Part shown: positions 1 through 51,517 of the stretch, in pieces | How the letters are laid out: every line of letters begins with the position of its first letter | Position numbering within the stretch: the stretch's first letter is position 1 | From: an uncultured Chlorobiaceae bacterium | Lineage (GTDB): Bacteria; Bacteroidota; Chlorobiia; Chlorobiales; Chlorobiaceae | Direction: 5' to 3' | NCBI GenBank assembly: GCA_903866255.1 | Contig: CAIPMW010000067.1 | Coordinates: forward strand, 1 to 51,517 | Length of the DNA stretch: 51,517 nucleotides | The notes under the pieces: generated by a model | The model's database searches: none | What the model was told of the DNA's origin: nothing | Seen by the model: the letters and a program-made list of their open reading frames with translations, nothing else | Position numbers and translations under genes: made by a program

Positions 1-152
1 GATGTACATGGAATTAATATATCAATTAATTTCATATAAAACAAATACTTTGATGTAATTTACATGGGTACAAAACACGTAAAAAGCCTATAATTCATTA
101 GGAATCAATAGGTTATATGCATTTTGGCCGGGGAACTTCGGTTTAGCGGCTT

Positions 153-380
153 ATGGGCGAACTTGCGCTTCAGCCATCGGCCAGCCGGGTGTTGACCATG
201 GAGATCTTTTCTGAAGCTGATTTTGATTCGTCGTGCGAAGTGATGGAGAAGTTTGTGGCACCAACGTTTATAACAGCCGATAAAGTTTTTGGTATGCTGC
301 ATGACCCTGAGAGAAGAGCTTTTTCCGATGAGGAGATAAGTGACGTGCTTCACCAGGCATTCAAAAGGGGGAAGAGGTAA
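153..380 (+). CDS. Small hypothetical protein, possibly not a real gene
   Basis: Open frame of 75 codons that I do not recognise. An internal ATG at 198 would give a 60-residue protein. The C-terminal half is acidic then basic and could fold as helices (FSDEEISDVL followed by a Lys/Arg-rich end). No membrane segment or Cys cluster is seen. It lies directly upstream of the decayed brxL remnant and may itself be debris of a neighbouring gene in that locus. No function is assigned. Confidence 0.2.
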   Translation: MGELALQPSASRVLTMEIFSEADFDSSCEVMEKFVAPTFITADKVFGMLHDPERRAFSDEEISDVLHQAFKRGKR

Positions 381-445
381 TTGTTTTTACCCTTATCGAA
401 ATATTACACTACATGCCAAGGCTTTGGATGTTTGATGGTTGATAA

Positions 446-760
446 ATCGACAATGACAAGATCAGCGTAGCGCTGAATGACAAGAGCGATACCTATGACG
501 CGGAGTTTTCGAATCTCTGAATCAAAGATAGTTATGGTTTATTCCGGTACAATCAAGAGCCATCCAGAATTACTGGTGGGGGAGTATGGTGCATTGCGGA
601 TGTTGAGTATGAATTCAGGGAAGAGAGTACTGTGTTTTCCTGGATCCTGTCGAGTCTGAAGCTGGTTTAGTTATCCAACTGGTTATGTTGCAGGCCGCAA
701 GCAATTCACGACTGAGGAGTGGATTGACCTGTTTATTCAGAGTATCGGAGTTCACTTTTC
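446..760 (+). pseudogene. brxL: Decayed brxL remnant (BREX phage-defence Lon-like protein)
   Basis: No intact frame, but three consecutive pieces resemble the N-terminal part of BrxL, the Lon-related AAA protein of BREX defence systems. In frame 2 from 446: 'LNDKSDTYDAEFSNL', then a TGA stop. In the same frame near 572: 'GGGVWCIADVEYEFRE'. In frame 3 from 669: 'AGRKQFTTEEWIDLFIQSIG'. Family members, as I remember them, carry EFSNL, GGIWCI and GRKQFTTEEWIDLLLRSIG in this order and with similar spacing. The first ~100 residues and the whole AAA/Lon part are absent. At least one stop and one frame change separate the pieces, so it is non-functional. It accounts for most of the gap before 923. 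The assignment rests on remembered motifs, not a search. Confidence 0.65.
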
Positions 761-922
761 GTGTTCTGGGCGGTGCGGCAAGTTGATGCAGCTTGTAAGG
801 CTGATGTTCCTATTGTAAGCGTAATATTCAACCTGAGTGAGCTTTGTCTGAAGGGGAGAAAAAAGTCGCATGATCTATTCTGAATTTTCTTCATATTTTT
901 TGTAACAAAATCAGTTGCATAC

Positions 923-1144
923 ATGACTAATTTCATTGAACATAAGGGTGGCGCAGAAAGGATAGTAACCTGTCCTGTCTGCAAGGAGTCATTTATCTGT
1001 GGCCTCTCCTCAACATGCTGGTGTGCGAACAAGAAGGTGCCTGCCGAAGTGAAAGAGTATCTTGCCGAACGTTATGAAACCTGTATTTGCAGCACTTGTC
1101 TTGACCGATTCATTGAGCAAGCCGGTACGGTTGAGACCGCCTGA
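923..1144 (+). CDS. Cysteine-rich CWC family protein
   Basis: Protein of 73 residues with eight cysteines arranged as CPVC (17, 20), C26, CWC (32, 34) and CIC..C (54, 56, 59). The CWC tripeptide and paired CxxC motifs fit the 'Cys-rich CWC' family of small, probably metal-binding (zinc) proteins of unknown role. There is no signal peptide, so it is likely cytosolic. The ATG at 923 is the only good start. It stands alone between the brxL remnant and the epimerase-like gene. Confidence 0.75.
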   Translation: MTNFIEHKGGAERIVTCPVCKESFICGLSSTCWCANKKVPAEVKEYLAERYETCICSTCLDRFIEQAGTVETA

Positions 1145-1344
1145 GTGTTGGTGCAACCTTCGGAAAAAGTTGTGCAGTGTGCCCTTCCGCTTAAAAGGTC
1201 TGGAAGAACCCGAATCTGCCGGATAGGTCCATACCTCTACTGCTTGTCCGTTGAAAGGCTCCAAACTTAATGAAAATTCAATTGAAATGCAGTCGCTGAT
1301 CATGTACATTAGGTCATTGAAACAGCAACACTAAAACAGGAATC

Positions 1345-2160
1345 ATGCAGAAAGAGACCATTACGATACTCGGGTGCGGCTGGCTCGGGTTGCCGCTTGC
1401 ACAAGCTCTCGTCAAAGAGGGATACGCCGTCAAGGGTTCAACGACGAGGGAGGAAAAGCTTGAGGTGTTGCAGGATGCCGGGGTGGAGCCATACCTGATA
1501 TCCCTTGACCCGGAGGTAACCGGTGACGATGTTGTAGCTTTTCTTCAGAGTGATATCCTTATTGTCAATATCCCTCCGACACGGCGAGACGATATTGTTG
1601 AGTACCATATTGAGCAGTTCTCTTCATTGATTGATGCACTTGGTCAGTCGCCGGTGCGCTCCGTGCTGATGGTCAGCTCCACCTCGGTCTATCCGTCGCT
1701 CAACCAGGAGGTTACTGAAGAGGATGCCGTCGATCCTGAATCTCCCTCCGGGCAGGCGCTGATTCTTGTCGAAGAGATGTTGATGCAGGAGAACGGGTTC
1801 CAGACCACGGTGCTGCGTTTTGGCGGGCTGGTCGGTTATGACCGTAACCCTGAAAAGTATCTTGCGGCGTTGACAGCGGTGACCAATCCCGATCAGCCGA
1901 TGAACCTTGTTCATCGTGACGATTGCATCAAGATCATGTCGGAGATTATTCGCTTGCAGCAGTGGGGTGAAGTGTTCAACGCCTGTAGTCCCAATCATAT
2001 CCTGCGGCGCGACTATTATGGCAGAGCAGCCGATGCAGCAGGAGTTCCACGACTTCCTCTGATGCCATCTGACGCTCCAGCTTCGTTTAAAGTGGTGAAC
2101 AGCGACAAGCTGGTGAGCGCTCTGGGATATACGTTTTTGCATCCCGATCCGGTGGGGTAA
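1345..2160 (+). CDS. NAD(P)-binding SDR/epimerase-like protein (YeeZ type)
   Basis: Protein of 271 residues with an N-terminal Rossmann fold: strand ETITILGCGWLGLPLA (residues 4-19) carries the GxGxxG dinucleotide-binding motif. A serine-rich strand 'VSSTSVYPS' at about 110-120 is the SDR active-site region, and 'LRFGGLVGYDR' lies near 170. This pattern fits extended SDR proteins of the YeeZ/COG0451 type, soluble NAD(P)-dependent epimerases or reductases of mostly unknown substrate. The usual YxxxK dyad is not evident, so catalysis could be lost or altered. The ATG at 1345 follows an AGGAATC sequence. No operon partner is visible. Confidence 0.85.
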   Translation: MQKETITILGCGWLGLPLAQALVKEGYAVKGSTTREEKLEVLQDAGVEPYLISLDPEVTGDDVVAFLQSDILIVNIPPTRRDDIVEYHIEQFSSLIDALGQSPVRSVLMVSSTSVYPSLNQEVTEEDAVDPESPSGQALILVEEMLMQENGFQTTVLRFGGLVGYDRNPEKYLAALTAVTNPDQPMNLVHRDDCIKIMSEIIRLQQWGEVFNACSPNHILRRDYYGRAADAAGVPRLPLMPSDAPASFKVVNSDKLVSALGYTFLHPDPVG

Positions 2161-2175
2161 AGGGAAGGAGGACTT

Positions 2176-2304
2176 ATGGTGATAAAGAAAACGGGAAAAA
2201 TTTAAACAAGTATTTATCGGACTATACTTGAAGCTGTTGAATCAGGGAATACCATTTCAGAAGAAGAGTTGGAAAAACGCATAGCACAATGGCTCGAACC
2301 ATAA
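2176..2304 (+). pseudogene. Small gene with an in-frame stop, probably decayed
   Basis: An ATG at 2176 sits behind a good ribosome-binding sequence (GGAAGGAGG). The frame runs nine codons, meets TAA, then continues in the same frame for 32 more codons ending 'EEELEKRIAQWLEP' before TAA at 2302-2304. An acidic helical tail after a good RBS suggests a former protein of about 42 residues interrupted by one nonsense mutation. The product is not recognised; small antitoxin-like proteins are possible. Confidence 0.3.
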
Positions 2305-2340
2305 GGTGATGCTTCTCTTGTTTTGGCCTGCGGCGTGTCA

Positions 2341-2483
2341 CCTCGATACGGGCTTCGCCTTACTCGGTGTCCGATCAGTGGTTATCTCAGAGCGGTGTCC
2401 GACAGGTGGGGTATCATGCGGCAGAGCGATGGCCAAGAGTCGCCCTGCTCCGGTCGCCGAGTAGCACGAAGTGCGTATCGAGG
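2341..2483. repeat. Intergenic inverted-repeat element
   Basis: Perfect outer arms CCTCGATACG (2341-2350) and CGTATCGAGG (2474-2483) enclose a second pair, TACTCGG (2361-2367) and CCGAGTA (2457-2463). Inside, CGGTGTCCGA occurs twice as a direct repeat (2365-2374 and 2393-2402). The element is GC-richer than its surroundings. It looks like a dispersed intergenic palindromic repeat of the REP/MITE kind. I see no coding sequence in it. Confidence 0.6.
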
Positions 2484-2488
2484 CGCTC

Positions 2489-2959
2489 CTACAATATAAA
2501 CTCCAAGTCACACCCCGCCTCTGCTGACTCTTCAACAAATTCACTCAGCTTCCCAAGAAACTCCAGAAACCGTCCCGGTTCAATGTTCCGAAAATATGCC
2601 ACCCCAACCGGCTTGTCATGCCAGCCGAGCAGGATTGTTTCGTGATGTTCCGGATCAATGGATGCCATCTTGTCATCAATGATTTTTTTCATGCGTCCCA
2701 GACTGCTGCTATGCAGAAACGCTTCATCCCAACTGTCAAGTCCGTTGTTGCTTTCCGATATGAATGGCAGACTGTTCAACAGCTCAGGCAATCCGTAATG
2801 AAAAAACGCAGCGTAATTGTGGGCATCAATCTCCAGTGATGCGTACGTTTTGTACGATGTATCCTGAAGTCGTACCCAATTTATGGTGCCGGTACGGTAT
2901 ATTGAAAGCTCCCGGTGTATCGGGCTCTTGTCGTCGATAAGGATGCGTTGAACCTTCAT
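2489..2959 (-). CDS. Hypothetical protein (156 aa)
   Basis: Soluble protein of 156 residues with no signal peptide, membrane segment or motif I recognise. It begins with MKVQRILIDD and ends in an acidic helix (FLGKLSEFVEESAEAGCDLEF). The upstream side faces clpC, which is transcribed the other way, so the two genes share a ~170-bp divergent promoter region. The stop lies just beyond the inverted-repeat element. Length, a plausible start and even composition favour a real gene of unknown function. Confidence 0.55.
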   Translation of the reverse strand: MKVQRILIDDKSPIHRELSIYRTGTINWVRLQDTSYKTYASLEIDAHNYAAFFHYGLPELLNSLPFISESNNGLDSWDEAFLHSSSLGRMKKIIDDKMASIDPEHHETILLGWHDKPVGVAYFRNIEPGRFLEFLGKLSEFVEESAEAGCDLEFIL

Positions 2960-3127
2960 AAAATCGGTATCGGGATGGGTTGCACCTTTAATTTGCAGAG
3001 AGAGTTTTGTGTTGTTATGGAATTGGTTATAACATAGCTATCTTCAAAGAATTATTTTTATTGCTGTTTTCATACAGGGATATGATATAACGCGGTATTC
3101 ACAAGAATTTTATTGGTACTCACAAGT

Positions 3128-5668
3128 ATGGAAGGAAATTTTTCAAATAGAGTACAGGATGTTATTCGCCTCAGCCGTGAGGAGGCTCTTCGGCTGGGTC
3201 ATGACTACATTGGTACAGAGCATCTGCTCCTTGGTTTGATCAGGGAAGGTGAGGGAATTGGCGCCAAAATATTAAAAAATCTCAAGATAGATTTATATGG
3301 TCTTAAGCTGAAAATCGAGGAGAGCACCCATCCAAGGGTTGCTGAAGCCCAGATGGGTAATGTTCCTTTGACCAAACAGGCCGAGAAAGTGCTGAAAATC
3401 ACCTATCTCGAGGCTAAAATTTGCAAGTCGAATGTTATAGGAACCGAGCACCTGTTGTTGTCCATTATGAAAGGGGATGATAATATTGCTGCCCAGATTC
3501 TTGAACAGTTTGGTGCGACTTATGACCTTGTCAGAGATGAGCTGATGACAATTTCAAGTGGCAAAAGTGAAGCGGGTGAGCCTCCCATGGAGGGTGCCTT
3601 CGCTTCAGGTGGCTCAGAGCGGCAGCCAAAAAAGCCGGACCCCAAAAAAGGGGAGAGAACAAAAACTCCCGTCCTCGACAACTTTGGTCGCGATCTCACT
3701 CGTCTTGCCCTTGATGATAAACTTGACCCGATCATCGGGCGCGAAAAGGAGATTGAGCGTGTCGCCCAAGTGCTAAGTCGCCGGAAAAAGAATAATCCGG
3801 TACTGATTGGTGAGCCGGGTGTCGGCAAGACGGCCATTGCTGAAGGTCTTGCTCTCAAAATTGTGCAGCGCAAGGTGTCGAGAGTGCTTTACGACAAGAG
3901 GGTTGTTGCGCTAGACTTGGCAGCACTTGTTGCCGGTACCAAATACAGGGGACAGTTTGAGGAGAGGATGAAGGCTCTCATGAACGAGCTTGAGCGCTCC
4001 CGTGATGTTATTCTGTTTATCGATGAGCTGCATACCATTGTTGGTGCGGGTGGCGCGTCGGGTTCGCTTGACGCAAGCAATATCTTCAAGCCTGCACTTG
4101 CCCGTGGCGAACTTCAGTGCATCGGCGCCACAACGCTTGATGAGTATCGTCAGTTTATTGAAAAAGATGGCGCGCTTGATCGCCGGTTCCAGAAGATCAT
4201 GGTGGAGCCCACCTCGGTTGATGAGACGATTCAGATTCTCAACAACATCAAGTCGAAGTATGAGGTGCATCATCATGTCAACTATTCGGAGGACTCGATA
4301 GAGAAGGCTGTAAAGCTTTCCGAGCGTTACATCACTGACCGTTTTCTGCCCGACAAGGCGATTGATGTTATGGATGAGGCCGGGGCGCGAGTTCATCTGA
4401 GCAATATTCATGTGCCGCAGGAGATTCTTGAGCTTGAAAAATCGATCGAGGAGGTGAAGAGCGAGAAGAATCAGGTGGTGAAGATGCAGAATTTTGAGGA
4501 GGCGGCGAGGCTTCGTGACCGTGAGAAAAGTATGATAGAGGCGCTTGACCAGGCCAAGCAGGAGTGGGAAGAGAGAGCGGCTGAAAGTGTCTACGATGTC
4601 ACTGAAGCTGATATCACCTCGGTGATTGCCATGATGACCGGTATTCCGGTTGCCAGGGTCGCACAGTCAGAGTCGAAACGGTTGCTCACGATGGAGGCCG
4701 ATCTCACCAAAGAGGTGATTGGTCAGGATGAGGCGATCAAGAAGATTACCAAGGCGATACAGCGTACTCGTGCCGGGTTGAAAGATCCTTCACGTCCCAT
4801 TGGCTCCTTTATTTTTCTTGGGCCGACCGGAGTTGGCAAGACCGAGCTTGCCAAGGCGCTGACCCGATACCTGTTTGATACAGAAGATGCTTTGATACGA
4901 GCCGATATGAGCGAGTATATGGAGAAGTTCTCGGTCAGCCGCCTTGTTGGAGCACCTCCCGGATATGTTGGCTACGAAGAGGGCGGCCAGTTGACCGAAA
5001 AGGTTCGTCGTAAGCCCTATTCTGTGGTGCTTATTGACGAGATTGAGAAGGCGCACCCCGATGTTTTCAATATTCTCCTGCAGGTGCTGGACGAGGGCGT
5101 GCTGACTGACGGGATGGGGAGAAAGGTTGATTTCCGCAATACGGTGATCATCATGACCTCAAATATTGGTGCCAAGGATATCAAGAATTTCGGCGCTGGA
5201 TCGGGCATGGGCTTTACTCCCATTGATGACGCAACCGGTAATTACAAGGCGATGAAGTCAACCATTGAGGATGCTCTCAAGCGAGTCTTCAATCCCGAGT
5301 TTCTCAACAGGATTGATGATATTGTTGTCTTCCATGCACTTGAAAAGCAGCATATTTTCAAGATTATCGACATTACGGCTGGCAAGCTCTTCAAGAGGCT
5401 GCATGATATGGGTATTGAGGTGCAGATCGATGAGAACGCCAAGGAGTTTCTTGTGGACAAGGGTTACGATCAGAAATATGGTGCCCGTCCGCTGAAGAGA
5501 GCACTGCAAAAGTATGTGGAAGATCCGCTTGCCGAAGAGATGCTGAAAGGTCGTTTTTCGGAGGGAAGTGTCATCAGGATTATGTTTGACGAGGCGGAAA
5601 AAGAGCTCCGTTTTGTCGACGGGGTGGTGCCGGTTCCTGAAGGCGAAGGGCAGGCGCATAGCGAGTAA
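3128..5668 (+). CDS. clpC: ClpC-type AAA+ chaperone, ATPase subunit of Clp protease
   Basis: Protein of 846 residues. It unfolds substrates with two ATPase rings and feeds them to ClpP. In order: twin Clp-N repeats (about 1-145, '[12 protein letters not shown]' and '[12 protein letters not shown]'), a charged linker, D1 with Walker [10 protein letters not shown] (about 228) and Walker B FIDELHT, a UVR-type coiled middle segment ([12 protein letters not shown]), D2 with Walker [10 protein letters not shown] (about 565) and Walker [15 protein letters not shown] loop near residue 693 resembles the ClpP-docking loop. I chose ATG 3128 (MEGNFSNRV) over an in-frame TTG at 3113 because family members begin this way. 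It is followed by a hairpin and appears monocistronic. Confidence 0.97.
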
Positions 5669-5670
5669 CG

Positions 5671-5741
5671 TTTTGCTTTTTTTTTGTTGGTTGGGAACAC
5701 TGGCTTATTATGAGGTGGTGTTCCCTTGAGGAAAAGCAAAA
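5671..5741 (+). terminator. Nested inverted repeat after clpC
   Basis: Outer arms TTTTGCTTTT (5671-5680) and AAAAGCAAAA (5732-5741) enclose inner arms GGGAACAC (5693-5700) and GTGTTCCC (5718-5725). It starts two bases after the clpC stop, so a transcription end is likely. The T-run precedes rather than follows the inner stem, so it is not a textbook intrinsic terminator on the plus strand. Confidence 0.5.
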
Positions 5742-5770
5742 AGGTTTTTATGCTGATCCATAGAAGAAGC

Positions 5771-5863
5771 TGAAATAAGATGTCATTAATGGTTTAGCTA
5801 TTTATAATAAGTAAGTTAAAGACGTTTCTTTCTGGTTGGCAATTTGCTTCTTATATGGGTTAT
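5771..5863. repeat. Leader repeat copy A, upstream of the DUF4160/DUF2442 pair
   Basis: This AT-rich stretch of 93 bases resembles 6558-6650 along its whole length. Both begin TGAAATAA, share a central TTTAGCT/CTTAGCT and TTTATA, and end in CAATTTGCTT then CATATGGGTTAT or TATATGGGTTAT. Each copy lies 70-80 bases before a small toxin-antitoxin-like gene pair, suggesting duplicated promoter or leader DNA. Confidence 0.55.
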
Positions 5864-5934
5864 AATTCAAAAATCAGCGGTTTTGGCGGATCAGTCTGAT
5901 TGTTTGTCAGGCATAAAACAGGAGAACATAAGAA

Positions 5935-6201
5935 GTGCCAATCATATCAATGTTTTACGGAATCATTATCCGTTTGTTTCTTCTCGACAATAAACATCAC
6001 AATACCCCGCACATTCATGCGAGATACGCGGAATTTGAAGCTTCTGTGGGTATCGAAGATGGAGAGATTTTGGCTGGCAATCTGCCGCGCAAGCAACTGC
6101 GCTTGGTGCAAGCATGGATTGAATTACATCGTGATGAATTGATGGCTGATTGGGAGTTGGCGGTTAATGGAGAGGAACCATATAAAATTACACCTCTGTG
6201 A
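5935..6201 (+). CDS. DUF4160 domain protein
   Basis: Protein of 88 residues starting at GTG 5935 behind an AGGAGAAC ribosome-binding sequence. It matches my memory of DUF4160: N-terminal 'PIISMFYGIIIRLF', then 'HHNTPHIHARYAEFEA' (His-rich centre) and a C-terminal Trp-rich helix 'LVQAWIELHRDELMADWELA'. DUF4160 genes usually sit next to a DUF2442 gene, as here, and the pair is often listed as a putative toxin-antitoxin module. The activity is not established. Its stop overlaps the start of the next gene, implying translational coupling. Confidence 0.8.
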   Translation: MPIISMFYGIIIRLFLLDNKHHNTPHIHARYAEFEASVGIEDGEILAGNLPRKQLRLVQAWIELHRDELMADWELAVNGEEPYKITPL

Positions 6202-6482
6202 GGTCTTGTATGTATTGGGATGCAAAAGTTGTCAAACCGTTATCTGATTATCGCATTTATGTTGAAATTGAAGATGGTCGTCGGGGTGTCTTTGATATGA
6301 AGCCTTACCTTGATCGCGGTCTTTTCCGAGAACTCACAGGTGAGCCTTATTTCAATCAGGTAGGTATTCTTTTTGGGGCTGTTACCTGGCCGCACCAACA
6401 AGATATTGCGCCAGAAACTCTCATTGAAGGTATGACACCGGTTGAAACCATGCCTGATGTTGGTTTAGAATCATCTGTATAA
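6198..6482 (+). CDS. DUF2442 domain protein
   Basis: Protein of 94 residues with the DUF2442 pattern: 'VVKPLSDYRIYVEIEDGRRGVFDMKPYL' followed by 'LFRELTGEPYFNQVGILFGAVTWP' and a terminal 'DIAPETL'. The GTG at 6198 overlaps the stop of the DUF4160 gene (GTGA arrangement). An ATG at 6210 (MYWDAKV) is an alternative start. Proteins of this family partner DUF4160 in many genomes, and one of the two may neutralise the other. No catalytic motif is visible. Confidence 0.8.
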   Translation: MRSCMYWDAKVVKPLSDYRIYVEIEDGRRGVFDMKPYLDRGLFRELTGEPYFNQVGILFGAVTWPHQQDIAPETLIEGMTPVETMPDVGLESSV

Positions 6483-6557
6483 TCGTACAGGTTTAAATCA
6501 TTGTTAATGCTATTAAATCATTTATAGATAATTAATTGGCTGATCTGTATAACAAGG

Positions 6558-6650
6558 TGAAATAAAATGCCGATTAATAGCTTAGCTGTTTATAGTGAAT
6601 GAGTTAATGCTATTTTTCGTTATTTACAATTTGCTTTTCATATGGGTTAT
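6558..6650. repeat. Leader repeat copy B, upstream of the addiction-module/ParE pair
   Basis: Second copy of the 93-base AT-rich leader described at 5771-5863, with roughly 70 percent identity by eye. It lies 80 bases before the antitoxin start at 6731. No ORF of note is seen within it, so it is likely a promoter or leader region that moved together with TA modules. Confidence 0.55.
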
Positions 6651-6730
6651 CACCGAACAGTAGTGAAAATAATTCATGTAAACGCTTTACTTATTACGTT
6701 TTTTATTCGTTTTAACAGGAGGTATTTGCC

Positions 6731-6952
6731 ATGAAACATATAACCGCTACGGACACCCTTGAGTTATCAGTCCCGGAGAGAATTCAGTTGGTAGAAGACA
6801 TATGGGATACGATATCTAACGAACCTGAAGCTGTCCAGTTATCGGACGAAGAAAAAAAAATAATTGATGAACGTTTGGATGCATATCACAGAAACCCCGC
6901 ATTAGGTGCTCCGTGGGAAGATGTTTATAAGAGAATAGTATCTAAGCAATGA
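6731..6952 (+). CDS. Addiction-module antitoxin (short unstable antitoxin family)
   Basis: Protein of 73 residues with the pattern of the putative addiction-module component family (TIGR02574/PF09720): an N-terminal 'LSVPERIQLVEDIWDTI' helix, an acidic middle 'LSDEEKKIIDERLDAYHRNP' and 'GAPWEDV' near the end. Such proteins pair with and neutralise RelE/ParE-type toxins. AGGAGG stands 6 bases before the ATG. The stop overlaps the next start (ATGA), the usual coupling in TA operons. Confidence 0.85.
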   Translation: MKHITATDTLELSVPERIQLVEDIWDTISNEPEAVQLSDEEKKIIDERLDAYHRNPALGAPWEDVYKRIVSKQ

Positions 6953-7254
6953 GGCATCAAATCATAATCAGACCTGAGGCTGAAAATGATTTAAGAGAAT
7001 CATTCCTTTGGTATGAAGAAAAAAGGCAGGGTTTGGGACATGACTTCTTGTTTCAGATTGATGCCGGTCTTAAATTTATCCAAAGGAATCCTGAGCTCAC
7101 CGCAGTAGAATATAAAGAAGCAAGGAAGCACATCATTAAAAAATTTCCTTATAAAATAATCTATCTGTTCAAAAATGATGCAATTTTTGTTCTGGCAGTG
7201 CTTCATGGCAAAAGAAGTCCAGCCGTATTAAAAAATAGAATAGACTGCATCTAA
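6949..7254 (+). CDS. RelE/ParE family toxin
   Basis: Protein of 101 residues with the ParE-like order of elements: 'IIIRPEAENDLRESFLWYEEKRQGLG' (two N-terminal helices), 'IDAGLKFIQRNPEL', then strands 'HIIKKFPYKIIYLFKNDAIFVLAVLHGKRSP'. The conserved K-FPY and final 'vlHgkr' strand are typical of plasmid-stabilisation toxins in this superfamily. Members act on DNA gyrase or on ribosome-bound mRNA; which applies here cannot be told from sequence. It overlaps its antitoxin by four bases. Confidence 0.88.
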   Translation: MRHQIIIRPEAENDLRESFLWYEEKRQGLGHDFLFQIDAGLKFIQRNPELTAVEYKEARKHIIKKFPYKIIYLFKNDAIFVLAVLHGKRSPAVLKNRIDCI

Positions 7255-7386
7255 CCAAATCACTTCACCTGACTGTCGGCTTCGCCGCCAGCAGGTCACC
7301 TTTTTGTTAGTGCTATACACTTATATCTGCTGCCAATGCGGCGGCAAAATTGTATCGCGCTGGAAATTGATAAAAGGAGGTCTCGG

Positions 7387-7599
7387 ATGAACATTACTGA
7401 ATTGAGGAAAATGAGCACTTCGGAACGATTGCAAGCCATGGAGGTACTTTGGGATAGCCGTTTATATGAAAATGATGCAGTCGAAACACCTGAGTGGCAT
7501 GAGAAAATACTTCAGGAAAGAAAAGAAAAAATTACAAGTGGGTGCGCAACATTCATCTCACTCGCCGATCTCAAAAAGAGTCGCTTCAAATGTGAATAA
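7387..7599 (+). CDS. Second addiction-module antitoxin
   Basis: Protein of 70 residues starting at ATG 7387 after AGGAGG. It belongs to the same short antitoxin family as the gene at 6731, with 'MSTSERLQAMEVLWDSRL' as the N-terminal helix and 'TPEWHEKILQERKEKI' in the middle. Its ParE-like partner directly downstream is only a fragment, so this antitoxin is probably orphaned. An upstream in-frame ATG at 7336 lacks a ribosome-binding site. Confidence 0.75.
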   Translation: MNITELRKMSTSERLQAMEVLWDSRLYENDAVETPEWHEKILQERKEKITSGCATFISLADLKKSRFKCE

Positions 7600-7727
7600 A
7601 TGATGTTTTCATATTGGATGAAGCAGTTGACGATTTGAATGAAGGCAAAGCATTTTACGACCTTCAGGCAACAGGTATTGGTGATTATTTCTGGGATTGT
7701 TTGACTTCAGGGAATTATGAAACGTAA
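7599..7727 (+). pseudogene. Truncated ParE-like toxin fragment
   Basis: A frame without a normal start codon reads 'NDVFILDEAVDDLNEGKAF' then 'YDLQATGIGDYFWDCLTS' and stops at 7725-7727. This is the N-terminal third of a ParE-like toxin, comparable with 'RPEAENDLRESFLWYEE' in the intact toxin at 6949. The codon before 'ND' is ATA, perhaps a former ATG. The rest of the toxin is missing: the PIN gene begins at 7717 inside the fragment. Deletion or replacement by the PIN module explains this best. Confidence 0.6.
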
Positions 7728-8199
7728 GGTCTACATCGAAACATCCGTCATCAGCTACCTGACGGCTCGGCCCAGCAAGACCATTCTCGGAGCGGCTCAC
7801 CAACAAATTACATTAGCCTGGTGGGAAACCCGCAGCCAGTACGACCTGGTTGTTTCTGAGTCGGTTTTACGTGAGTGCGGTGCTGGTGACCCAGATGCTG
7901 CAAAAAAGCGCCTGACTGTGTTGAATGATGTGCCCTTGATCTTGATAACCGAACAAGCACTCGATATTGCCAACTCGCTGGTAGCGAAGGGGATTATTCC
8001 AGCCAAGGCGGCTGAAGATGCGCTCCACATTGCAATTGCCACCGTCAATGGAGTTGATTATCTTCTGACGTGGAACTGTAGGCACATTGCAAATCCCGAG
8101 ATACAAAGAGGTATCGCTGCTCACCTTGATGATATTGGTTTGTCGCTGCCGTTCATTTGCACCCCCGAAGAACTACTTGGAGACGAAAATGTTGAATGA
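7717..8199 (+). CDS. PIN-domain protein, VapC-like toxin
   Basis: Protein of 160 residues with PIN-domain landmarks: 'VYIETSVISYLTARPS' at the N terminus (first acidic residue as Glu, common in this subgroup), 'VVSESVLREC' near 48, and 'AAEDALHIAIATVNGVDYLLTWNC' near 110-133 holding further acidic metal ligands. PIN proteins of this type are usually Mg-dependent RNases acting as TA toxins. The start overlaps the toxin fragment upstream, and the stop overlaps the partner gene's start at 8189. Confidence 0.85.
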   Translation: MKRKVYIETSVISYLTARPSKTILGAAHQQITLAWWETRSQYDLVVSESVLRECGAGDPDAAKKRLTVLNDVPLILITEQALDIANSLVAKGIIPAKAAEDALHIAIATVNGVDYLLTWNCRHIANPEIQRGIAAHLDDIGLSLPFICTPEELLGDENVE

Positions 8200-8392
8200 C
8201 GAAATCGTAGATGAAGTAAGAGCTATTCGTGATGCCCATGCAGCCAAATTTGGCTATGACTTGCAGGCTATCTATGCTGATTTGAAAAAGTCAGAAGCTG
8301 AACATATTGCGGCCGGTCATCCATTTATTCCTGCGCCTGAGTGCCCGGTGCCTGACACGGCATTGCAGTGGACTCGCTTCGCTCACCGCTGA
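8189..8392 (+). CDS. Putative antitoxin partner of the PIN protein
   Basis: Protein of 67 residues from ATG 8189, overlapping the PIN gene by 11 bases. The pattern 'DEIVDEVRAIRDAHAAKFGYDLQAIYADLKKSEAEH' is common in small proteins encoded next to PIN toxins of this subgroup. They are taken to be antitoxins, although here the toxin comes first. The last dozen residues (TALQWTRFAHR) look unlike the family and may come from a rearranged 3' end. Confidence 0.7.
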   Translation: MLNDEIVDEVRAIRDAHAAKFGYDLQAIYADLKKSEAEHIAAGHPFIPAPECPVPDTALQWTRFAHR

Positions 8393-8758
8393 ATTCAGAC
8401 GTTCGCAAGTACATCTATGGAATTTGCAGCACTCAAGCCAAGAGCCGAACACACAATTGTGCGATTCATCTCATTGCGGCAGTTGTGTTTCGTGAAAGTG
8501 CAAGACACACAGAAATCGAAGCAAGAGTAGTTTGCCAAAATAAAGATCCGGGAGAGCTTGAGAATATTTCCATATTCAGGGATTTTATTTGTCGTCAACA
8601 GATTAAATTTTACAAAGCCGAGATAAAAAAGTTCAAGCGAAAGGATAAAGGGTTCTCGTTGCTGTTTTAGGCAGTAAGGGTTCTCTATGCCAATTCTTTG
8701 ACGTTTCTTATGATTTATCCATGTATATTGAAAATGAAAATTTCAAATTGCATGGATT
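8393..8758 (+). other. Long gap before the AAA ATPase gene, no convincing gene
   Basis: About 366 bases. A frame at 8368-8670 (100 codons) is open, ends in a Lys-rich stretch 'KFYKAEIKKFKRKDKG', overlaps the preceding gene and resembles nothing I know. It may be debris. The last 90 bases are AT-rich and probably hold the promoter of the ATPase gene. No inverted repeat of note was found. Confidence 0.35.
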
Positions 8759-9922
8759 ATGAGCGTTCTCTATCTTGATCGCACAATAGCCGAGGATGTT
8801 CGGCTTGGGCTGAAAAACAACCCGGTTACGGCGGTTGTGGGGCCTCGACAGTGTGGCAAGTCTACCCTGATCAGGCATCTGGTCTCTTATGATCGGCCGT
8901 TCCTCTATCTTGATCTTGAACGTCCTTCCGATTTGCGGAAGCTCGATGACCCCGAATGGTTTTTGCAGCATCAGCGGGGAAAGCTGGTTTGCATCGACGA
9001 GGTGCAACGGCGGCCGGAGCTTTTTCCCCTGATTCGAAGTCTGGTGGACGAATGGGGTGGTAATGGTCATTTTCTGATTCTCGGATCGGCTTCACGTGAT
9101 CTGCTGATGCAGAGTTCCGAGTCGCTTGCCGGACGAATCACCTACAAGCGGTTGACTCCGTTTTTGTGGGAAAAGGTAAAGGAGCGGGTGATAATCGAGG
9201 AGTATCTTGCACGCGGAGGGTTTCCGAAAAGCCTGCTGCAGGAAGAGGAGCAGGTGTCGTTCGGATGGCGGGAGGATTTTATCACGAGCTTTCTTGAGCG
9301 TGATCTGTTGCAATGGAGCGGGTTCTCCCCGGCAACGATGCGTCGTCTCTGGCAGATGCTCGCTCACAATAACGGTCAGATGGTAAACCTCTCCTCCATT
9401 GGCGGTTCCCTTGGAGTAAGCCATACCACGGTAAGGAATTATCTTGATCTTTTACAACAGACCTTCATGGTGTGCCTGTTGCCGCCATTGATGTCGAATA
9501 TTGGTAAACGAGTTGTCAAATCGCCAAAGGTGTATGTGGCCGATACCGGTATTGTCGCCGCTTTGCTTGGGCTTGTTGATTTCAACCGGATTGCCGGGCA
9601 TCCGGTATTTGGCTCACTTTGGGAAACTCTGGTGATGATCAACATTCAGGGAATGTATCCGGGCTGCGGGCTTTATTATTATCGCACGGTCAACGGTGCC
9701 GAAGTGGATATCGTCATGGAGCAGTCGGGCAAGCGTTTTGCCATAGAGTGCAAGGCCTCCGCTGCTCCGGTTCTGACAAAGGGGAACCGGTCGGCAATTG
9801 TTGACATAGCCCCTCTACACACTTTTGTCGTGGCTCCTCTTGAGAAGGGGTATGCATTAGCGCCAGGCATCTCGGTTGTGGGTCTGTCGGAACTGCTCGA
9901 CGAGATCGGAAAGCTTCTGTGA
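8759..9922 (+). CDS. AAA ATPase with C-terminal DUF4143 domain
   Basis: Protein of 387 residues. The N-terminal AAA_14 domain has Walker A GPRQCGKST (residues 28-36) and Walker B LVCIDEVQ (76-83), followed by 'LILGSASRDL' (sensor region). A winged-helix-like part 'GGSLGVSHTTVRNYLDLL' lies near 222. The C-terminal DUF4143 domain contains 'AEVDIVMEQ..RFAIECKAS', the D-(x)n-ExK arrangement of a nuclease-like fold. The family is common, often in accessory regions, and its role is not established. Complete, with no frame problems. It converges on trpB2 across a strong hairpin. Confidence 0.88.
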   Translation: MSVLYLDRTIAEDVRLGLKNNPVTAVVGPRQCGKSTLIRHLVSYDRPFLYLDLERPSDLRKLDDPEWFLQHQRGKLVCIDEVQRRPELFPLIRSLVDEWGGNGHFLILGSASRDLLMQSSESLAGRITYKRLTPFLWEKVKERVIIEEYLARGGFPKSLLQEEEQVSFGWREDFITSFLERDLLQWSGFSPATMRRLWQMLAHNNGQMVNLSSIGGSLGVSHTTVRNYLDLLQQTFMVCLLPPLMSNIGKRVVKSPKVYVADTGIVAALLGLVDFNRIAGHPVFGSLWETLVMINIQGMYPGCGLYYYRTVNGAEVDIVMEQSGKRFAIECKASAAPVLTKGNRSAIVDIAPLHTFVVAPLEKGYALAPGISVVGLSELLDEIGKLL

Positions 9923-9999
9923 TTGTTTCTCATGGAGGGCGCGAAAGAGAGCGTGACAACCGAAAAGATAAAAGGTTCTCTTTGCGGTTTTAAACAACA

Positions 10000-10046
10000 C
10001 CCCGTTACTCTGTGCCTTGGTGAAAAGCACATCAAGAGTAACGGGG
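10000..10046. terminator. Strong hairpin between convergent genes
   Basis: Perfect 12-bp inverted repeat CCCCGTTACTCT (10000-10011) and AGAGTAACGGGG (10035-10046), followed on the plus strand by ATTTTGCTTTT. It sits between the ends of the AAA ATPase gene (plus) and trpB2 (minus). It fits an intrinsic terminator for the plus strand and probably stops readthrough both ways. Confidence 0.75.
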
Positions 10047-10055
10047 ATTTTGCTT

Positions 10056-11429
10056 TTACGCTTGCGGTGGAACCGGATGATCTTTCAGTACAGCAAGTGA
10101 GCGTTGCAGGAACTCTTCCGGTAGTCGGTAGTCACTGATTTTGCCGGACAAAAAGGCATCATATCCCTGGAGATCCATCAAGCCATGGCCTGACCAGTTC
10201 ATAAGAATCACCTTCTCTTTCCCCTCCTCCTTTGCTCGCTTCGCTTCACGGATGGTTTGTGCGATGGCGTGGGAGGTTTCAGGTGCCGGGATAAATCCTT
10301 CGGTATGAGCAAAGAGGAGAGCGGCTTCGTAGCACTCCGTCTGGGGGATAGCGGTGGCCTCAATCAATCCCAACTGTTTGACGTGGCTGACAAGGGGCGA
10401 CATGCCATGGTAGCGCAAGCCTCCTGCATGAATGGCCGGTGGAATAAATCCGTGGCCAAGGCTGTACATGGGCAGCAGCGGTGTCATTTTTGCCACATCA
10501 CCGTTGTCATAGACATAAGGTCCCCTCGTCAGGGTCGGGCAGGCTTCGGGCTCGGTGGCAATAATCTGAACCTCACGTCCATGGATTTTGTCGCAGATGA
10601 AGGGGAAGCTGATGCCTGCAAAGTTTGAACCTCCACCAGCACAGCCGATAACGATATCGGGATAGAGGCTCACCTTCTCAAGCTGTTTGCGGGCTTCAAG
10701 GCCGATAATGGTCTGATGCAGCATCACATGGTTTAAGACACTGCCAAGGGCGTAGCGGGTATCATCGCGTTGGACAGCCTGTTCAATGGCTTCGCTGATT
10801 GCAATGGCAAGGCTGCCCGGCGTGTCGGGTGTCTCCGCCAGAATTCGGCGTCCCGTCTCGGTTTGTGTGCTTGGGCTGGCAATGCACTCTGCCCCCCAGG
10901 TGTTCATCAAGATTTTGCGGAATGGCTTCTGGTCAAAGCTGATGCGCACCATAAAGACTTTACAGTCGATACCGACAAGTTTGCAGCTCATCGCAAGGGC
11001 GCTTCCCCACTGGCCGGCGCCGGTTTCAGTGACGAGATGCTTTATGCCAAACTGCTTGTTGTACCATGCCTGGGGTACAGCGGAATTGGGTTTGTGGCTT
11101 CCTGCCGGTGATACACCCTCATTTTTATAGAAGATTTTTGCCGGAGTCTTCAGGGCTGCTTCCAGTCGGTGGGCCCGGTACAGTGGTGAGGGGCGCCAGA
11201 GTTTCAGGATTGCCTGCACCTCCTGTGGAATTTCAATCCACCGCTCAGTGCTCATCTCCTGCTCAATAAGGTTCATCGGAAAAACTTTGGCAAGGGCATC
11301 AGGGCCGACAGGGTTGCCATCAGGCCCCAATGGTGGCGGCATCGGTGAAGGCAGGTCAGCCTGAATGTTGTACCACTGCCGTGGCATCTCATCCTCGCTT
11401 AACAGGATCTTTGTAAATTCCGAACTCAT
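10056..11429 (-). CDS. trpB2: Tryptophan synthase beta chain-like protein, TrpB2 type
   Basis: Protein of 457 residues, longer than classical TrpB (~400) and of the TrpB2 class that can act without the usual TrpA contact. It is a PLP enzyme joining indole and serine to make tryptophan. The PLP lysine lies in 'GSHKPNS' (Lys113). '[10 protein letters not shown]' follows near residue 155 and the glycine-rich phosphate loop '[11 protein letters not shown]' near 264. The N-terminal ~50-residue extension with 'MPPPLGPDG' is typical of TrpB2. No trpA is adjacent. Its role may be indole salvage or a second tryptophan synthase. Confidence 0.93.
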
Positions 11430-11490
11430 GATTCAATAAAGGTTTCGCTAATAAGATACCAGATGACAGGCAGGAAAGCTTGTACAAGGG

Positions 11491-11576
11491 TGCCGAAGAC
11501 GGGAATCGAACCCGTACGTCCATTGCTGAACACGGGATTTTAAGTCCCGGGCGTCTACCAGTTCCGCCACTTCGGC
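11491..11576 (-). tRNA. tRNA-Leu (UAA anticodon)
   Basis: On the minus strand the acceptor stem GCCGAAG pairs with CTTCGGC, leaving the discriminator A at 11491. The D-arm region GGCGGAACTGGTAGACGC and the T arm ACGGG-TTCGATT-CCCGT are typical of bacterial leucine tRNA. The anticodon stem CGGGA/TCCCG encloses loop CTTAAAA, giving anticodon UAA (plus-strand bases 11540-11542). A long variable arm makes it 86 bases. The CCA end is not encoded. Confidence 0.95.
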
Positions 11577-11679
11577 TTGCTGTCATGCTTTACAGGAGCA
11601 GCAATTTACTATCTTCGCTCTGTTTCCCAAAAAAATAAATGGTTCTTGCTTTGCCCATCTTCCACGGTAAAACTTGAGC

Positions 11680-12747
11680 TTATGCGCTGAAATGGTCGAA
11701 ACCCCTGATCGACTCCAGCGGAATACTCATGCCAAAGGTGTCTTCAAGAGTAATGCCAAGCTCCGGGGCAGTCATTTCACCGATCACTGAAATTGCTCTG
11801 TTGCCGGCTATTGACTGATAGCTCTCTTTCGATAGAGTGAAAAGCAACTGATAATCTTCACCTCCGGTGAGAGCCCAGGTGAGGGCATCTTCCTGCAGTT
11901 CATCGGCTATTCGACGCGTGTTTTCATGGATTGGCAACAGCTTTTCATGAAGAAGAGCCCCTGTCTTTGAGTGGCGGCAGAGATGCTGAAGGTCAGAGCT
12001 GAGCCCGTCGGAGATGTCGATCATCGACGTGGGGCGAATATTGTGGTCATGGAAGAGTCGGACAATATCGATGCGGGCGAAGGGAAGCAGTTGTGCCCGG
12101 ATAGCTTCGCTGTACTCCTGCAGCTCTCCGATTGCGCTCTTGGCATAGGGTTCATTGTTTTCGAGATGGTTCAGCATAATCTCTTTTTCACGCATAAGGA
12201 GTTTCAGTCCAGCGGCTGCACCTCCAAGAGTGCCGGTAACGCAGATCACATCGCCTGGTTTGGCACCGCTTCTGCGGGTCACCCGCTCGGGAGATACCTC
12301 TCCAACCATGGCGACTGAAATGACCAGGCCTGAACGGGAAGAGGAGGTGTCTCCACCCGCGATAGCAAGGCCATATTTTTGTGCAGCATCACTGATGCCT
12401 GCGTAAAGCTCCTCGATCATGGTAATCAGGAATGATGCCGGCACGGCAAGTGAGATCAGGGCATAGCGGGGCAGGCCATTCATGGCGCAGATATCCGAGA
12501 CATTGACACTGATTGCCTTGCTTCCGAGGTGTTTGAGCGGGGTAGTCAAGAGATCGAAGTGTACCTGCTCGGCCAAAATATCTGTCGTCGATACTTGCAG
12601 CAGCTCTGCTGAGAGGCGGTAAACGGCGCAGTCATCACCGATTCCGGTCAAGAGTGAGGGGAGAGCTGTCAGGGTTGGTGCAACAAGAGTGGCGATAGTA
12701 TCAATCAGACCAAATTCTCCGATTGCAGTGATAGCTTTAAATGGCAT
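11680..12747 (-). CDS. thiL: Thiamine-monophosphate kinase
   Basis: Protein of 355 residues that phosphorylates thiamine monophosphate to the active cofactor thiamine diphosphate. Family landmarks: 'GEFGLIDTIA' near the N terminus, 'GIGDDCAV' (the first Asp pair binding Mg-ATP), 'NVSDICAMNG' (the second metal motif), 'GGDTSSS' and 'MIDISDGLSSDL'. I chose ATG 12747 (MPFKAITAI) over an upstream in-frame start at 12810, whose extra 21 residues do not belong to the family. It is divergent from ftsY, with ~110 bases for both promoters. Confidence 0.94.
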   Translation of the reverse strand: MPFKAITAIGEFGLIDTIATLVAPTLTALPSLLTGIGDDCAVYRLSAELLQVSTTDILAEQVHFDLLTTPLKHLGSKAISVNVSDICAMNGLPRYALISLAVPASFLITMIEELYAGISDAAQKYGLAIAGGDTSSSRSGLVISVAMVGEVSPERVTRRSGAKPGDVICVTGTLGGAAAGLKLLMREKEIMLNHLENNEPYAKSAIGELQEYSEAIRAQLLPFARIDIVRLFHDHNIRPTSMIDISDGLSSDLQHLCRHSKTGALLHEKLLPIHENTRRIADELQEDALTWALTGGEDYQLLFTLSKESYQSIAGNRAISVIGEMTAPELGITLEDTFGMSIPLESIRGFDHFSA

Positions 12748-12857
12748 ATTTTTGAGTAAATTGCGTTTTATATCAGGTTGTACTATCTGGCACTTTCGTA
12801 GCAGGAGCACTGATGAGGTGCAACTCTTCTTGATAACAGTGACAATATCTGCTTTTT

Positions 12858-13811
12858 ATGGGTTTTTTTGACAAGTTCAAATTTACAAAGCTTAAAGAGG
12901 GGCTCGAAAAAACCCGGGATACCCTTCGTGAAAAGCTTTCTGTTATTACAAAAGGCAAAACAGAGATCGATGACGAGTTCCTTGAGGAGCTTGAGACGAT
13001 TCTTGTTGGAGCAGATGTCGGGGTCGAGACCACGCTCGGGATTGTTGATGCCATCACCGAAAGGGCTAAAAAGGAGACTTACCACTCCGAAGGTGAGCTG
13101 AACAAGATGTTGATGGAGGAGATTCAGCAGATGCTTGAGGAGACGGGAGAGGATCATCCCCTGGATTTTGACGCGTCGCTTCCGGCCAAACCTTATGTTA
13201 TTTTGATTGTCGGCGTGAATGGCGCCGGCAAGACCACGAGTGTTGCCAAGTTGGCCCATAATTACGATAAGGCCGGAAAAAAGGTGATTATTGCCGCTGC
13301 TGATACCTTCAGGGCCGCAGCCTATGAACAGCTTCAGATATGGGCCGACAGGGCAGGTGTTCCCATGATCGGCCAGGCCCAGGGTTCCGATCCCGCTTCG
13401 GTTGTGTACGACGCTGTCAGCGCTGCGGTTTCCAGGAATGCCGATGTGGTGCTGGTTGATACGGCGGGGCGATTGCATAACAAAAGCCACCTGATGGAGG
13501 AGCTGGCCAAGATAATGCGTGTCGCCAAGAAGAGGATTCCTGAGGCTCCGCATGAGGTATTGCTGGTGCTTGATGGTACGACCGGACAGAACGCTGTGCA
13601 GCAGGCAAGGGAATTTACCAAGTTTGTTCATGTGACAGGGCTTGTGGTGACCAAGCTTGATGGAACCTCCAAAGGGGGGATTGTTCTCTCTATTTCGCGT
13701 GAACTGAAGTTGCCGGTCAAGTATATCGGTGTCGGAGAAAAAATCGATGACCTTCAGTTGTTTGACCGAGCGGAGTTTGTTGCCGCACTGCTTGGCAGAG
13801 AGTCAAAGTGA
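12858..13811 (+). CDS. ftsY: Signal recognition particle receptor FtsY
   Basis: Protein of 317 residues, the SRP-receptor GTPase that docks ribosome-SRP complexes at the membrane. It has a short N domain (helices to about residue 100) and a G domain with G1 GVNGAGKTT (119-127), '[11 protein letters not shown]', G3 'DTAGR', G4 'TKLDG' and the closing 'GVGEKIDDL'. The acidic A domain of enterobacterial FtsY is absent, as in many bacteria. The start MGFFDKFKF is standard. It ends 3 bases before the end of the convergent DUF123 gene. Confidence 0.97.
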
Positions 13812-13814
13812 CGT

Positions 13815-14390
13815 TCAGGTATGTATAATAGCGGGTATTTGGGTGTGAAGAACTTCAAGTATTCGCTTCTGGTTGGTCAGTTTCAGGATGTGTGTACTGG
13901 TTTTCGTATCCTGGGCACCGAGGCGCGGGGCAATCAGAGATGTCTCATCCAGTTGTTCAAGCAGCTCAGCCAGCTTCTGCTCTATTCTCAACGGACTGCG
14001 AATCAGGACGATATGCGTTATTTCAGCTTCAGGAAGGTCAAGCAGATAATCGATATGCCATCGAAGTTTTTTTGGTGATGGATTAATGTCTCCGGTGCCC
14101 ATAACGTTTTTTTCGGAGAAGAGATTCAGCATGGTCTCCCGTATTCTGTGGTGAGGTTTTCCCCCTGATCGTGAGGTGTGGCGGATAACCCTTCGAGCAA
14201 GAGGAGAGCCTGATTTACTTTCACCAAGCGCTGACCCGATGTAGATGTAGTCACCTTGGGGTATCGTGAACAGTTTTCCTTGCTGAAATCTGCCGAATGC
14301 AAGCTGTACAGATTCTGAGAGATGAGTGAGCAGGAGATATGAGCCCATGCGGTTGTTATTGCCAAAAAGAGTAAACTCAGAACTGGCCAT
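13815..14390 (-). CDS. DUF123 / GIY-YIG-like endonuclease family protein
   Basis: Protein of 191 residues from ATG 14390 (MASSEFTLF); an in-frame start at 14444 would add 18 unlikely residues. 'GSYLLLTHLSESVQLAFGR' and 'GDYIYIGSALG' match DUF123, a GIY-YIG relative (the latter segment is the Y-x-GSA motif). 'KLRWHIDYLL' and 'ITHIVLI' follow, as in the family. These proteins are thought to be small nucleases, but the role is not established. Convergent with ftsY. Confidence 0.82.
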   Translation of the reverse strand: MASSEFTLFGNNNRMGSYLLLTHLSESVQLAFGRFQQGKLFTIPQGDYIYIGSALGESKSGSPLARRVIRHTSRSGGKPHHRIRETMLNLFSEKNVMGTGDINPSPKKLRWHIDYLLDLPEAEITHIVLIRSPLRIEQKLAELLEQLDETSLIAPRLGAQDTKTSTHILKLTNQKRILEVLHTQIPAIIHT

Positions 14391-14579
14391 TGTTTTTTGT
14401 TGTTTTTGATGCAATATTAGCCCCTCAGGCGAGGGGGTGGACATCTTCTGTCGTTGGCTGAAATATATGCCTGTAGTGATTGATATTTTGTCGATGTACA
14501 GGTTTTTTTTGAACGGATCGAAAGAGGCGGTATAAGCCCGCTTTCACAACAACACAATTAATGATAAAGGGATAAATCT

Positions 14580-16679
14580 ATGGCATTAATGTCGAATTTG
14601 CGGAATAAAACTCATATAATACTGTACACTCTTCTGGGCTCCTTTCTTGCGCTTATTGTTTTTGAATGGGGTATGAATTTTAGCGGCTTTTCCGGTAAAG
14701 CCAATATGGCGGGAAAAGTTAATGGCAAGTCAATTTCCTTCAGTCAGTATGATGATGTGTATAAGGCGGTTACTGATAATTTCAGAAGAGGCAATCCCGG
14801 TGCGGAGCTGACACCCGAGACGGAACTCGGGCTTCATGAGCAGGCCTGGAATACAGTGGTTGACCAGACCTTGCTTGAACAGCAATTTGAGAAATTCGGT
14901 ATTTCGCTTCAGGATCAGGAAGTGGTGGAGGCCTTCGATAGTCCAAATCCACCTATGGTTATTCGCCAGAATTTTTCTGATTCTACGGGGATTATTGATC
15001 GAAAAAAATTGGAAAGTGCCCGCAGTGATCCTCGTAGCAAGGAGTTGTGGTTGCAGCTTGAGAAAATTGTCCGCCAGGAGTTGAAGGTCAATAAACTGAT
15101 CCGCTCTCTTCAAACCCTTGCCCATGTTACTGAGCCGGAGATTGGTGAAATTGTCAGCAGGCAGTTTTCACATTTTTCCGCTTCATTTATTCCTGTTCCG
15201 TTGAGTTTTGCAGGAGCCGATGCCCAATTCGCTGTTAAAGATGATGACATAAAAAAATATTTTGACGGGCATAAAGAGCTGTTCAGGCAGGTGCCAACCC
15301 GAAAAGCTGATTATGTCTTTTTTCCCTTGATTCCTTCGTCGAAAGACAGTCTTGCGGTTCGTACTGAACTCGAAACACTTCGGAGCGATTTTTCAAGCTC
15401 GGTCAATGACAATGATTTTGTTCAAAAGCAGAGTGATCGACCTACAGGCAGTAATGTTACCTACACTCGTGCCGATTTTTCACCGCTTGCCAGTACCGCA
15501 ATTTTTAATGCGGCAAATCTCAAGACCGGGGCTATTGTCGGGCCTGTTGCTGACCGTGGGGAATACAGGTTACTCAAGGTCAGGCAGGTTACCACATCGC
15601 CTCAACCCATTGCCCGTGCCTCACATATTCTTTTGCGGTTCAATCCCGCCAGCAGGGATGAAATTCAAAAGGTGCGGGAGTTGTCAATGTTGATTTATAA
15701 GCAGATTCAGGCTGGAGTTCCTTTTGATGTATTGGCAAAAAAATATTCTGCTGATATAGCCAGTGCTGCAAACGGTGGTGATGTCGGGTGGTTCAGCAAA
15801 GATCGTATGGTTCCAGCCTTTTCAGCGGCGGTGTTCAGTGCTCGTCCAGGTGCTGTTGTTGGCCCTGTGCAGACACAGTTTGGGCTTCATATCATCAAAG
15901 TGACTGGTTTTGATCAGAGTGCTGTCGTCTGTTCAGAGATTATCAGAAATATCAGGCCATCATCTGAAACCGTTGACAGTGAGCGTCGTCGGGCTACAGC
16001 ATTTCAGCTCAATGCGAAACAAAACGGTTTCGACAAGAGTGCTGCAAGCGCAAAGCTGCGTATCGACAAGACCGGTGAATTTGGCAGGCGGACCCCAGTT
16101 ACCCAGATTGGCTACAGTGATAAAATAGCCACCTATGCATTTAAAGCTGGTGAAGGTGATCTTTCCGATGTGCTTGAAACCGAAAAAGGGTTTTATGTGA
16201 TGCGTCTGACCAGTAAAAATGATACAGGATATCGTCTGCTCGATCAGGAGCTCAAGGGAATTGTGACTACGGAACTTTTACGCGAGAAGAGAGCCGCTTT
16301 TCTGGAGAAAAAGCTTTCAGGGATGGCTAAGGGCCCTGGCGTGACGCTTGAAAAGATTGCATCAAATATTGGCATTAAAGTTGTTACTGCCGACAGTATT
16401 TGGTGGCGCGACGGGGCCATCCCTGGCTATGGAGCTGATCGAGCTCTTGCAGAAGCCATATCAGGGCTGGTTCCCGGCAAGCTTTCAGCGCCGGTGAAAA
16501 CGAATGATGGTTATGCTCTTGTTGTGCTGAAGCAGAAAAGCCTTCCTGCTGGAATTAATCTGAAAGTTGAAAAAGCAGGCATCGCACAGCAACTGCTGCG
16601 GGCGAAACAGGAGCAGCTTTTTGGGGAATATTTTGCATCCCTTCGCAAAAACTCGAAAATCGAGGATTTGCGTCCCTGA
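14580..16679 (+). CDS. ppiD: PpiD/SurA-type periplasmic folding factor (peptidyl-prolyl isomerase)
   Basis: Protein of 699 residues. A single N-terminal membrane anchor 'IILYTLLGSFLALIVFEWG' (about 13-31) is followed by a SurA_N-like domain with 'VNGKSISFSQYDDVYK' and 'LLEQQFEKFGI', as in PpiD. A parvulin rotamase domain starts near residue 344: 'ASHILLRFNP', then 'GGDVGWFSKDRMVPAFSAAVF' and 'FGLHIIKV'. A second, degenerate rotamase-like stretch follows ('GFYVMRLTS'). PpiD acts in the periplasm at the exit of the Sec channel. Symbol by family resemblance. Confidence 0.88.
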   Translation: MALMSNLRNKTHIILYTLLGSFLALIVFEWGMNFSGFSGKANMAGKVNGKSISFSQYDDVYKAVTDNFRRGNPGAELTPETELGLHEQAWNTVVDQTLLEQQFEKFGISLQDQEVVEAFDSPNPPMVIRQNFSDSTGIIDRKKLESARSDPRSKELWLQLEKIVRQELKVNKLIRSLQTLAHVTEPEIGEIVSRQFSHFSASFIPVPLSFAGADAQFAVKDDDIKKYFDGHKELFRQVPTRKADYVFFPLIPSSKDSLAVRTELETLRSDFSSSVNDNDFVQKQSDRPTGSNVTYTRADFSPLASTAIFNAANLKTGAIVGPVADRGEYRLLKVRQVTTSPQPIARASHILLRFNPASRDEIQKVRELSMLIYKQIQAGVPFDVLAKKYSADIASAANGGDVGWFSKDRMVPAFSAAVFSARPGAVVGPVQTQFGLHIIKVTGFDQSAVVCSEIIRNIRPSSETVDSERRRATAFQLNAKQNGFDKSAASAKLRIDKTGEFGRRTPVTQIGYSDKIATYAFKAGEGDLSDVLETEKGFYVMRLTSKNDTGYRLLDQELKGIVTTELLREKRAAFLEKKLSGMAKGPGVTLEKIASNIGIKVVTADSIWWRDGAIPGYGADRALAEAISGLVPGKLSAPVKTNDGYALVVLKQKSLPAGINLKVEKAGIAQQLLRAKQEQLFGEYFASLRKNSKIEDLRP

Positions 16680-16734
16680 TCTAACCTGAATTATTCCCCC
16701 AAGCTCTGCTTCGAGGGATTTGTTCATATTGTCA

Positions 16735-18522
16735 TCAATGAGCCGCCTGGAAGCTTTCCAGGCAGGCTTTGATTCCTTCTGCGGTATCCAGTCGGAGACA
16801 CTCTTGAGCAAGCACCTCAGTTTCAGTGATAGTGTAGTGCGATACCAGTGATTTCAGATCCGGGATATCCGAAACCACAACGCTGAATTTCCTCAGTCCG
16901 CAACCTATCAGGAACGGCAGAGCCAGGGGATCAGAGCCCATATCACCACAAATCATTACTTTGCAGTGATTTTTATTAGCAGTTGTAATAATCCGGTGAA
17001 GTTGCCTGATAATAGCAGGGTGAAATTTTTCGAAGAGATCCTGCACGATGACGTTATTTCTGTCAACAGCCAAGGTGTACTGGGTGAGGTCATTGGTTCC
17101 GATGCTGATAAAATCAACACTTCTTGTTATTTCTTCAATCAGCTCTACAGCGGCAGGAAGTTCTATCATGGCCCCAACTCCCGGCTTTTCAAGCAGTGTA
17201 TCGGATTCAAGCATCAGTGCGGAATGGTGTTTCTCCACAGATGCCTTGACGTGCTGTATCTCTTCGAGGGACATGATCATGGGGATAAGGATATCAATAT
17301 TCCCAAGACGGTTTGCCCGGATGGCCGCCCTGACCTGAGCATCAAGTATTTTGGGCAGATCAATAAGTATTCTGATACCACGCCATCCAAGGTTAGGATT
17401 TGGTTCCTTGACTGGTGAGTAGATCAGTTTGTCCCCACCAATATCAAACAGGCGGATATCCAGATGCATCGGTGCAATTGCTTCAGCCATTTCCTGGTAA
17501 CAGGCGTGTTGTTCTGACTCGCTTGGTACTTTTATGCCTTCGGTGAAGAGATTTTCACTTCTGAAGAGTCCCACTCCCTCTGCGCCAGCGGAGGTTATGG
17601 CATAGACCTCTTCCTTAAAGTCGATATTGGCATAAAAGGTGATTCTTACACCGCATTTTGTTGTTGCGGGAAGCTCTGCCTGTAATGAGGTATTGTCCTC
17701 ATTTTTTTTGGCGTCCTCTTTTAATTTAAGGTATTGATCAATAGTTTTTTCTTCGGGATGTATGATAACAGTACCTGTGCTCCCGTCGATGATCATCGGC
17801 ACTCCCGTCGAGATCTTTTCAGAGATATTCCCAAGGCCGACAACGATTGGAATCTTGAGTGACTTGCAGATCAGAGAGATATGCGAAGTTTTTCCGCCCG
17901 AATCAGTGACAAATCCTTTGACATTGCTCCGGCTTAAAAGAACGATATCAGCAGGAGAGAGGCTATCGGATGAAACAATGACCCCTTCGGGGATCCATGA
18001 GTGTAGTTTTCTTATGTGCAGATTTCTTATAATTCTGTTCTTGATATCGTGAAAATCATCAGCCCGATCCTGGAAAATCTGGTTGTCAGAGCTTTTATAA
18101 TGTTGAAGATATCGATCAAATTCTTCAGCTATAACGAGATAAGCCCCTTTGCGTTCTGATTGGATACGATGGGTAATGGTTTCAATCAGTACAGGATCGT
18201 GCAGCATCATGATTTGTGCCTGAAACAGATCGGAGTAGCTTTTTCCAAGTTTTCTGATGGTGATCTGTTCTATTTTTTTTAACTCATGTTCGGATCGCTC
18301 CAGTGCAGTCAGAAATCTTTCGATCTCTTCACTGATGTTTTTATCATTTAACTCTCTGACTTCATGTTTTCCCTCTCCCTTGATAAACGCATAGCACTCA
18401 CCGATAGTAATACCTTTTGATCCACCGATTCCCTTATAGGTGGCTTCTGCACCTTTTTGAGGGGGTTCTTGTTTTATGTTCCTGCTTCCAAAGCTGGCTA
18501 TTTTTTTGTTGTCCTGCATCAT
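16735..18522 (-). CDS. ptsI: Phosphoenolpyruvate-protein phosphotransferase (enzyme I)
   Basis: Protein of 595 residues, about 20 longer than usual because of an N-terminal tail. Enzyme I takes phosphate from PEP and passes it to HPr. The N domain starts with 'GIGGSKGITIG'. The phosphorylated histidine lies in 'DSGGKTSH' (His214). The PEP-binding barrel shows 'GAEGVGLFRSENLF', 'RLFDIGGDK', 'NPNLGWRGIRI', 'SIGTNDLTQYTLAVDR' and 'MICGDMGSDP'. No ptsH or sugar permease is nearby, so it may serve a regulatory PTS. It ends opposite ppiD and starts 6 bases after the end of dnaB. Confidence 0.95.
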   Translation of the reverse strand: MMQDNKKIASFGSRNIKQEPPQKGAEATYKGIGGSKGITIGECYAFIKGEGKHEVRELNDKNISEEIERFLTALERSEHELKKIEQITIRKLGKSYSDLFQAQIMMLHDPVLIETITHRIQSERKGAYLVIAEEFDRYLQHYKSSDNQIFQDRADDFHDIKNRIIRNLHIRKLHSWIPEGVIVSSDSLSPADIVLLSRSNVKGFVTDSGGKTSHISLICKSLKIPIVVGLGNISEKISTGVPMIIDGSTGTVIIHPEEKTIDQYLKLKEDAKKNEDNTSLQAELPATTKCGVRITFYANIDFKEEVYAITSAGAEGVGLFRSENLFTEGIKVPSESEQHACYQEMAEAIAPMHLDIRLFDIGGDKLIYSPVKEPNPNLGWRGIRILIDLPKILDAQVRAAIRANRLGNIDILIPMIMSLEEIQHVKASVEKHHSALMLESDTLLEKPGVGAMIELPAAVELIEEITRSVDFISIGTNDLTQYTLAVDRNNVIVQDLFEKFHPAIIRQLHRIITTANKNHCKVMICGDMGSDPLALPFLIGCGLRKFSVVVSDIPDLKSLVSHYTITETEVLAQECLRLDTAEGIKACLESFQAAH

Positions 18523-18528
18523 AATGAG

Positions 18529-20052
18529 TTAAAAAGGTGCGTCGTCCTGGGCGATAAATGCGCCGATGTTTGATTTTTCTGGAACTGCCGGGGCAGGAAT
18601 ATGTTGTTCCTTCTCGTATGAAGCGCTGGATTCTTCCCGGCTGGCTATATAAGTATTCGTGGTTGACTGGAATCGCCCATAGTTTTTCAGAAAGAGTAAC
18701 CGTATATCCCCGATAGGGCCATTTCGCTGTTTGCCGATGACAATTTCAACAATATCTTTTGTAGAAGAGCCGTCTTCGAATGTTGTTTTGCCGTACATTT
18801 CGGGTCTCGAGAGGAACATGACTACATCTGCATCCTGCTCAATGGAGCCGGATTCCCTGAGGTCACTGAGCTGTGGGCGTCTGTCTCCTGATCGCTGTTC
18901 AACCGATCGGTTTAACTGAGCAAGGGCGATGACCGGAATATTCAGCTCCTTGGCAAGAGCTTTCAATGAACGTGATATCTGTGCGATCTCCTGCTCCCGG
19001 TTTGTTCTTCCATCCCTGACAGGTGTCACCAACTGAAGGTAATCGACGACCAGCATGCCAATATTGTGCTCCTGCTTCATACGGCGGGTTTTAGCAGCAA
19101 GCTCCATAATGGAGATGCCTGGTGTATCGTCAATAAAGAGCTTGGCTTCATTGAGTTTGTCCATACTGTTAATAATCCTGCCCATCATTTCGGGAGTTAT
19201 ACGGCCAGTCCTGACAAGCTGCGATTCAACATAAGCTTCAGCGCACATGAGCCTTATAGCCAGCTGCACCTCTGCCATTTCCAGGCTGAAAAAAAGTACC
19301 GGTGTATCGAAATCAACAGCAGCATTACGGGCAACGGCAAGCGCCAGTGCAGTTTTACCTGCAGAAGGCCGTGCCGCAATAATAATCATGTCGGAGGGTT
19401 GAAACCCTGCTGTGAGCTGATCAAGTTCGGAGAATCCGGAACCGACACCGGTCACCGATGATTGTGATGCTCTCAGGCTTTCAAGCATCCGGATGCCGTT
19501 TTTAACCAGCTCTTTGATTAACGAGGCTTTCTTTTTAATGCCAGCCTGGGAGATATTGAAAAACTGCTGGGATGCATGCTCTACAAGATCAAAGATATCC
19601 ATTGAGGAGCTGTAGGCCGCGCCGGAAATTTTTGTCGATATGGAGATCATCCGACGGTAAAGATATTTCTCTTTTGCCAGACGTGCATAGTACTCGATAT
19701 TGGCTGCGCTGATCACTTTTCCAGAGAGCTCAGCGAGGTAATGCCGTCCACCGACTGGTTCAAGCTCGTTCATTTTCAGCAGCTCTTCGCTGACGGTGAT
19801 AATGTCAATAGCCTGCCGTTTATGATAGAGCTGCATCATTGCCTTGAAAATGATCTGGTGGCGTCGCTCATAAAAGACCTCTTCGCCGTTGTCGCCAAAA
19901 ATCTGAATAACCTGCTCAATCGGGTCATCTTCAAGGAGAATGCAGGCAAGAACCTCCTGTTCAATTTCAGTTGAATAGGGAGGTACCCGGCTCTCCTGAC
20001 TGAAATCGATATCCTTGCTGAAATCTATGGCGACAGGCGCTTTTTTGATCAT
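18529..20052 (-). CDS. dnaB: Replicative DNA helicase DnaB
   Basis: Protein of 507 residues that forms the hexameric helicase at the replication fork. The N-terminal domain starts 'PPYSTEIEQEVLACIL' after a ~22-residue tail. The RecA-like motor has 'GVGSGFSELDQLTAGF', Walker A ARPSAGKTA (near 230), 'FFSLEMAEVQLAIRLM', Walker B 'MLVVDYLQL' and 'SRSLKALAKELNIPVIALAQLNR'. No intein is present. The start overlaps the stop of the UDG gene by four bases, so the two are likely cotranscribed. Confidence 0.96.
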   Translation of the reverse strand: MIKKAPVAIDFSKDIDFSQESRVPPYSTEIEQEVLACILLEDDPIEQVIQIFGDNGEEVFYERRHQIIFKAMMQLYHKRQAIDIITVSEELLKMNELEPVGGRHYLAELSGKVISAANIEYYARLAKEKYLYRRMISISTKISGAAYSSSMDIFDLVEHASQQFFNISQAGIKKKASLIKELVKNGIRMLESLRASQSSVTGVGSGFSELDQLTAGFQPSDMIIIAARPSAGKTALALAVARNAAVDFDTPVLFFSLEMAEVQLAIRLMCAEAYVESQLVRTGRITPEMMGRIINSMDKLNEAKLFIDDTPGISIMELAAKTRRMKQEHNIGMLVVDYLQLVTPVRDGRTNREQEIAQISRSLKALAKELNIPVIALAQLNRSVEQRSGDRRPQLSDLRESGSIEQDADVVMFLSRPEMYGKTTFEDGSSTKDIVEIVIGKQRNGPIGDIRLLFLKNYGRFQSTTNTYIASREESSASYEKEQHIPAPAVPEKSNIGAFIAQDDAPF

Positions 20053-20693
20053 TCTTTAACTCTCTTTTCAGTCAGTTCCTCTTCACTGCAGATTGTTGCG
20101 TAGTGACGCATCATAACCTGAATATCTTCCCAGCACCCTCTTTTCCAGTTGGGATTGCGCAGCAGGGCTGCCGGATGATAGGTAATAAAACAGTCATATC
20201 CTCTCCATTGTATCAGCTTTCCTCTCATGGAGCCAAGTGAAGCTGTATTATCAAGAATAGTGTTGGCAGCAACTTTTCCAAGCATCAGGATAACCTTCGG
20301 CTTGATAATCTGGAGCTGCTGGAGTAACCAGGGCATACAGCTTGTGATTTCATCGTTGAGGGGGTTCCTGTTACCGGGTGGACGGCATTTCAGGATGTTG
20401 CAGATATAAACCTCTTTGCGTCTGAAGCCGCCAGCCAGAAGAATTTTATCAAGGAGTTGACCAGATCTTCCCACAAAAGGTCTGCCTGAAGCATCCTCTT
20501 CCGCTCCAGGGGCCTCTCCGATAACGACCAGATCTGCAGAAGGGTAGCCTTCACCAAATACAAAATTCAGCCTGCTTCCGGCAAGCGTACATTTGCGGCA
20601 TACCTTTGCTGTATCAAACAAGAGTGATAGTTCAGCAGAACTCTTTTCAGGATGTTTTGCCTGTTTATCCGCTTCGAATATATAACCTTGCAT
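20049..20693 (-). CDS. Family 4 uracil-DNA glycosylase, Fe-S type
   Basis: Protein of 214 residues that removes uracil from DNA to start base-excision repair. Landmarks: 'GEAPGAEEDASGRPFVGRSG' (59-78, water-activating loop), 'NILKCRPPGNRNP' and 'HPAALLRNP' (the substrate loop with its His). Cys32, Cys35, Cys103 and Cys119 have the CxxC...C-x15-C spacing of the family 4 iron-sulfur cluster. It overlaps dnaB by four bases, linking repair with replication. Confidence 0.93.
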   Translation of the reverse strand: MQGYIFEADKQAKHPEKSSAELSLLFDTAKVCRKCTLAGSRLNFVFGEGYPSADLVVIGEAPGAEEDASGRPFVGRSGQLLDKILLAGGFRRKEVYICNILKCRPPGNRNPLNDEITSCMPWLLQQLQIIKPKVILMLGKVAANTILDNTASLGSMRGKLIQWRGYDCFITYHPAALLRNPNWKRGCWEDIQVMMRHYATICSEEELTEKRVKE

Positions 20694-20719
20694 AAAAATA
20701 TTTATGGTAACGAGGGTTA

Positions 20720-21946
20720 CTACCAGTTTTCGGGTAAGAGCCCTTCAATGGTATCAAGAAGTTTGCCAGCAGCTTCCTCTTTGGTTAATTGCGGGAGTTC
20801 AGTTGTTATTCCATTGCGTTGGATGAGTGTAAGAATATTTGTGTCAACATCAAAACCTGCGGTTTTATGATCAAAAAAATTAAAGGCAATCAGATCCAGA
20901 TTTTTTGAGACCAGTTTATTTCGAGCGTTGTCCAAGCCGTTTTGTGTTTCAAGCGCAAACCCTATGGCAAGCTGTCCAGCAGTTTTCTGTACACTGAATT
21001 TCGCAAGGATATCTGGATTTTTAACAAGAGTAAGCTCAATTTTCTCCGCCTCTTTTTTCATTTTCCCTTCTTGAGGAGCCGCTGGACGATAATCGGAAAC
21101 GGCAGCAGCACTGATAAAGAGGTTGCAATTCTGGAAAAAGCCCTGAGCCGTCGCATACATTTCCGCTGCACTTTCAACATCGAAACGTTCGGTCCCGGGT
21201 GGTGTTTCCAGATGAACAGGGCCTGTAATAAGCGTGACCCTTGCACCCCGTTTTGCTGCAGCGCGGGCGATGGCAAATCCCATTTTGCCCGAAGAGTAGT
21301 TAGAGATAAACCGTACACCATCAATTTTTTCCCTTGTTGGGCCTGCCGTTATGACCACCGATTTACCCGATAGTGGGGAGAGTTGTGACAGTGTTCGAAA
21401 AGCATCCTCAAGAGAGGTAAGGATCGATTCTGGCTCGGGCATACGGCCAGGTCCGCACAGGCCGGAGGCAAGCTCTCCGCTGTCAGGGCTGATGATACTG
21501 CACCCCTGCGATGAGAGGATTCTGATATTTCTCTGAACAGATGGGGAGAGGAACATCTGGCCATCCATGGAGGGAAAGATCAGCACAGGTTTGCCCGGTC
21601 GTAGCGTGACAAAACAGGTGGTGAGCATATCATCACACAGCCCGGCACAAAGTTTTGCCAGCGTATGTGCTGTTGCTGGTGCGATTACGAGTGCGTCAGC
21701 CCATTCGCCAAGAGAGATGTGGCTGGTATAGTCTGTGTTTCTGACATCAGTTGGTGGAAATATTGTGCGATAGACCTGTTCACCGGAGACCGTTGCCAGT
21801 GCCAGTTCACTGACAAATCGGGAGCCACCCTCAGTAAGCGCAACCTTGACGTTTGCGCCTCTTTTTTTTAACAGCCTTACTAATTGTGGTGTTTTATAGG
21901 CAGCAATGCCCCCACTGATACCGATGATGATATTTTTTCCTCTCAA
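20720..21946 (-). CDS. coaBC: Bifunctional phosphopantothenoylcysteine synthetase/decarboxylase
   Basis: Protein of 408 residues carrying two successive coenzyme A steps. The N-terminal FMN-binding CoaC domain shows 'IIIGISGGIAAYK', the histidine in 'SHISLGEWAD', 'APATAHTLAKL' and the cysteine loop 'GLCGPGRMPEPE'. The usual PxMNxxMW motif reads 'PSMDGQMF', with Asp for Asn, a variant I recall from the Bacteroidetes/Chlorobi side. The CoaB domain begins near 190 with 'VVITAGPTREKIDGVRFISN' and contains 'SAAVSDYRP' and 'IGFALET'. Complete. Confidence 0.95.
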   Translation of the reverse strand: MRGKNIIIGISGGIAAYKTPQLVRLLKKRGANVKVALTEGGSRFVSELALATVSGEQVYRTIFPPTDVRNTDYTSHISLGEWADALVIAPATAHTLAKLCAGLCDDMLTTCFVTLRPGKPVLIFPSMDGQMFLSPSVQRNIRILSSQGCSIISPDSGELASGLCGPGRMPEPESILTSLEDAFRTLSQLSPLSGKSVVITAGPTREKIDGVRFISNYSSGKMGFAIARAAAKRGARVTLITGPVHLETPPGTERFDVESAAEMYATAQGFFQNCNLFISAAAVSDYRPAAPQEGKMKKEAEKIELTLVKNPDILAKFSVQKTAGQLAIGFALETQNGLDNARNKLVSKNLDLIAFNFFDHKTAGFDVDTNILTLIQRNGITTELPQLTKEEAAGKLLDTIEGLLPENW

Positions 21947-22007
21947 AACGTGATTTCCCGATTTATTGCCAAGTTTTTGGGAGGCAATTTACAAAAACTG
22001 TAGTGAT

Positions 22008-25000
22008 TTATCTCTTCTTGTCGGAAGAAGGAATGATGTGTTTCCAGAACTCTTCCCATGTGTGGAATCGCTCTTTGTATGAGAGGCTTATGCCCAGGGT
22101 CTCTGCTGGTTTTTGAAGGTTGGAGCTGGAGGTGGTAATTCCATTTTGTCCGAAAGAACGAGATGCTTCAAGGTAGATTTTTGGAGTAATCCGATATTCA
22201 ATTTTTTGAGTAGTGCCATAGTAATCAGAAAGGGCCGCCCCGCCTAAATCGGGAGAGCTCCCTGTGCCGATAAAGCGGACTTTTCCCTCAGTACCCGGTA
22301 CACTGAGGGCGAAATACAGATCAAGTCCGCTCAGAGCACCGCTGTTATTGACCCCAACATTGACGTTAAAGCTTTCAAGCCCTCCTATATCCTGAATGAC
22401 TCTGGATATTCTTGATGACAGAATACCCGTGCCAGCAGAAAATCCGGCACTTGATACAGCAATATTGCCAGGTTGTCCACTGGTGCCAGGTCGGGCATAC
22501 CACTGTTTTGCAAGGAGCATGGATATGACGTTCAGCTCCGCGTTGGAGTCGATCTGGCTTGAATATTTTCCGATCATATTTCCTGAAGCATAAGGCTGGG
22601 TCTGTTCATTCAGGTAGTAGCCCATGGTAACCTGAGGGTAATTAAGGGTACCTGTTAAGGCCAGGAGTAAATTTACCTGATCCCGATCGCCATTCTGCCT
22701 GTTTGAAGCACTCACATATTTGCCACCGTAAAGGTTATCCATTATACCACTACGGATTTCAACATTGTTCCAGGTGATTGTGCCTCCATCCTGCAGGTCA
22801 AAGCTGGAGTTGGAAAATTTATATTTTCCGCCAATGATATTGACCGATCCAAACAGGCGATATTGCTGGTTGTTCTTATTGACAACCAGAGAGAGATTGT
22901 TGATTGACGTTTCAAGTCGTTCGCCCCTGTTGTTGTCAAAAATCATGGTATACTTGAGAGGTTCAACACTGCTAAGTCTCAATTGCTGAATCTGCAGGAT
23001 ATCAATGAGTGAATGATAAAACTCAGCGGGTTTGGCAGGAGCCATATTGTTACCGGGGTTTTGAGGATTCACTTTCTTGCTGTAACGAGGTATAATTTCA
23101 ATAAACTTGTCGGCACCTACATATTTTGCACTTTCGTTTGCTCCGGATCGATAGAGAGAAAAATCTGTGGCATCAATTCTCATCTCACCCTCAACGACAG
23201 GTGCCGAGAGTTGGCCGTAAATACGAATGTTGTTGGTTGTGCCCGTTATGCTGCCAAACGAGGTTTCATCCTGTCTGTCTTTTTTATTGAATAACAGCAA
23301 ATTATCTGTCGTTGCTGCAATTGAGAGCTCTCGTAGCCTCAGTTTTTCAAACGTAATAAATCCATTGACTGTACCCCTGCCCTTTACATTATCGCTGATG
23401 GTTATGTTTCGCAATTCGATTCCGTTTTGCGTGACATGTGCGTCTCCGTTGAGCAGGTAATTTACCTGGGTTGGCTCAATAATAATTTTAGTATTACGCA
23501 GACGGGTGGTCATGTTGATCTCTGGTTTTGGCATCCTGCCCTGAATGTGCAGTGTGGTTGGTATAATGCCTTCAACGGAGGTAAATATCGGGAACAGGAG
23601 TTCAATAAATTTGGCAGAAAGGTTTTCGGAGTGGAAGGAGGCGTTTATGGCTTGTTGTTCCGCTGCATGGAATTGAAGGGGAAAGTAGCTGACAAGAAGC
23701 GGAATGGTTCCGCCGCCATCGATTGCACTGATTGATTTTGCGTCCGGTTCTGAACTTGTTTCCTGTACGGGTGTGGTGCTGTGTACATCAAAATGAAGTT
23801 GACTTCCGTTATGAACACCGCTCCCTTTTACCTCCCCAATGGTAAGCTTGTCATAACGAATATCCTGTCCGATGATGTTGAGTGAACTGGTTTTTGAGCC
23901 CGGCTCTCCACTTACCATCAAAGATGCGTTGATTTTTCCAGAAAGTTTGTCGAAAGAGGTATTCCTGGTGAACCGTTGCAGCTCATTGATATCTAAATTG
24001 TTCAAAGTGCACAGAAAAGTTCCGGGGAGCGAATTGCTGAGCTCTCCATCGAATATTGCCTGTTGCTCCCCTTTCGTTATGGTGAAGCGCTTAAACTTTG
24101 CCGATGTTTTACCAGCTATAACAGTCGAGTTATCTGCTGTTCTCCATATTCCGGAAGCATCTTTCAGCGACAAGTGTTTAACGAAAAACTCGTAGTTGCT
24201 GTTATTTTTTGTTGCTGTAAATTTCGCAGATAAATTCTGTGCTGGCTCAGGTGTTGCGAGCTCAACAGCAGCGTCGAGACGGGACGTTGAATAGATGGCT
24301 GAAAAGAGAGCATTGCCAGCGGTTTTGCCTGCAAAAGTAATAGACTCAGCCTTGCCTGATATTGACGCTTGTGGTATGCCGAAATTGTTGCACTCTAATG
24401 CCAGTTCCATGGAGAGTTTTTTAAGAAAAAAAGCATTGCGGGCGCGGAAGTTGGAAAGGTCAATCACAGTGTTTATCGAACATTGCCCATTTCTGTTTAC
24501 AACACGTCCCTCTGCCCTGCCTTGCAGAGCAAGCTCTTGAACGGGCAAAAAAAGAACCAGCGGTGAAATATCTTTTACAGTGATGTGGTAATTGATGGTG
24601 AATGGCCTTTGTAGAGTATTTTCCGAAGTGGGTGGAGTTGTAACCGTTGCAGTCCAGATGTTTTGTGCTGCTATTTCCCGCATAATACCTGAACGGGCAA
24701 ATTGGCTGGTATGCATCAGCTCTTCGAATGAATAATCGCCCTCAGCAATAACGTCAATAAAATCACTGCTTAGGTGAGCTCGTGAAGATGTCGGATTCTG
24801 CATAATATCAAGCGAGGCTTTTGAGCGCTCTTTCAGCTCAAATCCATTGATCAAAGAGGGTAAAAACTGCATGGAGGCTGCAATATTCAGCATTTTTGGA
24901 TTAAACCCCGAACCTTGCAGGCTAAATTCTCCGTTGAGGTCAGTTGTGATCTCTTTTGTATCCAGAATGTTTGCAAGATTGAGTCTTGCCGTTTTGCCGG

Positions 25001-26615
25001 AAGCTCGATATCGGGGCACTTCATTTCTCCAGTCGATCTGGGAATCAAGTGTAAAGCTACTCTGATTATTTTTCAGAAAGAGCATGTTATTGAGTAGTTC
25101 ATTGTTATACACCGCCAATATCGTGCCTTCCTGTAGTTGCTGATGATGCCAGAAAGAGTCTGTAAGCTTCATATCACATTTGAATTGGCTAAGTTCGTTT
25201 TTACTTGCTTGTGCCTCAAAACTACCGGAAGCGTTGAGAAGACTTTTTTTGTTGCCGGAACCAATAAACAGGTGGGGCTTCACATTTTTGAGTCCTATTG
25301 TTCCACTGCAGGAATATTGTCCCGACTCTTTCCGTGATGCTTCTCCGCTTAGTGATACTTCTCCAACAGAGGAAAGCATGATGCACTCTGTTCTTACTGC
25401 ATTCAGGGTTCCCTTTGCAGCGCCAAGAAAGACGATATCCCCTGTTTTTCGGGCAAACTCTCTCTGTGTCTCCTCTTTCAAATATGATTCAATAAATGGA
25501 AAGGAAATTTTTGAGCTGTCGCATTTCAGATCATAAGCAAAGGCATTACCACTCATCGGGTTAAGTAGTTTACCATTTACTGATATTTTACTGTTTTCAT
25601 GCGTCAGAAGCGCATCAATGATTTCGATTTTGTCCGTCTTGCCCCTGATGTTGCCCTTAAGGGTGTATAGCCCTGAGGGCAGGGCAAGTGCAGGGTAAAA
25701 GCGCTTTAGGTCGTCGGTATCAAAGGTGATCTCCTGGATGTTCAGAAATGAGTTGCCAAGGCGGATCTCCTTTTGATGTTCTCGTGAAAAAATATTGAAG
25801 TGGTCAACTGTGGCGGAAAGCTCAGCGTGGCTTTTGTTGCTTCTGGCCTTAAGGGTCAGCACCTCTGAACGGGTTTCAGAAAAAAGAAATTGCCCTGAGG
25901 CCTCTTGCAATGCGATGTTGTGCTGGGGTATGTTGAACTGTAACCGGGTGAGTTTTCCTTTAAGGAGTTTTTTCTTGAAGGTGAAATCTGAAAGTTCAAG
26001 CTTGATGTTCCTGACGCTGAACTTTACGCTATCTGGATGGTTGCTGTTTCTTGCATAAGAGATCGCACTGTTGGTGATCTGCATTGATTTGCAGAAAAAA
26101 TGGTCAAACGGTGTTTTCGTCGAATCGGGGTCTCGACGGGTAAAAATATGCTCAAGGTTAAGCTTGCCGTTTTTCTGTTGAATAATGTTGGTAGTGAGGG
26201 AGTCGGCCTTGAGCACCGGCAAATATAACGACCTGAAATCAGGCTGAAAGAGTGAGAGAATATTGAGTTTTAAGGAGATGGACCGAGCTTCAAGTGCCGG
26301 TGTTTTTTCCCCGATACCATAGATACGGGGGTGGATCAAGAGAACATTGTTCGGAAACTTCAGGTGCAGCTCCTGCAATTCAATGCGGCCAAAAAATTTT
26401 GTCTCAAAAAGCTGAATCATCTTTTTCCTGGCAAGCAGATCAAGCAGGCCGCTGTTCAGCACAATCATCATCGATAGTGACAATAAGAGTGTGACTGCAG
26501 AAACTACGGTGAGCAGTCTCAGTGTATAATGTTTAATTCGTTCCACTGCCGGTTGCTGATTAAGAGTAACGCTGAATAATTTTTTCAATAATGCCGCTTG
26601 TTGATCGGCCTTCAA
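22008..26615 (-). CDS. tamB: TamB-like translocation/assembly module protein (DUF490)
   Basis: Very large protein of 1535 residues. An N-terminal signal anchor '[20 protein letters not shown]' (about 34-53) is followed by over 1100 residues of beta-rich, low-conservation sequence with AsmA-like repeats ('[15 protein letters not shown]...[10 protein letters not shown]'), and a C-terminal DUF490 domain ('[15 protein letters not shown]', '[18 protein letters not shown]', '[14 protein letters not shown]'). Such proteins span the periplasm and move phospholipid or help insert outer-membrane proteins. ATG 26615 overlaps hldE2 by 56 bases; a GTG at 26546 would avoid the overlap. No tamA is adjacent. 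Confidence 0.88.
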
Positions 26616-27045
26616 GCAAGGGCAATGTCAATACCTGTCCGCCATGAGCAAGGACAGTTCTGGCTCCGGCAATATGCTCAATATTCCAGTCAGCCCCCTT
26701 GACGAGAATGTCAGGCAACAGGGTGCTGATCAACTTTTCAGGTGTATCTTCATCAAAGAGGGTAACTGCATCTATCATACGGAGAGCAGAGAGCATAAAC
26801 GCACGGTCTGTTTCGGGGCAGATTGGTCGGTTCGAGCCCTTCAGCCGACGCACAGAAGCGTCGCTGTTCAACCCGATCAGCAGTACATCCCCAAGCTTTT
26901 TTGCTTCGGTCAGATATTCGATGTGCCCGGCATGAAGAATATCAAAACAACCATTCGAAAAGACAACTTTTTTTCCTGAAGCCTGCCATGTGCGAACTTT
27001 TTCAAGAGCTTCCAATTGGCTGAGCAGATTGCTGGTGGTCGCCAT
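26560..27045 (-). CDS. hldE2: Heptose-1-phosphate adenylyltransferase-like (RfaE2/HldE C domain)
   Basis: Protein of 161 residues, a stand-alone nucleotidyltransferase of the RfaE domain II type, which makes ADP-heptose for lipopolysaccharide core. '[18 protein letters not shown]' carries the HxGH signature, followed by '[21 protein letters not shown]' and 'LVKGADW', all as in the family. No kinase domain is fused. It overlaps the tamB-like gene, so both envelope genes probably share one mRNA. Confidence 0.9.
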
Positions 27046-27137
27046 GATAGTCGATAAGAGATAAATTTCCGATATTGTTCCCCCAATTTAGCGTATACTC
27101 TCCGATTGTCCGCATTGTATAAATTAAGGTCACCCTT

Positions 27138-28040
27138 ATGAAGCGCCGCTGGGAAGAAGATGATCGACTTGCAGATCGTGCTCTTTACGCTCTCATTATA
27201 TTGCTTGGTATACTCGTACGGAGCGTCAGTCGCCGGATGTCAAGCGCAATAGCCGGTTTTCTTGGGGATTTCGGGTATTTCATTCTTAAAGTAAGGCGTC
27301 AGCTTGTGACGAACAACCTTGCACTGACCTTTCCTGAAAAAAGTGTTTCAGAAATAGGTGAAATTGCCCGTCAGGTCTATCGCAATCAGGCAGAAAATTT
27401 TATAGAAATGCTTCGTCTTCCCATGATTACATCAGCAGAAGATGCGGCACGTCTTATCGATGTTGATGGTCGTCATGTTCTTGCCAGGACTCGTGATCAA
27501 AAAAAAGGGGGAGTTCTGGTTTCAGCGCATTTCGGCAACTGGGAGTTGCTTGGAATGTGTACCGGATTGTTGATGGCCCCTCTGAGTATTGTTGTAAAGC
27601 CGCTGAAAAATCATGCCATTGACTCTATGATCAATGCGTGGAGAACGATGCATGGCAACCGTATCATTTATGACGCACAAGCCCTGCGTGAGGGATTGAG
27701 AGCCCTGCATAAGGGTGAGATTTTAACTATTTTAGGAGATCAATCCCCCCCCGGCGGCACCTTCTATGCCGAATTCCTGGGTCGGCGCACATCGGTGTTT
27801 CTTGGCCCTGCCTATTTTGCTCTCAAAGCAGGAGTGCCACTCTTTGTTGGTATGTGTCGCAGGATAGGTGATGGTCGTTATATCGTAGAGAGTGAGGAGA
27901 TTGATATGACAGGCCTCGGAACAGGAAAAACCGATGCCGAAGAGCTTGCCCGACGCTATACCAAAGTAATTGAACGCTTTATTTATCAATATCCTGAAGA
28001 GTGGTTTTGGTTGCATAACAGATGGAGGCGTAACGAGTGA
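27138..28040 (+). CDS. Lysophospholipid/lipid A acyltransferase family (LpxL/HtrB-like)
   Basis: Protein of 300 residues. The catalytic HxxxxE motif is in 'SAHFGNWELLG' (about 129-139). 'VVKPLKNHAID' and 'GDQSPPGGTFYAEFLGRRTSVFLGPAYFALKAGVPLF' follow, as in late acyltransferases of lipid A synthesis; it ends in 'EEWFWLHNRWR'. An N-terminal hydrophobic stretch 'ALYALIILLGILVRSVS' would hold it to the inner membrane. It is divergent from hldE2, in line with an envelope-lipid cluster. Confidence 0.9.
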   Translation: MKRRWEEDDRLADRALYALIILLGILVRSVSRRMSSAIAGFLGDFGYFILKVRRQLVTNNLALTFPEKSVSEIGEIARQVYRNQAENFIEMLRLPMITSAEDAARLIDVDGRHVLARTRDQKKGGVLVSAHFGNWELLGMCTGLLMAPLSIVVKPLKNHAIDSMINAWRTMHGNRIIYDAQALREGLRALHKGEILTILGDQSPPGGTFYAEFLGRRTSVFLGPAYFALKAGVPLFVGMCRRIGDGRYIVESEEIDMTGLGTGKTDAEELARRYTKVIERFIYQYPEEWFWLHNRWRRNE

Positions 28041-28157
28041 GTGAAGTTTGTAACTCTGCATGACGAGTTCTTGTTCCGATGTTATCCTGCTGTCATCTGT
28101 AGTCTTCAGCTTCATACGATTCGGTTGAGGCAGCTTATGAAAAGGCTGTCGGATCAC

Positions 28158-29882
28158 TCATCCCACGAACTCCGCCACATGCTGCAACTCCCACATTCTT
28201 CGATAAAGCCCATCTCCGGCTATCAACTCTCCATGCACACCCTGCTCGACAATTTTCCCCTTCTCAAGCACAAGAATCCGATCATACTGCTCCATCGCCT
28301 TTAGACGGTGGGTAATGGTGATCAGCGTTTTCCCTGCACTGATGTCGTTCATGGTCTGGGTCACCTCTCTCTCCGTCACACCGTCGAGGTTGGCGGTTGC
28401 TTCGTCGAGAATCATGATTGGGGTACGTTGCAGCAGAACTCGGGCGATGGCGATGCGCTGTCTTTCGCCACCGCTGAGTTTCATGCCGTGCTGGCCGCAC
28501 CATTCGTCGAGTTTTGAGGTGAAGTGGCTGAGCCCGGCGGCGGTAAGCGCTTTTTGGAGATCCCCGTCGGTGGCCTCCGGGGCAGCAAGGGTCAGGTTTT
28601 CGCGGATGGTTTCGGCGAAAAGGTAGGTTTTTTGAGAGACGAGGGCGATGTTTCGCCGCAGCTCTTCGGGGTCAAAGAGGTTGATGTTGTTTTCGCCGAT
28701 AGAGATGCTCCCTTCAGTGCAGTTCCAGAAGCGCATGAAGAGAGAGGTGATGGTCGATTTTCCTGCGCCACTCGGGCCGACGATGGCAATGTGCTCACCC
28801 TGAAGAACGGTGAAGGTAAGGCGGTCGAGCGCTTTTGTGGAGCTGCCGGGGTAGGTGAAACTGAGTTTCTCGATCTTGATGGTATGCTCTGCCGGAAAGG
28901 GCAGGGGAGAGGCCGGGGCAATGGTCTCCGGCTTGGCATCAAGGATTTCAAAGAGGCGCTCTCCGGCGTGCTGGTCGGCTTCGAGGTGTTTGAGGGTGGA
29001 TGGCAGCGGCAGAAAAGGCTCGAACGAGGCCATGACGGCCAGTGTGATGACGGTGAGTGAAATTCCGTTGACTGCACCGGTGGAGATGGAGGGAATGAGC
29101 GCCCAGAGAATGGCGATGAGGGCACCGTTCATAAGCAGACCGGTGAGCGATTCGTGCAACCCTTCAATGATGGCGTTCTTTCTCTGAAGCTGGAGCTTCC
29201 CTGTTTCGGCGTTCTGCATGGCGGCGAGGTGTGCCGGTAGCTTTCCGTACAGTTGCAGCTCTCCGATGCCCTGGAAGAGGTCGAGCGCCAGCACCTGCTG
29301 TTCAGCCTTGTGCTTCATGATGCCGACCGAAACGCCTCTGCTCAACTGTTTGGTGAGGAGCGGTACGCCTATGCCGGCAAGGATATGGAAAAAGAGGATG
29401 AGCAGCGCCGCCTGCAGGGAGTAAACTCCGAGGAGAAACCACATCAGCGCGGCCACAAGCAGGGCGGTGAGCGGTGGCCCGAGCACTCTGGTGTAGATGT
29501 TTTCGAGACTTTGGATGTCGTCCACAACCCGTTGCAGCAGGTCGCCGCTCTTGAAGTGCATGAGGCGAGCCGGAGCAAGGGGCTCAAGGGCATCGTAAAA
29601 CCAGAGGCGCAGTTTTGCCAGAATCCTGAAGGTGATGTTGTGGGAGATAAGGCGTTCTGCGTAGCGGAAGACTCCCCGAGCGAGGCCGAAAAAGCGCACA
29701 CCCACAATGCCAAGTTGCAGTGTTACCATCGGCGGCTGCAGTGCAGCCTTGGCTATGATGTAGGCGGAGGTCATCAGAAGCCCGATACCGCTGCCGGTGG
29801 TGGCAAAGCCGATAAGTGCGGCGAAAGCCATCCACCAAAAGTATGGCTTGACCAGTGCAATGAGGCGAAAAAATATTTTCAT
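28158..29882 (-). CDS. cydC: CydC subunit of thiol-reductant ABC exporter
   Basis: Protein of 574 residues with six membrane spans in the first ~310 residues, then an ABC ATPase: Walker A GPSGAGKST, signature 'LSGGERQR', Walker B 'IMILDEATANLD'. CydDC exports cysteine/glutathione and is needed to assemble cytochrome bd. I chose ATG 29882 (MKIFFRLIALVKP), which overlaps the cydD stop by four bases; the longer frame to 29960 adds non-family residues. No cydAB is in the window. Confidence 0.92.
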   Translation of the reverse strand: MKIFFRLIALVKPYFWWMAFAALIGFATTGSGIGLLMTSAYIIAKAALQPPMVTLQLGIVGVRFFGLARGVFRYAERLISHNITFRILAKLRLWFYDALEPLAPARLMHFKSGDLLQRVVDDIQSLENIYTRVLGPPLTALLVAALMWFLLGVYSLQAALLILFFHILAGIGVPLLTKQLSRGVSVGIMKHKAEQQVLALDLFQGIGELQLYGKLPAHLAAMQNAETGKLQLQRKNAIIEGLHESLTGLLMNGALIAILWALIPSISTGAVNGISLTVITLAVMASFEPFLPLPSTLKHLEADQHAGERLFEILDAKPETIAPASPLPFPAEHTIKIEKLSFTYPGSSTKALDRLTFTVLQGEHIAIVGPSGAGKSTITSLFMRFWNCTEGSISIGENNINLFDPEELRRNIALVSQKTYLFAETIRENLTLAAPEATDGDLQKALTAAGLSHFTSKLDEWCGQHGMKLSGGERQRIAIARVLLQRTPIMILDEATANLDGVTEREVTQTMNDISAGKTLITITHRLKAMEQYDRILVLEKGKIVEQGVHGELIAGDGLYRRMWELQHVAEFVG

Positions 29883-31618
29883 GATGGACTCTCCTGTTGC
29901 AGAAGCAGGCTGTCGTGGTAAAAGCCTTTGTTGGCGATCAGCTCTTCGTGGGTGCCGCACTGGGTGATTTTACCCCCGCTGACCACGATGATCTGCTCGG
30001 CTGACCGTATGGTTTCGAGCCGATGGGCAATGATGACGGTGGTTCTTCCTCTCATCAGCTCCTGAATAGAGCAGCGCAGGGCCGCTTCAAGTTCAGGGTC
30101 GGTGTGCGAGGTTGGCTCGTCGAGCACCAGCAGCGGGGCATTTTTCAGGAAAGCCCGGGCAAGGGCCACCCGTTGCGCCTCTCCTCCGCTCAGTCGTGCC
30201 CCCTCTTCGCCGATCATGGTCTCAAGTCCCTCCGGCAGCGTTTTGATAAAGCTGGTGAGTCCGGTCTTGTTCAGTGCGATCTCCATCTCCTCTGCTGAAG
30301 CCTCCGGTTTTGCGAGGCGGATATTCTCCCGTAGTGTAGCGTTAAACAGGTAAGGGTGCTGCGGAACCCATGAAATCTGGCGATGCCACGCTTCAAGCGG
30401 AACGGCATGAATCGGGTTGCCGTCGATGGTGATGCCGCCTGCACCGGGCTCCTGAAAGCGGAGGAGCAGGTTGATCAGGGTACTCTTTCCAGCACCGCTC
30501 GGGCCGATAATGGCGGTGGTTTTACCGGCGGGAATGGTGGCATTGATCCCCTCAAGCGCTGGCTGCGAGCCTCCGGGATAGGTGTAGCTCACCTCAGTGA
30601 AGAGAATGGACCTCTTTCCGGCGATCTCCTGCACGGCAAAAGCAGGCTTCTGCGGGGAAGCAGGGGTGCTTTGATCGAGGATAGCAAAGATCTCTTTTGA
30701 TGCGCTGACTCCTTCCATTCCAGCGTGAAATTTGGTGCCAAGCTGGCGTAGCGGCAGGTAGAAGTCCGGGGTAAGTATCAGCACAAAAAGCGCGTGCTGA
30801 AAGGTGAGCTGACCAGCCATAAGGCGGAGCCCGATACCGACGGCAATCATGGCCGTGCCGATGGTGCCCACCAGTTCGAGGGTCAGGGAGGAGAGAAAGG
30901 CCACCTTCAGGACGCGCATGGTGGCGTGGCGGAACGTTTCGCCCGACTTTTCAATGGCATCATGCTGCCGTTGGCTTTGCGCAAAGAGTTTCAGGGTCGG
31001 CAAGCCTTGCAGCACATCAAGAAAAAAGCCGCTCATTCGGCTCATGGTTTTCCACTGCTTTTCAGTCATGGCGCTGGCCGACTTCCCGATCAGAATCATG
31101 AAAACAGGGATAAGGGGTGCCGTGAGGAGCAGGATGCCGCCGGAGATCGGATCACGCGGCAGTATGGTGCCAGCGATCAGGAGCGGCGTGAAGAGGGCAA
31201 AAAAGATCTGCGGAATGTATTGACTATAGTAAGCATCAAGCGCGTCAACTCCTTTCAGCAGAGTGGTACTGAGTCGTCCGCTCTGTACCGATTTGGCATA
31301 GATCGGCCCGAGTGCGCCAACGGTGCTGGTGAGCCGGGTGAACACCTTTTCGCGGATAATCAGTGTGCCACGGTTTGCTTCAGTATGGGAGAACCAGTTG
31401 AAAGCCATCCGCAGGGTGCTGAAGAGCGCAAAAAAGCCAAGCGGCAGGAAGAGTCTCTCCACGCCGCTTTTCTGGATAAAGGCGCTGTCGATCACCAGAC
31501 TGAGGTAGTAAGCCTGGGCAACCAGCATTCCTGCGGCCAGGATTCCTGATATAATCGAAACGATAAACGGCGTTCGTTCTTCTTGAAGCAACTGAAAGAG
31601 GCGCCGGTCAATATTCAT
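29879..31618 (-). CDS. cydD: CydD subunit of thiol-reductant ABC exporter
   Basis: Protein of 579 residues, partner of CydC. The transmembrane domain covers about 1-310 ('IVSIISGILAAGMLVAQAYY' as first span, 'GGILLLTAPLIPVFMILIG'). The ATPase has Walker A GPSGAGKST, signature 'LSGGEAQRVALARA' and Walker B 'LLVLDEPTSHTD'. It is upstream of and overlaps cydC. The start ATG 31618 is followed by NIDRRLFQLL, a plausible amphipathic N terminus. Confidence 0.92.
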   Translation of the reverse strand: MNIDRRLFQLLQEERTPFIVSIISGILAAGMLVAQAYYLSLVIDSAFIQKSGVERLFLPLGFFALFSTLRMAFNWFSHTEANRGTLIIREKVFTRLTSTVGALGPIYAKSVQSGRLSTTLLKGVDALDAYYSQYIPQIFFALFTPLLIAGTILPRDPISGGILLLTAPLIPVFMILIGKSASAMTEKQWKTMSRMSGFFLDVLQGLPTLKLFAQSQRQHDAIEKSGETFRHATMRVLKVAFLSSLTLELVGTIGTAMIAVGIGLRLMAGQLTFQHALFVLILTPDFYLPLRQLGTKFHAGMEGVSASKEIFAILDQSTPASPQKPAFAVQEIAGKRSILFTEVSYTYPGGSQPALEGINATIPAGKTTAIIGPSGAGKSTLINLLLRFQEPGAGGITIDGNPIHAVPLEAWHRQISWVPQHPYLFNATLRENIRLAKPEASAEEMEIALNKTGLTSFIKTLPEGLETMIGEEGARLSGGEAQRVALARAFLKNAPLLVLDEPTSHTDPELEAALRCSIQELMRGRTTVIIAHRLETIRSAEQIIVVSGGKITQCGTHEELIANKGFYHDSLLLQQESPS

Positions 31619-31764
31619 GGTTCAAGTGTATTCGTTTTTTTGAAAAAGGGGTAACTGCTAATGCTGTATATTTTTGCGATTCGCAGTTTTGTGGCTGATG
31701 CCTTGTTGCGACAGGATAAGCAGGTTGACCAGAAGATATCATTTGCCTGGGAATGACTGAAGTT

Positions 31765-33258
31765 TTAGTCGTTTTCCTCCTTATCAGTCGTAGCGTCGCT
31801 GATTTGAATCGGATATTCCCCGCTGAAACAGGCGGTACAGTAACTGCACGTTTCACCCTCAAACGAAGGCACGCTGTTCATCAATCCCTCCATGGTGAGG
31901 TATTTCAGAGAATCGACACCAATATACTGCCTGATTTTTTCAATTTCCTCCACTTCATTGTCCAGGTTGTCGAACATGTGGGTAAGCAACTGCCGTTTTG
32001 TAGGGAAATCCATACCGTAAAAGCAGGGGTTTGTTATAGGGGGAGAGCTGATGTGCAGGTGGATCGCGGTCGGGTCAGCTTCACGGATCAATTTGATCAG
32101 CATTTTTGCCGTTGTCCCCCGGACTATAGAGTCGTCAACAAGAATAATTGGCCTTCCCTGAAGCACCCCACGAACAATATTGTACTTGGATCGCACTTTG
32201 ATATCGCGGCTGTGAATGCCTGGCTGGATGAAGGTCCTTCCGACATAGTGGTTGCGGATAAGTCCATGCTCAAAACGTGCGGGATTCTCCATTTTGATGC
32301 TCTCCCGGACAAAACCGAGTGCTGCTGTGTTCGACGAGTCGGGAACACTGACCACGGTGAGTTCCTTCTCTTCAGGCTGATGTTTGATTGATGACTCCCG
32401 CGCAAGATTTTTCCCAAGATTTCTTCTCACCTTGTCCACTGAATGGCCAAAAATAAAACTGTCGGGACGGGAAAAATAGACATACTCAAAAATACAGCGT
32501 GCCTTGTGTGTTGAAGAGGGGAGATGGAGTGATGTCAGCTTTTCGTTTGTAACGGCAAGATGATCAATCAGAAGAATTTCACCAGGTTCAATATCGCGAA
32601 TATATTCCGCCTGGATGATATCGAATGCGCAGGTTTCACTGGCAACAATATAGGCCAGTTCGCCGGTGAGAGGATCTACCTTTTTTCCAAGAGCAAGAGG
32701 TCTGAAGCCATAAGGGTCTCTTGCAGCAATCAACTGGTTATTGGCAAGAAGTACTATAGAGTAGGCGCCTTTTACTTGAGATAACGCTTCATAAATCTGG
32801 TGTATCGGCTCTTTTTCTCGGCTCCGGGCCGCAAGATGGGGGATAATCTCTGTATCCGAAGAGGCCTGAAAGATAACTCCCAGCTCGGTCAATTCGCGCC
32901 GCAGGGCACGGGAGTTGGTAAGATTACCGTTGTGAGCTATTGCGAGGCTTCCTGAGCGGTAGGTAAGTGAAAAAGGCTGGATATTGTTTGTTGATGAGGC
33001 GGAACCGGTGGTGGAATAACGGTTATGACCAATTGCGGCATAACCCCCGAGAGAGTCGAAAATAGTCTCATCTCTGAAAACCTCAGCGACAAGCCCCATT
33101 CCCTTATGCTGCTTGAAGAGAGTTCTTTTTTTTGCTTTATTGTACTCGGCTACGACGATACCTGCCGCCTCCTGTCCCCTGTGCTGCAGCGAGTACAGTC
33201 CATAGAAGGTATCTTCTGCGGGAGTTTTTGAATTAAAAACACCGAAAACTCCACACAT
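31765..33258 (-). CDS. purF: Amidophosphoribosyltransferase
   Basis: Protein of 497 residues that commits PRPP to purine synthesis. With ATG 33258 the protein starts MCGVFGVF, placing the nucleophilic Cys at position 2 with no propeptide; an ATG two codons upstream (33264) would bury it. The glutaminase domain shows 'LQHRGQEAAGI', 'GHNRYSTTG' and 'LAIAHNGNLTN'. The PRPP site is 'IILVDDSIVRGTTAK' and 'PCFYGMDFPT' lies further on. Complete. It is divergent from the kdsC-like gene. Confidence 0.96.
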   Translation of the reverse strand: MCGVFGVFNSKTPAEDTFYGLYSLQHRGQEAAGIVVAEYNKAKKRTLFKQHKGMGLVAEVFRDETIFDSLGGYAAIGHNRYSTTGSASSTNNIQPFSLTYRSGSLAIAHNGNLTNSRALRRELTELGVIFQASSDTEIIPHLAARSREKEPIHQIYEALSQVKGAYSIVLLANNQLIAARDPYGFRPLALGKKVDPLTGELAYIVASETCAFDIIQAEYIRDIEPGEILLIDHLAVTNEKLTSLHLPSSTHKARCIFEYVYFSRPDSFIFGHSVDKVRRNLGKNLARESSIKHQPEEKELTVVSVPDSSNTAALGFVRESIKMENPARFEHGLIRNHYVGRTFIQPGIHSRDIKVRSKYNIVRGVLQGRPIILVDDSIVRGTTAKMLIKLIREADPTAIHLHISSPPITNPCFYGMDFPTKRQLLTHMFDNLDNEVEEIEKIRQYIGVDSLKYLTMEGLMNSVPSFEGETCSYCTACFSGEYPIQISDATTDKEEND

Positions 33259-33477
33259 AAGCATGGTATGTTAAAGTTGAGAAACCGCCCAATTTGACCT
33301 TCACCCCTCATGATGACGATGAACATAACGATTCAGAGCATAAATTGAAAGAGCGCTGAATCTTTTTAACAAAGAGCGCTACATCGCCTTGTTGCTTTCT
33401 CTTGCTGTGAAATACGGGAAATGTCATATATTAGCCTGCAGAAAATCACTTTATTGCGCGGAAACGCTTTATTTCCT

Positions 33478-33996
33478 ATGCTGTCATTAACAATTGATGA
33501 ACTCAAACAGAGGGCAGGCAAGATAAAACTTGTTATTTCTGACAATGATGGTGTTTTCACCGATACCGGTGTTTACTATTCTGACAGGGGTGAGGAGATG
33601 AAATGTTATTCCATAAGGGACGGAATGGGCGTTGAACGGCTTGGAAAGGTTGGCATTGAGACCTGCATCATGACAGGCGAGGTTTCTCCCAGTCTCAGAA
33701 AGCGTGCTGAAAAGCTTGGCATGAAGCGGCTTTATCTTGGAGTCAAAGACAAGCTTTCAATGGTTGAAACTGTTTTGGCCGAGACAGGACTCCGCAGATG
33801 TGAGTTGGCCTATATCGGTGACGATGTGAACGATATGGCGATTATGGCAGAGATAGCGAAGGAGGGTTTGACGGCATCACCTCATGACGCTATGCATTTT
33901 GTTGAGCCATGCAGCCACTACAAAACCAAAGCTGATGGCGGGCACGGAGCATTTCGCGACTTTGCTGAGTGGCTCATTATGCTGAGAAATTCCTGA
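33478..33996 (+). CDS. HAD phosphatase, KdsC (KDO-8-phosphate phosphatase) type
   Basis: Protein of 172 residues from ATG 33478 (MLSLTIDEL); an upstream ATG at 33421 would add 19 residues. The HAD nucleophile motif is 'SDNDGVFTDTGVYY', keeping both catalytic Asp residues with Asn between. 'SIRDGMGVERL', 'IMTGE', 'YLGVKDKL' and 'YIGDDVNDMAIM' follow the YrbI/KdsC layout (tetrameric C0 HADs without cap domain). KdsC frees KDO from its phosphate; relatives act on nonulosonate phosphates. The neuB-like gene 82 bases downstream makes a nonulosonate role worth considering. Confidence 0.85.
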   Translation: MLSLTIDELKQRAGKIKLVISDNDGVFTDTGVYYSDRGEEMKCYSIRDGMGVERLGKVGIETCIMTGEVSPSLRKRAEKLGMKRLYLGVKDKLSMVETVLAETGLRRCELAYIGDDVNDMAIMAEIAKEGLTASPHDAMHFVEPCSHYKTKADGGHGAFRDFAEWLIMLRNS

Positions 33997-34078
33997 GTAT
34001 ATTTTTTGTTTTATTAACATCGATTCCTGACATTCCAATCGAAATACAATGGATGGTTCGTTTTACCACTATAATAAT

Positions 34079-34948
34079 ATGGCCGAAGTCACTATAGGGA
34101 ACAGAATGGTTGGGGACGGGCATCCCGTCTTTGTTATTGCTGAAATCGGCATCAATCATAACGGGTCGATGGAGGTCGCCAAAAAGCTTATTGAGGGTGC
34201 GGCTCATGCTGGCTGCGATGCGGTCAAGTTTCAGAAGCGTACCCCTGAGATTTGTGTGCCCAAAGATCAGCGCGACATTGAGCGTGATACTCCCTGGGGT
34301 CGCATGAAATACATCGACTATCGCCACAAGGTTGAGTTTGGGCTTGAGGAGTATCAGGAGATTGACCGTTACAGCAAGGAGCATGGTATCCTCTGGTTTG
34401 CATCCTGCTGGGATGAAGAGTCTGTTGATTTTATGGAACAGTTTGAGCCCCCTTGTTACAAGGCGGCCTCTGCTTCTCTCACAGATCTTCCTCTTTTGAA
34501 GAAGACCGCTGCCACCGGGCGTCCGCTGATCATATCAACCGGCATGTCAACAATGGATGAAGTTGAACAGACGGTGAAAGAGCTTGGTACCGATAACCTC
34601 CTTATTGCCCACACCAACTCCACCTATCCCTCTCCCATTGATGAGCTGAATCTCAGGATGATTACCTCCCTGAAGGCCCTTTATCCATCCGCACCGATTG
34701 GCTATTCCGGCCATGAAGTGGGGCTCTCAACCACCTGGGCGGCGGTGGCTCTTGGTGCCACTTTTGTTGAGCGTCACGTGACGCTTGATCGTGCGATGTG
34801 GGGATCAGACCAGGCTGCGTCAGTAGAACTTTCGGGCATGGCGAGGCTTGTCTCCAATATTCGTGACATTGAAAAAGCTCTTGGTGATGGTGTCAAACGT
34901 CTTTATGACGGTGAAGCCGCCGCCCGAAAAAAACTGCGTCGATCCTGA
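34079..34948 (+). CDS. NeuB-family sialic/nonulosonic acid synthase-like, no SAF domain
   Basis: Protein of 289 residues from ATG 34079 (MAEVTIGNR); an ATG at 34049 would add ten residues. The TIM-barrel of NeuB is clear: 'FVIAEIGINHNGSMEVAKKL', 'GCDAVKFQKRTPE', 'GILWFASCWDEES', 'CYKAASASLTD', 'IISTGMSTMDEV', 'AHTNSTYPSP', 'IGYSGHEVGLS' and 'FVERHVTLDRAMWGSDQ'. NeuB condenses PEP with an N-acetyl-mannosamine-type sugar. The usual C-terminal antifreeze-like SAF domain (~60 residues) is absent. It is downstream of the KdsC-like phosphatase. Confidence 0.85.
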   Translation: MAEVTIGNRMVGDGHPVFVIAEIGINHNGSMEVAKKLIEGAAHAGCDAVKFQKRTPEICVPKDQRDIERDTPWGRMKYIDYRHKVEFGLEEYQEIDRYSKEHGILWFASCWDEESVDFMEQFEPPCYKAASASLTDLPLLKKTAATGRPLIISTGMSTMDEVEQTVKELGTDNLLIAHTNSTYPSPIDELNLRMITSLKALYPSAPIGYSGHEVGLSTTWAAVALGATFVERHVTLDRAMWGSDQAASVELSGMARLVSNIRDIEKALGDGVKRLYDGEAAARKKLRRS

Positions 34949-35093
34949 CCATGAAGTGTTTCCTGTTTCAACACTGTCGCGGTCATTGGTGATCAACAGT
35001 TGTTTACTCTGAAACTCTCCTACTGTCGAGTCATGCATACAGAGACCGCTGAATTATGGTTATTAGGACTGGCATTAATCGATTATCTATATT

Positions 35094-35111
35094 CTATAAA
35101 ATACTTTATAG
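35094..35111. promoter_or_regulatory. Short palindrome upstream of htpG
   Basis: Perfect inverted repeat CTATAAA (35094-35100), loop ATAC, TTTATAG (35105-35111), 72 bases before the htpG start in AT-rich DNA. It could be an operator or promoter element for the chaperone gene. It is not the CIRCE heat-shock element. Evidence is symmetry and place only. Confidence 0.3.
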
Positions 35112-35182
35112 GATATGCGAGAAATAAGCCTATACGACTTTATACGCATGTCATGACACTACAATAATCTTTATATTTTATC

Positions 35183-37075
35183 ATGAGTAATACCACAAAT
35201 AACGGCACACTGCCAGTTCAGGAGTTTGAATACAAGGCTGAGATGAAGCAGCTACTGGATCTTATTGTTCATTCACTCTACACTCACCCTGAAATTTATC
35301 TCAGGGAGCTGATTTCAAATGCCTCCGATGCGTTGAGTAAAGTGCGCTTCAATGCACTGACCGATCAGGACATTCTTGACAAGGAGGCTGAACTCGCAGT
35401 CAGGATAACCATTGATTCAAAGGAGATGACCTTTGCCATTGAAGACAGTGGTGTTGGCATGACGGAAGAGGAGTTGATTGCGAATCTTGGAACTGTTGCA
35501 AAGTCGGGGACACTCAGCTTTATGCAGTCGCTCAAAGAGCAGCAGCAACAGCTTGATGGAAACCTTATCGGCCAGTTTGGTGTCGGTTTCTACTCAGTGT
35601 TTATGGTTACCGAAGAGGTTACGGTAGAGACAAGAAGCGCCCGTACCGATTCCCAGGGATATCGCTGGCGCTCCGCAGGGCAGGGAACCTATACGATTGA
35701 AAAAATTGATAAAGCCTCTCGTGGCACCCGTATCTCCTTCAAACTGAAGGAGGAGCACAAAGAGTTTGCCGAGGAGTACCGCGTTGAACAGATTATCAAG
35801 AAATACTCCAACTTTGTTGACTTTCCCATCTATCTTGGCGAAAAACAGGTCAACAGTGTTACTGCGCTCTGGCAGCGTTCGAAAAACGAGCTGAAAGATG
35901 AAGAGGTCAATGAGTTTTACAAATTCATTGCCAACGACTATAACGATCCCCTTGACTATCTTCCGGTATCAGTTGAGGGGATGGTGAGCTTCAAGGCGCT
36001 CCTGTTTCTTCCCAAAGAGGCTCCGCCCGAAATGCTGTATCGGCAGGGAGAACTCGAAAATCATGGCCCGCAGCTCTACGTAAAAAAGGTTCTGATACAG
36101 AACGAGTGTCGCGATCTGCTCCCCGAGTACCTCCGCTTTATCGCCGGTGTGGTTGATACCGAGGATCTCTCGCTCAATGTTTCAAGAGAGGTGGTGCAGT
36201 CAAGCCCGGTGATGGCTAAAATTCGCCAGATTCTTACCGGCAAGATTCTTGGATGGTTTGAAACTCTTGCCAAGGAGCAGCCTGAAAAGTTCAAAACTTT
36301 TTATAAGGCGTTTGGTCCCATTATCAAGATTGGCCTCAATACGGACTTCACCAATCGCGACAAGCTTATTGAGCTGCTCCGTTTTGAGAGCACAAAAACT
36401 GCTGAAGGTGAATATGTGACACTCAGGGAGTACTTGGAAAGAATGGGGGAGGAGCAGAAAGAGATCTACTACCACTCTGGAACCAGTCGGGCGCAGCTTC
36501 TTGCCCATCCAAATCTTGAGTATTTCCAGAATATGAATATTGAGGTGCTGCTTTTGAGTGATCCGGTAGATGTCTTTGTTATTCCATCGATTCATGAGTT
36601 CGATAAAAAGCCGCTGAAATCCATTGAAAAACCGGACATCGATTTTTCAAAGCAGAAGCAGAAAAAAGAGGGTGCCGAGCCGCTTCCCGAGAATCTTCTC
36701 TCCCCGGTGTTACAGCTTTTCCGTGAAACACTTTCAGAGGAGATTGAGGATGTTATTGAGTCGCACCGGCTGGTCAATTCACCGGTGACGCTGGTGAGCG
36801 GAAAGGATGGGCTCGACAGCCAGATGGAGAAGATGATGAAGATGATGCAGGCGAATATGCCGGCGGCCAAAAGGATTCTGGAGGTCAATATCTCTCATCC
36901 GATTATCCGCAACCTTTCCGGGATGCTTATTGCCAATTCTGGTAACCCATTGATCAAAACGGTTATCAGGCAGCTTTATGAAGGTGCTCTCTTTCTTGAG
37001 GGAGGGCTTGATTCGACCACAGCATTTTTATCAAGAATGAACGAGTTGATTGAGGCAGCAACACTCTCCAGATGA
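35183..37075 (+). CDS. htpG: Molecular chaperone HtpG (Hsp90)
   Basis: Protein of 630 residues. The N-terminal GHKL ATPase shows '[18 protein letters not shown]', '[14 protein letters not shown]', 'IAKSG'-like '[10 protein letters not shown]' and '[12 protein letters not shown]'. The middle domain has '[15 protein letters not shown]', with the catalytic Arg loop, and the C-terminal dimerisation part holds a Met-rich patch '[12 protein letters not shown]'. Length and order match bacterial Hsp90. It is preceded by ~230 bases of AT-rich DNA with a small palindrome and followed after 32 bases by the ferritin/VIT gene. Confidence 0.97.
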
Positions 37076-37107
37076 GAGGAGATTCAATAATCTAAACCAA
37101 TGAATTC

Positions 37108-37986
37108 GTGAACAAGGGAAGGGGCTTCGATGCAAGGGAAATTGCGGTTTTTCAGCGGAATGAAATAACCGAGCATCATATTTATAAAAATCTTTCAGGC
37201 AAGGTAAGCGGCATTAAAAATAGACGCATACTTTCCCAGATTGCTGATGATGAGATGCGTCACTATAATGTCTGGAAAAACTATACACGGAAAGATATCA
37301 GCCCCGACCGCTTCAAGGTGTGGTTTTATATGTTGCTCACGACGCTGTTCGGTTTTTCCTTTGGCATAAGGTTGATGGAAAATGGTGAAAAAAAAGCTCA
37401 TGCGCTCTATACCCTTTTTCCAGGTTCTCTCAAGGAGGTAAACGGTATTGTTCGTGACGAAGAGGAGCATGAACAGGCTCTGTTGATGCTCCTCGACGAA
37501 GATCGACTCAGATACACTGGTTCAATAGTGCTAGGCCTGAGCGGAGTGATTGTTGAGTTGACGGGCGTGCTGGCGGGCCTTACCTGTCTTTTGCATAACA
37601 CAACAGAGGTTGCTCTTATCGCCTCCATTACAGGCATAGCCTTATCTTTCTCCATGGCGGCGTCCGGGTACCTTTCTACAAAAAATGAGCCTGAGGGGAA
37701 AAACCCGTTTCTTGTATCATTATTTACAGGAGTTGCCTCTATTTTTACTTTGCTGGCGCTGATAGCACCCTATCTTCTTCTTCAAGATCGCTCTGTCTGC
37801 CTTGGCATCTCTTTATTTATTATGGTCTGTATCACAGGCTTTTTCAACTACTACCTTTCTGTTACGAGTGCTCTGACTTACAAAAGCCGTTTTTTTGAGA
37901 TGGCGGGGCTGAGTTTCACTGTGGCCGCGCTGACTTTTCTGGCTGGTTATGCCATAAATTATCTCTTTCCTGGTGTTATACTGTAG
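37108..37986 (+). CDS. Ferritin-like / VIT membrane protein (MbfA-type iron exporter)
   Basis: Protein of 292 residues starting at GTG 37108. The N-terminal ~130 residues resemble a rubrerythrin-type diiron domain: E in 'QRNEITEHHIYKNLS', 'ADDEMRHYNVW' and 'VRDEEEHEQALL' give the repeated E-x-x-H ligands. The rest is a VIT1/CCC1-like membrane domain with five predicted spans ('GLSGVIVELTGVLAGLTCLL', 'VALIASITGIALSFSMAASGYLS'). Such fusions (MbfA, 'erythrin-VIT') export iron and protect against peroxide. The place behind htpG may point to stress response. Confidence 0.82.
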   Translation: MNKGRGFDAREIAVFQRNEITEHHIYKNLSGKVSGIKNRRILSQIADDEMRHYNVWKNYTRKDISPDRFKVWFYMLLTTLFGFSFGIRLMENGEKKAHALYTLFPGSLKEVNGIVRDEEEHEQALLMLLDEDRLRYTGSIVLGLSGVIVELTGVLAGLTCLLHNTTEVALIASITGIALSFSMAASGYLSTKNEPEGKNPFLVSLFTGVASIFTLLALIAPYLLLQDRSVCLGISLFIMVCITGFFNYYLSVTSALTYKSRFFEMAGLSFTVAALTFLAGYAINYLFPGVIL

Positions 37987-38340
37987 TTCATGTCAGGCAG
38001 TGGCTCCGATTGCATCGACAAAGCAATCGCTGGCGTGTTTCTTTTGAGAAACGTATCGTCCACAAAGAACGTGATTCCTCCCTTAATGCATTCAAAGATA
38101 AAGATTCCCTTTCTCCACAGAATCATATTGCCAGCGAGCACTTTTTGTTGGTCGGATGGCTTAATGATTCAAGTACTTCATAGTTGTGTCGGGGAAAACG
38201 TGGCAAATATGCCAATGAAGATAGAGACCGGAGCTGACAAGAATCATTCGCTCAAAGGGATTACTTAAAAAAAAATGTAAATTACCATTTCGTTGCAGAG
38301 ATAAGCTGCTTGATCACATTCACCTAACCAACTAACAGTT
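37987..38340. other. Intergenic region before the usp gene
   Basis: About 350 bases with no convincing gene. Short open frames on both strands (up to 92 codons, 37990-38268 plus) lack ribosome-binding sites and recognisable motifs. The last ~80 bases are AT-rich (including an A-run at 38267-38276) and probably contain the promoter of the stress-protein gene. No repeat shared with the rest of the window was noticed. Confidence 0.4.
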
Positions 38341-38817
38341 ATGATACATCTTATAAAAATACTTTGTCCCACTGATTACTCATCAACATCGGATAACGCT
38401 GTGCGCTATGCCGTTGATTTTTCACGAAAAGTTGGTGCTCATGTCCGGTTCCTGCATATCCCCACTCCCGGAGCTGCCCCGGAAAAATACGAATTTAGTT
38501 CGGCTGATGAGCTGGGCTCTACAGCTCGGACGGAAGAGCACGGTGATTTAGCTCCTCACAATTTTTCGGAGCTGCTTACTGCTGAGCAAAAAAGTGGTTT
38601 GAATGCTGATTTTCGTGTTATTAACGGAGATGCAGCCACAGTTATAGCGGAACAGGCACTATCCTGGGGAGCCGATTTGATCATCATGGGCTTTCATGGT
38701 CGAACTGGTCGGGAAAGACTTATGATGGGCAGTGTCTCTGAAGAGGTATTTCGCTGTTCTGATGTCCCTGTATTGCTGGTCAAGAAGCAGGCTGCCGATA
38801 AAATTTTTGTGGAGTGA
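38341..38817 (+). CDS. Universal stress protein (UspA family)
   Basis: Protein of 158 residues. It begins 'IKILCPTDYSSTSDNAVRYAVDFSRK' (the Usp N-terminal strand with Asp), and ends with 'WGADLIIMGFHGRTGRERLMMGSVSEEVFRCSDVPVLLVKK'. The G-x2-G-x9-G-S pattern in the last part is the ATP-binding signature of UspA/MJ0577 proteins. Cytosolic, probably dimeric, stress-related role not defined. It stands 46 bases before the fumarase gene and could share its transcript. Confidence 0.9.
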   Translation: MIHLIKILCPTDYSSTSDNAVRYAVDFSRKVGAHVRFLHIPTPGAAPEKYEFSSADELGSTARTEEHGDLAPHNFSELLTAEQKSGLNADFRVINGDAATVIAEQALSWGADLIIMGFHGRTGRERLMMGSVSEEVFRCSDVPVLLVKKQAADKIFVE

Positions 38818-38863
38818 CGGTATCCACCGTCGAAGTTTTATTTAATTTTACTTCCCACATTCT

Positions 38864-40396
38864 ATGGAAAATTTCAGGGATTCAATTTTTACGCTTATTA
38901 CGGAGACATCGGCTAATTTGCCAAGCGATGTTCGCTGTGCGCTTGCCTCCGCAATCGAGCGGGAAGATCCTCTCTCTCAGGCTGGTCTGGCCATGTCGAC
39001 CATCTCGGTGAATATCGATATGGCTGTGGACAATGTCTCTCCAGTCTGCCAGGATACCGGTATGCCAACCTTTTTTATCCATACTCCTCGTGGCGCTGAT
39101 CAGCTTTTCATGAAACAGGCGATTGAAGAGGCTGTTGTGGAGGCATCGAAAACCGGCAAGCTTCGTCCCAATGCGGTTGATGCCCTCAGTGGCAAAAACT
39201 CCGGCAACAATCTCGGCTGCCATTTTCCCGTTATCCATTTTGAGCCGTGGGAGAAGGATGAGATTGAGGTGAAGCTGATTCTGAAAGGGGGCGGATGCGA
39301 GAATAAAAACATTCAGTACTCACTGCCTGATGAAATCCTTGGTCTTGGGAGTGCTTCCCGCGATCTTGACGGTGTTCGCAAATGTCTGCTCCATGCGGTC
39401 TATCAGGCACAGGGGCAGGGATGCAGCCCCGGTGTTATCGGTGTCGGTATTGGTGGCGACCGAACCAGTGGTTTTGAGCTTGCCAAAAAGCAGCTTTTCC
39501 GCATGATCGATGACCGTAATCCTGACAGCGAACTTGATGCACTTGAACAGGAGATTCTGGAAAAATCCAACACCATGAATATTGGCCCGATGGGATTCGG
39601 TGGCAAAACCACCCTCTTCGGCTGTAAAATTGGCAAATCACACCGCGTACCGGCAAGTTTTTTTGTCTCTGTCGCCTATAACTGCTGGGCCTATCGTCGT
39701 CTTGGCGTGCTGCTCAATCCTGCAACAGGCTCAATCCAGCGCTGGTATTACCGGGATGCTGACGAAATCAAGCGAATGGCAAAGGGTGAAGGGATGCCAC
39801 TCACCGGCAAAGAGGTTGTCTTGCAGGCACCTGTGACCGAAGAGCAGGTGCGTGCCCTGAAGGTTGGAGATGTTGTGCTTGTCAATGGCACCATGCACAC
39901 CGGGCGCGATGCTTTCCACCACTACATTATGCACCACGACCTGCCGGAAGGGCTTGATACCACAGGCGGCGTTCTCTTCCATTGCGGGCCGGTTATCATG
40001 AAAAACGATGATGGCAGTTACCGTGTGACGGCGGCCGGGCCAACAACCTCAATTCGCGAGGAGCCTTTTCAGGCTGATGTTATCAAAAAACTTGGTCTGA
40101 GAGCGATTATTGGCAAGGGTGGCATGGGCCCCAAAACGTTAAAAGGCTTGGAGGAGCATGGAGCGGTCTATCTCAACGCCATCGGGGGCGCAGCCCAGTA
40201 CTATGCCCGTTGCATTGAAAAGGTGACCGGTGTCGATTTTCTTGAGGAGATGGGAGTTCCTGAAGCGATGTGGCACTTTGAGGTTAACTCATTTCCGGCA
40301 ATTGTCACCATGGATGCTCATGGCAACAGTCTGCACAGTCTGGTTGAAGAGGAGTCTTTCCGTACACTTGGTACTTATGCTGACGATACGCACTGA
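38864..40396 (+). CDS. fumA: Class I (iron-sulfur) fumarate hydratase
   Basis: Protein of 510 residues fusing the alpha and beta parts of class I fumarases. 'PVCQDTGMPTFFI' (cluster Cys), 'GKNSGNNLGCHFPV', 'LKGGGCENKNIQYSLP' and 'GCSPGVIGVGIGGDRTSGFELAKKQLF' belong to the alpha part. The beta part (from about 320) has 'VNGTMHTGRDAFHHY', 'CGPVI', 'AAGPTTSIREEP' and 'GKGGMGPKTL'. It interconverts malate and fumarate, in the reductive TCA direction if the host is a green sulfur bacterium. 51 bases upstream of pycB. Confidence 0.95.
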   Translation: MENFRDSIFTLITETSANLPSDVRCALASAIEREDPLSQAGLAMSTISVNIDMAVDNVSPVCQDTGMPTFFIHTPRGADQLFMKQAIEEAVVEASKTGKLRPNAVDALSGKNSGNNLGCHFPVIHFEPWEKDEIEVKLILKGGGCENKNIQYSLPDEILGLGSASRDLDGVRKCLLHAVYQAQGQGCSPGVIGVGIGGDRTSGFELAKKQLFRMIDDRNPDSELDALEQEILEKSNTMNIGPMGFGGKTTLFGCKIGKSHRVPASFFVSVAYNCWAYRRLGVLLNPATGSIQRWYYRDADEIKRMAKGEGMPLTGKEVVLQAPVTEEQVRALKVGDVVLVNGTMHTGRDAFHHYIMHHDLPEGLDTTGGVLFHCGPVIMKNDDGSYRVTAAGPTTSIREEPFQADVIKKLGLRAIIGKGGMGPKTLKGLEEHGAVYLNAIGGAAQYYARCIEKVTGVDFLEEMGVPEAMWHFEVNSFPAIVTMDAHGNSLHSLVEEESFRTLGTYADDTH

Positions 40397-40447
40397 GATT
40401 TGTTGGGCGGACTTCCAGGCACACTATAATTGAACAAGAGGAGACGG

Positions 40448-42385
40448 ATGAAAAAGATCAGATTTATGGATGTCTCGTTCCGGGACGGATTTCAGTCGTG
40501 TTTTGGCGCCAGGGTAAAGACAGAGGATTTTTTGCCAGCTCTGGAGGCCGCCGTTCATGCGGGTACCGACAACTTTGAAATAGGTGGCGGTGCCCGGTTT
40601 CAGAGTCTCTACTTCTATTGCGAAGAGGATGCCTTTACCATGATGGATACTGCCCGCAAAATTGTGGGGCCGGATATTAATCTTCAGACCCTCTCAAGGG
40701 GTGCCAATGTTGTTGGCCTTGTCTCGCAGTCACGTGATATTATTGACCTGCATGCCCGCCTCTTCAAGAAACATGGCATCACCACCATCAGGAACTTCGA
40801 TGCCTTGATGGATGTCCGTAACCTCTCCTATTCAGGGCAATGTATTCACGATGCAGGGCTCAAGCATCAGGTTGTTGTGGCTTTGATGGGTCTTCCCCCT
40901 GGCTTGCATGAGACCTATTGCCACTCACCGCAGTTTTATCTCGACAAGCTGAAAGAAATTCTTGATGCCGAAATTCCTTTCGACAGTGTCGCTTTTAAAG
41001 ATGCTTCAGGTACCACAACCCCTGCGGTTGTGCATGAGACCATCAAAGGGGCGAGAAAGATGCTGCCGGAGGGGACAATCATCCAGTTTCATACGCACGA
41101 TACTGCCGGAATGGGTGTTGCCTGCAACTTTGCAGCCATCACTGGCGGAGCAGATATCATTGACCTCTCCATGGCACCGGTCAGCGGAGGCACTGCAGAA
41201 GTGGACATTCTCACCATGTGGCAGAGGCTCAGGGGCACCGAATATACCCTTGATATCGATCAAGAGAAATACCTTGAGGTTGAGGCGCTCTTTATCGATC
41301 AGATGTACAAATACTATATGCCCCCCGAAGCAACAGCGGTCAATCCGGTAATCTCTTTTTCACCCATGCCCGGTGGCGCTCTCACTGCCAATACCCAGAT
41401 GATGCGCGACAACAATACGCTGCATCTCTTTCCTGCCGTGATCAACAACATGCGCGAAGTGGTGGTCAAGGGTGGTTTTGGTGCTTCGGTAACCCCTGTT
41501 TCCCAGTTCTATTTCCAGCAGGCCTTTGCCAATACCATTCAGGGCCATTGGAAAAAAATAACCGATGGCTATGGAAAAATGGTGCTGGGTTACTTTGGCA
41601 AAACTCCGGCTCGCCCCGACGAAGAGGTGGTGCGGCTTGCTTCAGAACAGCTTGGGCTTGCTCCAACCGTTGAGGATGTTCACGATATCAATGACCGTAA
41701 CCCCGAACTTGGGGTAGAGTATAACAAATCGCTGCTCCAGCAGGCCAATATTCCGCAGACCGACGAGAACATTTTTATTGCTGCAACCTGCGGCGCAAAA
41801 GGGATCGCCTTCCTGCAGGGTGATTGCACAACCGGTATCCGCTACAAGGCTGACATCGCCGTTGAGATCAAGGCGACGCCACGTGCAGAGGTGGTGGCAG
41901 CATACCACGAAGCGCACAAACACGACATCCATCAGAAAGAGGTGAACCACCGCCTTGAGGAGCTCTTTTCAAAGCTTCCAACAGCGACCCCGGCTACTGA
42001 GTCTTCAGCCTCATCATCAAAAGTTATTTCGATGGCCGGGAATTTCACCGTCTTTGTTGATGGCTCTCCCTATACCGTCTCATTCGCTGAGGGCTCAGCC
42101 ATTAATCCTCAGTCGCTTGCTCCAGTTTCATCAGCGGCCGATGATGCAGCTCTGGCTCTTCAGCCACACGCAGGTACACCCGTTACTGCCGTGATGCCTG
42201 GCAATGTATACTCAATTGCGGTCAAGGTGGGTGATGAGGTGAAGGAGGGCGAAGAGCTAGCCATCATCGAAGCCATGAAGATGGAAAACCCGGTCAAGGC
42301 CCCTTGTGCGGGAAGAATCCTCTCCATCACCGTAGCCAAGGGCGACACCGTAGGGATGGGTGAGATTATGATGACGATCGAGTAG
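40448..42385 (+). CDS. pycB: Pyruvate carboxylase B-type subunit (carboxyltransferase plus biotin domain)
   Basis: Protein of 645 residues from ATG 40448 behind GAGGAGACGG; a TTG at 40430 is less likely. The HMGL-like carboxyltransferase barrel has 'MDVSFRDGFQSCFGARVKTEDFLP', 'VAFKDASGTTTP' (Lys site) and 'IQFHTHDTAGMGVA' (metal His pair). After a Ser/Ala-rich linker near 520-540 comes a biotinyl domain with 'IIEAMKMENPVKAP', the Lys being biotinylated. It could be pyruvate carboxylase subunit B or oxaloacetate decarboxylase alpha. Next to fumarase it likely feeds oxaloacetate into the reductive TCA cycle. The biotin carboxylase subunit is not in the window. Confidence 0.88.
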   Translation: MKKIRFMDVSFRDGFQSCFGARVKTEDFLPALEAAVHAGTDNFEIGGGARFQSLYFYCEEDAFTMMDTARKIVGPDINLQTLSRGANVVGLVSQSRDIIDLHARLFKKHGITTIRNFDALMDVRNLSYSGQCIHDAGLKHQVVVALMGLPPGLHETYCHSPQFYLDKLKEILDAEIPFDSVAFKDASGTTTPAVVHETIKGARKMLPEGTIIQFHTHDTAGMGVACNFAAITGGADIIDLSMAPVSGGTAEVDILTMWQRLRGTEYTLDIDQEKYLEVEALFIDQMYKYYMPPEATAVNPVISFSPMPGGALTANTQMMRDNNTLHLFPAVINNMREVVVKGGFGASVTPVSQFYFQQAFANTIQGHWKKITDGYGKMVLGYFGKTPARPDEEVVRLASEQLGLAPTVEDVHDINDRNPELGVEYNKSLLQQANIPQTDENIFIAATCGAKGIAFLQGDCTTGIRYKADIAVEIKATPRAEVVAAYHEAHKHDIHQKEVNHRLEELFSKLPTATPATESSASSSKVISMAGNFTVFVDGSPYTVSFAEGSAINPQSLAPVSSAADDAALALQPHAGTPVTAVMPGNVYSIAVKVGDEVKEGEELAIIEAMKMENPVKAPCAGRILSITVAKGDTVGMGEIMMTIE

Positions 42386-42398
42386 GGTTTTGCCTGCA

Positions 42399-42428
42399 CT
42401 CACCCCTTGATGAAGACTGAGGGGTGAG
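42399..42428. terminator. Hairpin after pycB
   Basis: Perfect 9-bp inverted repeat CTCACCCCT (42399-42407) and AGGGGTGAG (42420-42428), 14 bases after the pycB stop. No clean T-run follows on the plus strand, though a T-rich stretch comes about 30 bases later. It probably marks the end of the fumarase-pycB transcript and the edge of core DNA. Confidence 0.6.
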
Positions 42429-42950
42429 ATGGCGGAAGGTTGCCTTTAGCTGTTTTATTCCATTTCTAAGTCTATAATAAAATGATAAACCAAAGACGCT
42501 CGATGATATAATGCAATTATGGAATATTATACTTCATCCAGAAGCGGGCTCGTTATAACACTTTTGTTTTAGAAATAGAATTAGAGTGCAGAATTTTTTT
42601 TTATACCCGGTGCATTCAGTTGCTTTCCTCTGAGGCGACTTGGGAAGCACTACAGCACCAATGCAATGCCCAAATGCCGGAGGCGTAGTCTCTTGGTAGA
42701 GTTGAGACAGTTTTTATCTGAAAAAATGCATGTCATTCCATTTAACCATGCAAATTATGGAATGGATGTTCATAATTTTGGCAGATGATTGCCAGAAAAC
42801 TTCACGACAAGCTTCTGGTCGCCCTTGCTTGTTTCCAGGCAAATGCCCTTCGTTCTCTGGGTTCTGGGCGGCTATCCTGATACAGTCTGCCTGCAGAAAC
42901 AAGGCACTTATTGAATCGCTATAGGACATATTACTTTTCTTGCAAAGAGC
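42429..42950. other. AT-rich gap at the start of the accessory island
   Basis: About 520 bases with no convincing gene. Composition drops to AT-rich with a T-run near 42596-42602. Short frames (64 codons plus at 42730; 178 codons minus at 42714-43250, opposite the pseudogene) show no family features. The missing N-terminal half of the regulator pseudogene that follows is not found here. Confidence 0.4.
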
Positions 42951-44007
42951 CGATTGATAGTGAATGGAAAAATCACCCGAGCCGCTGTTTTGCTGCTTGG
43001 CAAGCCGGAGGCAACGGTACAATTGCATCCGGTACAGCCGCAGATTAGCTGGGTACTGTACAGCAAAGAAAAAATTGAAAAGGATTACCAACATTTTTAT
43101 CCGCCATACATCATTGCTGTCGATGAGGTATTTGCAAAAATTCGTAATCTCAAATATCGCTATCTCAAAGAGGGCACTTTGTTCCCTGATGAAGTGGATC
43201 AGTACGACCAGCAGAATATCAAAGAAGCGTTGAGTAATTGCATCGCCCATAAGGATTATAACCTGGGTTCAAGGGTTTCTGTTGCTGAAAATGAAGATGG
43301 ATACATCTCGTTTACAAATCCAGGCTCCTTTCTTCCCGGGAGCATTCAGGAGGTTATCGATAGCGAAGAACCGCCTTCATTTTACAGAAACACACTGCTG
43401 GTTACCACTATGGAGTCCTTCAATATGATTGATTCCATTGGCAGCGGTATCAAGCGGATGTTCAGGGTGCAGCGAGAGAGGTTTTTTCCAATGCCCGATT
43501 ACGATTTTTCAGGGAACAAGGTAAAAGTAACACTTACTGGAAAAGTGCTGGATATGGACTATACGAGGGTTCTTGCCCGAAACCCCAGGTTAAGTTTAAA
43601 CCAGATTATCCTTCTCGAAAGTACAGAAACGGAAGCCTCTTTTGGAGGCAGAAATAAAGCTGCTGAGGGCAAAAGGTCTTATTGAAGGTAAAAAACCCAA
43701 TATTATTATTTCGGCAAAACTAGCACAAACCACAGGACAAAAAGCAGTTTACACCCGAAACAAAGCCTTTTCCAAGCAGCAGTATTTTGATTGGATTATG
43801 CAGGGTATTCAAGATCATGGTTCACTTTCCCGCAAAGACATCGAAGAGTTGGTTTGGACGAAACTGTCTGATTTATACGATGAAAAGCAGAAAAAAAAGA
43901 AAATCACCAATCTTATTTCTGAAATGAGTCGGAATGAAACGATAAAGAATGTGGGTTCGGATGCTGCTCCAAAATGGGTTTTAAAGGAGCAAGAGGGAAA
44001 TATTTAA
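42951..44007 (+). pseudogene. Broken AlbA_2/GHKL-type transcriptional regulator (COG2865)
   Basis: The C-terminal two thirds of a 'putative transcriptional regulator' with ATPase-like fold. 'NGKITRAAVLLLGK' begins it, then 'QNIKEALSNCIAHKDYN' (N-box of HATPase_c_4), 'YISFTNPGSF' (G-box) and 'GSGIKRMF'. Near 43617 the frame changes: 'LSLNQIILL' continues in the next frame as 'KVQKRKPLLEAEIKLLRAKGLIEGKKPNIIISAK', the winged-helix end, to the stop at 44005-44007. The AlbA_2 N-terminal domain (~200 residues) is absent. Both defects make it non-functional. Such genes are frequent in mobile and TA-rich regions. Confidence 0.75.
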
Positions 44008-44226
44008 AGAGAAAAGATTAGAAGAGATTTAGAAGAGATTCTATAGGAGATATTTGGATAAATTATTACTAATAAATAGGATATTCTCTTATAGGAAGCA
44101 GTTGTTTCGCCGGATCTAAAGGTCGTGAGGTCAGTTTCCTGCGAGAGTAGATGGACATGTAAATCTCCTTTGCCAGTATCAGGTATATCGTTTTCTGGAA
44201 ACTCAAACGTTCTTCAGCTTTTCAAA

Positions 44227-44367
44227 ATGCGGTGGAGGTTGCGAAAACTGAAGACCAAAAAGTCGGCGATTTCGCGTATGGAAAATCATTCGGAGGATAG
44301 TAAGTTTTCGACGCTGTTTCATTATGCTGAAGCGCTTGGCAAAAAGCTTCAGGTGTTGCTGCAATGA
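44227..44367 (+). pseudogene. XRE-family antitoxin fragment
   Basis: '[20 protein letters not shown]' followed by '[21 protein letters not shown]' and TGA. This is the end of helix-turn-helix antitoxins of the HigA/XRE type (compare [12 protein letters not shown]...STLEKYAKALGK). The first half of the HTH and the toxin gene that normally precedes it are missing. The bases from 44008 to 44226 contain only AT-rich sequence with short direct repeats (AGAAGAGATT twice) and no gene I can support. Confidence 0.55.
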
Positions 44368-44422
44368 CCTGCGTCGTCATTTCTTTGATCAGCCACATTT
44401 CAATTGAACAGGAGTGACAATA

Positions 44423-44668
44423 ATGACACCGAAGATGCAGACCGTCACGCTTCATGATGCCGAAACCCGACTTGCCCAACTGGTTGAACAGGCAGCTCGT
44501 GGTGAAGCTTTTATTATCAGCAAGGCAGGGCGACCAATGGTTAAGGTGATCCCATTCGATACCACCATTGGCAACGCCCGGCAGTTTGGTTTTATGGCAG
44601 GCGAGATTTCTGTTCCTGAAGATTTTGACCGTATGGGCAGTAACGAGATTGCTGCATTGTTTGTTTGA
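44423..44668 (+). CDS. Orphan Phd/YefM-type antitoxin
   Basis: Protein of 81 residues from ATG 44423, 8 bases after AGGAG; a GTG at 44414 would add three residues. 'VTLHDAETRLAQLVEQAARGEAFIISKAGRPMVKVIP' is the DNA- and toxin-binding pattern of prevent-host-death antitoxins. They are normally followed at once by a PIN or Doc toxin. Here the next gene, 33 bases on, is the DGR target protein, so the toxin has been lost or replaced. Confidence 0.85.
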   Translation: MTPKMQTVTLHDAETRLAQLVEQAARGEAFIISKAGRPMVKVIPFDTTIGNARQFGFMAGEISVPEDFDRMGSNEIAALFV

Positions 44669-44701
44669 GATAAGAACCGTGATGATTGAATTTATACCCT
44701 G

Positions 44702-46591
44702 ATGCTTAAAAAAATCCTGACAAGAATCACTGACCGTAACCTATGGCCCCGCAACTGGTGGTATCCTGGGCCCAAAAAGGATAACCGTCATGCTGATGTG
44801 GTCAAGATGCTGCATGAGAGCCATTCAAAAGCGATCAATAAAACCATGCTCTCGCTGCTTGGTGTCGGCTTGTACAGTCTGCTGGCGGTGGTTGGCTCAC
44901 CCGACAAGTCGCTGATTGCCACCAACAGCTCCATTCAAACACCACTGGTTGGCACCTCAATCTCTTTTCAGGGTTTTCTGATTGTCTCGCCCTTTCTTCT
45001 TGTCATCCTGACCGTCTATCTTCACATCCTGTATGGCAAATGGCTGCGGCTTGAAACAAAGCGAGAAGATCTGAACAAAGAGCCAGCGAACGCCGGTGAG
45101 CCAACCATTGAGAGTGTTCCAGCCATTTTCAGTTTTAGCGACCGTCTGCCCCGGTTTGTCACCACCTTTATCTTTTACTGGTTTGTGCCGTTGATCTTGT
45201 GCGTCATGGCCTCCAAGGCGTTCGCTCTCAAAGAGTTGATTCGCCCTATGTTTTATGTCGCCTCTGTCGTGACACTTGCTCTTCTTTTTTTGCGGATTAA
45301 TCGTTGTCCCGAAAGGAAACGGTTCTGGCGAAATGCTCCGCGCTGGATACTTCTCGCACTGCTTGTTGCGTTTATGGGTTATTTTCCCTCTGTTTCCGAC
45401 TCATTCCGCAGGCCACTGAATCTCCAGCGGGAAGATCTTCATGAAGCCTGGCTGCAAGGGCTGGATTTGACCGGCGCTGATATGAGTAATGCCAATCTGA
45501 AAGGGGCAAACCTCAGCGGTGCTATTCTTCAAAAAGCACATCTTGATGAAGCCAATTTGCTCGATGCTGATCTCAGAACGGCAAAACTTCAGGCTGCCTC
45601 CCTTAACAAAGCCAATCTTCAGAAAGCAAAGCTGACCTTCGCCGATTTTGAGGAAGCCGACCTCACGTTAGCGACTTTTACTGGTGCGACTCTCCAGAAT
45701 ACCAATTTTCAGAGTGCTGATATCAGGTATGCCAATTTCAGGGATTTCGTAAAAGAAGGAGAGTTTGATTCCCATCGGCTCAAATATGCCCAAAATTGGG
45801 AAAAGGCGTTTTACAGCAGTGAGTTGCTTGCAGCTCTCAAGCTGCCAAAAAGCCACAATGATGACCTGAACAAGGATTGGGACAAAACGTATGCTGAAGT
45901 GGAGCACTATCAATCGGAGAATAGTTTTCAAAACCTTCTCAAGGCAGGGTATCGAGTGGTTGAGCATCACGTCAAAAAGAATTTTCAAATGGTTAAGCGT
46001 TGGTTGAATATCGATGATAAGGGTACGGTTCCTGTCGTGGATGTTGGTGATGAGTATGGCGGCGGGATAGTTGCTTATCTCTTCCAGCCAGGCGACAAGG
46101 GTTACAATAAAAATAAACAGCATGGGCTGATTGCTGCCAAATCAGATATCCAGATCAATTACACCGATGCGTGGGGCTATGGGGATCAAAAGGATTCTTT
46201 TCGATGGAGCACGGGAGAAACGGGAAAAGAGGGTAACGCTGATTATGCCTGGCAGGAACTTCTCAACACCAGTACACGGTTAGGTGAAGGTGCGGCCAAT
46301 ACTGATAAAATATTGGCGAAGTATCCGTCGGAAAAGTATCCCTATACTGCGGCGGCAGTGGCGAGAGCATATCGTGGCGGAGGTTTTGATGACTGGTATT
46401 TGCCGAGCAAAAGGGAACTTAATAAGCTTTTTTACGTCAAAAGTGCTGTTGGCGGTTTTTCTGACGGCGGCTACTGGAGTTCTACGGAGAGCGGTGCGGT
46501 CGGCGCGTGGAACCAGTACTTCTACATTGGCAGCCAGGGCGGCAGCAGCAAGGACCACGCATGGCGAGTTCGGGCTGTGCGGGCTTTTTAA
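44702..46591 (+). CDS. DGR target 1: membrane protein with pentapeptide repeats and variable C-terminal domain
   Basis: Protein of 629 residues. About five hydrophobic spans lie in residues 38-225 (for example 'GFLIVSPFLLVILTVYLHIL', 'FVTTFIFYWFVPLILCVMA', 'WILLALLVAFMGYF'). Pentapeptide repeats (A(D/N)LxxA type: 'GADMSNANLKGANLSGAIL') run from about 258 to 345. A helical linker leads to a DUF1566/C-type-lectin-like domain from about 440 ('VGDEYGGGIVAYLF', 'HGLIAAKSD', 'FDDWYLPSKRELNKLF'), ending in VR1 (residues 581-629) with 'WRVRAVRAF' at the C terminus. Placement at the head of the retroelement makes it the main diversified product. The ligand is unknown. Confidence 0.88.
   Translation: MLKKILTRITDRNLWPRNWWYPGPKKDNRHADVVKMLHESHSKAINKTMLSLLGVGLYSLLAVVGSPDKSLIATNSSIQTPLVGTSISFQGFLIVSPFLLVILTVYLHILYGKWLRLETKREDLNKEPANAGEPTIESVPAIFSFSDRLPRFVTTFIFYWFVPLILCVMASKAFALKELIRPMFYVASVVTLALLFLRINRCPERKRFWRNAPRWILLALLVAFMGYFPSVSDSFRRPLNLQREDLHEAWLQGLDLTGADMSNANLKGANLSGAILQKAHLDEANLLDADLRTAKLQAASLNKANLQKAKLTFADFEEADLTLATFTGATLQNTNFQSADIRYANFRDFVKEGEFDSHRLKYAQNWEKAFYSSELLAALKLPKSHNDDLNKDWDKTYAEVEHYQSENSFQNLLKAGYRVVEHHVKKNFQMVKRWLNIDDKGTVPVVDVGDEYGGGIVAYLFQPGDKGYNKNKQHGLIAAKSDIQINYTDAWGYGDQKDSFRWSTGETGKEGNADYAWQELLNTSTRLGEGAANTDKILAKYPSEKYPYTAAAVARAYRGGGFDDWYLPSKRELNKLFYVKSAVGGFSDGGYWSSTESGAVGAWNQYFYIGSQGGSSKDHAWRVRAVRAF
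46442..46588 (+). repeat. DGR variable repeat VR1
   Basis: 147 bases at the 3' end of target gene 1, colinear with the template repeat at 47164-47310. By hand alignment, 24 of the template's 47 adenines are replaced (by G, T or C) and every other base is identical, except one G-to-C difference in the second-last codon. The unchanged 3' part, ending GCTGTGCGGG, would be the initiation-of-mutagenic-homing region. Most template AAC codons have become Gly, Ser, Tyr, Val, Asp or His. Confidence 0.95.
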
Positions 46592-46623
46592 CCATTTATC
46601 TATTCAACAATTAAGGGGGTACC

Positions 46624-46638
46624 GGGGGCAGCGCCCCC
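46624..46638. other. DGR hairpin downstream of VR1
   Basis: Stem GGGGGC/GCCCCC with loop AGC, beginning 35 bases after the end of VR1. It has no T-run behind it, so it is not a terminator. An equivalent hairpin with a different loop follows VR2 at the same distance. In the Bordetella phage DGR a hairpin or cruciform just behind the VR is needed for efficient target recognition; a like role is inferred. Confidence 0.65.
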
Positions 46639-46659
46639 AGTCAAAAAATATTTTGGATT

Positions 46660-47013
46660 ATGGCGCTTTACTATGATTTACCAGTGTATCGTGATGTCTA
46701 TCGTCTGATCCTGAAAATCGTTGAGTACACCAAAGATTTTCCACGTGAGTACAAATACTCGCTTGGCCAGGATCTAAAGCACGACAGTATTGTGCTGGTG
46801 CGCAGCATCTACAGGGCCAACAAAGCCAAAAGCAAGACCGAGTATCTTGAAGTATTTCTTGACGATTTTGAAATCCTTAAACTGGAGGTGCGCTTATGTG
46901 TTGACCTGAAAATTCTGCCCATGAAAAAGCAGGCCGAGATTACCGGTCTCATGGATGGAATTGGTAAACAAATTACCGGATGGCGTAATGCCGGGTCGGT
47001 GAAAGGTGCCTGA
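46660..47013 (+). CDS. avd: DGR accessory variability determinant (four-helix bundle)
   Basis: Protein of 117 residues, helical throughout: 'YYDLPVYRDVYRLILKIVEYTKDFPREYKYSLGQDLK' then 'SIVLVRSIYRANKAKSKTEYLEVFLDDFEILKLEVRLCVDL' and a last helix with 'IGKQITGW'. This matches Avd/four-helix-bundle proteins, basic pentamers that bind the reverse transcriptase and template RNA and are needed for mutagenic homing. Place between VR1 and the template repeat is the same as in the Bordetella phage element. A shortened second copy lies at 50652. Confidence 0.92.
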   Translation: MALYYDLPVYRDVYRLILKIVEYTKDFPREYKYSLGQDLKHDSIVLVRSIYRANKAKSKTEYLEVFLDDFEILKLEVRLCVDLKILPMKKQAEITGLMDGIGKQITGWRNAGSVKGA

Positions 47014-47163
47014 ATTCCGTCGGTCAAGGCTGTCGGAAGCGAGCAGAGCTTCGTTCAAAAGCGGCAAAGAGACTGTGTGCCGATCAGTGAAACTTCAAGA
47101 TCGGGGGGCAGTAAAAGAAAATGTATCGGAAACGCTTTTGGTGCATGTCAACATCTTTGCGAG

Positions 47164-47310
47164 AGTGCTGTTGGCGGTTTTTCTGACAACAACTACTGGA
47201 GTTCTACGGAGAACGATGCAAACAACGCGTGGAACCAGAACTTCAACAATGGCAACCAGAACAACAACAACAAGAACAACACATGGCGAGTTCGGGCTGT
47301 GCGGGGTTTT
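47164..47310 (+). repeat. DGR template repeat (TR)
   Basis: 147 bases, non-varying master copy for the variable repeats. In the VR frame it reads as 49 codons with 15 AAC and one AAT, the usual adenine-rich design giving maximal diversity when A is mutated. It begins AGTGCTGTTGGCGG and ends GTGCGGGGTTTT. It lies 150 bases behind avd and 51 before the RT start. The stretch 47014-47163 between avd and TR holds no gene and is probably part of the template RNA, which is transcribed with flanks. Confidence 0.95.
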
Positions 47311-47361
47311 GAACAAGCAGTTGTATCGCCCGGATGGAATTATCTCTGGGCGGTATGCATT

Positions 47362-48621
47362 ATGACGGACAACACATCGTTGCAACTCGAATTGTTTCCC
47401 TTTTCAGCCCCAATTCCTCTTGTTGATCTTTTTGAGGCTTATGAAGGCTGTCGCCGACACAAGCGAAATACGGTCAATGCCATAGCTTTTGAACTCGACT
47501 ATGAACAAAATCTTGTTGAGCTTTGTTACGAAATTAATAATGGCAGTTACCAGCCGGGGAAGTCAATCGCCTTTATTGTTGAGCGACCAGTCAAGCGTGA
47601 AATATTTGCCGCTGACTTTCGTGACCGCGTTGTTCATCACCTCATCATCAATAAACTGAATGCCCTTTTTGAAAAAGAGTTTATTGGCGACAGTTACTCT
47701 TGCCGGAAAGGAAAAGGTACGCATAAAGGAATAAAGCGTCTGGATGGCTTTATCCGCCAGTGCTCACAAAACTATAGCCGCGACTGCTGGATTTTAAAGC
47801 TTGATATCAAAGGCTTTTTCATGAGCATCGATCGTCAGCGTCTTTACTATCGTCTGGAACTGTTCATCAATAATAATTATCACGCTCCTGATCGTCCTCT
47901 CCTGCTCGATCTTTGTCGAAAAGTGGTTTTTTACGATCCTGCAGCTAATTGTATTATCAAAGGGAAACGCTCAAACTGGAAGGGCTTGCCTGACGACAAA
48001 AGTCTTTTTCACTCTCGCCCGGGATGCGGCTTACCCATTGGCAACCTGACCAGCCAGGTGTTTGCCAACTTCTACCTTAACTCGTTTGATCATTTTATGA
48101 AACACACCCTTGGGTTGCGATACTATGGTCGTTACGTTGATGATGGAGTTGCGGTACATCAGAATCCTGTTTTTCTGAACTCATTGCTGCCAGTCATTCG
48201 TGCTTATCTGCAGCAGGAGCTTGGGTTGATACTGCATCCAAAAAAAATATTTCTTGAGCATTACACCCGGGGAGTCAAGTATCTTGGAGTTGTTATCAAG
48301 CCTCGCAGAATTTATGTCGCCAACCGTACAAAAGGCAATATGTACCGCGCTCTTTTAAAGTATAACCGGATAGCGCAAACGCATAAACCCTGGCATGCCG
48401 AGCGTACAGCCTTCCAGAGCAGTATCAACTCCTATCTCGGCTTGATGAAACATTATCATACATACTCCCTCCGTCGTTCCATGTTGCGCAAGCATCTTTC
48501 GCCCTGGTGGCTGAGGCTGGCCAAGGCAAATGCCCGGCTTGAAAAATTCACGCTCAAAATAAGGCCGCGCCGGTCAAAGAGAGGTCGATTCTCGAAAAAG
48601 CAACGGCTCAAGCGTGTATGA
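47362..48621 (+). CDS. DGR reverse transcriptase
   Basis: Protein of 419 residues from ATG 47362 (MTDNTSLQL). It copies the template RNA with errors at adenines. RT motifs: 'LKLDIKGFF' with the first catalytic Asp at 148, 'LPIGNLTSQVFANFYLN' (from 224, the [L/I]GxxxSQ motif typical of DGR enzymes) and 'YVDD' (258-261). It ends in an unusually basic tail 'RPRRSKRGRFSKKQRLKR'. No maturase or endonuclease domain, so not a group II intron RT. The frame is open upstream through the whole TR to 47077. Confidence 0.95.
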   Translation: MTDNTSLQLELFPFSAPIPLVDLFEAYEGCRRHKRNTVNAIAFELDYEQNLVELCYEINNGSYQPGKSIAFIVERPVKREIFAADFRDRVVHHLIINKLNALFEKEFIGDSYSCRKGKGTHKGIKRLDGFIRQCSQNYSRDCWILKLDIKGFFMSIDRQRLYYRLELFINNNYHAPDRPLLLDLCRKVVFYDPAANCIIKGKRSNWKGLPDDKSLFHSRPGCGLPIGNLTSQVFANFYLNSFDHFMKHTLGLRYYGRYVDDGVAVHQNPVFLNSLLPVIRAYLQQELGLILHPKKIFLEHYTRGVKYLGVVIKPRRIYVANRTKGNMYRALLKYNRIAQTHKPWHAERTAFQSSINSYLGLMKHYHTYSLRRSMLRKHLSPWWLRLAKANARLEKFTLKIRPRRSKRGRFSKKQRLKRV

Positions 48622-48648
48622 GAAGAAGGTTTTCGAATCCATAATGAG

Positions 48649-48843
48649 ATGAAAAGGGAGCAAACTCCATGCTCCTTGGCTTTTTGGAATGCTATATTAA
48701 GGATTCCACCGGCAAATCGTCTTGGAAAGCTCTCGGGTAAAAACAAAGATTTTTACAGCATAGGGATTAACGATCAATGGAGAATCATCTTCAAATGGGC
48801 AGACGGAAATGCCTCCGAAGCAGAAATTATTGACTATCACTGA
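48649..48843 (+). CDS. HigB-type toxin, N-terminally shortened
   Basis: Protein of 64 residues with the C-terminal two thirds of HigB/RelE toxins: 'IPPANRLGKLSGKNKDFYSIGINDQWRIIFKW' then 'EIIDYH'. Intact family members have ~92 residues; the first ~35 (two helices) are replaced by an unrelated 'MKREQTPCSLAFWNA'. It is probably inactive, although the mRNA-binding strands and terminal His remain. One base separates its stop from the start of higA. It begins 27 bases after the RT stop. Confidence 0.65.
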   Translation: MKREQTPCSLAFWNAILRIPPANRLGKLSGKNKDFYSIGINDQWRIIFKWADGNASEAEIIDYH

Positions 48844-48844
48844 A

Positions 48845-49147
48845 ATGAACGAACTCAGAAATATTCATCCGGGAGAGGTCTTGATGGAGGAGTTTTTAAT
48901 TCCACTGGAGATCTCTGCGTACCGGCTTTCCAAAGATATCGGGATTCCTCAGACCCGGATATCCGGGATAGTGAAAGGGAAGAGACGTGTTACCGCTGAC
49001 ACGGCATTGCGCCTTTCACAATATTTTGGTAATTCCGCAAAGTTCTGGTTAGGTCTGCAAGATGACTATGACCTTGAGGAGGGGATGCAGATCAAGAGAG
49101 AAGCAATACATTCTATTCTTCGCTACAAGAGCAGCATGATGGCATAA
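48845..49147 (+). CDS. higA: HigA-type antitoxin
   Basis: Protein of 100 residues from ATG 48845 (MNELRNIHPG). 'IHPGEVLMEEFLIPLEISAYRLSKDIGIPQTRISGIVKGKRRVTADTALRLSQYFG' is the HigA/VapI helix-turn-helix pattern, followed by 'FWLGLQDDYDL'. It looks intact and complete. A longer in-frame start at 48809 lies inside the toxin gene and is unlikely. As it can bind DNA it may still regulate this locus even if the toxin is dead. Confidence 0.9.
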   Translation: MNELRNIHPGEVLMEEFLIPLEISAYRLSKDIGIPQTRISGIVKGKRRVTADTALRLSQYFGNSAKFWLGLQDDYDLEEGMQIKREAIHSILRYKSSMMA

Positions 49148-49220
49148 AAATAAGGTAAATGACTATATTCCCTGCAACTGTTCACAGGGTTCCTGCCCGA
49201 TAAAAAATTGATACCGATTC

Positions 49221-50543
49221 ATGCCCGATATTTTTATCAGCTACGCCCACGAGGATCAGGAGCGTATCAGGCCAATAGTTCAAGAGCTTGAAAAACGTTG
49301 GAGTGTTTTTTGGGACAAAAAGATTCCGCCAGGGAAAACATGGGAGGACTCCATTGGCAAAGCGTTGGAAGAGTCGCCCTGTGTTCTTGTTGTCTGGTCG
49401 CACTCTTCTGTAAAGTCAGATTGGGTTAAAGAGGAGGCGGACGTGGCCAAGAAAAGGGATACTTTTGTGCCTCTTTTTCTTGACAAGGTTGAACCGCCAA
49501 TGGGATTTCGGAGGATTCATGCAGCGGATCTCTCTGACTGGAAAAACAACAACGCTCATCAGGGATTTCAGTTACTCATTGGCGCGATTGAATCCAAAAT
49601 TTCTCCTGCAACACAGCCTGTTACAGACTCCCGACCGGTGTCAATGCCGGACACGGTTTCATTAGAGGGTGCCGGGCACACATCACCACAACGCAAGCCG
49701 GAGCGGCAACCGATTGGAAACGTAAGCTGGGTTCAAAAAAACCAGCTTGTAATAGTTGTTGCTGTAGTGATGCTGGTTATACTTGGCGTTGTCTGGAGTA
49801 TGAAACAGCCACAGTCAAAAGTTGAACCTAAACCTGCGCCCATCGCTGAGGTAGTAAAAGGAAATCCTGAGGCAGAAGCCCCTCGAAAAGCGGAGGCGGC
49901 ACGGTTGAAGGCAGAGCAAGATGCGGCCACTCGTCGTGAAGCTGAAGCCGCAAAGGCAAGGCAAGATGCAGATGCTCGTCGAAAAGCGGAGGATGCGCGT
50001 TTGGCTGCGGCGAAAGATGCTGTATCTCGTCGTGCAGCAGAAGCCGCAAAGGCAAAGCAGGACGCAGAAGCTCTTCGAAAAGAAGAAGCTCGGTTGAAGG
50101 CAGAGAAAGATGTGGCTCGTCGCGAGGCGAAAGCAAAGGAAAAGTTGGACGCAGATGCTCGCCGCGAAGCGGCAGTGGTAAAGTCTCGACAAGAAGCCGA
50201 AGCGAAAAAAACGCTTAAAATCGGTGACGAATATGGAGGTGGAAAAATTTTCTCGCTCGATCCTACAGGCCAGCACGGACTGATTGCGGCGAAAGCGGAT
50301 TTATCAGGTCACTCTGAGGGTAAATCTGAAGGGCGGTTTACATGGGAAGATGCGAAAGCAAAATGCGCAGCCCTCGGTGGTGGGTGGCGTTTGCCGAGTA
50401 AAAGTGAACTCAATGACCCTTATCACGCTAAAAGTGCTGTTGGCGGTTTTTCCGGCGGCGGCTACTGGAGTTCTACGGAGGACAGTGCGGATGGCGCCTG
50501 GGCGTCAGTACTTCGGCAGTGGCTACCAGGGCAACGACGGTAA
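49221..50543 (+). CDS. DGR target 2: TIR - transmembrane - coiled coil - DUF1566 receptor-like protein (frameshifted end)
   Basis: Protein of 440 residues. The TIR domain (1-130) starts 'PDIFISYAHEDQERIRPIV', has 'CVLVVWSHSSVKSDWVKEEADVA' with Glu71 at the position of the NADase catalytic Glu, then 'FVPLFLD'. A single span 'LVIVVAVVMLVILGVVW' lies at about 175-193 with basic residues before it (N-terminus inside). Residues ~210-330 are an Ala/Lys/Glu/Arg coiled coil, TolA-like. From 332 comes a DUF1566-like domain ('KIGDEYGGGKIF', 'QHGLIAAKAD', 'GGGWRLPSKSEL') ending in VR2. An extra base near 50502-50505 shifts the frame; without it the protein would run to 50583 and end in VRAVRAF like target 1. 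Confidence 0.9.
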   Translation: MPDIFISYAHEDQERIRPIVQELEKRWSVFWDKKIPPGKTWEDSIGKALEESPCVLVVWSHSSVKSDWVKEEADVAKKRDTFVPLFLDKVEPPMGFRRIHAADLSDWKNNNAHQGFQLLIGAIESKISPATQPVTDSRPVSMPDTVSLEGAGHTSPQRKPERQPIGNVSWVQKNQLVIVVAVVMLVILGVVWSMKQPQSKVEPKPAPIAEVVKGNPEAEAPRKAEAARLKAEQDAATRREAEAAKARQDADARRKAEDARLAAAKDAVSRRAAEAAKAKQDAEALRKEEARLKAEKDVARREAKAKEKLDADARREAAVVKSRQEAEAKKTLKIGDEYGGGKIFSLDPTGQHGLIAAKADLSGHSEGKSEGRFTWEDAKAKCAALGGGWRLPSKSELNDPYHAKSAVGGFSGGGYWSSTEDSADGAWASVLRQWLPGQRR

Positions 50544-50580
50544 GAGTTTCGGGGGGTGTGTTCGGGCGGTGCGGGCTTTT
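50433..50580 (+). repeat. DGR variable repeat VR2, diverged and frameshifted
   Basis: 148 bases at the end of the TIR gene aligning with the template over its full length, with one inserted base at about 50502-50505 (TGGGCGTCAG against TGGAACCAG). Many template adenines differ, but so do about ten other bases (for example TCT/TCC, GCG/GCC, TGGCGA/GGGTGT near the 3' end). The 3' end GTGCGGGCTTTTTAA matches VR1. It is an old or poorly served target rather than a freshly diversified one. Confidence 0.88.
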
Positions 50581-50615
50581 TAACCATTTATCTATTCAAC
50601 AATTAAGGGGGTACC

Positions 50616-50630
50616 GGGGGCAAAGCCCCC
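50616..50630. other. DGR hairpin downstream of VR2
   Basis: Stem GGGGGC/GCCCCC with loop AAA, 35 bases behind VR2, matching the VR1 hairpin in stem and position but with a different loop. The flanking ~90 bases are nearly the same as those behind VR1, so both descend from one duplicated segment. Confidence 0.65.
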
Positions 50631-50651
50631 AGTCGAAAAATATTTTGGATT

Positions 50652-50813
50652 ATGGTGCTCTACTATGATTTCAACGTCATCTGTTGTCTGATCCTGAAAA
50701 TCGTTGAGTACACCAAAGATTTCCCGCAAAAGTACAAATCCATTCTTGGTCAGGAACTCAAGCAAGATCGCCCGAGAGTGTACAATTTTGCCATACATGG
50801 GGATAAAAAGTGA
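50652..50813 (+). pseudogene. Truncated second copy of avd
   Basis: ATG at 50652 opens 53 codons. The first ~39 follow avd closely ('LILKIVEYTKDFP' identical; 'YKSILGQELKQD' against 'YKYSLGQDLKHD'), with a two-codon deletion near codon 10. After codon 39 the sequence switches to an unrelated 'RPRVYNFAIHGDKK' and stops. Two thirds of Avd are missing, so it cannot form the four-helix bundle. It shows a second DGR cassette once followed VR2. Confidence 0.85.
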
Positions 50814-50962
50814 AAATCAAACAACTGGATATTGAGGGCTTTCGTTCGCTCCGAAACGTATCATGGATGCCCGGCGATCTCAATGTGATTATCGGCACTA
50901 ATGGCACCGGCAAGTCATCATCAATCCTCAACTTGCGGAAGAGTGCGGGAGAATTGACGTGA
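50810..50962 (+). pseudogene. N-terminal fragment of an AAA/RecF-type ATPase
   Basis: From GTG 50810: 'KIKQLDIEGFRSLRNVSW', then 'LNVIIGTNGTGKSS' with a full Walker A, then after a few codons an unrelated end and stop at 50960-50962. This is the standard beginning of OLD/RecF/SMC-like ATPases (AAA_21/AAA_23), many of them phage-defence proteins. All later motifs are missing. The break lies at about 50925, where the minus-strand DUF2281 gene begins to overlap. Confidence 0.65.
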
Positions 50963-51148
50963 TGGAATGATAACATCTTCAGCATTCAAGCCTTTAAAGT
51001 GCTCTTGAATATGTTTGGCAAGATTCCCTGATTTTGACGTGCCGGTTGATTTTTTCTGCTTTAAGAATTCAGCAAAATCCAGCACTTCATGAAGCATCGG
51101 TTCTGGAAGTTTTTGCATCGTTCGGTATATTTTCTCTGCTGCTGTCAT
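50921..51148 (-). CDS. DUF2281 family protein, putative antitoxin-like
   Basis: Protein of 75 residues from ATG 51148, six bases after AGGGA; an ATG at 51163 would add five residues. 'MTAAEKIYRTMQKLPEPMLHEVLDFAEFLKQKK' is the DUF2281 pattern, seen in small proteins often encoded beside PIN or RelE toxins. The C-terminal part overlaps the ATPase fragment and may be altered. The toxin that would follow on the minus strand is absent. Confidence 0.7.
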   Translation of the reverse strand: MTAAEKIYRTMQKLPEPMLHEVLDFAEFLKQKKSTGTSKSGNLAKHIQEHFKGLNAEDVIIPSRQFSRTLPQVED

Positions 51149-51181
51149 TGATTCCCTCTGCATTGCGCTCTCTCTGGCACC

Positions 51182-51440
51182 TTATGAGAGATCTTTCGCA
51201 ATTTCCAGCCGATATTTCTCGTCCGTTGACATCCGTTGCATGTTTTTGTTGATCTTTTCCAGCCAAACTATTGTTTCATCCCATTGGAACTCCTCCGATT
51301 GCTTGCTGATAATATGGGGCTGAGATGGCACCGGTATGGTGTCTTTGGTGCTGCATGAGTATTCCGTGTCGCGGGTAACCTGATTTCCCGAGAGAAATAT
51401 AACGATGAAAGAAATATCTTTATAAAATAAAATACGTTAC
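51182..51440 (-). other. Possible C-terminal gene fragment near the window end
   Basis: On the minus strand a frame without a clear ATG runs from about 51440 to a stop at 51182-51184. It shows a hydrophobic stretch 'ISFIVIFLSG' and a helical end 'WDETIVWLEKINKNMQRM' then 'EKYRLEIAKDLS'. I do not recognise it. It could be a small secreted protein with a non-ATG start or a truncated gene. 51441-51517 is AT-rich with nothing further seen. Confidence 0.25.
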
Positions 51441-51517
51441 CATATATTTATCCCTGATTTTCAAGAGAATGCAAGTTGTAATTATAACTATTTTTCCGAG
51501 CACAAGCTTTCTGGGAA

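Follow-up and report, generated by a model that had tools for sequence, protein, structure and literature searches.

Genes of the locus

The window, by which we mean the whole 51,517-nt stretch of DNA analysed here, corresponds to contig C67 in the genome of an uncultured Chlorobiaceae bacterium; this genome amounts to 2.8 Mb at 99% completeness. Positions 44702-48621 hold the complete core of a diversity-generating retroelement (DGR), in which a target gene with VR1, the avd gene, the template repeat (TR) and the reverse transcriptase (RT) gene follow one another; all DGR features given below are on the plus strand. This order had been read from the sequence alone as that of the Bordetella phage BPP-1 element, and the BPP-1 record likewise shows mtd/VR1, avd, TR and brt. 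The same sequence-only reading had confined the DGR to 44702-48621: the core parts are indeed found there, but these limits are too narrow, since the element runs on to about 50.8 kb.

For the context of the locus, ORFs were inspected from 38 kb of the window onward. Fumarate hydratase-like and carboxylase-like genes lie upstream. The DGR core has pieces of toxin-antitoxin systems on both sides. A Phd/YefM antitoxin lies upstream (44414-44668), and between the RT gene and a second target gene stand a HigB-like toxin fragment and an HTH antitoxin (48649-49147, plus strand; HigB-like_toxin 2.9e-13, covering profile positions 45-91 only; HTH_3 5.6e-8). The HigB-like/HTH pair is probably a passenger, outside the DGR mechanism.

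Target 1 (44702-46591) encodes a protein of 629 aa, for which transmembrane segments are predicted in the N-terminal part and which has pentapeptide repeats (Pfam Pentapeptide, 1.3e-22) and a C-terminal Lcl_C domain of the C-type lectin kind (1e-8, barely over the gathering threshold). By hydropathy, four transmembrane segments are clear and a fifth is probable (about 212-231), in agreement with the proposal that the diversified product is a cellular membrane protein. Judging from hydropathy and positive loops, its N-terminus would face inside, and the pentapeptide repeats and lectin domain outside. Modelling of the 184-aa Lcl_C domain of the window itself gave low confidence (pLDDT 40). The fold was tested on the homologous 119-aa Lcl_C domain from the TIR target of a relative, G063, for which the model (pLDDT 94.7) matches the C-terminal domain of Legionella Lcl (8q4e, Z 18.5) and, at Z 9-12, C-type lectins. 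By this modelling, the VR domain family has a C-type lectin fold. The VR is found where DGRs carry it, in a lectin-type domain at the 3′ end of the gene that is diversified.

The Avd-like gene suspected between the repeats is present at 46660-47013. Its 117-aa product matches Pfam bAvd (6.6e-18), PHROG 'Avd protein of DGR' (5e-22) and the NCBIfam equivalog DivGenRetAVD (1.1e-17, under the curated cut-off of that model), and we regard it as the Avd accessory protein of a BPP-1-type DGR.

The RT gene (47362-48621, ATG start) encodes 419 aa (RVT_1 1.6e-18) and contains both motifs pointed out earlier, LPIGNLTSQ and YVDD. The best solved relative is 8ub7 (3.6e-31), which we take to be the BPP-1 reverse transcriptase; group II enzymes come far behind. 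A maximum-likelihood tree of 35 RTs, which has some long branches and was used solely to separate DGR from group II and retron RTs, joins the window RT and BPP-1 Brt in one clade (99/99 support); the RTs of group II introns (99/96) and of retrons (100/100) lie outside it. RT phylogeny had been proposed as a check on the assignment, and it places the enzyme among DGR RTs rather than with retrons or group II introns. Orthologous RTs of the same genus are 91-94% identical in several genomes, 80-81% in three more and 68% in another; the named genomes among them are uncultured (lake) Chlorobiaceae and Chlorobium phaeovibrioides BrKhr17, which has a related DGR cassette with avd-TR-RT and a VR. Outside the genus, the nearest named RTs are those of Legionella shakespearei (57% identity) and of a Symbiothrix genome (51%).

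Further DGR-like material is carried by the same genome (G000). Separate loci of FGE type lie within C43:1-20000 (L132), mainly at 1300-15100 on the minus strand, with two RTs (VPIGNLTSQ, YMDD), two HRDC-domain genes, seven related 168-nt repeats and FGE-sulfatase targets, among them a 1053-aa NACHT-FGE protein. Two of the repeats, 12955-13122 and 14733-14900, differ at A only across their matched core. The window RT groups apart from these FGE/HRDC-type RTs in the 35-RT tree. A solitary 364-aa RT on contig C9 (L131:5295-6389), with LPIGNLTSQ and YVDD, occurs in several genomes of the genus and falls on the DGR side of the tree. Two remote VR candidates of the genome, C87:71112 and C43:44999, have 18-29 non-A mismatches and were set aside as ordinary Lcl_C paralogues.

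The repeats and their 3′ ends

The two colinear repeats noticed at the outset are real and extend over 151 nt at an offset of 722 nt, the 147 nt first reported being contained inside. Their placement is also as described: VR1 (46442-46592) closes the 629-aa gene and the TR (47164-47314) stands directly before the RT gene. The two copies are 83% identical. Among their 26 mismatches, 24 fall on adenines of the TR (19 A>G, 4 A>T and 1 A>C), and the remaining two are constant G differences at the 3′ edge. Over positions 1-138, the 24/24 mismatches are located on the 47 adenines (chance P = 3.7e-14), so that differences upstream of the IMH are restricted to TR adenines, as is the rule in DGRs. The mutated span observed in VR1 is 46466-46559. 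The TR is made of AAC and AAT codons, AAC being frequent; its 25 variable codons, corresponding to 25 mutable codons in VR1, could specify about 10^24.7 proteins, and one of them can turn into a stop.

The 3′ end of VR1 is IMH-like (GTTCGGGCTGTGCGGGCTTTTTAAC, 46568-46592) and differs from the TR at 46584 and 46589 only. The same two differences (GGGC..TTTTTAA vs GGGG..TTTTGAA) recur in all TR/VR1 pairs whose 3′ ends are complete. IMH is therefore unlike IMH*, which is the unidirectional 3′ marker of a DGR.

Downstream of VR1 lies a perfect GC inverted repeat, GGGGGC-AGC-GCCCCC (46624-46638), a candidate for the DGR target hairpin or cruciform which is absent after the TR. Its counterpart following VR2, the third repeat copy described below, is GGGGGC-AAA-GCCCCC (50616-50630). 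Such an inverted repeat stands about 31 nt past the VR end in most VRs of the genus, with a variable loop and a conserved stem, and at the corresponding place after the TR it was found in no TR of the genus. The presence of a GC hairpin past the VR but not past the TR is that of BPP-1-type elements. BPP-1 requires a hairpin/cruciform after its VR, with an optimum of 8-10 bp for the stem and 4 nt for the loop (PMC3240598). The hairpin after VR1, with a 6-bp stem and a 3-nt loop, is smaller than this optimum, a point which, like the frameshift of VR2 and the low-confidence model of the window's own Lcl_C domain, counts against our best explanation; the stem is 6 bp in the group of the window and 8-9 bp in several others.

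A second structure, a stem-loop at 47321-47358 with a 14-pair helix, lies between the TR and the start of the RT gene, and is a candidate structured part of the TR RNA. Across 9 distinct sequences, 94.4% of cells are paired, and 2 pairs have changed on both sides, which provides moderate evidence that a structured element is conserved after the TR.

A second target and decay of the element

The second target gene (49221-50543) encodes an N-terminal TIR domain (TIR_2 1.9e-24), a transmembrane segment, a charged, coiled-coil-type repeat region and an Lcl_C domain that carries VR2. Intact relatives exist in G063 and G055. VR2, recognized by repeat comparison, occupies 50433-50584, and a +1 nt insertion within it breaks the reading frame of target 2. 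It is followed by what remains of an avd copy, a piece of its 5′ end (50652-50767; direct repeat families D1 and D5). Because of the frameshifted second target and this remnant, the element is larger than first delimited and partly decayed. The impression that all its parts are intact thus does not hold: the TIR-VR2 gene is both out of frame and mismatched to the resident TR.

Excluding adenines, VR2 has 11 mismatches to the resident TR and 1 to the TR of G063; because of these counts, we conclude that it was last written by a G063-type TR, before the resident TR changed or was replaced. Genomes with a G063-type TR carry an in-frame VR2 (G073, G063 and G055) or a frameshifted one (G084), and the relatives with the resident IMH type, G069 and G060, have no working VR2.

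All three VRs of G084 (L034) are out of frame, with indels of 1-2 nt, each at an A-run of its TR. Slippage of the RT is a possible cause of the frameshifts in VR2 of the window and in the VRs of G084, where the indels (1-2 nt) all fall at A-runs; some 36 further VR copies, however, stay in frame. Assembly error at a hypervariable site is another possible explanation of these indels.

Other relatives illustrate both the range of targets and the loss of the machinery. VRs of this family stand at the ends of membrane proteins of the pentapeptide kind, of TIR proteins (some with a transmembrane segment, others lacking one), of a Ser/Thr protein kinase (Pkinase 9.5e-55) and of a DUF5018 protein that looks secreted. 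In G077 (L135) and G052 (L043), the Ser/Thr protein kinase has a transmembrane segment and a C-terminal Lcl_C domain closing in the VR. The RT of G055 (L042) has an internal deletion of about 580 bp, equivalent to 47341-47924 of the window, and its VRs persist. In G052, the DGR core is deleted (the end of avd, the TR and the RT N-terminus are gone) and the VR-bearing targets remain.

Signs of homing in related species and proposed mechanism

Seven genomes, in which neither TR nor VR1 has gaps, were used to follow how VR1 tracks the TR at the 20 columns that are not A in any TR and that differ between TRs. VR1 is identical to the TR of its own species in 140/140 cells (20 informative non-A columns × 7 genomes), and when TRs and VRs were re-paired in 5000 permutations, the observed tracking was never reached. 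Upstream of the IMH, the non-A mismatches of the window VR1 number 0 against its own TR and 5-16 against the other TRs. The 3′ limit of transfer would lie in the CGGG at 47302-47305, because tracking reaches TR position 138 (47301) and position 143 (47306) differs always.

Target 1 orthologues in G083, G055 and G069 are 95, 91 and 90% identical over the protein body, whereas identity at the mutable VR codons is 21, 11 and 26%; the other VR residues are 93% identical. An invariant VR1 had been named as a result that would speak against this reading, and across species the opposite is seen, with 11-26% identity at mutable codons against 90-95% in the body. Non-A tracking combined with scatter at A sites points to repeated mutagenic homing in each lineage, not to ordinary gene conversion. 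Recent homing in each lineage is strongly supported by these comparisons, even if not observed directly. The suggestion that the element is probably active is accordingly likely to be right, in the sense that TR tracking and orthologue divergence indicate an apparently active DGR, one that has run recently in each related species.

The same pattern might have been left by a DGR that died recently, VR1 preserving an old A-only pattern with no new homing. VR2 and its gene have decayed in the window, and VRs persist in G055 and G052 after internal deletion of the RT and loss of the core. We nevertheless consider this improbable: avd and RT are both full length in the window, the RT keeps the conserved residues of four aligned relatives (67-95% identity), and VR1 shows no non-A mismatch to its own TR though sister TRs differ by 5-16. 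Much less probable still, with ORFs inspected from 38 kb onward, is a prophage locus diversifying a phage adhesin. RTs related to that of the window do occur among viral-collection contigs and phage records (at most 57% and 45%, respectively), but fumarate hydratase-like and carboxylase-like genes lie upstream and, instead of tail proteins, the targets are proteins of TIR, kinase and pentapeptide type; moreover both flanks of the locus are conserved in sister species, as befits the chromosomal DGR proposed from the start. Finally, repeats often evolve in concert through recombination, and the targets at the locus have clearly recombined, but ordinary gene conversion keeping TR and VR alike, with diversity arising from selection and not from the RT, would remove A and non-A differences equally where we find 24/24 on A and 20 non-A columns that track, so that the A-only pattern already refutes it unless another adenine-specific mutator exists, and we give it next to no credence.

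We are highly confident that the locus is a DGR on the chromosome of a green sulfur bacterium related to Chlorobium, homing from the TR into VR1 and formerly also into VR2. The parts, the A-only pattern, the TR tracking and the lectin fold of the family come from the analyses above; the biochemistry that follows is borrowed from BPP-1 by homology. The RT, together with Avd, would copy an RNA containing the TR and misread template adenines at high frequency. The cDNA would then replace VR1 from the IMH upstream, the IMH being located beside the GC hairpin. The last about 50 codons of the membrane-anchored target 1 would in this way gain new residues on the ligand face of the lectin. The element would also have served the TIR-TM-coiled-coil-lectin target through VR2, which in this genome is out of frame and no longer matches the resident TR. 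Recognition of surface ligands, be it of phage, neighbours or other antigens, is the probable role of the diversified domains, and the TIR targets might convert recognition into NAD-linked effector action. As a more speculative extension, which we hold to be possible rather than likely, one TR family might feed a set of Chlorobium transmembrane receptors, in which outer hypervariable lectin heads are combined with TIR, Ser/Thr-kinase or pentapeptide modules and surface recognition is linked to TIR-type effector action; individual receptors would be retired once the IMH of the VR no longer matches the TR, as may be the case for VR2.

The system resembles the BPP-1 DGR (mtd, avd, TR, brt) in the VR-avd-TR-RT order, A-only differences and Avd, and also in the IMH/IMH* asymmetry, the hairpin after the VR and the lectin-fold target. 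It is unlike BPP-1 in being chromosomal, in having more than one target, these being cellular membrane and TIR proteins, and in its short 6-bp hairpin stem. The majority of cellular DGR targets are membrane-anchored (PMC8144416). With Legionella Lcl and the Legionella DGR relatives it shares the RT lineage and the Lcl C-terminal lectin domain, although its host belongs to a different phylum. Clade 5 DGRs of multicellular bacteria have targets with TIR, CHAT, NACHT or FGE (PMC10907252). As in clade 5, a diversified lectin domain is fused to immune-type effector domains, TIR included; the differences are that the window RT groups apart from the FGE/HRDC-type RTs of its own genome, that Avd is used and that the targets are Lcl_C proteins with transmembrane segments.

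Chlorobium phaeobacteroides and Pelodictyon phaeoclathratiforme belong to the same bacterial family as the host of the window. In a list of 2012, DGRs are entered for C. phaeobacteroides DSM 266 (2 VRs) and P. phaeoclathratiforme BU-1 (4 VRs), one VR of the latter lying outside any coding region (PMC3521204). They share with our element multiple VRs, one of them without an intact reading frame. Since DGRs of Chlorobium and Pelodictyon and TIR targets are already published, the DGR of the window is not a new kind of system; it adds a well-documented example, and the range of sensor-like proteins that it serves is unusually rich. Sister species with near-identical cassettes provide a natural series: drift of the TR is passed on to the VR, and adenine positions scatter. 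From sequence alone, one can therefore date homing and place its 3′ limit to within about 4 nt. With the diversified lectin domain joined to domains of TIR and kinase type, a part in immunity or recognition could be put to the test in green sulfur bacteria that can be cultured, C. phaeovibrioides BrKhr17 among them.

Follow-up and report, generated by a model that had tools for sequence, protein, structure and literature searches.

The window analyzed here, the whole 51,517-nucleotide contig CAIPMW010000067.1 of GenBank assembly GCA_903866255.1, comes from an uncultured Chlorobiaceae bacterium and carries a 147-bp gene end (variable repeat VR1, 46442-46588) that recurs shortly downstream (template repeat TR, 47164-47310) with changes almost confined to adenines. 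This raises the questions of whether a diversity-generating retroelement (DGR) rewrites target genes at this locus, and whether its single TR accounts for both VRs beside it. VR1 and TR were aligned without gaps from the start of the homology at AGTGCTGTTGG to its end within the last few bases, and 25 of the 147 positions differed. Counted by template base, 24 of the differences fell on adenine (19 A>G, 4 A>T and 1 A>C) and one on G (G>C), with no change at any template C or T; the non-A template positions numbered 100. As TR contains 47 A among its 147 bases, the hypergeometric probability that 24 or more of the 25 differences lie on A is ~1.4e-13. Fourteen of the 15 AAC codons of TR were changed in VR1, Asn24 alone being kept according to both translations, and the single G/C difference, which lies five bases before the end, belongs to codon 48 of 49. 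The preliminary description had reported 24 changes, all at TR adenines, one unchanged AAC codon of 15 and a lone G/C exception in the second-last codon, and every one of these counts was reproduced; it had named several substitutions at template C, G or T as the contrary outcome, and one, at G, was found.

A query of the whole genome (2.8 Mb) with TR returned five places, namely TR itself, VR1, a further repeat at 50433-50580 (VR2) and two weaker homologs on other contigs. The features of the locus are listed below, where L028 denotes a locus in a relative.

44702..46591, forward strand: target gene 1, 629 aa, with four hydrophobic segments (hydropathy), pentapeptide repeats (Pfam Pentapeptide, 1.3e-22) and a C-terminal Lcl_C domain (1e-08) containing VR1
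46442..46588, forward strand: VR1, with 25 differences from TR, 24 of them at TR adenines
46624..46638, forward strand: GC-rich inverted repeat GGGGGC-AGC-GCCCCC 3' of VR1, a possible target-recognition hairpin; the longer motif has just two copies in the genome, one behind VR1 and one behind VR2
46660..47013, forward strand: bAvd accessory protein, 117 aa (PF22296, 6.6e-18)
47164..47310, forward strand: TR, with most A at variable sites kept across ten loci
47362..48621, forward strand: DGR reverse transcriptase (RT), 419 aa, with IGNLTSQ and YVDD motifs (PF00078, 9.4e-19)
48649..48843, forward strand: HigB-like toxin, first gene of a toxin-antitoxin pair that separates RT from target 2, no DGR part (PF05015, 2.9e-13)
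48809..49147, forward strand: HigA-like antitoxin with HTH, no DGR part (PF01381, 5.6e-08)
49221..50543, forward strand: target gene 2, with TIR (TIR_2, 1.9e-24), one hydrophobic segment (hydropathy), coiled-coil-like repeats and Lcl_C (partial, 5.5e-4), the frame being broken inside VR2
50433..50580, forward strand: VR2, with one inserted base, fitting the L028 TR and not the local TR
50616..50630, forward strand: GC-rich inverted repeat GGGGGC-AAA-GCCCCC 3' of VR2 (motif search of the genome)
50653..50767, forward strand: copy of the bAvd 5' end 3' of VR2 (direct repeats D1 and D5)

The bAvd protein scored 65.6 bits against PF22296, above the cut-off of 40, and 64.3 bits against NCBIfam DivGenRetAVD, under the curated cut-off of 80. 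VR1 occupies the 3' end of an Lcl_C-encoding gene; the Lcl_C profile matched PDB 8q4e (2.4e-21), and the domain presumably adopts a lectin fold. An AlphaFold2 prediction of the VR1 Lcl_C domain from 15 sequences gave a low-confidence model (mean pLDDT 41), and the coiled coil of target 2 was judged by eye from its sequence. The closest solved relative of the RT was PDB 8ub7_A (3.5e-31), which we take to be the RT of the BPP-1 DGR. YVDD was present and the (I/V/L)GxxxSQ motif appeared as IGNLTSQ, the SQ motif being given as a hallmark of DGR RTs in the available text of the 2012 DiGReF catalogue (PMC3521204). TR lies inside an open frame (47077-48621) that continues into RT and matches the frame of the target's VR. 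The DNA of the HigBA-like pair (48649-49147) is conserved in several relatives. Judging from its sequence, the bAvd 5'-end copy is a remnant of a duplication of the VR-hairpin-bAvd unit.

We regard it as very nearly certain that the locus is a chromosomal DGR of a green sulfur bacterium (Chlorobiaceae) whose TR rewrites VR1, with an L028-like TR as the last template of VR2, itself probably imported with its cassette by recombination. In this model the RT, together with bAvd, would reverse transcribe TR RNA and presumably make errors at template adenines. The cDNA would then overwrite the Lcl_C-domain gene upstream at its 3' end (VR1), stopping just before the terminal G/C (IMH* to IMH), and the DGR is presumably still active. 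At the sequence level, this explanation and the mutagenic retrohoming proposed in the preliminary description are supported by the complete anatomy with its adjoining machinery (bAvd, DGR-type RT and Lcl_C target), adenine-only differences that also occur in related genomes, TR-specific changes in cognate VRs, a constant terminal G/C and a hairpin after VRs only. Counting against it are the 12 non-A differences and the gap of VR2, hairpin loops that are not GRNA, the sub-cut-off NCBIfam Avd score, the broken VR frames and the pLDDT of 41. We give hardly any credence to a reading without reverse transcription, in which a gene end was simply duplicated and its copies, VR1 and TR, came to differ through drift or through A-directed mutation by the host. 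Although the VR-hairpin-bAvd unit did duplicate in this locus, drift would have struck C, G and T as well as A, the pattern is repeated in 16 of 18 VRs across ten loci, and bAvd and a DGR-type RT are adjacent. A phage origin was also considered and rejected: a scan of IMG/VR yielded three pattern matches, none confirmed as encoding a relative, and 105 matches in phage records were all below 60% identity.

Among relatives, 11 loci were found, 10 of them in Chlorobiaceae; nine carried a TR and, together with the window, made up ten TR-bearing loci. L035 was without a TR in the stretch examined and was left out of the TR set. Its segment 5750-5896, a candidate TR, was rejected and is read as a VR because it has the VR-type C at its end and is located in a kinase-Lcl_C gene. 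When the 18 VRs of the ten loci were compared with the TR of their own locus, 16 differed at 14-24 A-positions and 1-2 non-A positions, with 1-3 gap columns in four of these 16. The exceptions were VR2 of the window (29 A, 12 non-A and one gap) and a VR of L029 at 9158-9307 (17 A, 21 non-A and three gap columns). The latter fitted none of the ten TRs and resembled the kinase-linked repeats of L035; it is possibly a second foreign-written VR. In the pooled set of 17 pairs, comprising the 16 own-matched VRs and VR2 set on the L028 TR, with the L035 row and the L029 VR at 9158 omitted, 343 of 744 A were changed versus 26 of 1760 non-A positions, and 17 of those 26 were the terminal G/C.

In the five loci compared, TRs were 92% identical to each other whereas VR1s were 77% identical, and at sites distinguishing one TR from another the same changes were present in the VRs of the same genome. 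Since the VRs carry the TR-specific changes of their own genome, the direction is from TR to VR and copying went on after the TRs had diverged. The preliminary description had also called the rewriting of VR1 recent. This holds in a relative sense, because genome-specific TR changes are already found in the own VRs and rewriting therefore outpaces TR drift, but it carries no absolute date. Each of the three L027 VRs, like VR2, had an interrupted reading frame. Frame-breaking indels were observed in the window at 50433-50580, in L027 at 969, 5070 and 9042, and in L035 at 3270; those placed on a TR were at or near template adenines. Such VR indels would go back to slippage of the RT or else to misassembly at hypervariable sites.

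The 3' boundary of transfer was equally regular. The terminal mismatch (TR has G, VR has C) lies five bases from the end and was constant in 18 of 18 VRs, as befits the IMH/IMH* site at which the preliminary description had placed it. Within the final 26 bases, every further TR variant was shared by the VR in the 16 own-matched cases, save for one A-position in L029. A constant terminal G/C next to agreeing upstream variants implies that transfer stops between the two, which is how an IMH should behave. A perfect hairpin followed 18 of 20 VRs (including two of L035) and none of the ten TRs, and the stem was imperfect after both VRs of L029. The hairpin begins ~35 nt after the VR and has a loop of 3-4 nt, in contrast to the 4-nt GRNA loops at 4-34 bp reported for phage DGRs.

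VR2, to which the finding of the preliminary description does not extend, breaks the adenine rule of the VR1/TR pair when set against the local TR. Against the L028 TR, in comparison, it showed 24 A differences, 2 non-A differences and 1 gap. The local and L028 TRs differ at 17 sites. VR2 shows the base of the L028 TR there, or a base that may have arisen by mutation of an L028 A, and at the non-A sites among them VR1 agrees with the local TR. Of the 12 non-A mismatches between VR2 and the local TR, a table count assigned 10 to an L028 TR base or to an A of the L028 TR. VR2 thereby looks as if it was written by an L028-like TR. Comparison with L027 in 200-bp blocks gave 88-94% identity over the RT region and 98.9-100% for most blocks from 49001 to 51400, with lower values at 49801-50000 (89.5%), the VR2 block (88.9%) and 50601-50800 (96.5%). 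Two housekeeping genes were 91% and 92% identical to those of G023, taken as the L027 genome, and RT and bAvd stood at about the same level relative to their relatives (~91%). The target-2 cassette looks recently exchanged, because most of its blocks are ~99-100% identical to L027 while RT and housekeeping genes are at ~91%. VR2 differed from the corresponding L027 VR at 20 A-positions and 3 others. Unless the contig is chimeric, VR2 was probably written elsewhere and brought in with its cassette by recombination.

Such a chimera, a contig or bin assembled from two strains that occur together, with TR and VR2 perhaps from different cells, is rather unlikely in our estimation. The jump in identity to L027/L028 near 49000 is abrupt and near the contig end; because the contig ends at 51517, ~2.5 kb past the jump, TR and VR2 may sit in separate cells. 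Metagenome assembly of hypervariable repeats is, moreover, error-prone. Nevertheless, the order RT-HigBA-TIR target is identical in L027, L028 and L034, and identity in the 3' region is uneven, as the 89.5% block illustrates. We find it more doubtful still that VR2 stems from an earlier TR of the same lineage and that the TR-RT part was later replaced by recombination while target 2 stayed. The fit of VR2 to an L028-like TR would suit this order of events, but RT and bAvd resemble the housekeeping genes in their identity to relatives and only the target-2 cassette reaches 99-100% (in most blocks), so the anomalous piece is the cassette and not the TR-RT part. Drift of a dead target away from the local TR is very improbable, even though one inserted base breaks the VR2 frame: the L028 TR explains 10 of the 12 non-A mismatches, and the 200-bp block preceding VR2 is 100% identical to L027, which leaves little time for drift. 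With import of a foreign-written VR2 as the preferred reading, the local TR would never have rewritten it since. More generally, and here our confidence falls just short of even, cassettes with ready-written VRs may move between Chlorobiaceae strains, each VR still bearing the bases typical of its latest template and so recording its origin. Non-A mismatches to a neighboring TR could then mean a foreign template rather than decay, and a local mismatch on the IMH side may block rewriting of an imported VR.

Chlorobium phaeobacteroides DSM 266 and Pelodictyon phaeoclathratiforme BU-1 are Chlorobiaceae too. Their DGRs are listed with 2 and 4 VRs, respectively, in the accessible part of the DiGReF catalogue (PMC3521204), so this kind of element was already known; like the present one they have, by the catalogue description, several VRs beside one RT. 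One VR of BU-1 is reported there outside any ORF, and VRs fitting the TR of another strain are not discussed in the catalogue text at hand. The Bordetella phage BPP-1 DGR, as described in excerpts, shares TR, VR, Avd, RT and an inverted repeat after the VR (PMC3240598) as well as the AAC-rich template (PMC12875486), but is phage-borne whereas this DGR is cellular. The foreign-template reading of VR2 may be the new part, as a literature search over titles and abstract openings returned none on VRs written by a foreign TR. The DGR itself is ordinary but unusually clean, with 16 VRs fitting their own TR and two misfits within one genus; such a set lets the rewriting boundary, adenine use per codon and target exchange between strains be read from sequence. 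If VR2 was foreign-written and shares one cell with the local TR, DGR catalogues that take non-A mismatches as decay need a second look.

In the targets, Lcl_C was joined to TIR, to a protein kinase (in L035 and, by frame reading, in a homolog on contig C87) or to a pentapeptide/membrane part. The protein appears to be of a surface type with its tip diversified by the DGR. The Lcl_C face would bind ligands, and the N-terminal parts (TIR, kinase or pentapeptide/membrane) would signal or execute the response; the tip thus likely has a recognition role, in defence or cell contact. The kinase-like gene with Lcl_C on contig C87 of G000, the genome of the window (L004/L049), has a VR-like end without a hairpin and is perhaps a former target. 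A second DGR of this genome, on contig C9 of G000 (L048, 5351-5443 and 6005-6097), comprises a NACHT-FGE-sulfatase target, bAvd, TR and RT, and 13 of its 13 TR/VR differences fall on A. The target domain make-up and the contig C9 DGR match the putative antigen sensors of PMC10907252, whose authors state that the role is untested. Those systems of multicellular bacteria are described there as joining a C-terminal lectin-fold VR domain to TIR, kinase, NACHT or membrane parts, and they share with the locus described here more than one target per locus, duplication and domain shuffling. The present locus departs from them in its Lcl_C-type VR domain and in the repeats of target 1, which are of the pentapeptide type, a word that does not occur in PMC10907252.

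Adenine use depended on the codon in the 17 pairs. Changes were found at 297 of 479 adenines in AAC/AAT and at the third base of 11 of 30 GCA codons, and at 0 of 34 adenines in CAG, 0 of 21 in GAG, 0 of 18 in TAC and 1 of 50 in AGT. Such a pattern may reflect selection that preserves the YWSSTE core, but the sequence context of the RT is confounded with it. The A>N spectra differed strongly among VRs (chi-square 106.7, P 6e-10); wide variation between individual VRs is already stated in the available text of PMC3521204.

What the first reader, a model, noticed from the sequence alone, without database searches (positions are those of the whole stretch)
49221..50583. Toll-receptor-like protein with a diversifiable end: TIR - TM - coiled coil - variable lectin-like domain
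The N-terminal TIR domain keeps Glu71 at the NADase position. One transmembrane helix with basic residues on the N side puts TIR in the cytosol and the coiled coil plus DUF1566/VR2 domain in the periplasm or outside. TIR domains in bacteria commonly act as NAD-consuming effectors in defence. A retroelement-diversified sensor joined through a membrane to such an effector would be an adaptive-receptor design. The architecture is visible; the function is inference.
Basis: partly seen in the sequence, partly recalled or inferred. Interest (0 to 1): 0.9.

Follow-up and report, generated by a model that had tools for sequence, protein, structure and literature searches.

The report
Retroelement-diversified TIR membrane receptor, frameshifted copy
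A green sulfur bacterium carries a Toll-domain protein that probably spans the inner membrane and ends in a lectin-like tip rewritten by a nearby mutagenic reverse transcriptase, much like a bacterial adaptive receptor; the copy in this window is frameshifted in the tip, but intact, visibly diversified copies exist in close relatives.

Summary
The architecture is real: TIR (E 1.9e-24), one TM helix, a ~120-residue helical stalk and a C-terminal Lcl_C/C-type-lectin domain ending in a DGR variable repeat (VR2). Two corrections: VR2 here has one extra base, so the ORF stops at 50543 (not 50583) and the lectin is truncated; the catalytic-position glutamate is E72, not E71. VR2 was written from another TR version (non-A changes 11/92 against the resident TR, 1/96 against a sister genome's). 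In five relatives with TR and TIR target together, differences are adenine-only. Near-identical gene pairs differ almost only in the VR (29/151 versus 6/1,260 nt elsewhere). The hairpin following each VR occurs only twice in the 2.8-Mb genome. TIR-TM relatives ending in SPOR or OmpA support TIR-in/lectin-out. A Rhodospirillales DGR diversifies an independent TIR-TM-FGE protein. Most likely this is an envelope-facing, anticipatorily diversified sensor coupled to a cytosolic TIR effector; NADase activity, ligand and defence role are inference. TIR-containing DGR targets are published, so this is a new transmembrane variant of a known kind.

The parts
44702..46591 (+). DGR target 1: 4-5 TM helices, pentapeptide repeats, C-terminal Lcl_C domain (629 aa)
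   Evidence: Pfam Pentapeptide 1.3e-22, Lcl_C 1e-8; TM segments
46442..46592 (+). VR1 of target 1
   Evidence: 82.8% identical to TR; A-sites changed 24/47, non-A 0/92, Fisher p 3e-14
46622..46640 (+). GC hairpin (GGGGGC-AGC-GCCCCC) downstream of VR1, candidate DGR target-recognition element
46660..47013 (+). Avd accessory protein
   Evidence: Pfam bAvd 6.6e-18
47164..47314 (+). TR (template repeat), adenine-rich; 16 Asn codons in the target frame
47362..48621 (+). DGR reverse transcriptase (419 aa), with IGNLTSQ and YVDD motifs
   Evidence: RVT_1 9.7e-19; motifs
49221..50543 (+). DGR target 2: TIR (res. 4-119; E72 at catalytic position) - TM (176-194) - helical stalk - Lcl_C lectin domain, truncated by frameshift in VR2
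49872..50116 (+). 96-bp (32-aa) tandem repeats encoding part of the stalk
   Evidence: TRF 2.6 copies, 74% matches
50433..50584 (+). VR2; one inserted base relative to TR; written from a TR version unlike the resident one
50614..50632 (+). GC hairpin (GGGGGC-AAA-GCCCCC) downstream of VR2
50653..50780 (+). Remnant of a second avd start, trace of duplication of VR1's 3' flank
   Evidence: alignment of 46435-47005 with 50420-50830

Best explanation
The gene is the second target of a DGR and encodes (in intact relatives) an inner-membrane receptor. The N-terminal TIR is in the cytosol; one TM helix leads to a long helical stalk in the periplasm that carries an Lcl-type C-type-lectin tip, whose residues are rewritten by error-prone reverse transcription from the TR. 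SHOWN by sequence: domain order, adenine-specific rewriting in relatives, hypervariation confined to the VR between near-identical genes, a conserved hairpin after the VRs, and frame loss in this copy. INFERRED: topology; trimeric clustering (by analogy with Legionella Lcl); binding of an envelope ligand (phage or competitor component, or partner-cell surface) brings TIR domains together; the TIR then cleaves NAD+ (E72) or makes a NAD-derived signal, stopping growth or killing the cell. In this strain the tip is frameshifted, and a fresh round of retrohoming could overwrite it.
For: TIR fold and Glu: TIR_2 1.9e-24; E72 aligns with AbTIR's Glu and is invariant; Foldseek hits AbTIR (TMt 0.72), SARM1 and TLR TIRs. 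Tip: CLec model pLDDT 92.6, TM 0.88 to the Legionella Lcl C-terminal domain, reported as a trimer with C-type-lectin-like fold (PMC11162425). Diversification of TIR genes against the TR of the same locus: A 20/43 non-A 0/96 (G006); 15/43, 0/96 (G028); 25/43, 0/96 (G023); 21/48, 0/91 (G031); 14/41, 0/98 (G034). Near-identical pairs: L069/L070 TIR-TM 4/590, stalk 2/470, constant lectin 0/200, VR 29/151; window/L075 TIR-TM 1/590, constant lectin 1/201, VR 25/153. Hairpin twice in the genome, one per VR. Topology: relatives TIR-TM-SPOR and TIR-TM-OmpA, plus a sub-threshold cytochrome c match; a 170-residue N-terminal part without signal sequence. Recurrence: L098 Rhodospirillales TIR-TM-FGE, A 18/33 non-A 2/98. 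Purifying selection on TIR, dN/dS 0.10-0.30 where dS is informative.
Against: The window copy is frameshifted and its VR does not match the resident TR at non-A sites. L077, an ortholog in another MAG, is a pseudogene. Soluble TIR-lectin DGR targets without TM exist in the same genus (L083, L085, L092) and in Chlorobaculum (L093), so periplasmic sensing is not required of the family. G018 (99% complete) has the hypervariable TIR gene but no RT match at E<=1e-20. Flanking charges do not fix topology. There are no enzymatic, ligand or phage data. All Chlorobium-type relatives are MAGs, so indels may be assembly errors.
Confidence: 0.55

Rival explanations
1. Same receptor, but for cell-cell or partner recognition rather than defence: the diversified lectin tip senses kin, aggregate or consortium surfaces and the TIR acts as an oligomerising signalling scaffold.
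For: Lcl is an adhesin domain. A survey of DGR targets favours membrane-anchored binding/adhesion proteins (PMC8144416). Paralogous Lcl_C tips in the genus sit on Ser/Thr kinases and PP2C phosphatases, i.e. ordinary signalling.
Against: The catalytic-position Glu is invariant, more than a scaffold needs. Neighbouring genes in relatives are defence-type AAA_21/DUF4276. A stalk of about 180 A starting at the inner membrane may not reach beyond the outer membrane (inference).
Confidence: 0.22
2. The window gene itself is a decaying pseudogene: the tip frame is lost, VR2 is an orphan of an older TR, and the TIR persists passively.
For: +1 insertion and 11/92 non-A differences from the resident TR. 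Ortholog L077 has stops and frameshifts. G023, nearly identical in the TIR, also has frame-breaking indels in all three VRs.
Against: One substitution in 590 nt of TIR-TM between the window and G023 or G006: no stops have accumulated outside the VR. VR2 fits the G006 TR with only 1 non-A change, so rewriting was recent. The indels lie only in the rewritten core and could be overwritten by the next retrohoming.
Confidence: 0.3
3. The frameshift is an assembly artefact of a hypervariable region (a consensus of many VR variants), and the real gene is intact.
For: All four frame-breaking VR indels found are in two related draft genomes, inside the hypervariable core.
Against: VR1 on the same contig is clean; most other draft genomes have in-frame VRs. 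The indels lie next to adenine runs, as RT slippage would give.
Confidence: 0.35
4. The TIR is not a suicide effector but produces a NAD-derived messenger for a separate effector, as in Thoeris.
For: Weak ThsB_TIR similarity, 24.2 bits against a 21.2 cutoff. AAA_21/DUF4276 genes lie downstream in several relatives.
Against: No ThsA-like gene was recognised next to the locus (by eye). The AAA_21 gene is only a fragment in the window, and it also follows the soluble TIR variant, so it may be just a neighbour in a defence island.
Confidence: 0.2

Closest known systems
DGR-diversified putative antigen sensors of multicellular bacteria (Dore et al. 2024, PMC10907252), incl. Thiohalocapsa DGR 2 target with TIR and CHAT
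   Same: A DGR rewrites a C-terminal CLec domain on a protein that carries a TIR/conflict effector
   Different: DGR 2's target is predicted cytoplasmic and has CHAT; here TIR is the only recognised effector, with a single TM, a long stalk and an Lcl_C-type tip
Cyanobacterial DGR variable proteins (PMC7517822)
   Same: TIR-like domain listed among the less common N-terminal domains grafted to CLec; kinases the commonest
   Different: Most are predicted cytosolic there; no TIR-TM-stalk-Lcl_C form in the passages read
Legionella collagen-like protein Lcl, C-terminal domain (PDB 8q4e, PMC11162425)
   Same: Tip fold: TM 0.88, 36% identity; stalk plus C-terminal DUF1566 head
   Different: Secreted adhesin with collagen stalk; no TIR, no TM receptor, no DGR in the passages read
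AbTIR / SARM1 TIR NADases
   Same: TIR fold and glutamate at the catalytic position
   Different: Activity not shown here; about 20-23% identity in the structural alignment
Animal Toll-like receptors
   Same: Layout: cytosolic TIR, one TM, ectodomain
   Different: Reverse order (TIR N-terminal), lectin tip instead of LRRs, and diversity by DGR rather than germline; resemblance of layout only, no claim of membership

Membership tests
DGR variable protein (target) | TR nearby, with adenine-specific TR-to-VR differences | tested here: met
   Relatives G006, G028, G023, G031, G034: non-A 0/91 to 0/98. Window VR2 against own TR 11/92 non-A, against G006 TR 1/96: met historically, not with the resident TR
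DGR variable protein (target) | Linked RT with [IVL]GxxxSQ and YxDD, and Avd | tested here: met
   IGNLTSQ at 226, YVDD at 258; bAvd 6.6e-18
DGR variable protein (target) | VR in frame, in a C-type-lectin fold | tested here: not met
   Window copy: frame broken by +1. Intact relatives: met. So the gene family is a DGR target; this copy is at present an out-of-frame one
DGR variable protein (target) | Hairpin 3' of VR, absent from TR | tested here: met
   6-bp GC stem at a constant distance, twice in the genome, absent at TR. Loop is 3 nt here versus 4 nt (GRNA) in phage DGRs
TIR NADase | TIR fold | tested here: met
   TIR_2 1.9e-24; pLDDT about 95 and Foldseek
TIR NADase | Catalytic Glu | tested here: met
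   E72, invariant in 12 relatives
TIR NADase | NAD+ cleavage | not testable with these tools
   needs an assay
Single-pass receptor, TIR in, tip out | One TM, N-in topology | tested here: inconclusive
   One TM. Relatives with SPOR/OmpA and lack of a signal peptide support it; charges are indecisive
Thoeris (ThsB) | Adjacent ThsA effector | tested here: inconclusive
   ThsB_TIR 24.2 bits; none recognised by eye among ORFs of 38-51.5 kb, no profile search for ThsA
MoxR/vWA ternary or STAND conflict system | MoxR ATPase and vWA, or STAND NTPase, in locus | tested here: inconclusive
   None recognised by eye among ORFs of 38-51.5 kb, not profile-searched. L093/L099 partner targets matched only FGE in Pfam

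The most novel reading that the evidence does not exclude
A bacterial counterpart of an adaptive Toll-like receptor: a single-pass membrane protein whose periplasmic recognition head is diversified by a retroelement and whose cytosolic TIR domain executes an NAD-based response, evolved at least twice with different lectin heads (Lcl_C in Chlorobium, FGE in a Rhodospirillales bacterium). Frame-breaking slips of the mutagenic RT may be a reversible off-state.
Probability: 0.35. Interest if true: 0.9.

Novelty: new variant of a known kind. Interest (0 to 1): 0.66.

Why it matters
DGR targets with conflict-system domains have been proposed as antigen sensors, but what they see or do has not been shown in the papers read here. 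A one-protein receptor in which a hypervariable head and an enzymatic TIR are joined through a membrane makes the question directly testable: engage the head, measure NAD+. The near-identical gene pairs show that the head changes while the rest stays fixed, which is direct sequence evidence of recent diversification of a TIR protein in natural populations.

Tried and rejected
Phage records gave no relative of the protein and plasmid records only partial TIR or lectin matches, so there is no evidence for a phage or plasmid origin. The positive-inside rule was tried for topology and dropped as indecisive. Genome-wide TR matches at C87 and C43 turned out to be related Lcl_C domains (a kinase-TM-Lcl_C and a secreted one), not proven VRs. 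The AAA_21/DUF4276 pair was considered as the receptor's partner, but it is a fragment in the window and not specific to the transmembrane form. Full-length AF2 left the tip poorly modelled, so the tip was folded alone with its own alignment. A search for further relatives of the L098 protein could not be centred on that locus. VR2's mismatch with the resident TR was first read as decay; comparison with sister TRs showed it had been written from another TR version.

Full report
WHERE. The window is contig C67 of a 2.8-Mb, 99% complete draft genome. Its nearest relatives are Chlorobiaceae MAGs in a genus represented by 36 other held genomes. The finding lies at the 3' end of a complete DGR: target 1 (44702-46591) with VR1, Avd (46660-47013), TR (47164-47314), RT (47362-48621), a HigB-like remnant and HigA-like gene (48649-49147), then the TIR gene (49221-50543) with VR2.

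THE OBSERVATION. TIR_2 covers residues 4-119 at E 1.9e-24. One hydrophobic segment spans 176-194. The following Ala/Lys/Arg/Glu-rich stretch has 96-bp DNA repeats; in the intact relative L072 it is predicted as one 119-residue helix, mostly at pLDDT about 90-95, about 180 A if straight (inference). The C-terminal domain is Lcl_C (DUF1566). In the window it scores only 20.6 bits because it is cut short; in intact relatives 48.5 bits. The stated end at 50583 is not in the same frame: VR2 has one base more than the TR and the ORF stops at 50543. The catalytic-position glutamate, aligned with AbTIR, is E72, invariant in 12 relatives while residue 71 varies.

VR2 AND ITS TR. VR1 is a textbook VR: 24/47 adenines changed and 0/92 other bases. 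VR2 against the same TR has 29/47 adenines changed but also 11/92 others. Against the TR of sister genome G006 it has 24/43 adenines and 1/96 others (p 3e-14). So VR2 was written by DGR chemistry from a different TR version, and the resident TR (with VR1) has since changed or been exchanged (inference). VR2's 3' flank and a remnant of avd copy those of VR1, suggesting that the target was made by duplicating the 3' end of target 1 onto a TIR gene (inference).

DIVERSIFICATION IN RELATIVES. TIR genes against the TR of their own locus: G006 A 20/43, non-A 0/96; G028 15/43, 0/96; G023 25/43, 0/96; G031 21/48, 0/91; G034 14/41, 0/98; G010 21/40, 1/102. Of these G006, G028 and G023 are the transmembrane form; G031, G034 and G010 are a shorter form without TM. 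Pairs of nearly identical genes are the most direct evidence: L069 against L070 differ at 4/590 nt in TIR-TM, 2/470 in the stalk, 0/200 in the constant lectin part and 29/151 in the VR; window against L075 at 1/590, 23/402 (plus length differences), 1/201 and 25/153. For L069/L070 the source TR is not on the held contigs; 22-23 of 29 differences fall on adenines of the closest TRs.

CIS ELEMENT. Both VRs in the window are followed at the same distance by a GC hairpin, GGGGGC-NNN-GCCCCC, found nowhere else in the genome at up to one mismatch and absent after the TR. Most relatives have it, some with a 9-bp stem and TTTT loop; it is missing after the degenerate VR of L076 (second TIR gene) and after L106, L081 (first gene) and L082. 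A hairpin downstream of VR is required for BPP-1 retrohoming (PMC3240598), where stems are 7-10 bp and loops 4 nt GRNA; the Chlorobium loop is 3 nt, so equivalence is by position and structure, not by loop sequence.

FRAMESHIFTS. Frame-breaking indels occur in window VR2 (+1) and in all three VRs of G023 (-1, +1, +2), always inside the rewritten core and beside adenine runs. RT slippage on the template is one reading; misassembly of a hypervariable stretch is another. Both genomes are drafts and reads are not available. If slippage is real, the next retrohoming could replace the VR and restore or change the tip (inference).

STRUCTURE. The tip folded alone gives pLDDT 92.6 and matches the C-terminal domain of Legionella Lcl (TM 0.88, 36% identity), then snake-venom C-type lectins. 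Lcl is a trimer with a C-type-lectin-like head on a stalk (PMC11162425). The full model matches AbTIR and other TIR domains. Trimerisation here is inference.

TOPOLOGY. No signal peptide precedes a ~170-residue TIR/linker, so N-in is the ordinary expectation. Relatives of this TIR with one TM end in SPOR (L086), OmpA (L091), a sub-threshold cytochrome c match (L108), Fib_succ_major (L084) and Lcl_C (L129); SPOR and OmpA-like domains bind peptidoglycan outside the cytoplasm (established knowledge). Flanking charges do not discriminate. Target 1 has four predicted TM helices plus a fifth borderline one, which would put its lectin tip outside too (inference).

RECURRENCE. L098 (Rhodospirillales MAG) has TIR - charged helical repeat - TM - FGE with a VR that differs from a local TR at 18/33 adenines and 2/98 others. 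L099 and L093 (Chlorobiales, Chlorobaculum) have soluble TIR-FGE DGR targets beside a second FGE target. TIR joined to a diversified lectin head thus occurs with two different lectin families, and with a TM in both.

MECHANISM. Best reading: an anticipatorily diversified envelope sensor whose ligand-induced clustering activates a cytosolic TIR NADase. Shown: architecture, diversification, conservation of the Glu and purifying selection on TIR (dN/dS 0.10-0.30). Not shown: ligand, NAD+ cleavage, cell death, defence. Rivals are partner or kin recognition, messenger production for another effector, and decay or misassembly of this particular copy.

KNOWN OR NEW. TIR-containing DGR targets are published: Thiohalocapsa DGR 2 with TIR and CHAT (PMC10907252) and TIR-like domains in cyanobacterial variable proteins (PMC7517822). 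DGR-linked FGS domains in conflict systems are in PMC7159879. A single-pass TIR-TM-stalk-lectin DGR target in green sulfur bacteria did not appear in the papers I could search; supplementary tables were not read, so it may be listed somewhere. I file it as a new variant of a known kind.

Noticed in passing
48649-49147: HigBA-like pair between RT and TIR gene; the HigB ORF matches only model positions 45-91, so the toxin looks N-terminally truncated while the HigA-like HTH gene is whole.
   Followed up: no
50811-50920: Start of an AAA_21 ATPase gene that is broken off; relatives L052 and L055 have the intact AAA_21 plus DUF4276 pair (PADLOC HEC-01A/B-like) at this place.
   Followed up: partly
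L058, L063 (genomes G012, G034): Arrays of Ser/Thr kinase-Lcl_C and PP2C-Lcl_C genes, with a fragment of the same DGR RT in L058: the lectin module is shared with eukaryote-like signalling proteins.
   Followed up: partly
L004 336-1656: Kinase-TM-Lcl_C gene elsewhere in the same genome, split into two overlapping frames.
   Followed up: no
L049 3229-3391, 7204-7363, 11303-11464: All three VRs of the close relative G023 carry frame-breaking indels next to adenine runs.
   Followed up: partly
window 50231-50431 compared with L072: Window and G006 differ by 1/590 nt in TIR-TM but 53/183 in the constant lectin part, which suggests exchange of the whole lectin module between lineages.
   Followed up: no

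Follow-up and report, generated by a model that had tools for sequence, protein, structure and literature searches.

A one-base length change in a variable repeat puts the TIR receptor gene of a Chlorobiaceae DGR out of frame, probably through slippage during homing

The DGR of Bordetella phage BPP-1 (mtd, avd, brt) has the order Avd-TR-RT and adenine-directed changes from template repeat (TR) to VR, and its VR lies at the end of the target gene with a hairpin just downstream (PMC3240598). The locus analysed here shares the gene order, the adenine-directed changes and the place of the VR, has a candidate hairpin downstream of each VR, and differs from the phage-borne element in being bacterial, in having several targets that include a TIR protein, and in a VR whose length breaks the reading frame. 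Length changes in DGR VRs have so far been described as multiples of three: three-base indels in the AAC repeats of VRs were, as relayed by a later paper, ascribed to template slippage (Wu et al. 2018, cited in PMC12875486), and slippage on the template by this class of RT has been proposed to account for base choice as well as for three-base indels (PMC12875486). The changes reported here likewise fall at A-rich template and suggest slippage, but as far as that second-hand description goes the AAC-repeat indels keep the frame, whereas the +1, +2 and -1 changes found here destroy it. Chlorobium phaeobacteroides DSM 266, probably of the same bacterial group, likewise has one DGR with two VRs, in whose description we met no mention of a VR frame break (PMC3521204). 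Finally, in Thiohalocapsa PB-PSB1 and other multicellular bacteria a DGR-diversified sensor is joined to, or lies near, a TIR effector (PMC10907252), as here; the targets in those bacteria combine TIR with STAND, CHAT or VMAP, whereas the present one is a single protein made of TIR, a membrane-like stretch, a stalk and Lcl_C. A literature search that did not extend to several key DGR papers, and so speaks only weakly for novelty, turned up no VR whose frame is broken by one or two bases. What appears new here is the binding of frame breaks to VRs, their clustering in two close relatives and their location at template A runs. Should such slips be real, DGRs would incur a measurable cost through broken receptors; they would also be able to switch off targets of their own and, in principle, to bring them back, a link between these elements and phase variation.

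The window (the whole stretch of 51,517 nucleotides analysed) is contig 67 of a 117-contig draft genome, and the DGR sits at its end in the order target 1 with VR1, avd, TR, RT, a HigBA-like toxin-antitoxin pair, and target 2 with VR2 (Table 1). With Avd, TR, RT and two targets the element is apparently complete. Its RT is 94-95% identical to the RTs of three other TR/VR loci of the genus, and RT relatives accompanied by TR/VR pairs were recovered across phyla. In centroid folds a 6-bp GC stem with a 3-base loop follows both VRs and is absent after the TR, the total fold of these stretches not exceeding that of shuffled controls. Target 2 begins with a TIR domain (Pfam TIR_2, 86.9 bits, cut-off 28), which is followed by one hydrophobic, membrane-like stretch and a charged, coiled-coil-like stalk, both read from the sequence. 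The same genome holds a second, distant DGR (L050, G000:C9) with an RT of 36% identity and no gap in its TR/VR pair.

Table 1. Positions of the DGR features in the window (G006 is a relative from the same genus)
Feature	Coordinates	Strand	Basis and remarks
Target 1: membrane protein, pentapeptide repeats and C-terminal Lcl_C, in frame	44702..46591	+	ORF; PF00805, PF13599, PF07603 (35.9 bits)
VR1, 147 bp	46442..46588	+	own TR: 24 A and 1 non-A mismatch (3' G to C)
Hairpin GGGGGC-AGC-GCCCCC 3' of VR1, candidate target-recognition element	46624..46638	+	centroid fold; whole stretch no stronger than shuffles (z 0.55)
avd, DGR accessory protein	46660..47013	+	Pfam bAvd 65.6 bits (cut-off 40); NCBIfam DivGenRetAVD 64.3 bits, below cut-off 80
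TR, template repeat, 147 bp, 47 adenines	47164..47310	+	repeat comparison
DGR reverse transcriptase, open, YVDD motif	47362..48621	+	Pfam RVT_1 68.3 bits
Target 2: TIR, hydrophobic stretch, stalk, truncated Lcl_C	49221..50543	+	out of frame from about 50505
VR2	50433..50580	+	148 bp; G006-type TR fits: 24 A and 2 non-A mismatches
Extra-base site	50500..50505	+	after CT, GGGCGT versus GGAAA in G006-type template; exact base not placeable
Normal frame end (VRAVRAF), now out of frame	50544..50583	+	ORF translations, orthologue comparison
Hairpin GGGGGC-AAA-GCCCCC 3' of VR2, same position as after VR1	50616..50630	+	centroid fold; whole stretch no stronger than shuffles (z 0.92)

Comparison of the repeats bears out the claim of the first-pass annotation that VR2 is one base longer than TR and VR1. 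Positions 50497-50508 read TGGGCGTCAG, with TGGAACCAG as the TR counterpart; because VR2 belongs to another TR type (see below), the identity of the added base is not readable from the window's TR. The insertion shifts the frame in the way that had been described, and the TIR-Lcl_C protein stops with VLRQWLPGQRR at 50543 instead of with VRAVRAF at 50583, the alternative frame yielding QYFGSGYQGNDGKSFGGCVRAVRAF up to the latter stop. The orthologous TIR gene is present in six relatives in the genus (G018, G019, G006, G028, G031 and G023); the first five are in frame and end VRAVRAF, in agreement with the suggestion that the unshifted protein would end like target 1, and the sixth, G023, is out of frame through a different indel in the same VR. 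This comparison of relatives, of the kind that had been proposed as a check, found the shifted form unfixed and the TIR domain undecayed, with 1 difference in 560 bp of the TIR gene part against both G023 and G006.

The consequence for the protein can be read from the Pfam Lcl_C profile (cut-off 34.9 bits), which the in-frame orthologues match over 117/117 positions at 42-57 bits. The match of the window protein ends at position 94 of 117 with 20.6 bits, under the cut-off and with the C-terminal end missing, and that of the G023 orthologue reaches position 87 and scores 23.6 bits. With 48 of the 52 VRs of the genus in frame (see below), the shift goes beyond chance or an imprecise annotation. 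The alignment of an in-frame orthologue with the solved structure 8q4e extends through its last residue, so the part lost in the window protein belongs to the Lcl_C fold; a structure prediction for Lcl_C gave a pLDDT of 47, too low for use. The frame break would therefore leave a TIR protein whose sensing domain lacks its variable end and which has presumably lost its function. Two of the in-frame TIR-Lcl_C targets, L054 (G018) and L055 (G019), stand in genomes that have no close RT; G018 has no TR and RT stretch where avd is followed by the TIR gene, so that orphan targets remain.

Which template produced VR2 is decided by the positions at which adenine is not involved. Against the window's own TR, VR2 shows 29 A and 12 non-A mismatches, which rules out that it is a copy of this template, and against the G006 TR only the two non-A mismatches given in Table 1 remain: a near-3' G to C common to all VRs, and a T to G that also occurs in a VR of G014. 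The A-directed differences by which a DGR is recognised are thus seen between VR1 and its own TR and between VR2 and the G006-type TR, and are not seen between VR2 and its own TR. The earlier description had set VR2 against the present TR; the length difference that it noted stands, and the view of VR2 as a diverged copy of that TR does not. As the 12 non-A mismatches mean that the present TR has not rewritten VR2, the repeat is probably a homing product of another TR type, which would predate either the arrival of the present TR or an exchange of the TIR gene. A second TR of the fitting type was sought in the window's own genome and not found, a scan of IMG/VR for the conserved 3' flank returned no match, and the GGG signature of VR2 occurs elsewhere only in one VR of G014. 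The window TR differs from those of G006, G023 and G028 at several non-A sites, with the start of the TIR gene almost identical to theirs, and judging from these sequences templates or targets seem to have been swapped between lineages.

To place the shift in a wider frame, 52 VRs and 8 TRs of the genus were scored as in frame by the distance between YWSST and VRAVR, one A-rich G019 VR flagged as a TR being counted by hand as a VR. The frame is kept in 8/8 TRs and in 48 of the 52 VRs, and the four broken ones comprise VR2 of the window together with every VR of the main DGR in G023, whose three VRs measure 149, 146 and 148 bp against a TR of 147 bp. The chance that all three G023 VRs would fall among the four broken is 1.8e-4, and no other frameshift was seen in the compared genes of the 12 kb G023 DGR stretch. 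That each of the three VRs in this one genome has acquired an out-of-frame indel independently ties the shift to the VRs and argues against random error. Relative to the best-fitting TR, the indels read AAA to GCGT in the window and AAA to AAGGG, AA to C, and AAATAA to GTAGGGG in G023, with sizes of +1, +2 and -1 across the four VRs. All four lie at template A runs, and 3/4 touch AAA runs, which make up 8/84 sites (p about 0.003). Non-A template positions are nearly unchanged in the broken VRs, which marks them as young homing products rather than decayed copies. Over the 298 bp directly upstream of the VR the window and G023 differ at 1 base, and in the VR core at 20/92 aligned bases plus three gap bases, so that at least one of the two VRs has recently been overwritten; this replacement between nearly identical flanks points to active mutagenic homing, of which the restriction of strong differences and distinct indels to the VR implicates the copying step.

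These data support a model, to which we assign a probability of roughly 0.6, where the RT slipped while copying the TR and homing itself delivered the out-of-frame VR2. A round of homing would have used a TR of the type now in G006, and the RT, misinserting in A runs, would have lost register in or beside the template AAA run (GGAAACAG) and placed six bases for five; the shifted cDNA would then have replaced VR2 and removed the last, variable sensing part of the receptor, and a later round could restore the frame. AAA runs are present in 67/149 TR/VR pairs, nearly all of them without a frameshift. A lineage-specific RT mutation is unsupported as the cause: G006 has an RT one residue away from that of G023 and nearly the same TR but keeps all of its three VRs in frame, and G023 is therefore explained by neither enzyme nor template alone.

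Outside the genus, 1/353 TR/VR pairs is out of frame in a survey that found pairs through the TR and left out orphan VRs. This pair (L414, 4515-4591) lies on a viral contig whose DGR is of a different family and has two target genes. The VR of one target is in frame; that of the other lacks 2 bases where the template is A-rich and is out of frame, and its core is unchanged at non-A positions. About a dozen pairs show in-frame VR length changes of at least 3 bases, many of them in AAC repeats, which matches the literature. Apparent frame-breaking gaps in L077, L078 and L111 were rejected as repeat artefacts or as lying outside the VR core.

Slippage has to be weighed against the possibility that the consensus of mixed VR2 alleles, or a miscall in a G run, gave rise to an extra base absent from every real cell. 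We regard such an artefact as rather unlikely, albeit with a real claim to attention: the genomes are drafts from uncultured cells, the window's among them, the frame breaks fall exactly where alleles differ, and all three insertions can also be written as a G run that is one or two G too long, which is a classical mistake of certain sequencing methods. In addition, a second frameshift of the window, a 2-base deletion at 43617, lies outside any VR. It breaks a gene (42730-44007) that is a single 585-aa ORF in G023 and no DGR target, and both bases are kept in four relatives (G023, G014, G028 and G006). A generally indel-prone assembly was nonetheless discarded, since this is the one such event and no isolated frameshift appeared across 35183-42385 of the window against close relatives. 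The G023 indels, one of which is a deletion (AA to C), are confined to VRs and lie amid densely mutated sites, where a short-read graph would probably have no shared words to misjoin, and the remaining 48 VRs of the genus are clean, although most of them likewise come from draft assemblies. Allele mixing would also be improbable in G023 if, as we infer, it is a single-cell genome of a stratified-lake data set whose single-cell genomes were assembled with SPAdes and whose metagenomes were assembled with Megahit (PMC8121793): CAJEXW010000016.1 comes from isolate RF-1857-SP43-464-G6_S20, a plate-and-well type name, and has a SPAdes-style contig name, its record being labelled MAG. A single cell could, moreover, make visible young VRs on which selection has not yet acted and which stay hidden in the consensus of a population. 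The sequencing error that the first-pass annotation had offered as the plain alternative thus keeps its footing in the G runs and loses likelihood through the VR-confined indels of G023.

The 43617 frameshift in a neighbouring non-target gene, together with the lack of a match between VR2 and the present TR, could also be taken as signs that selection no longer acts on the TIR gene, or on the DGR as a whole, and that frameshifts accumulate as in any pseudogene. Such ordinary decay appears very unlikely to us, because the TIR, stalk and upstream Lcl_C parts are open and nearly identical to those of relatives, VR2 is clean at the non-A sites of the G006-type template, VR1, Avd and RT are all intact, and the indels of G023 occur in VRs only.

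If slippage during homing did produce the shift, repair by a new round of homing is plausible, as RT and Avd are open, the TR appears intact, a candidate target hairpin follows VR2, and laboratory DGRs are able to repair reporters that have been truncated or deleted (PMC3240598, PMC12875486). The persistence of a VR2 that the present TR has not rewritten qualifies the idea of a quick repair. Of the reversible off state suggested earlier, the part that concerns the machinery for re-homing is upheld, since that machinery looks intact, and the part that relies on the present template is not supported, VR2 fitting another TR. We see no evidence for a regulated or programmed switch. A bolder extension of the slippage model, which we consider a decidedly long shot, would make frame-breaking homing recurrent and the template A runs a stochastic on/off element, through which a cell silences receptors (three at once in G023) and regains a fresh one in the next round. 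Least probable of all, in our estimate, is that selection favours frame-breaking homing because it turns a costly TIR receptor off reversibly, in the manner of phase variation through slippage at simple repeats. The alternation of on and off alleles among close relatives, the joint loss of three targets in one genome (G023), the AAA runs of the template, one of which is an AAA codon in the TRs of G006, G023 and G028, and the restoration of damaged reporters in the model systems cited above would fit such a contingency switch; broken VRs are rare elsewhere, however, at 1/353, the VRs of this lineage are for the most part on, restoration has not been seen, and VR2 retains another TR type and hence was not re-homed by the present one.

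The reading frames beyond the VRs show further variation within the genus. On the minus strand of L053 (G023), at 1852 and 5824, the +2 and -1 shifts give the same frame; it meets no stop at the VR end or in the hairpin and finishes in a shared tail (LSIQQLRGYRGQ...DYGALL). On the plus strand of L059 at 5003, a VR gene of G031 is without the usual stop codon and reads on as NYLSIQQLRGYRGQRPQ.
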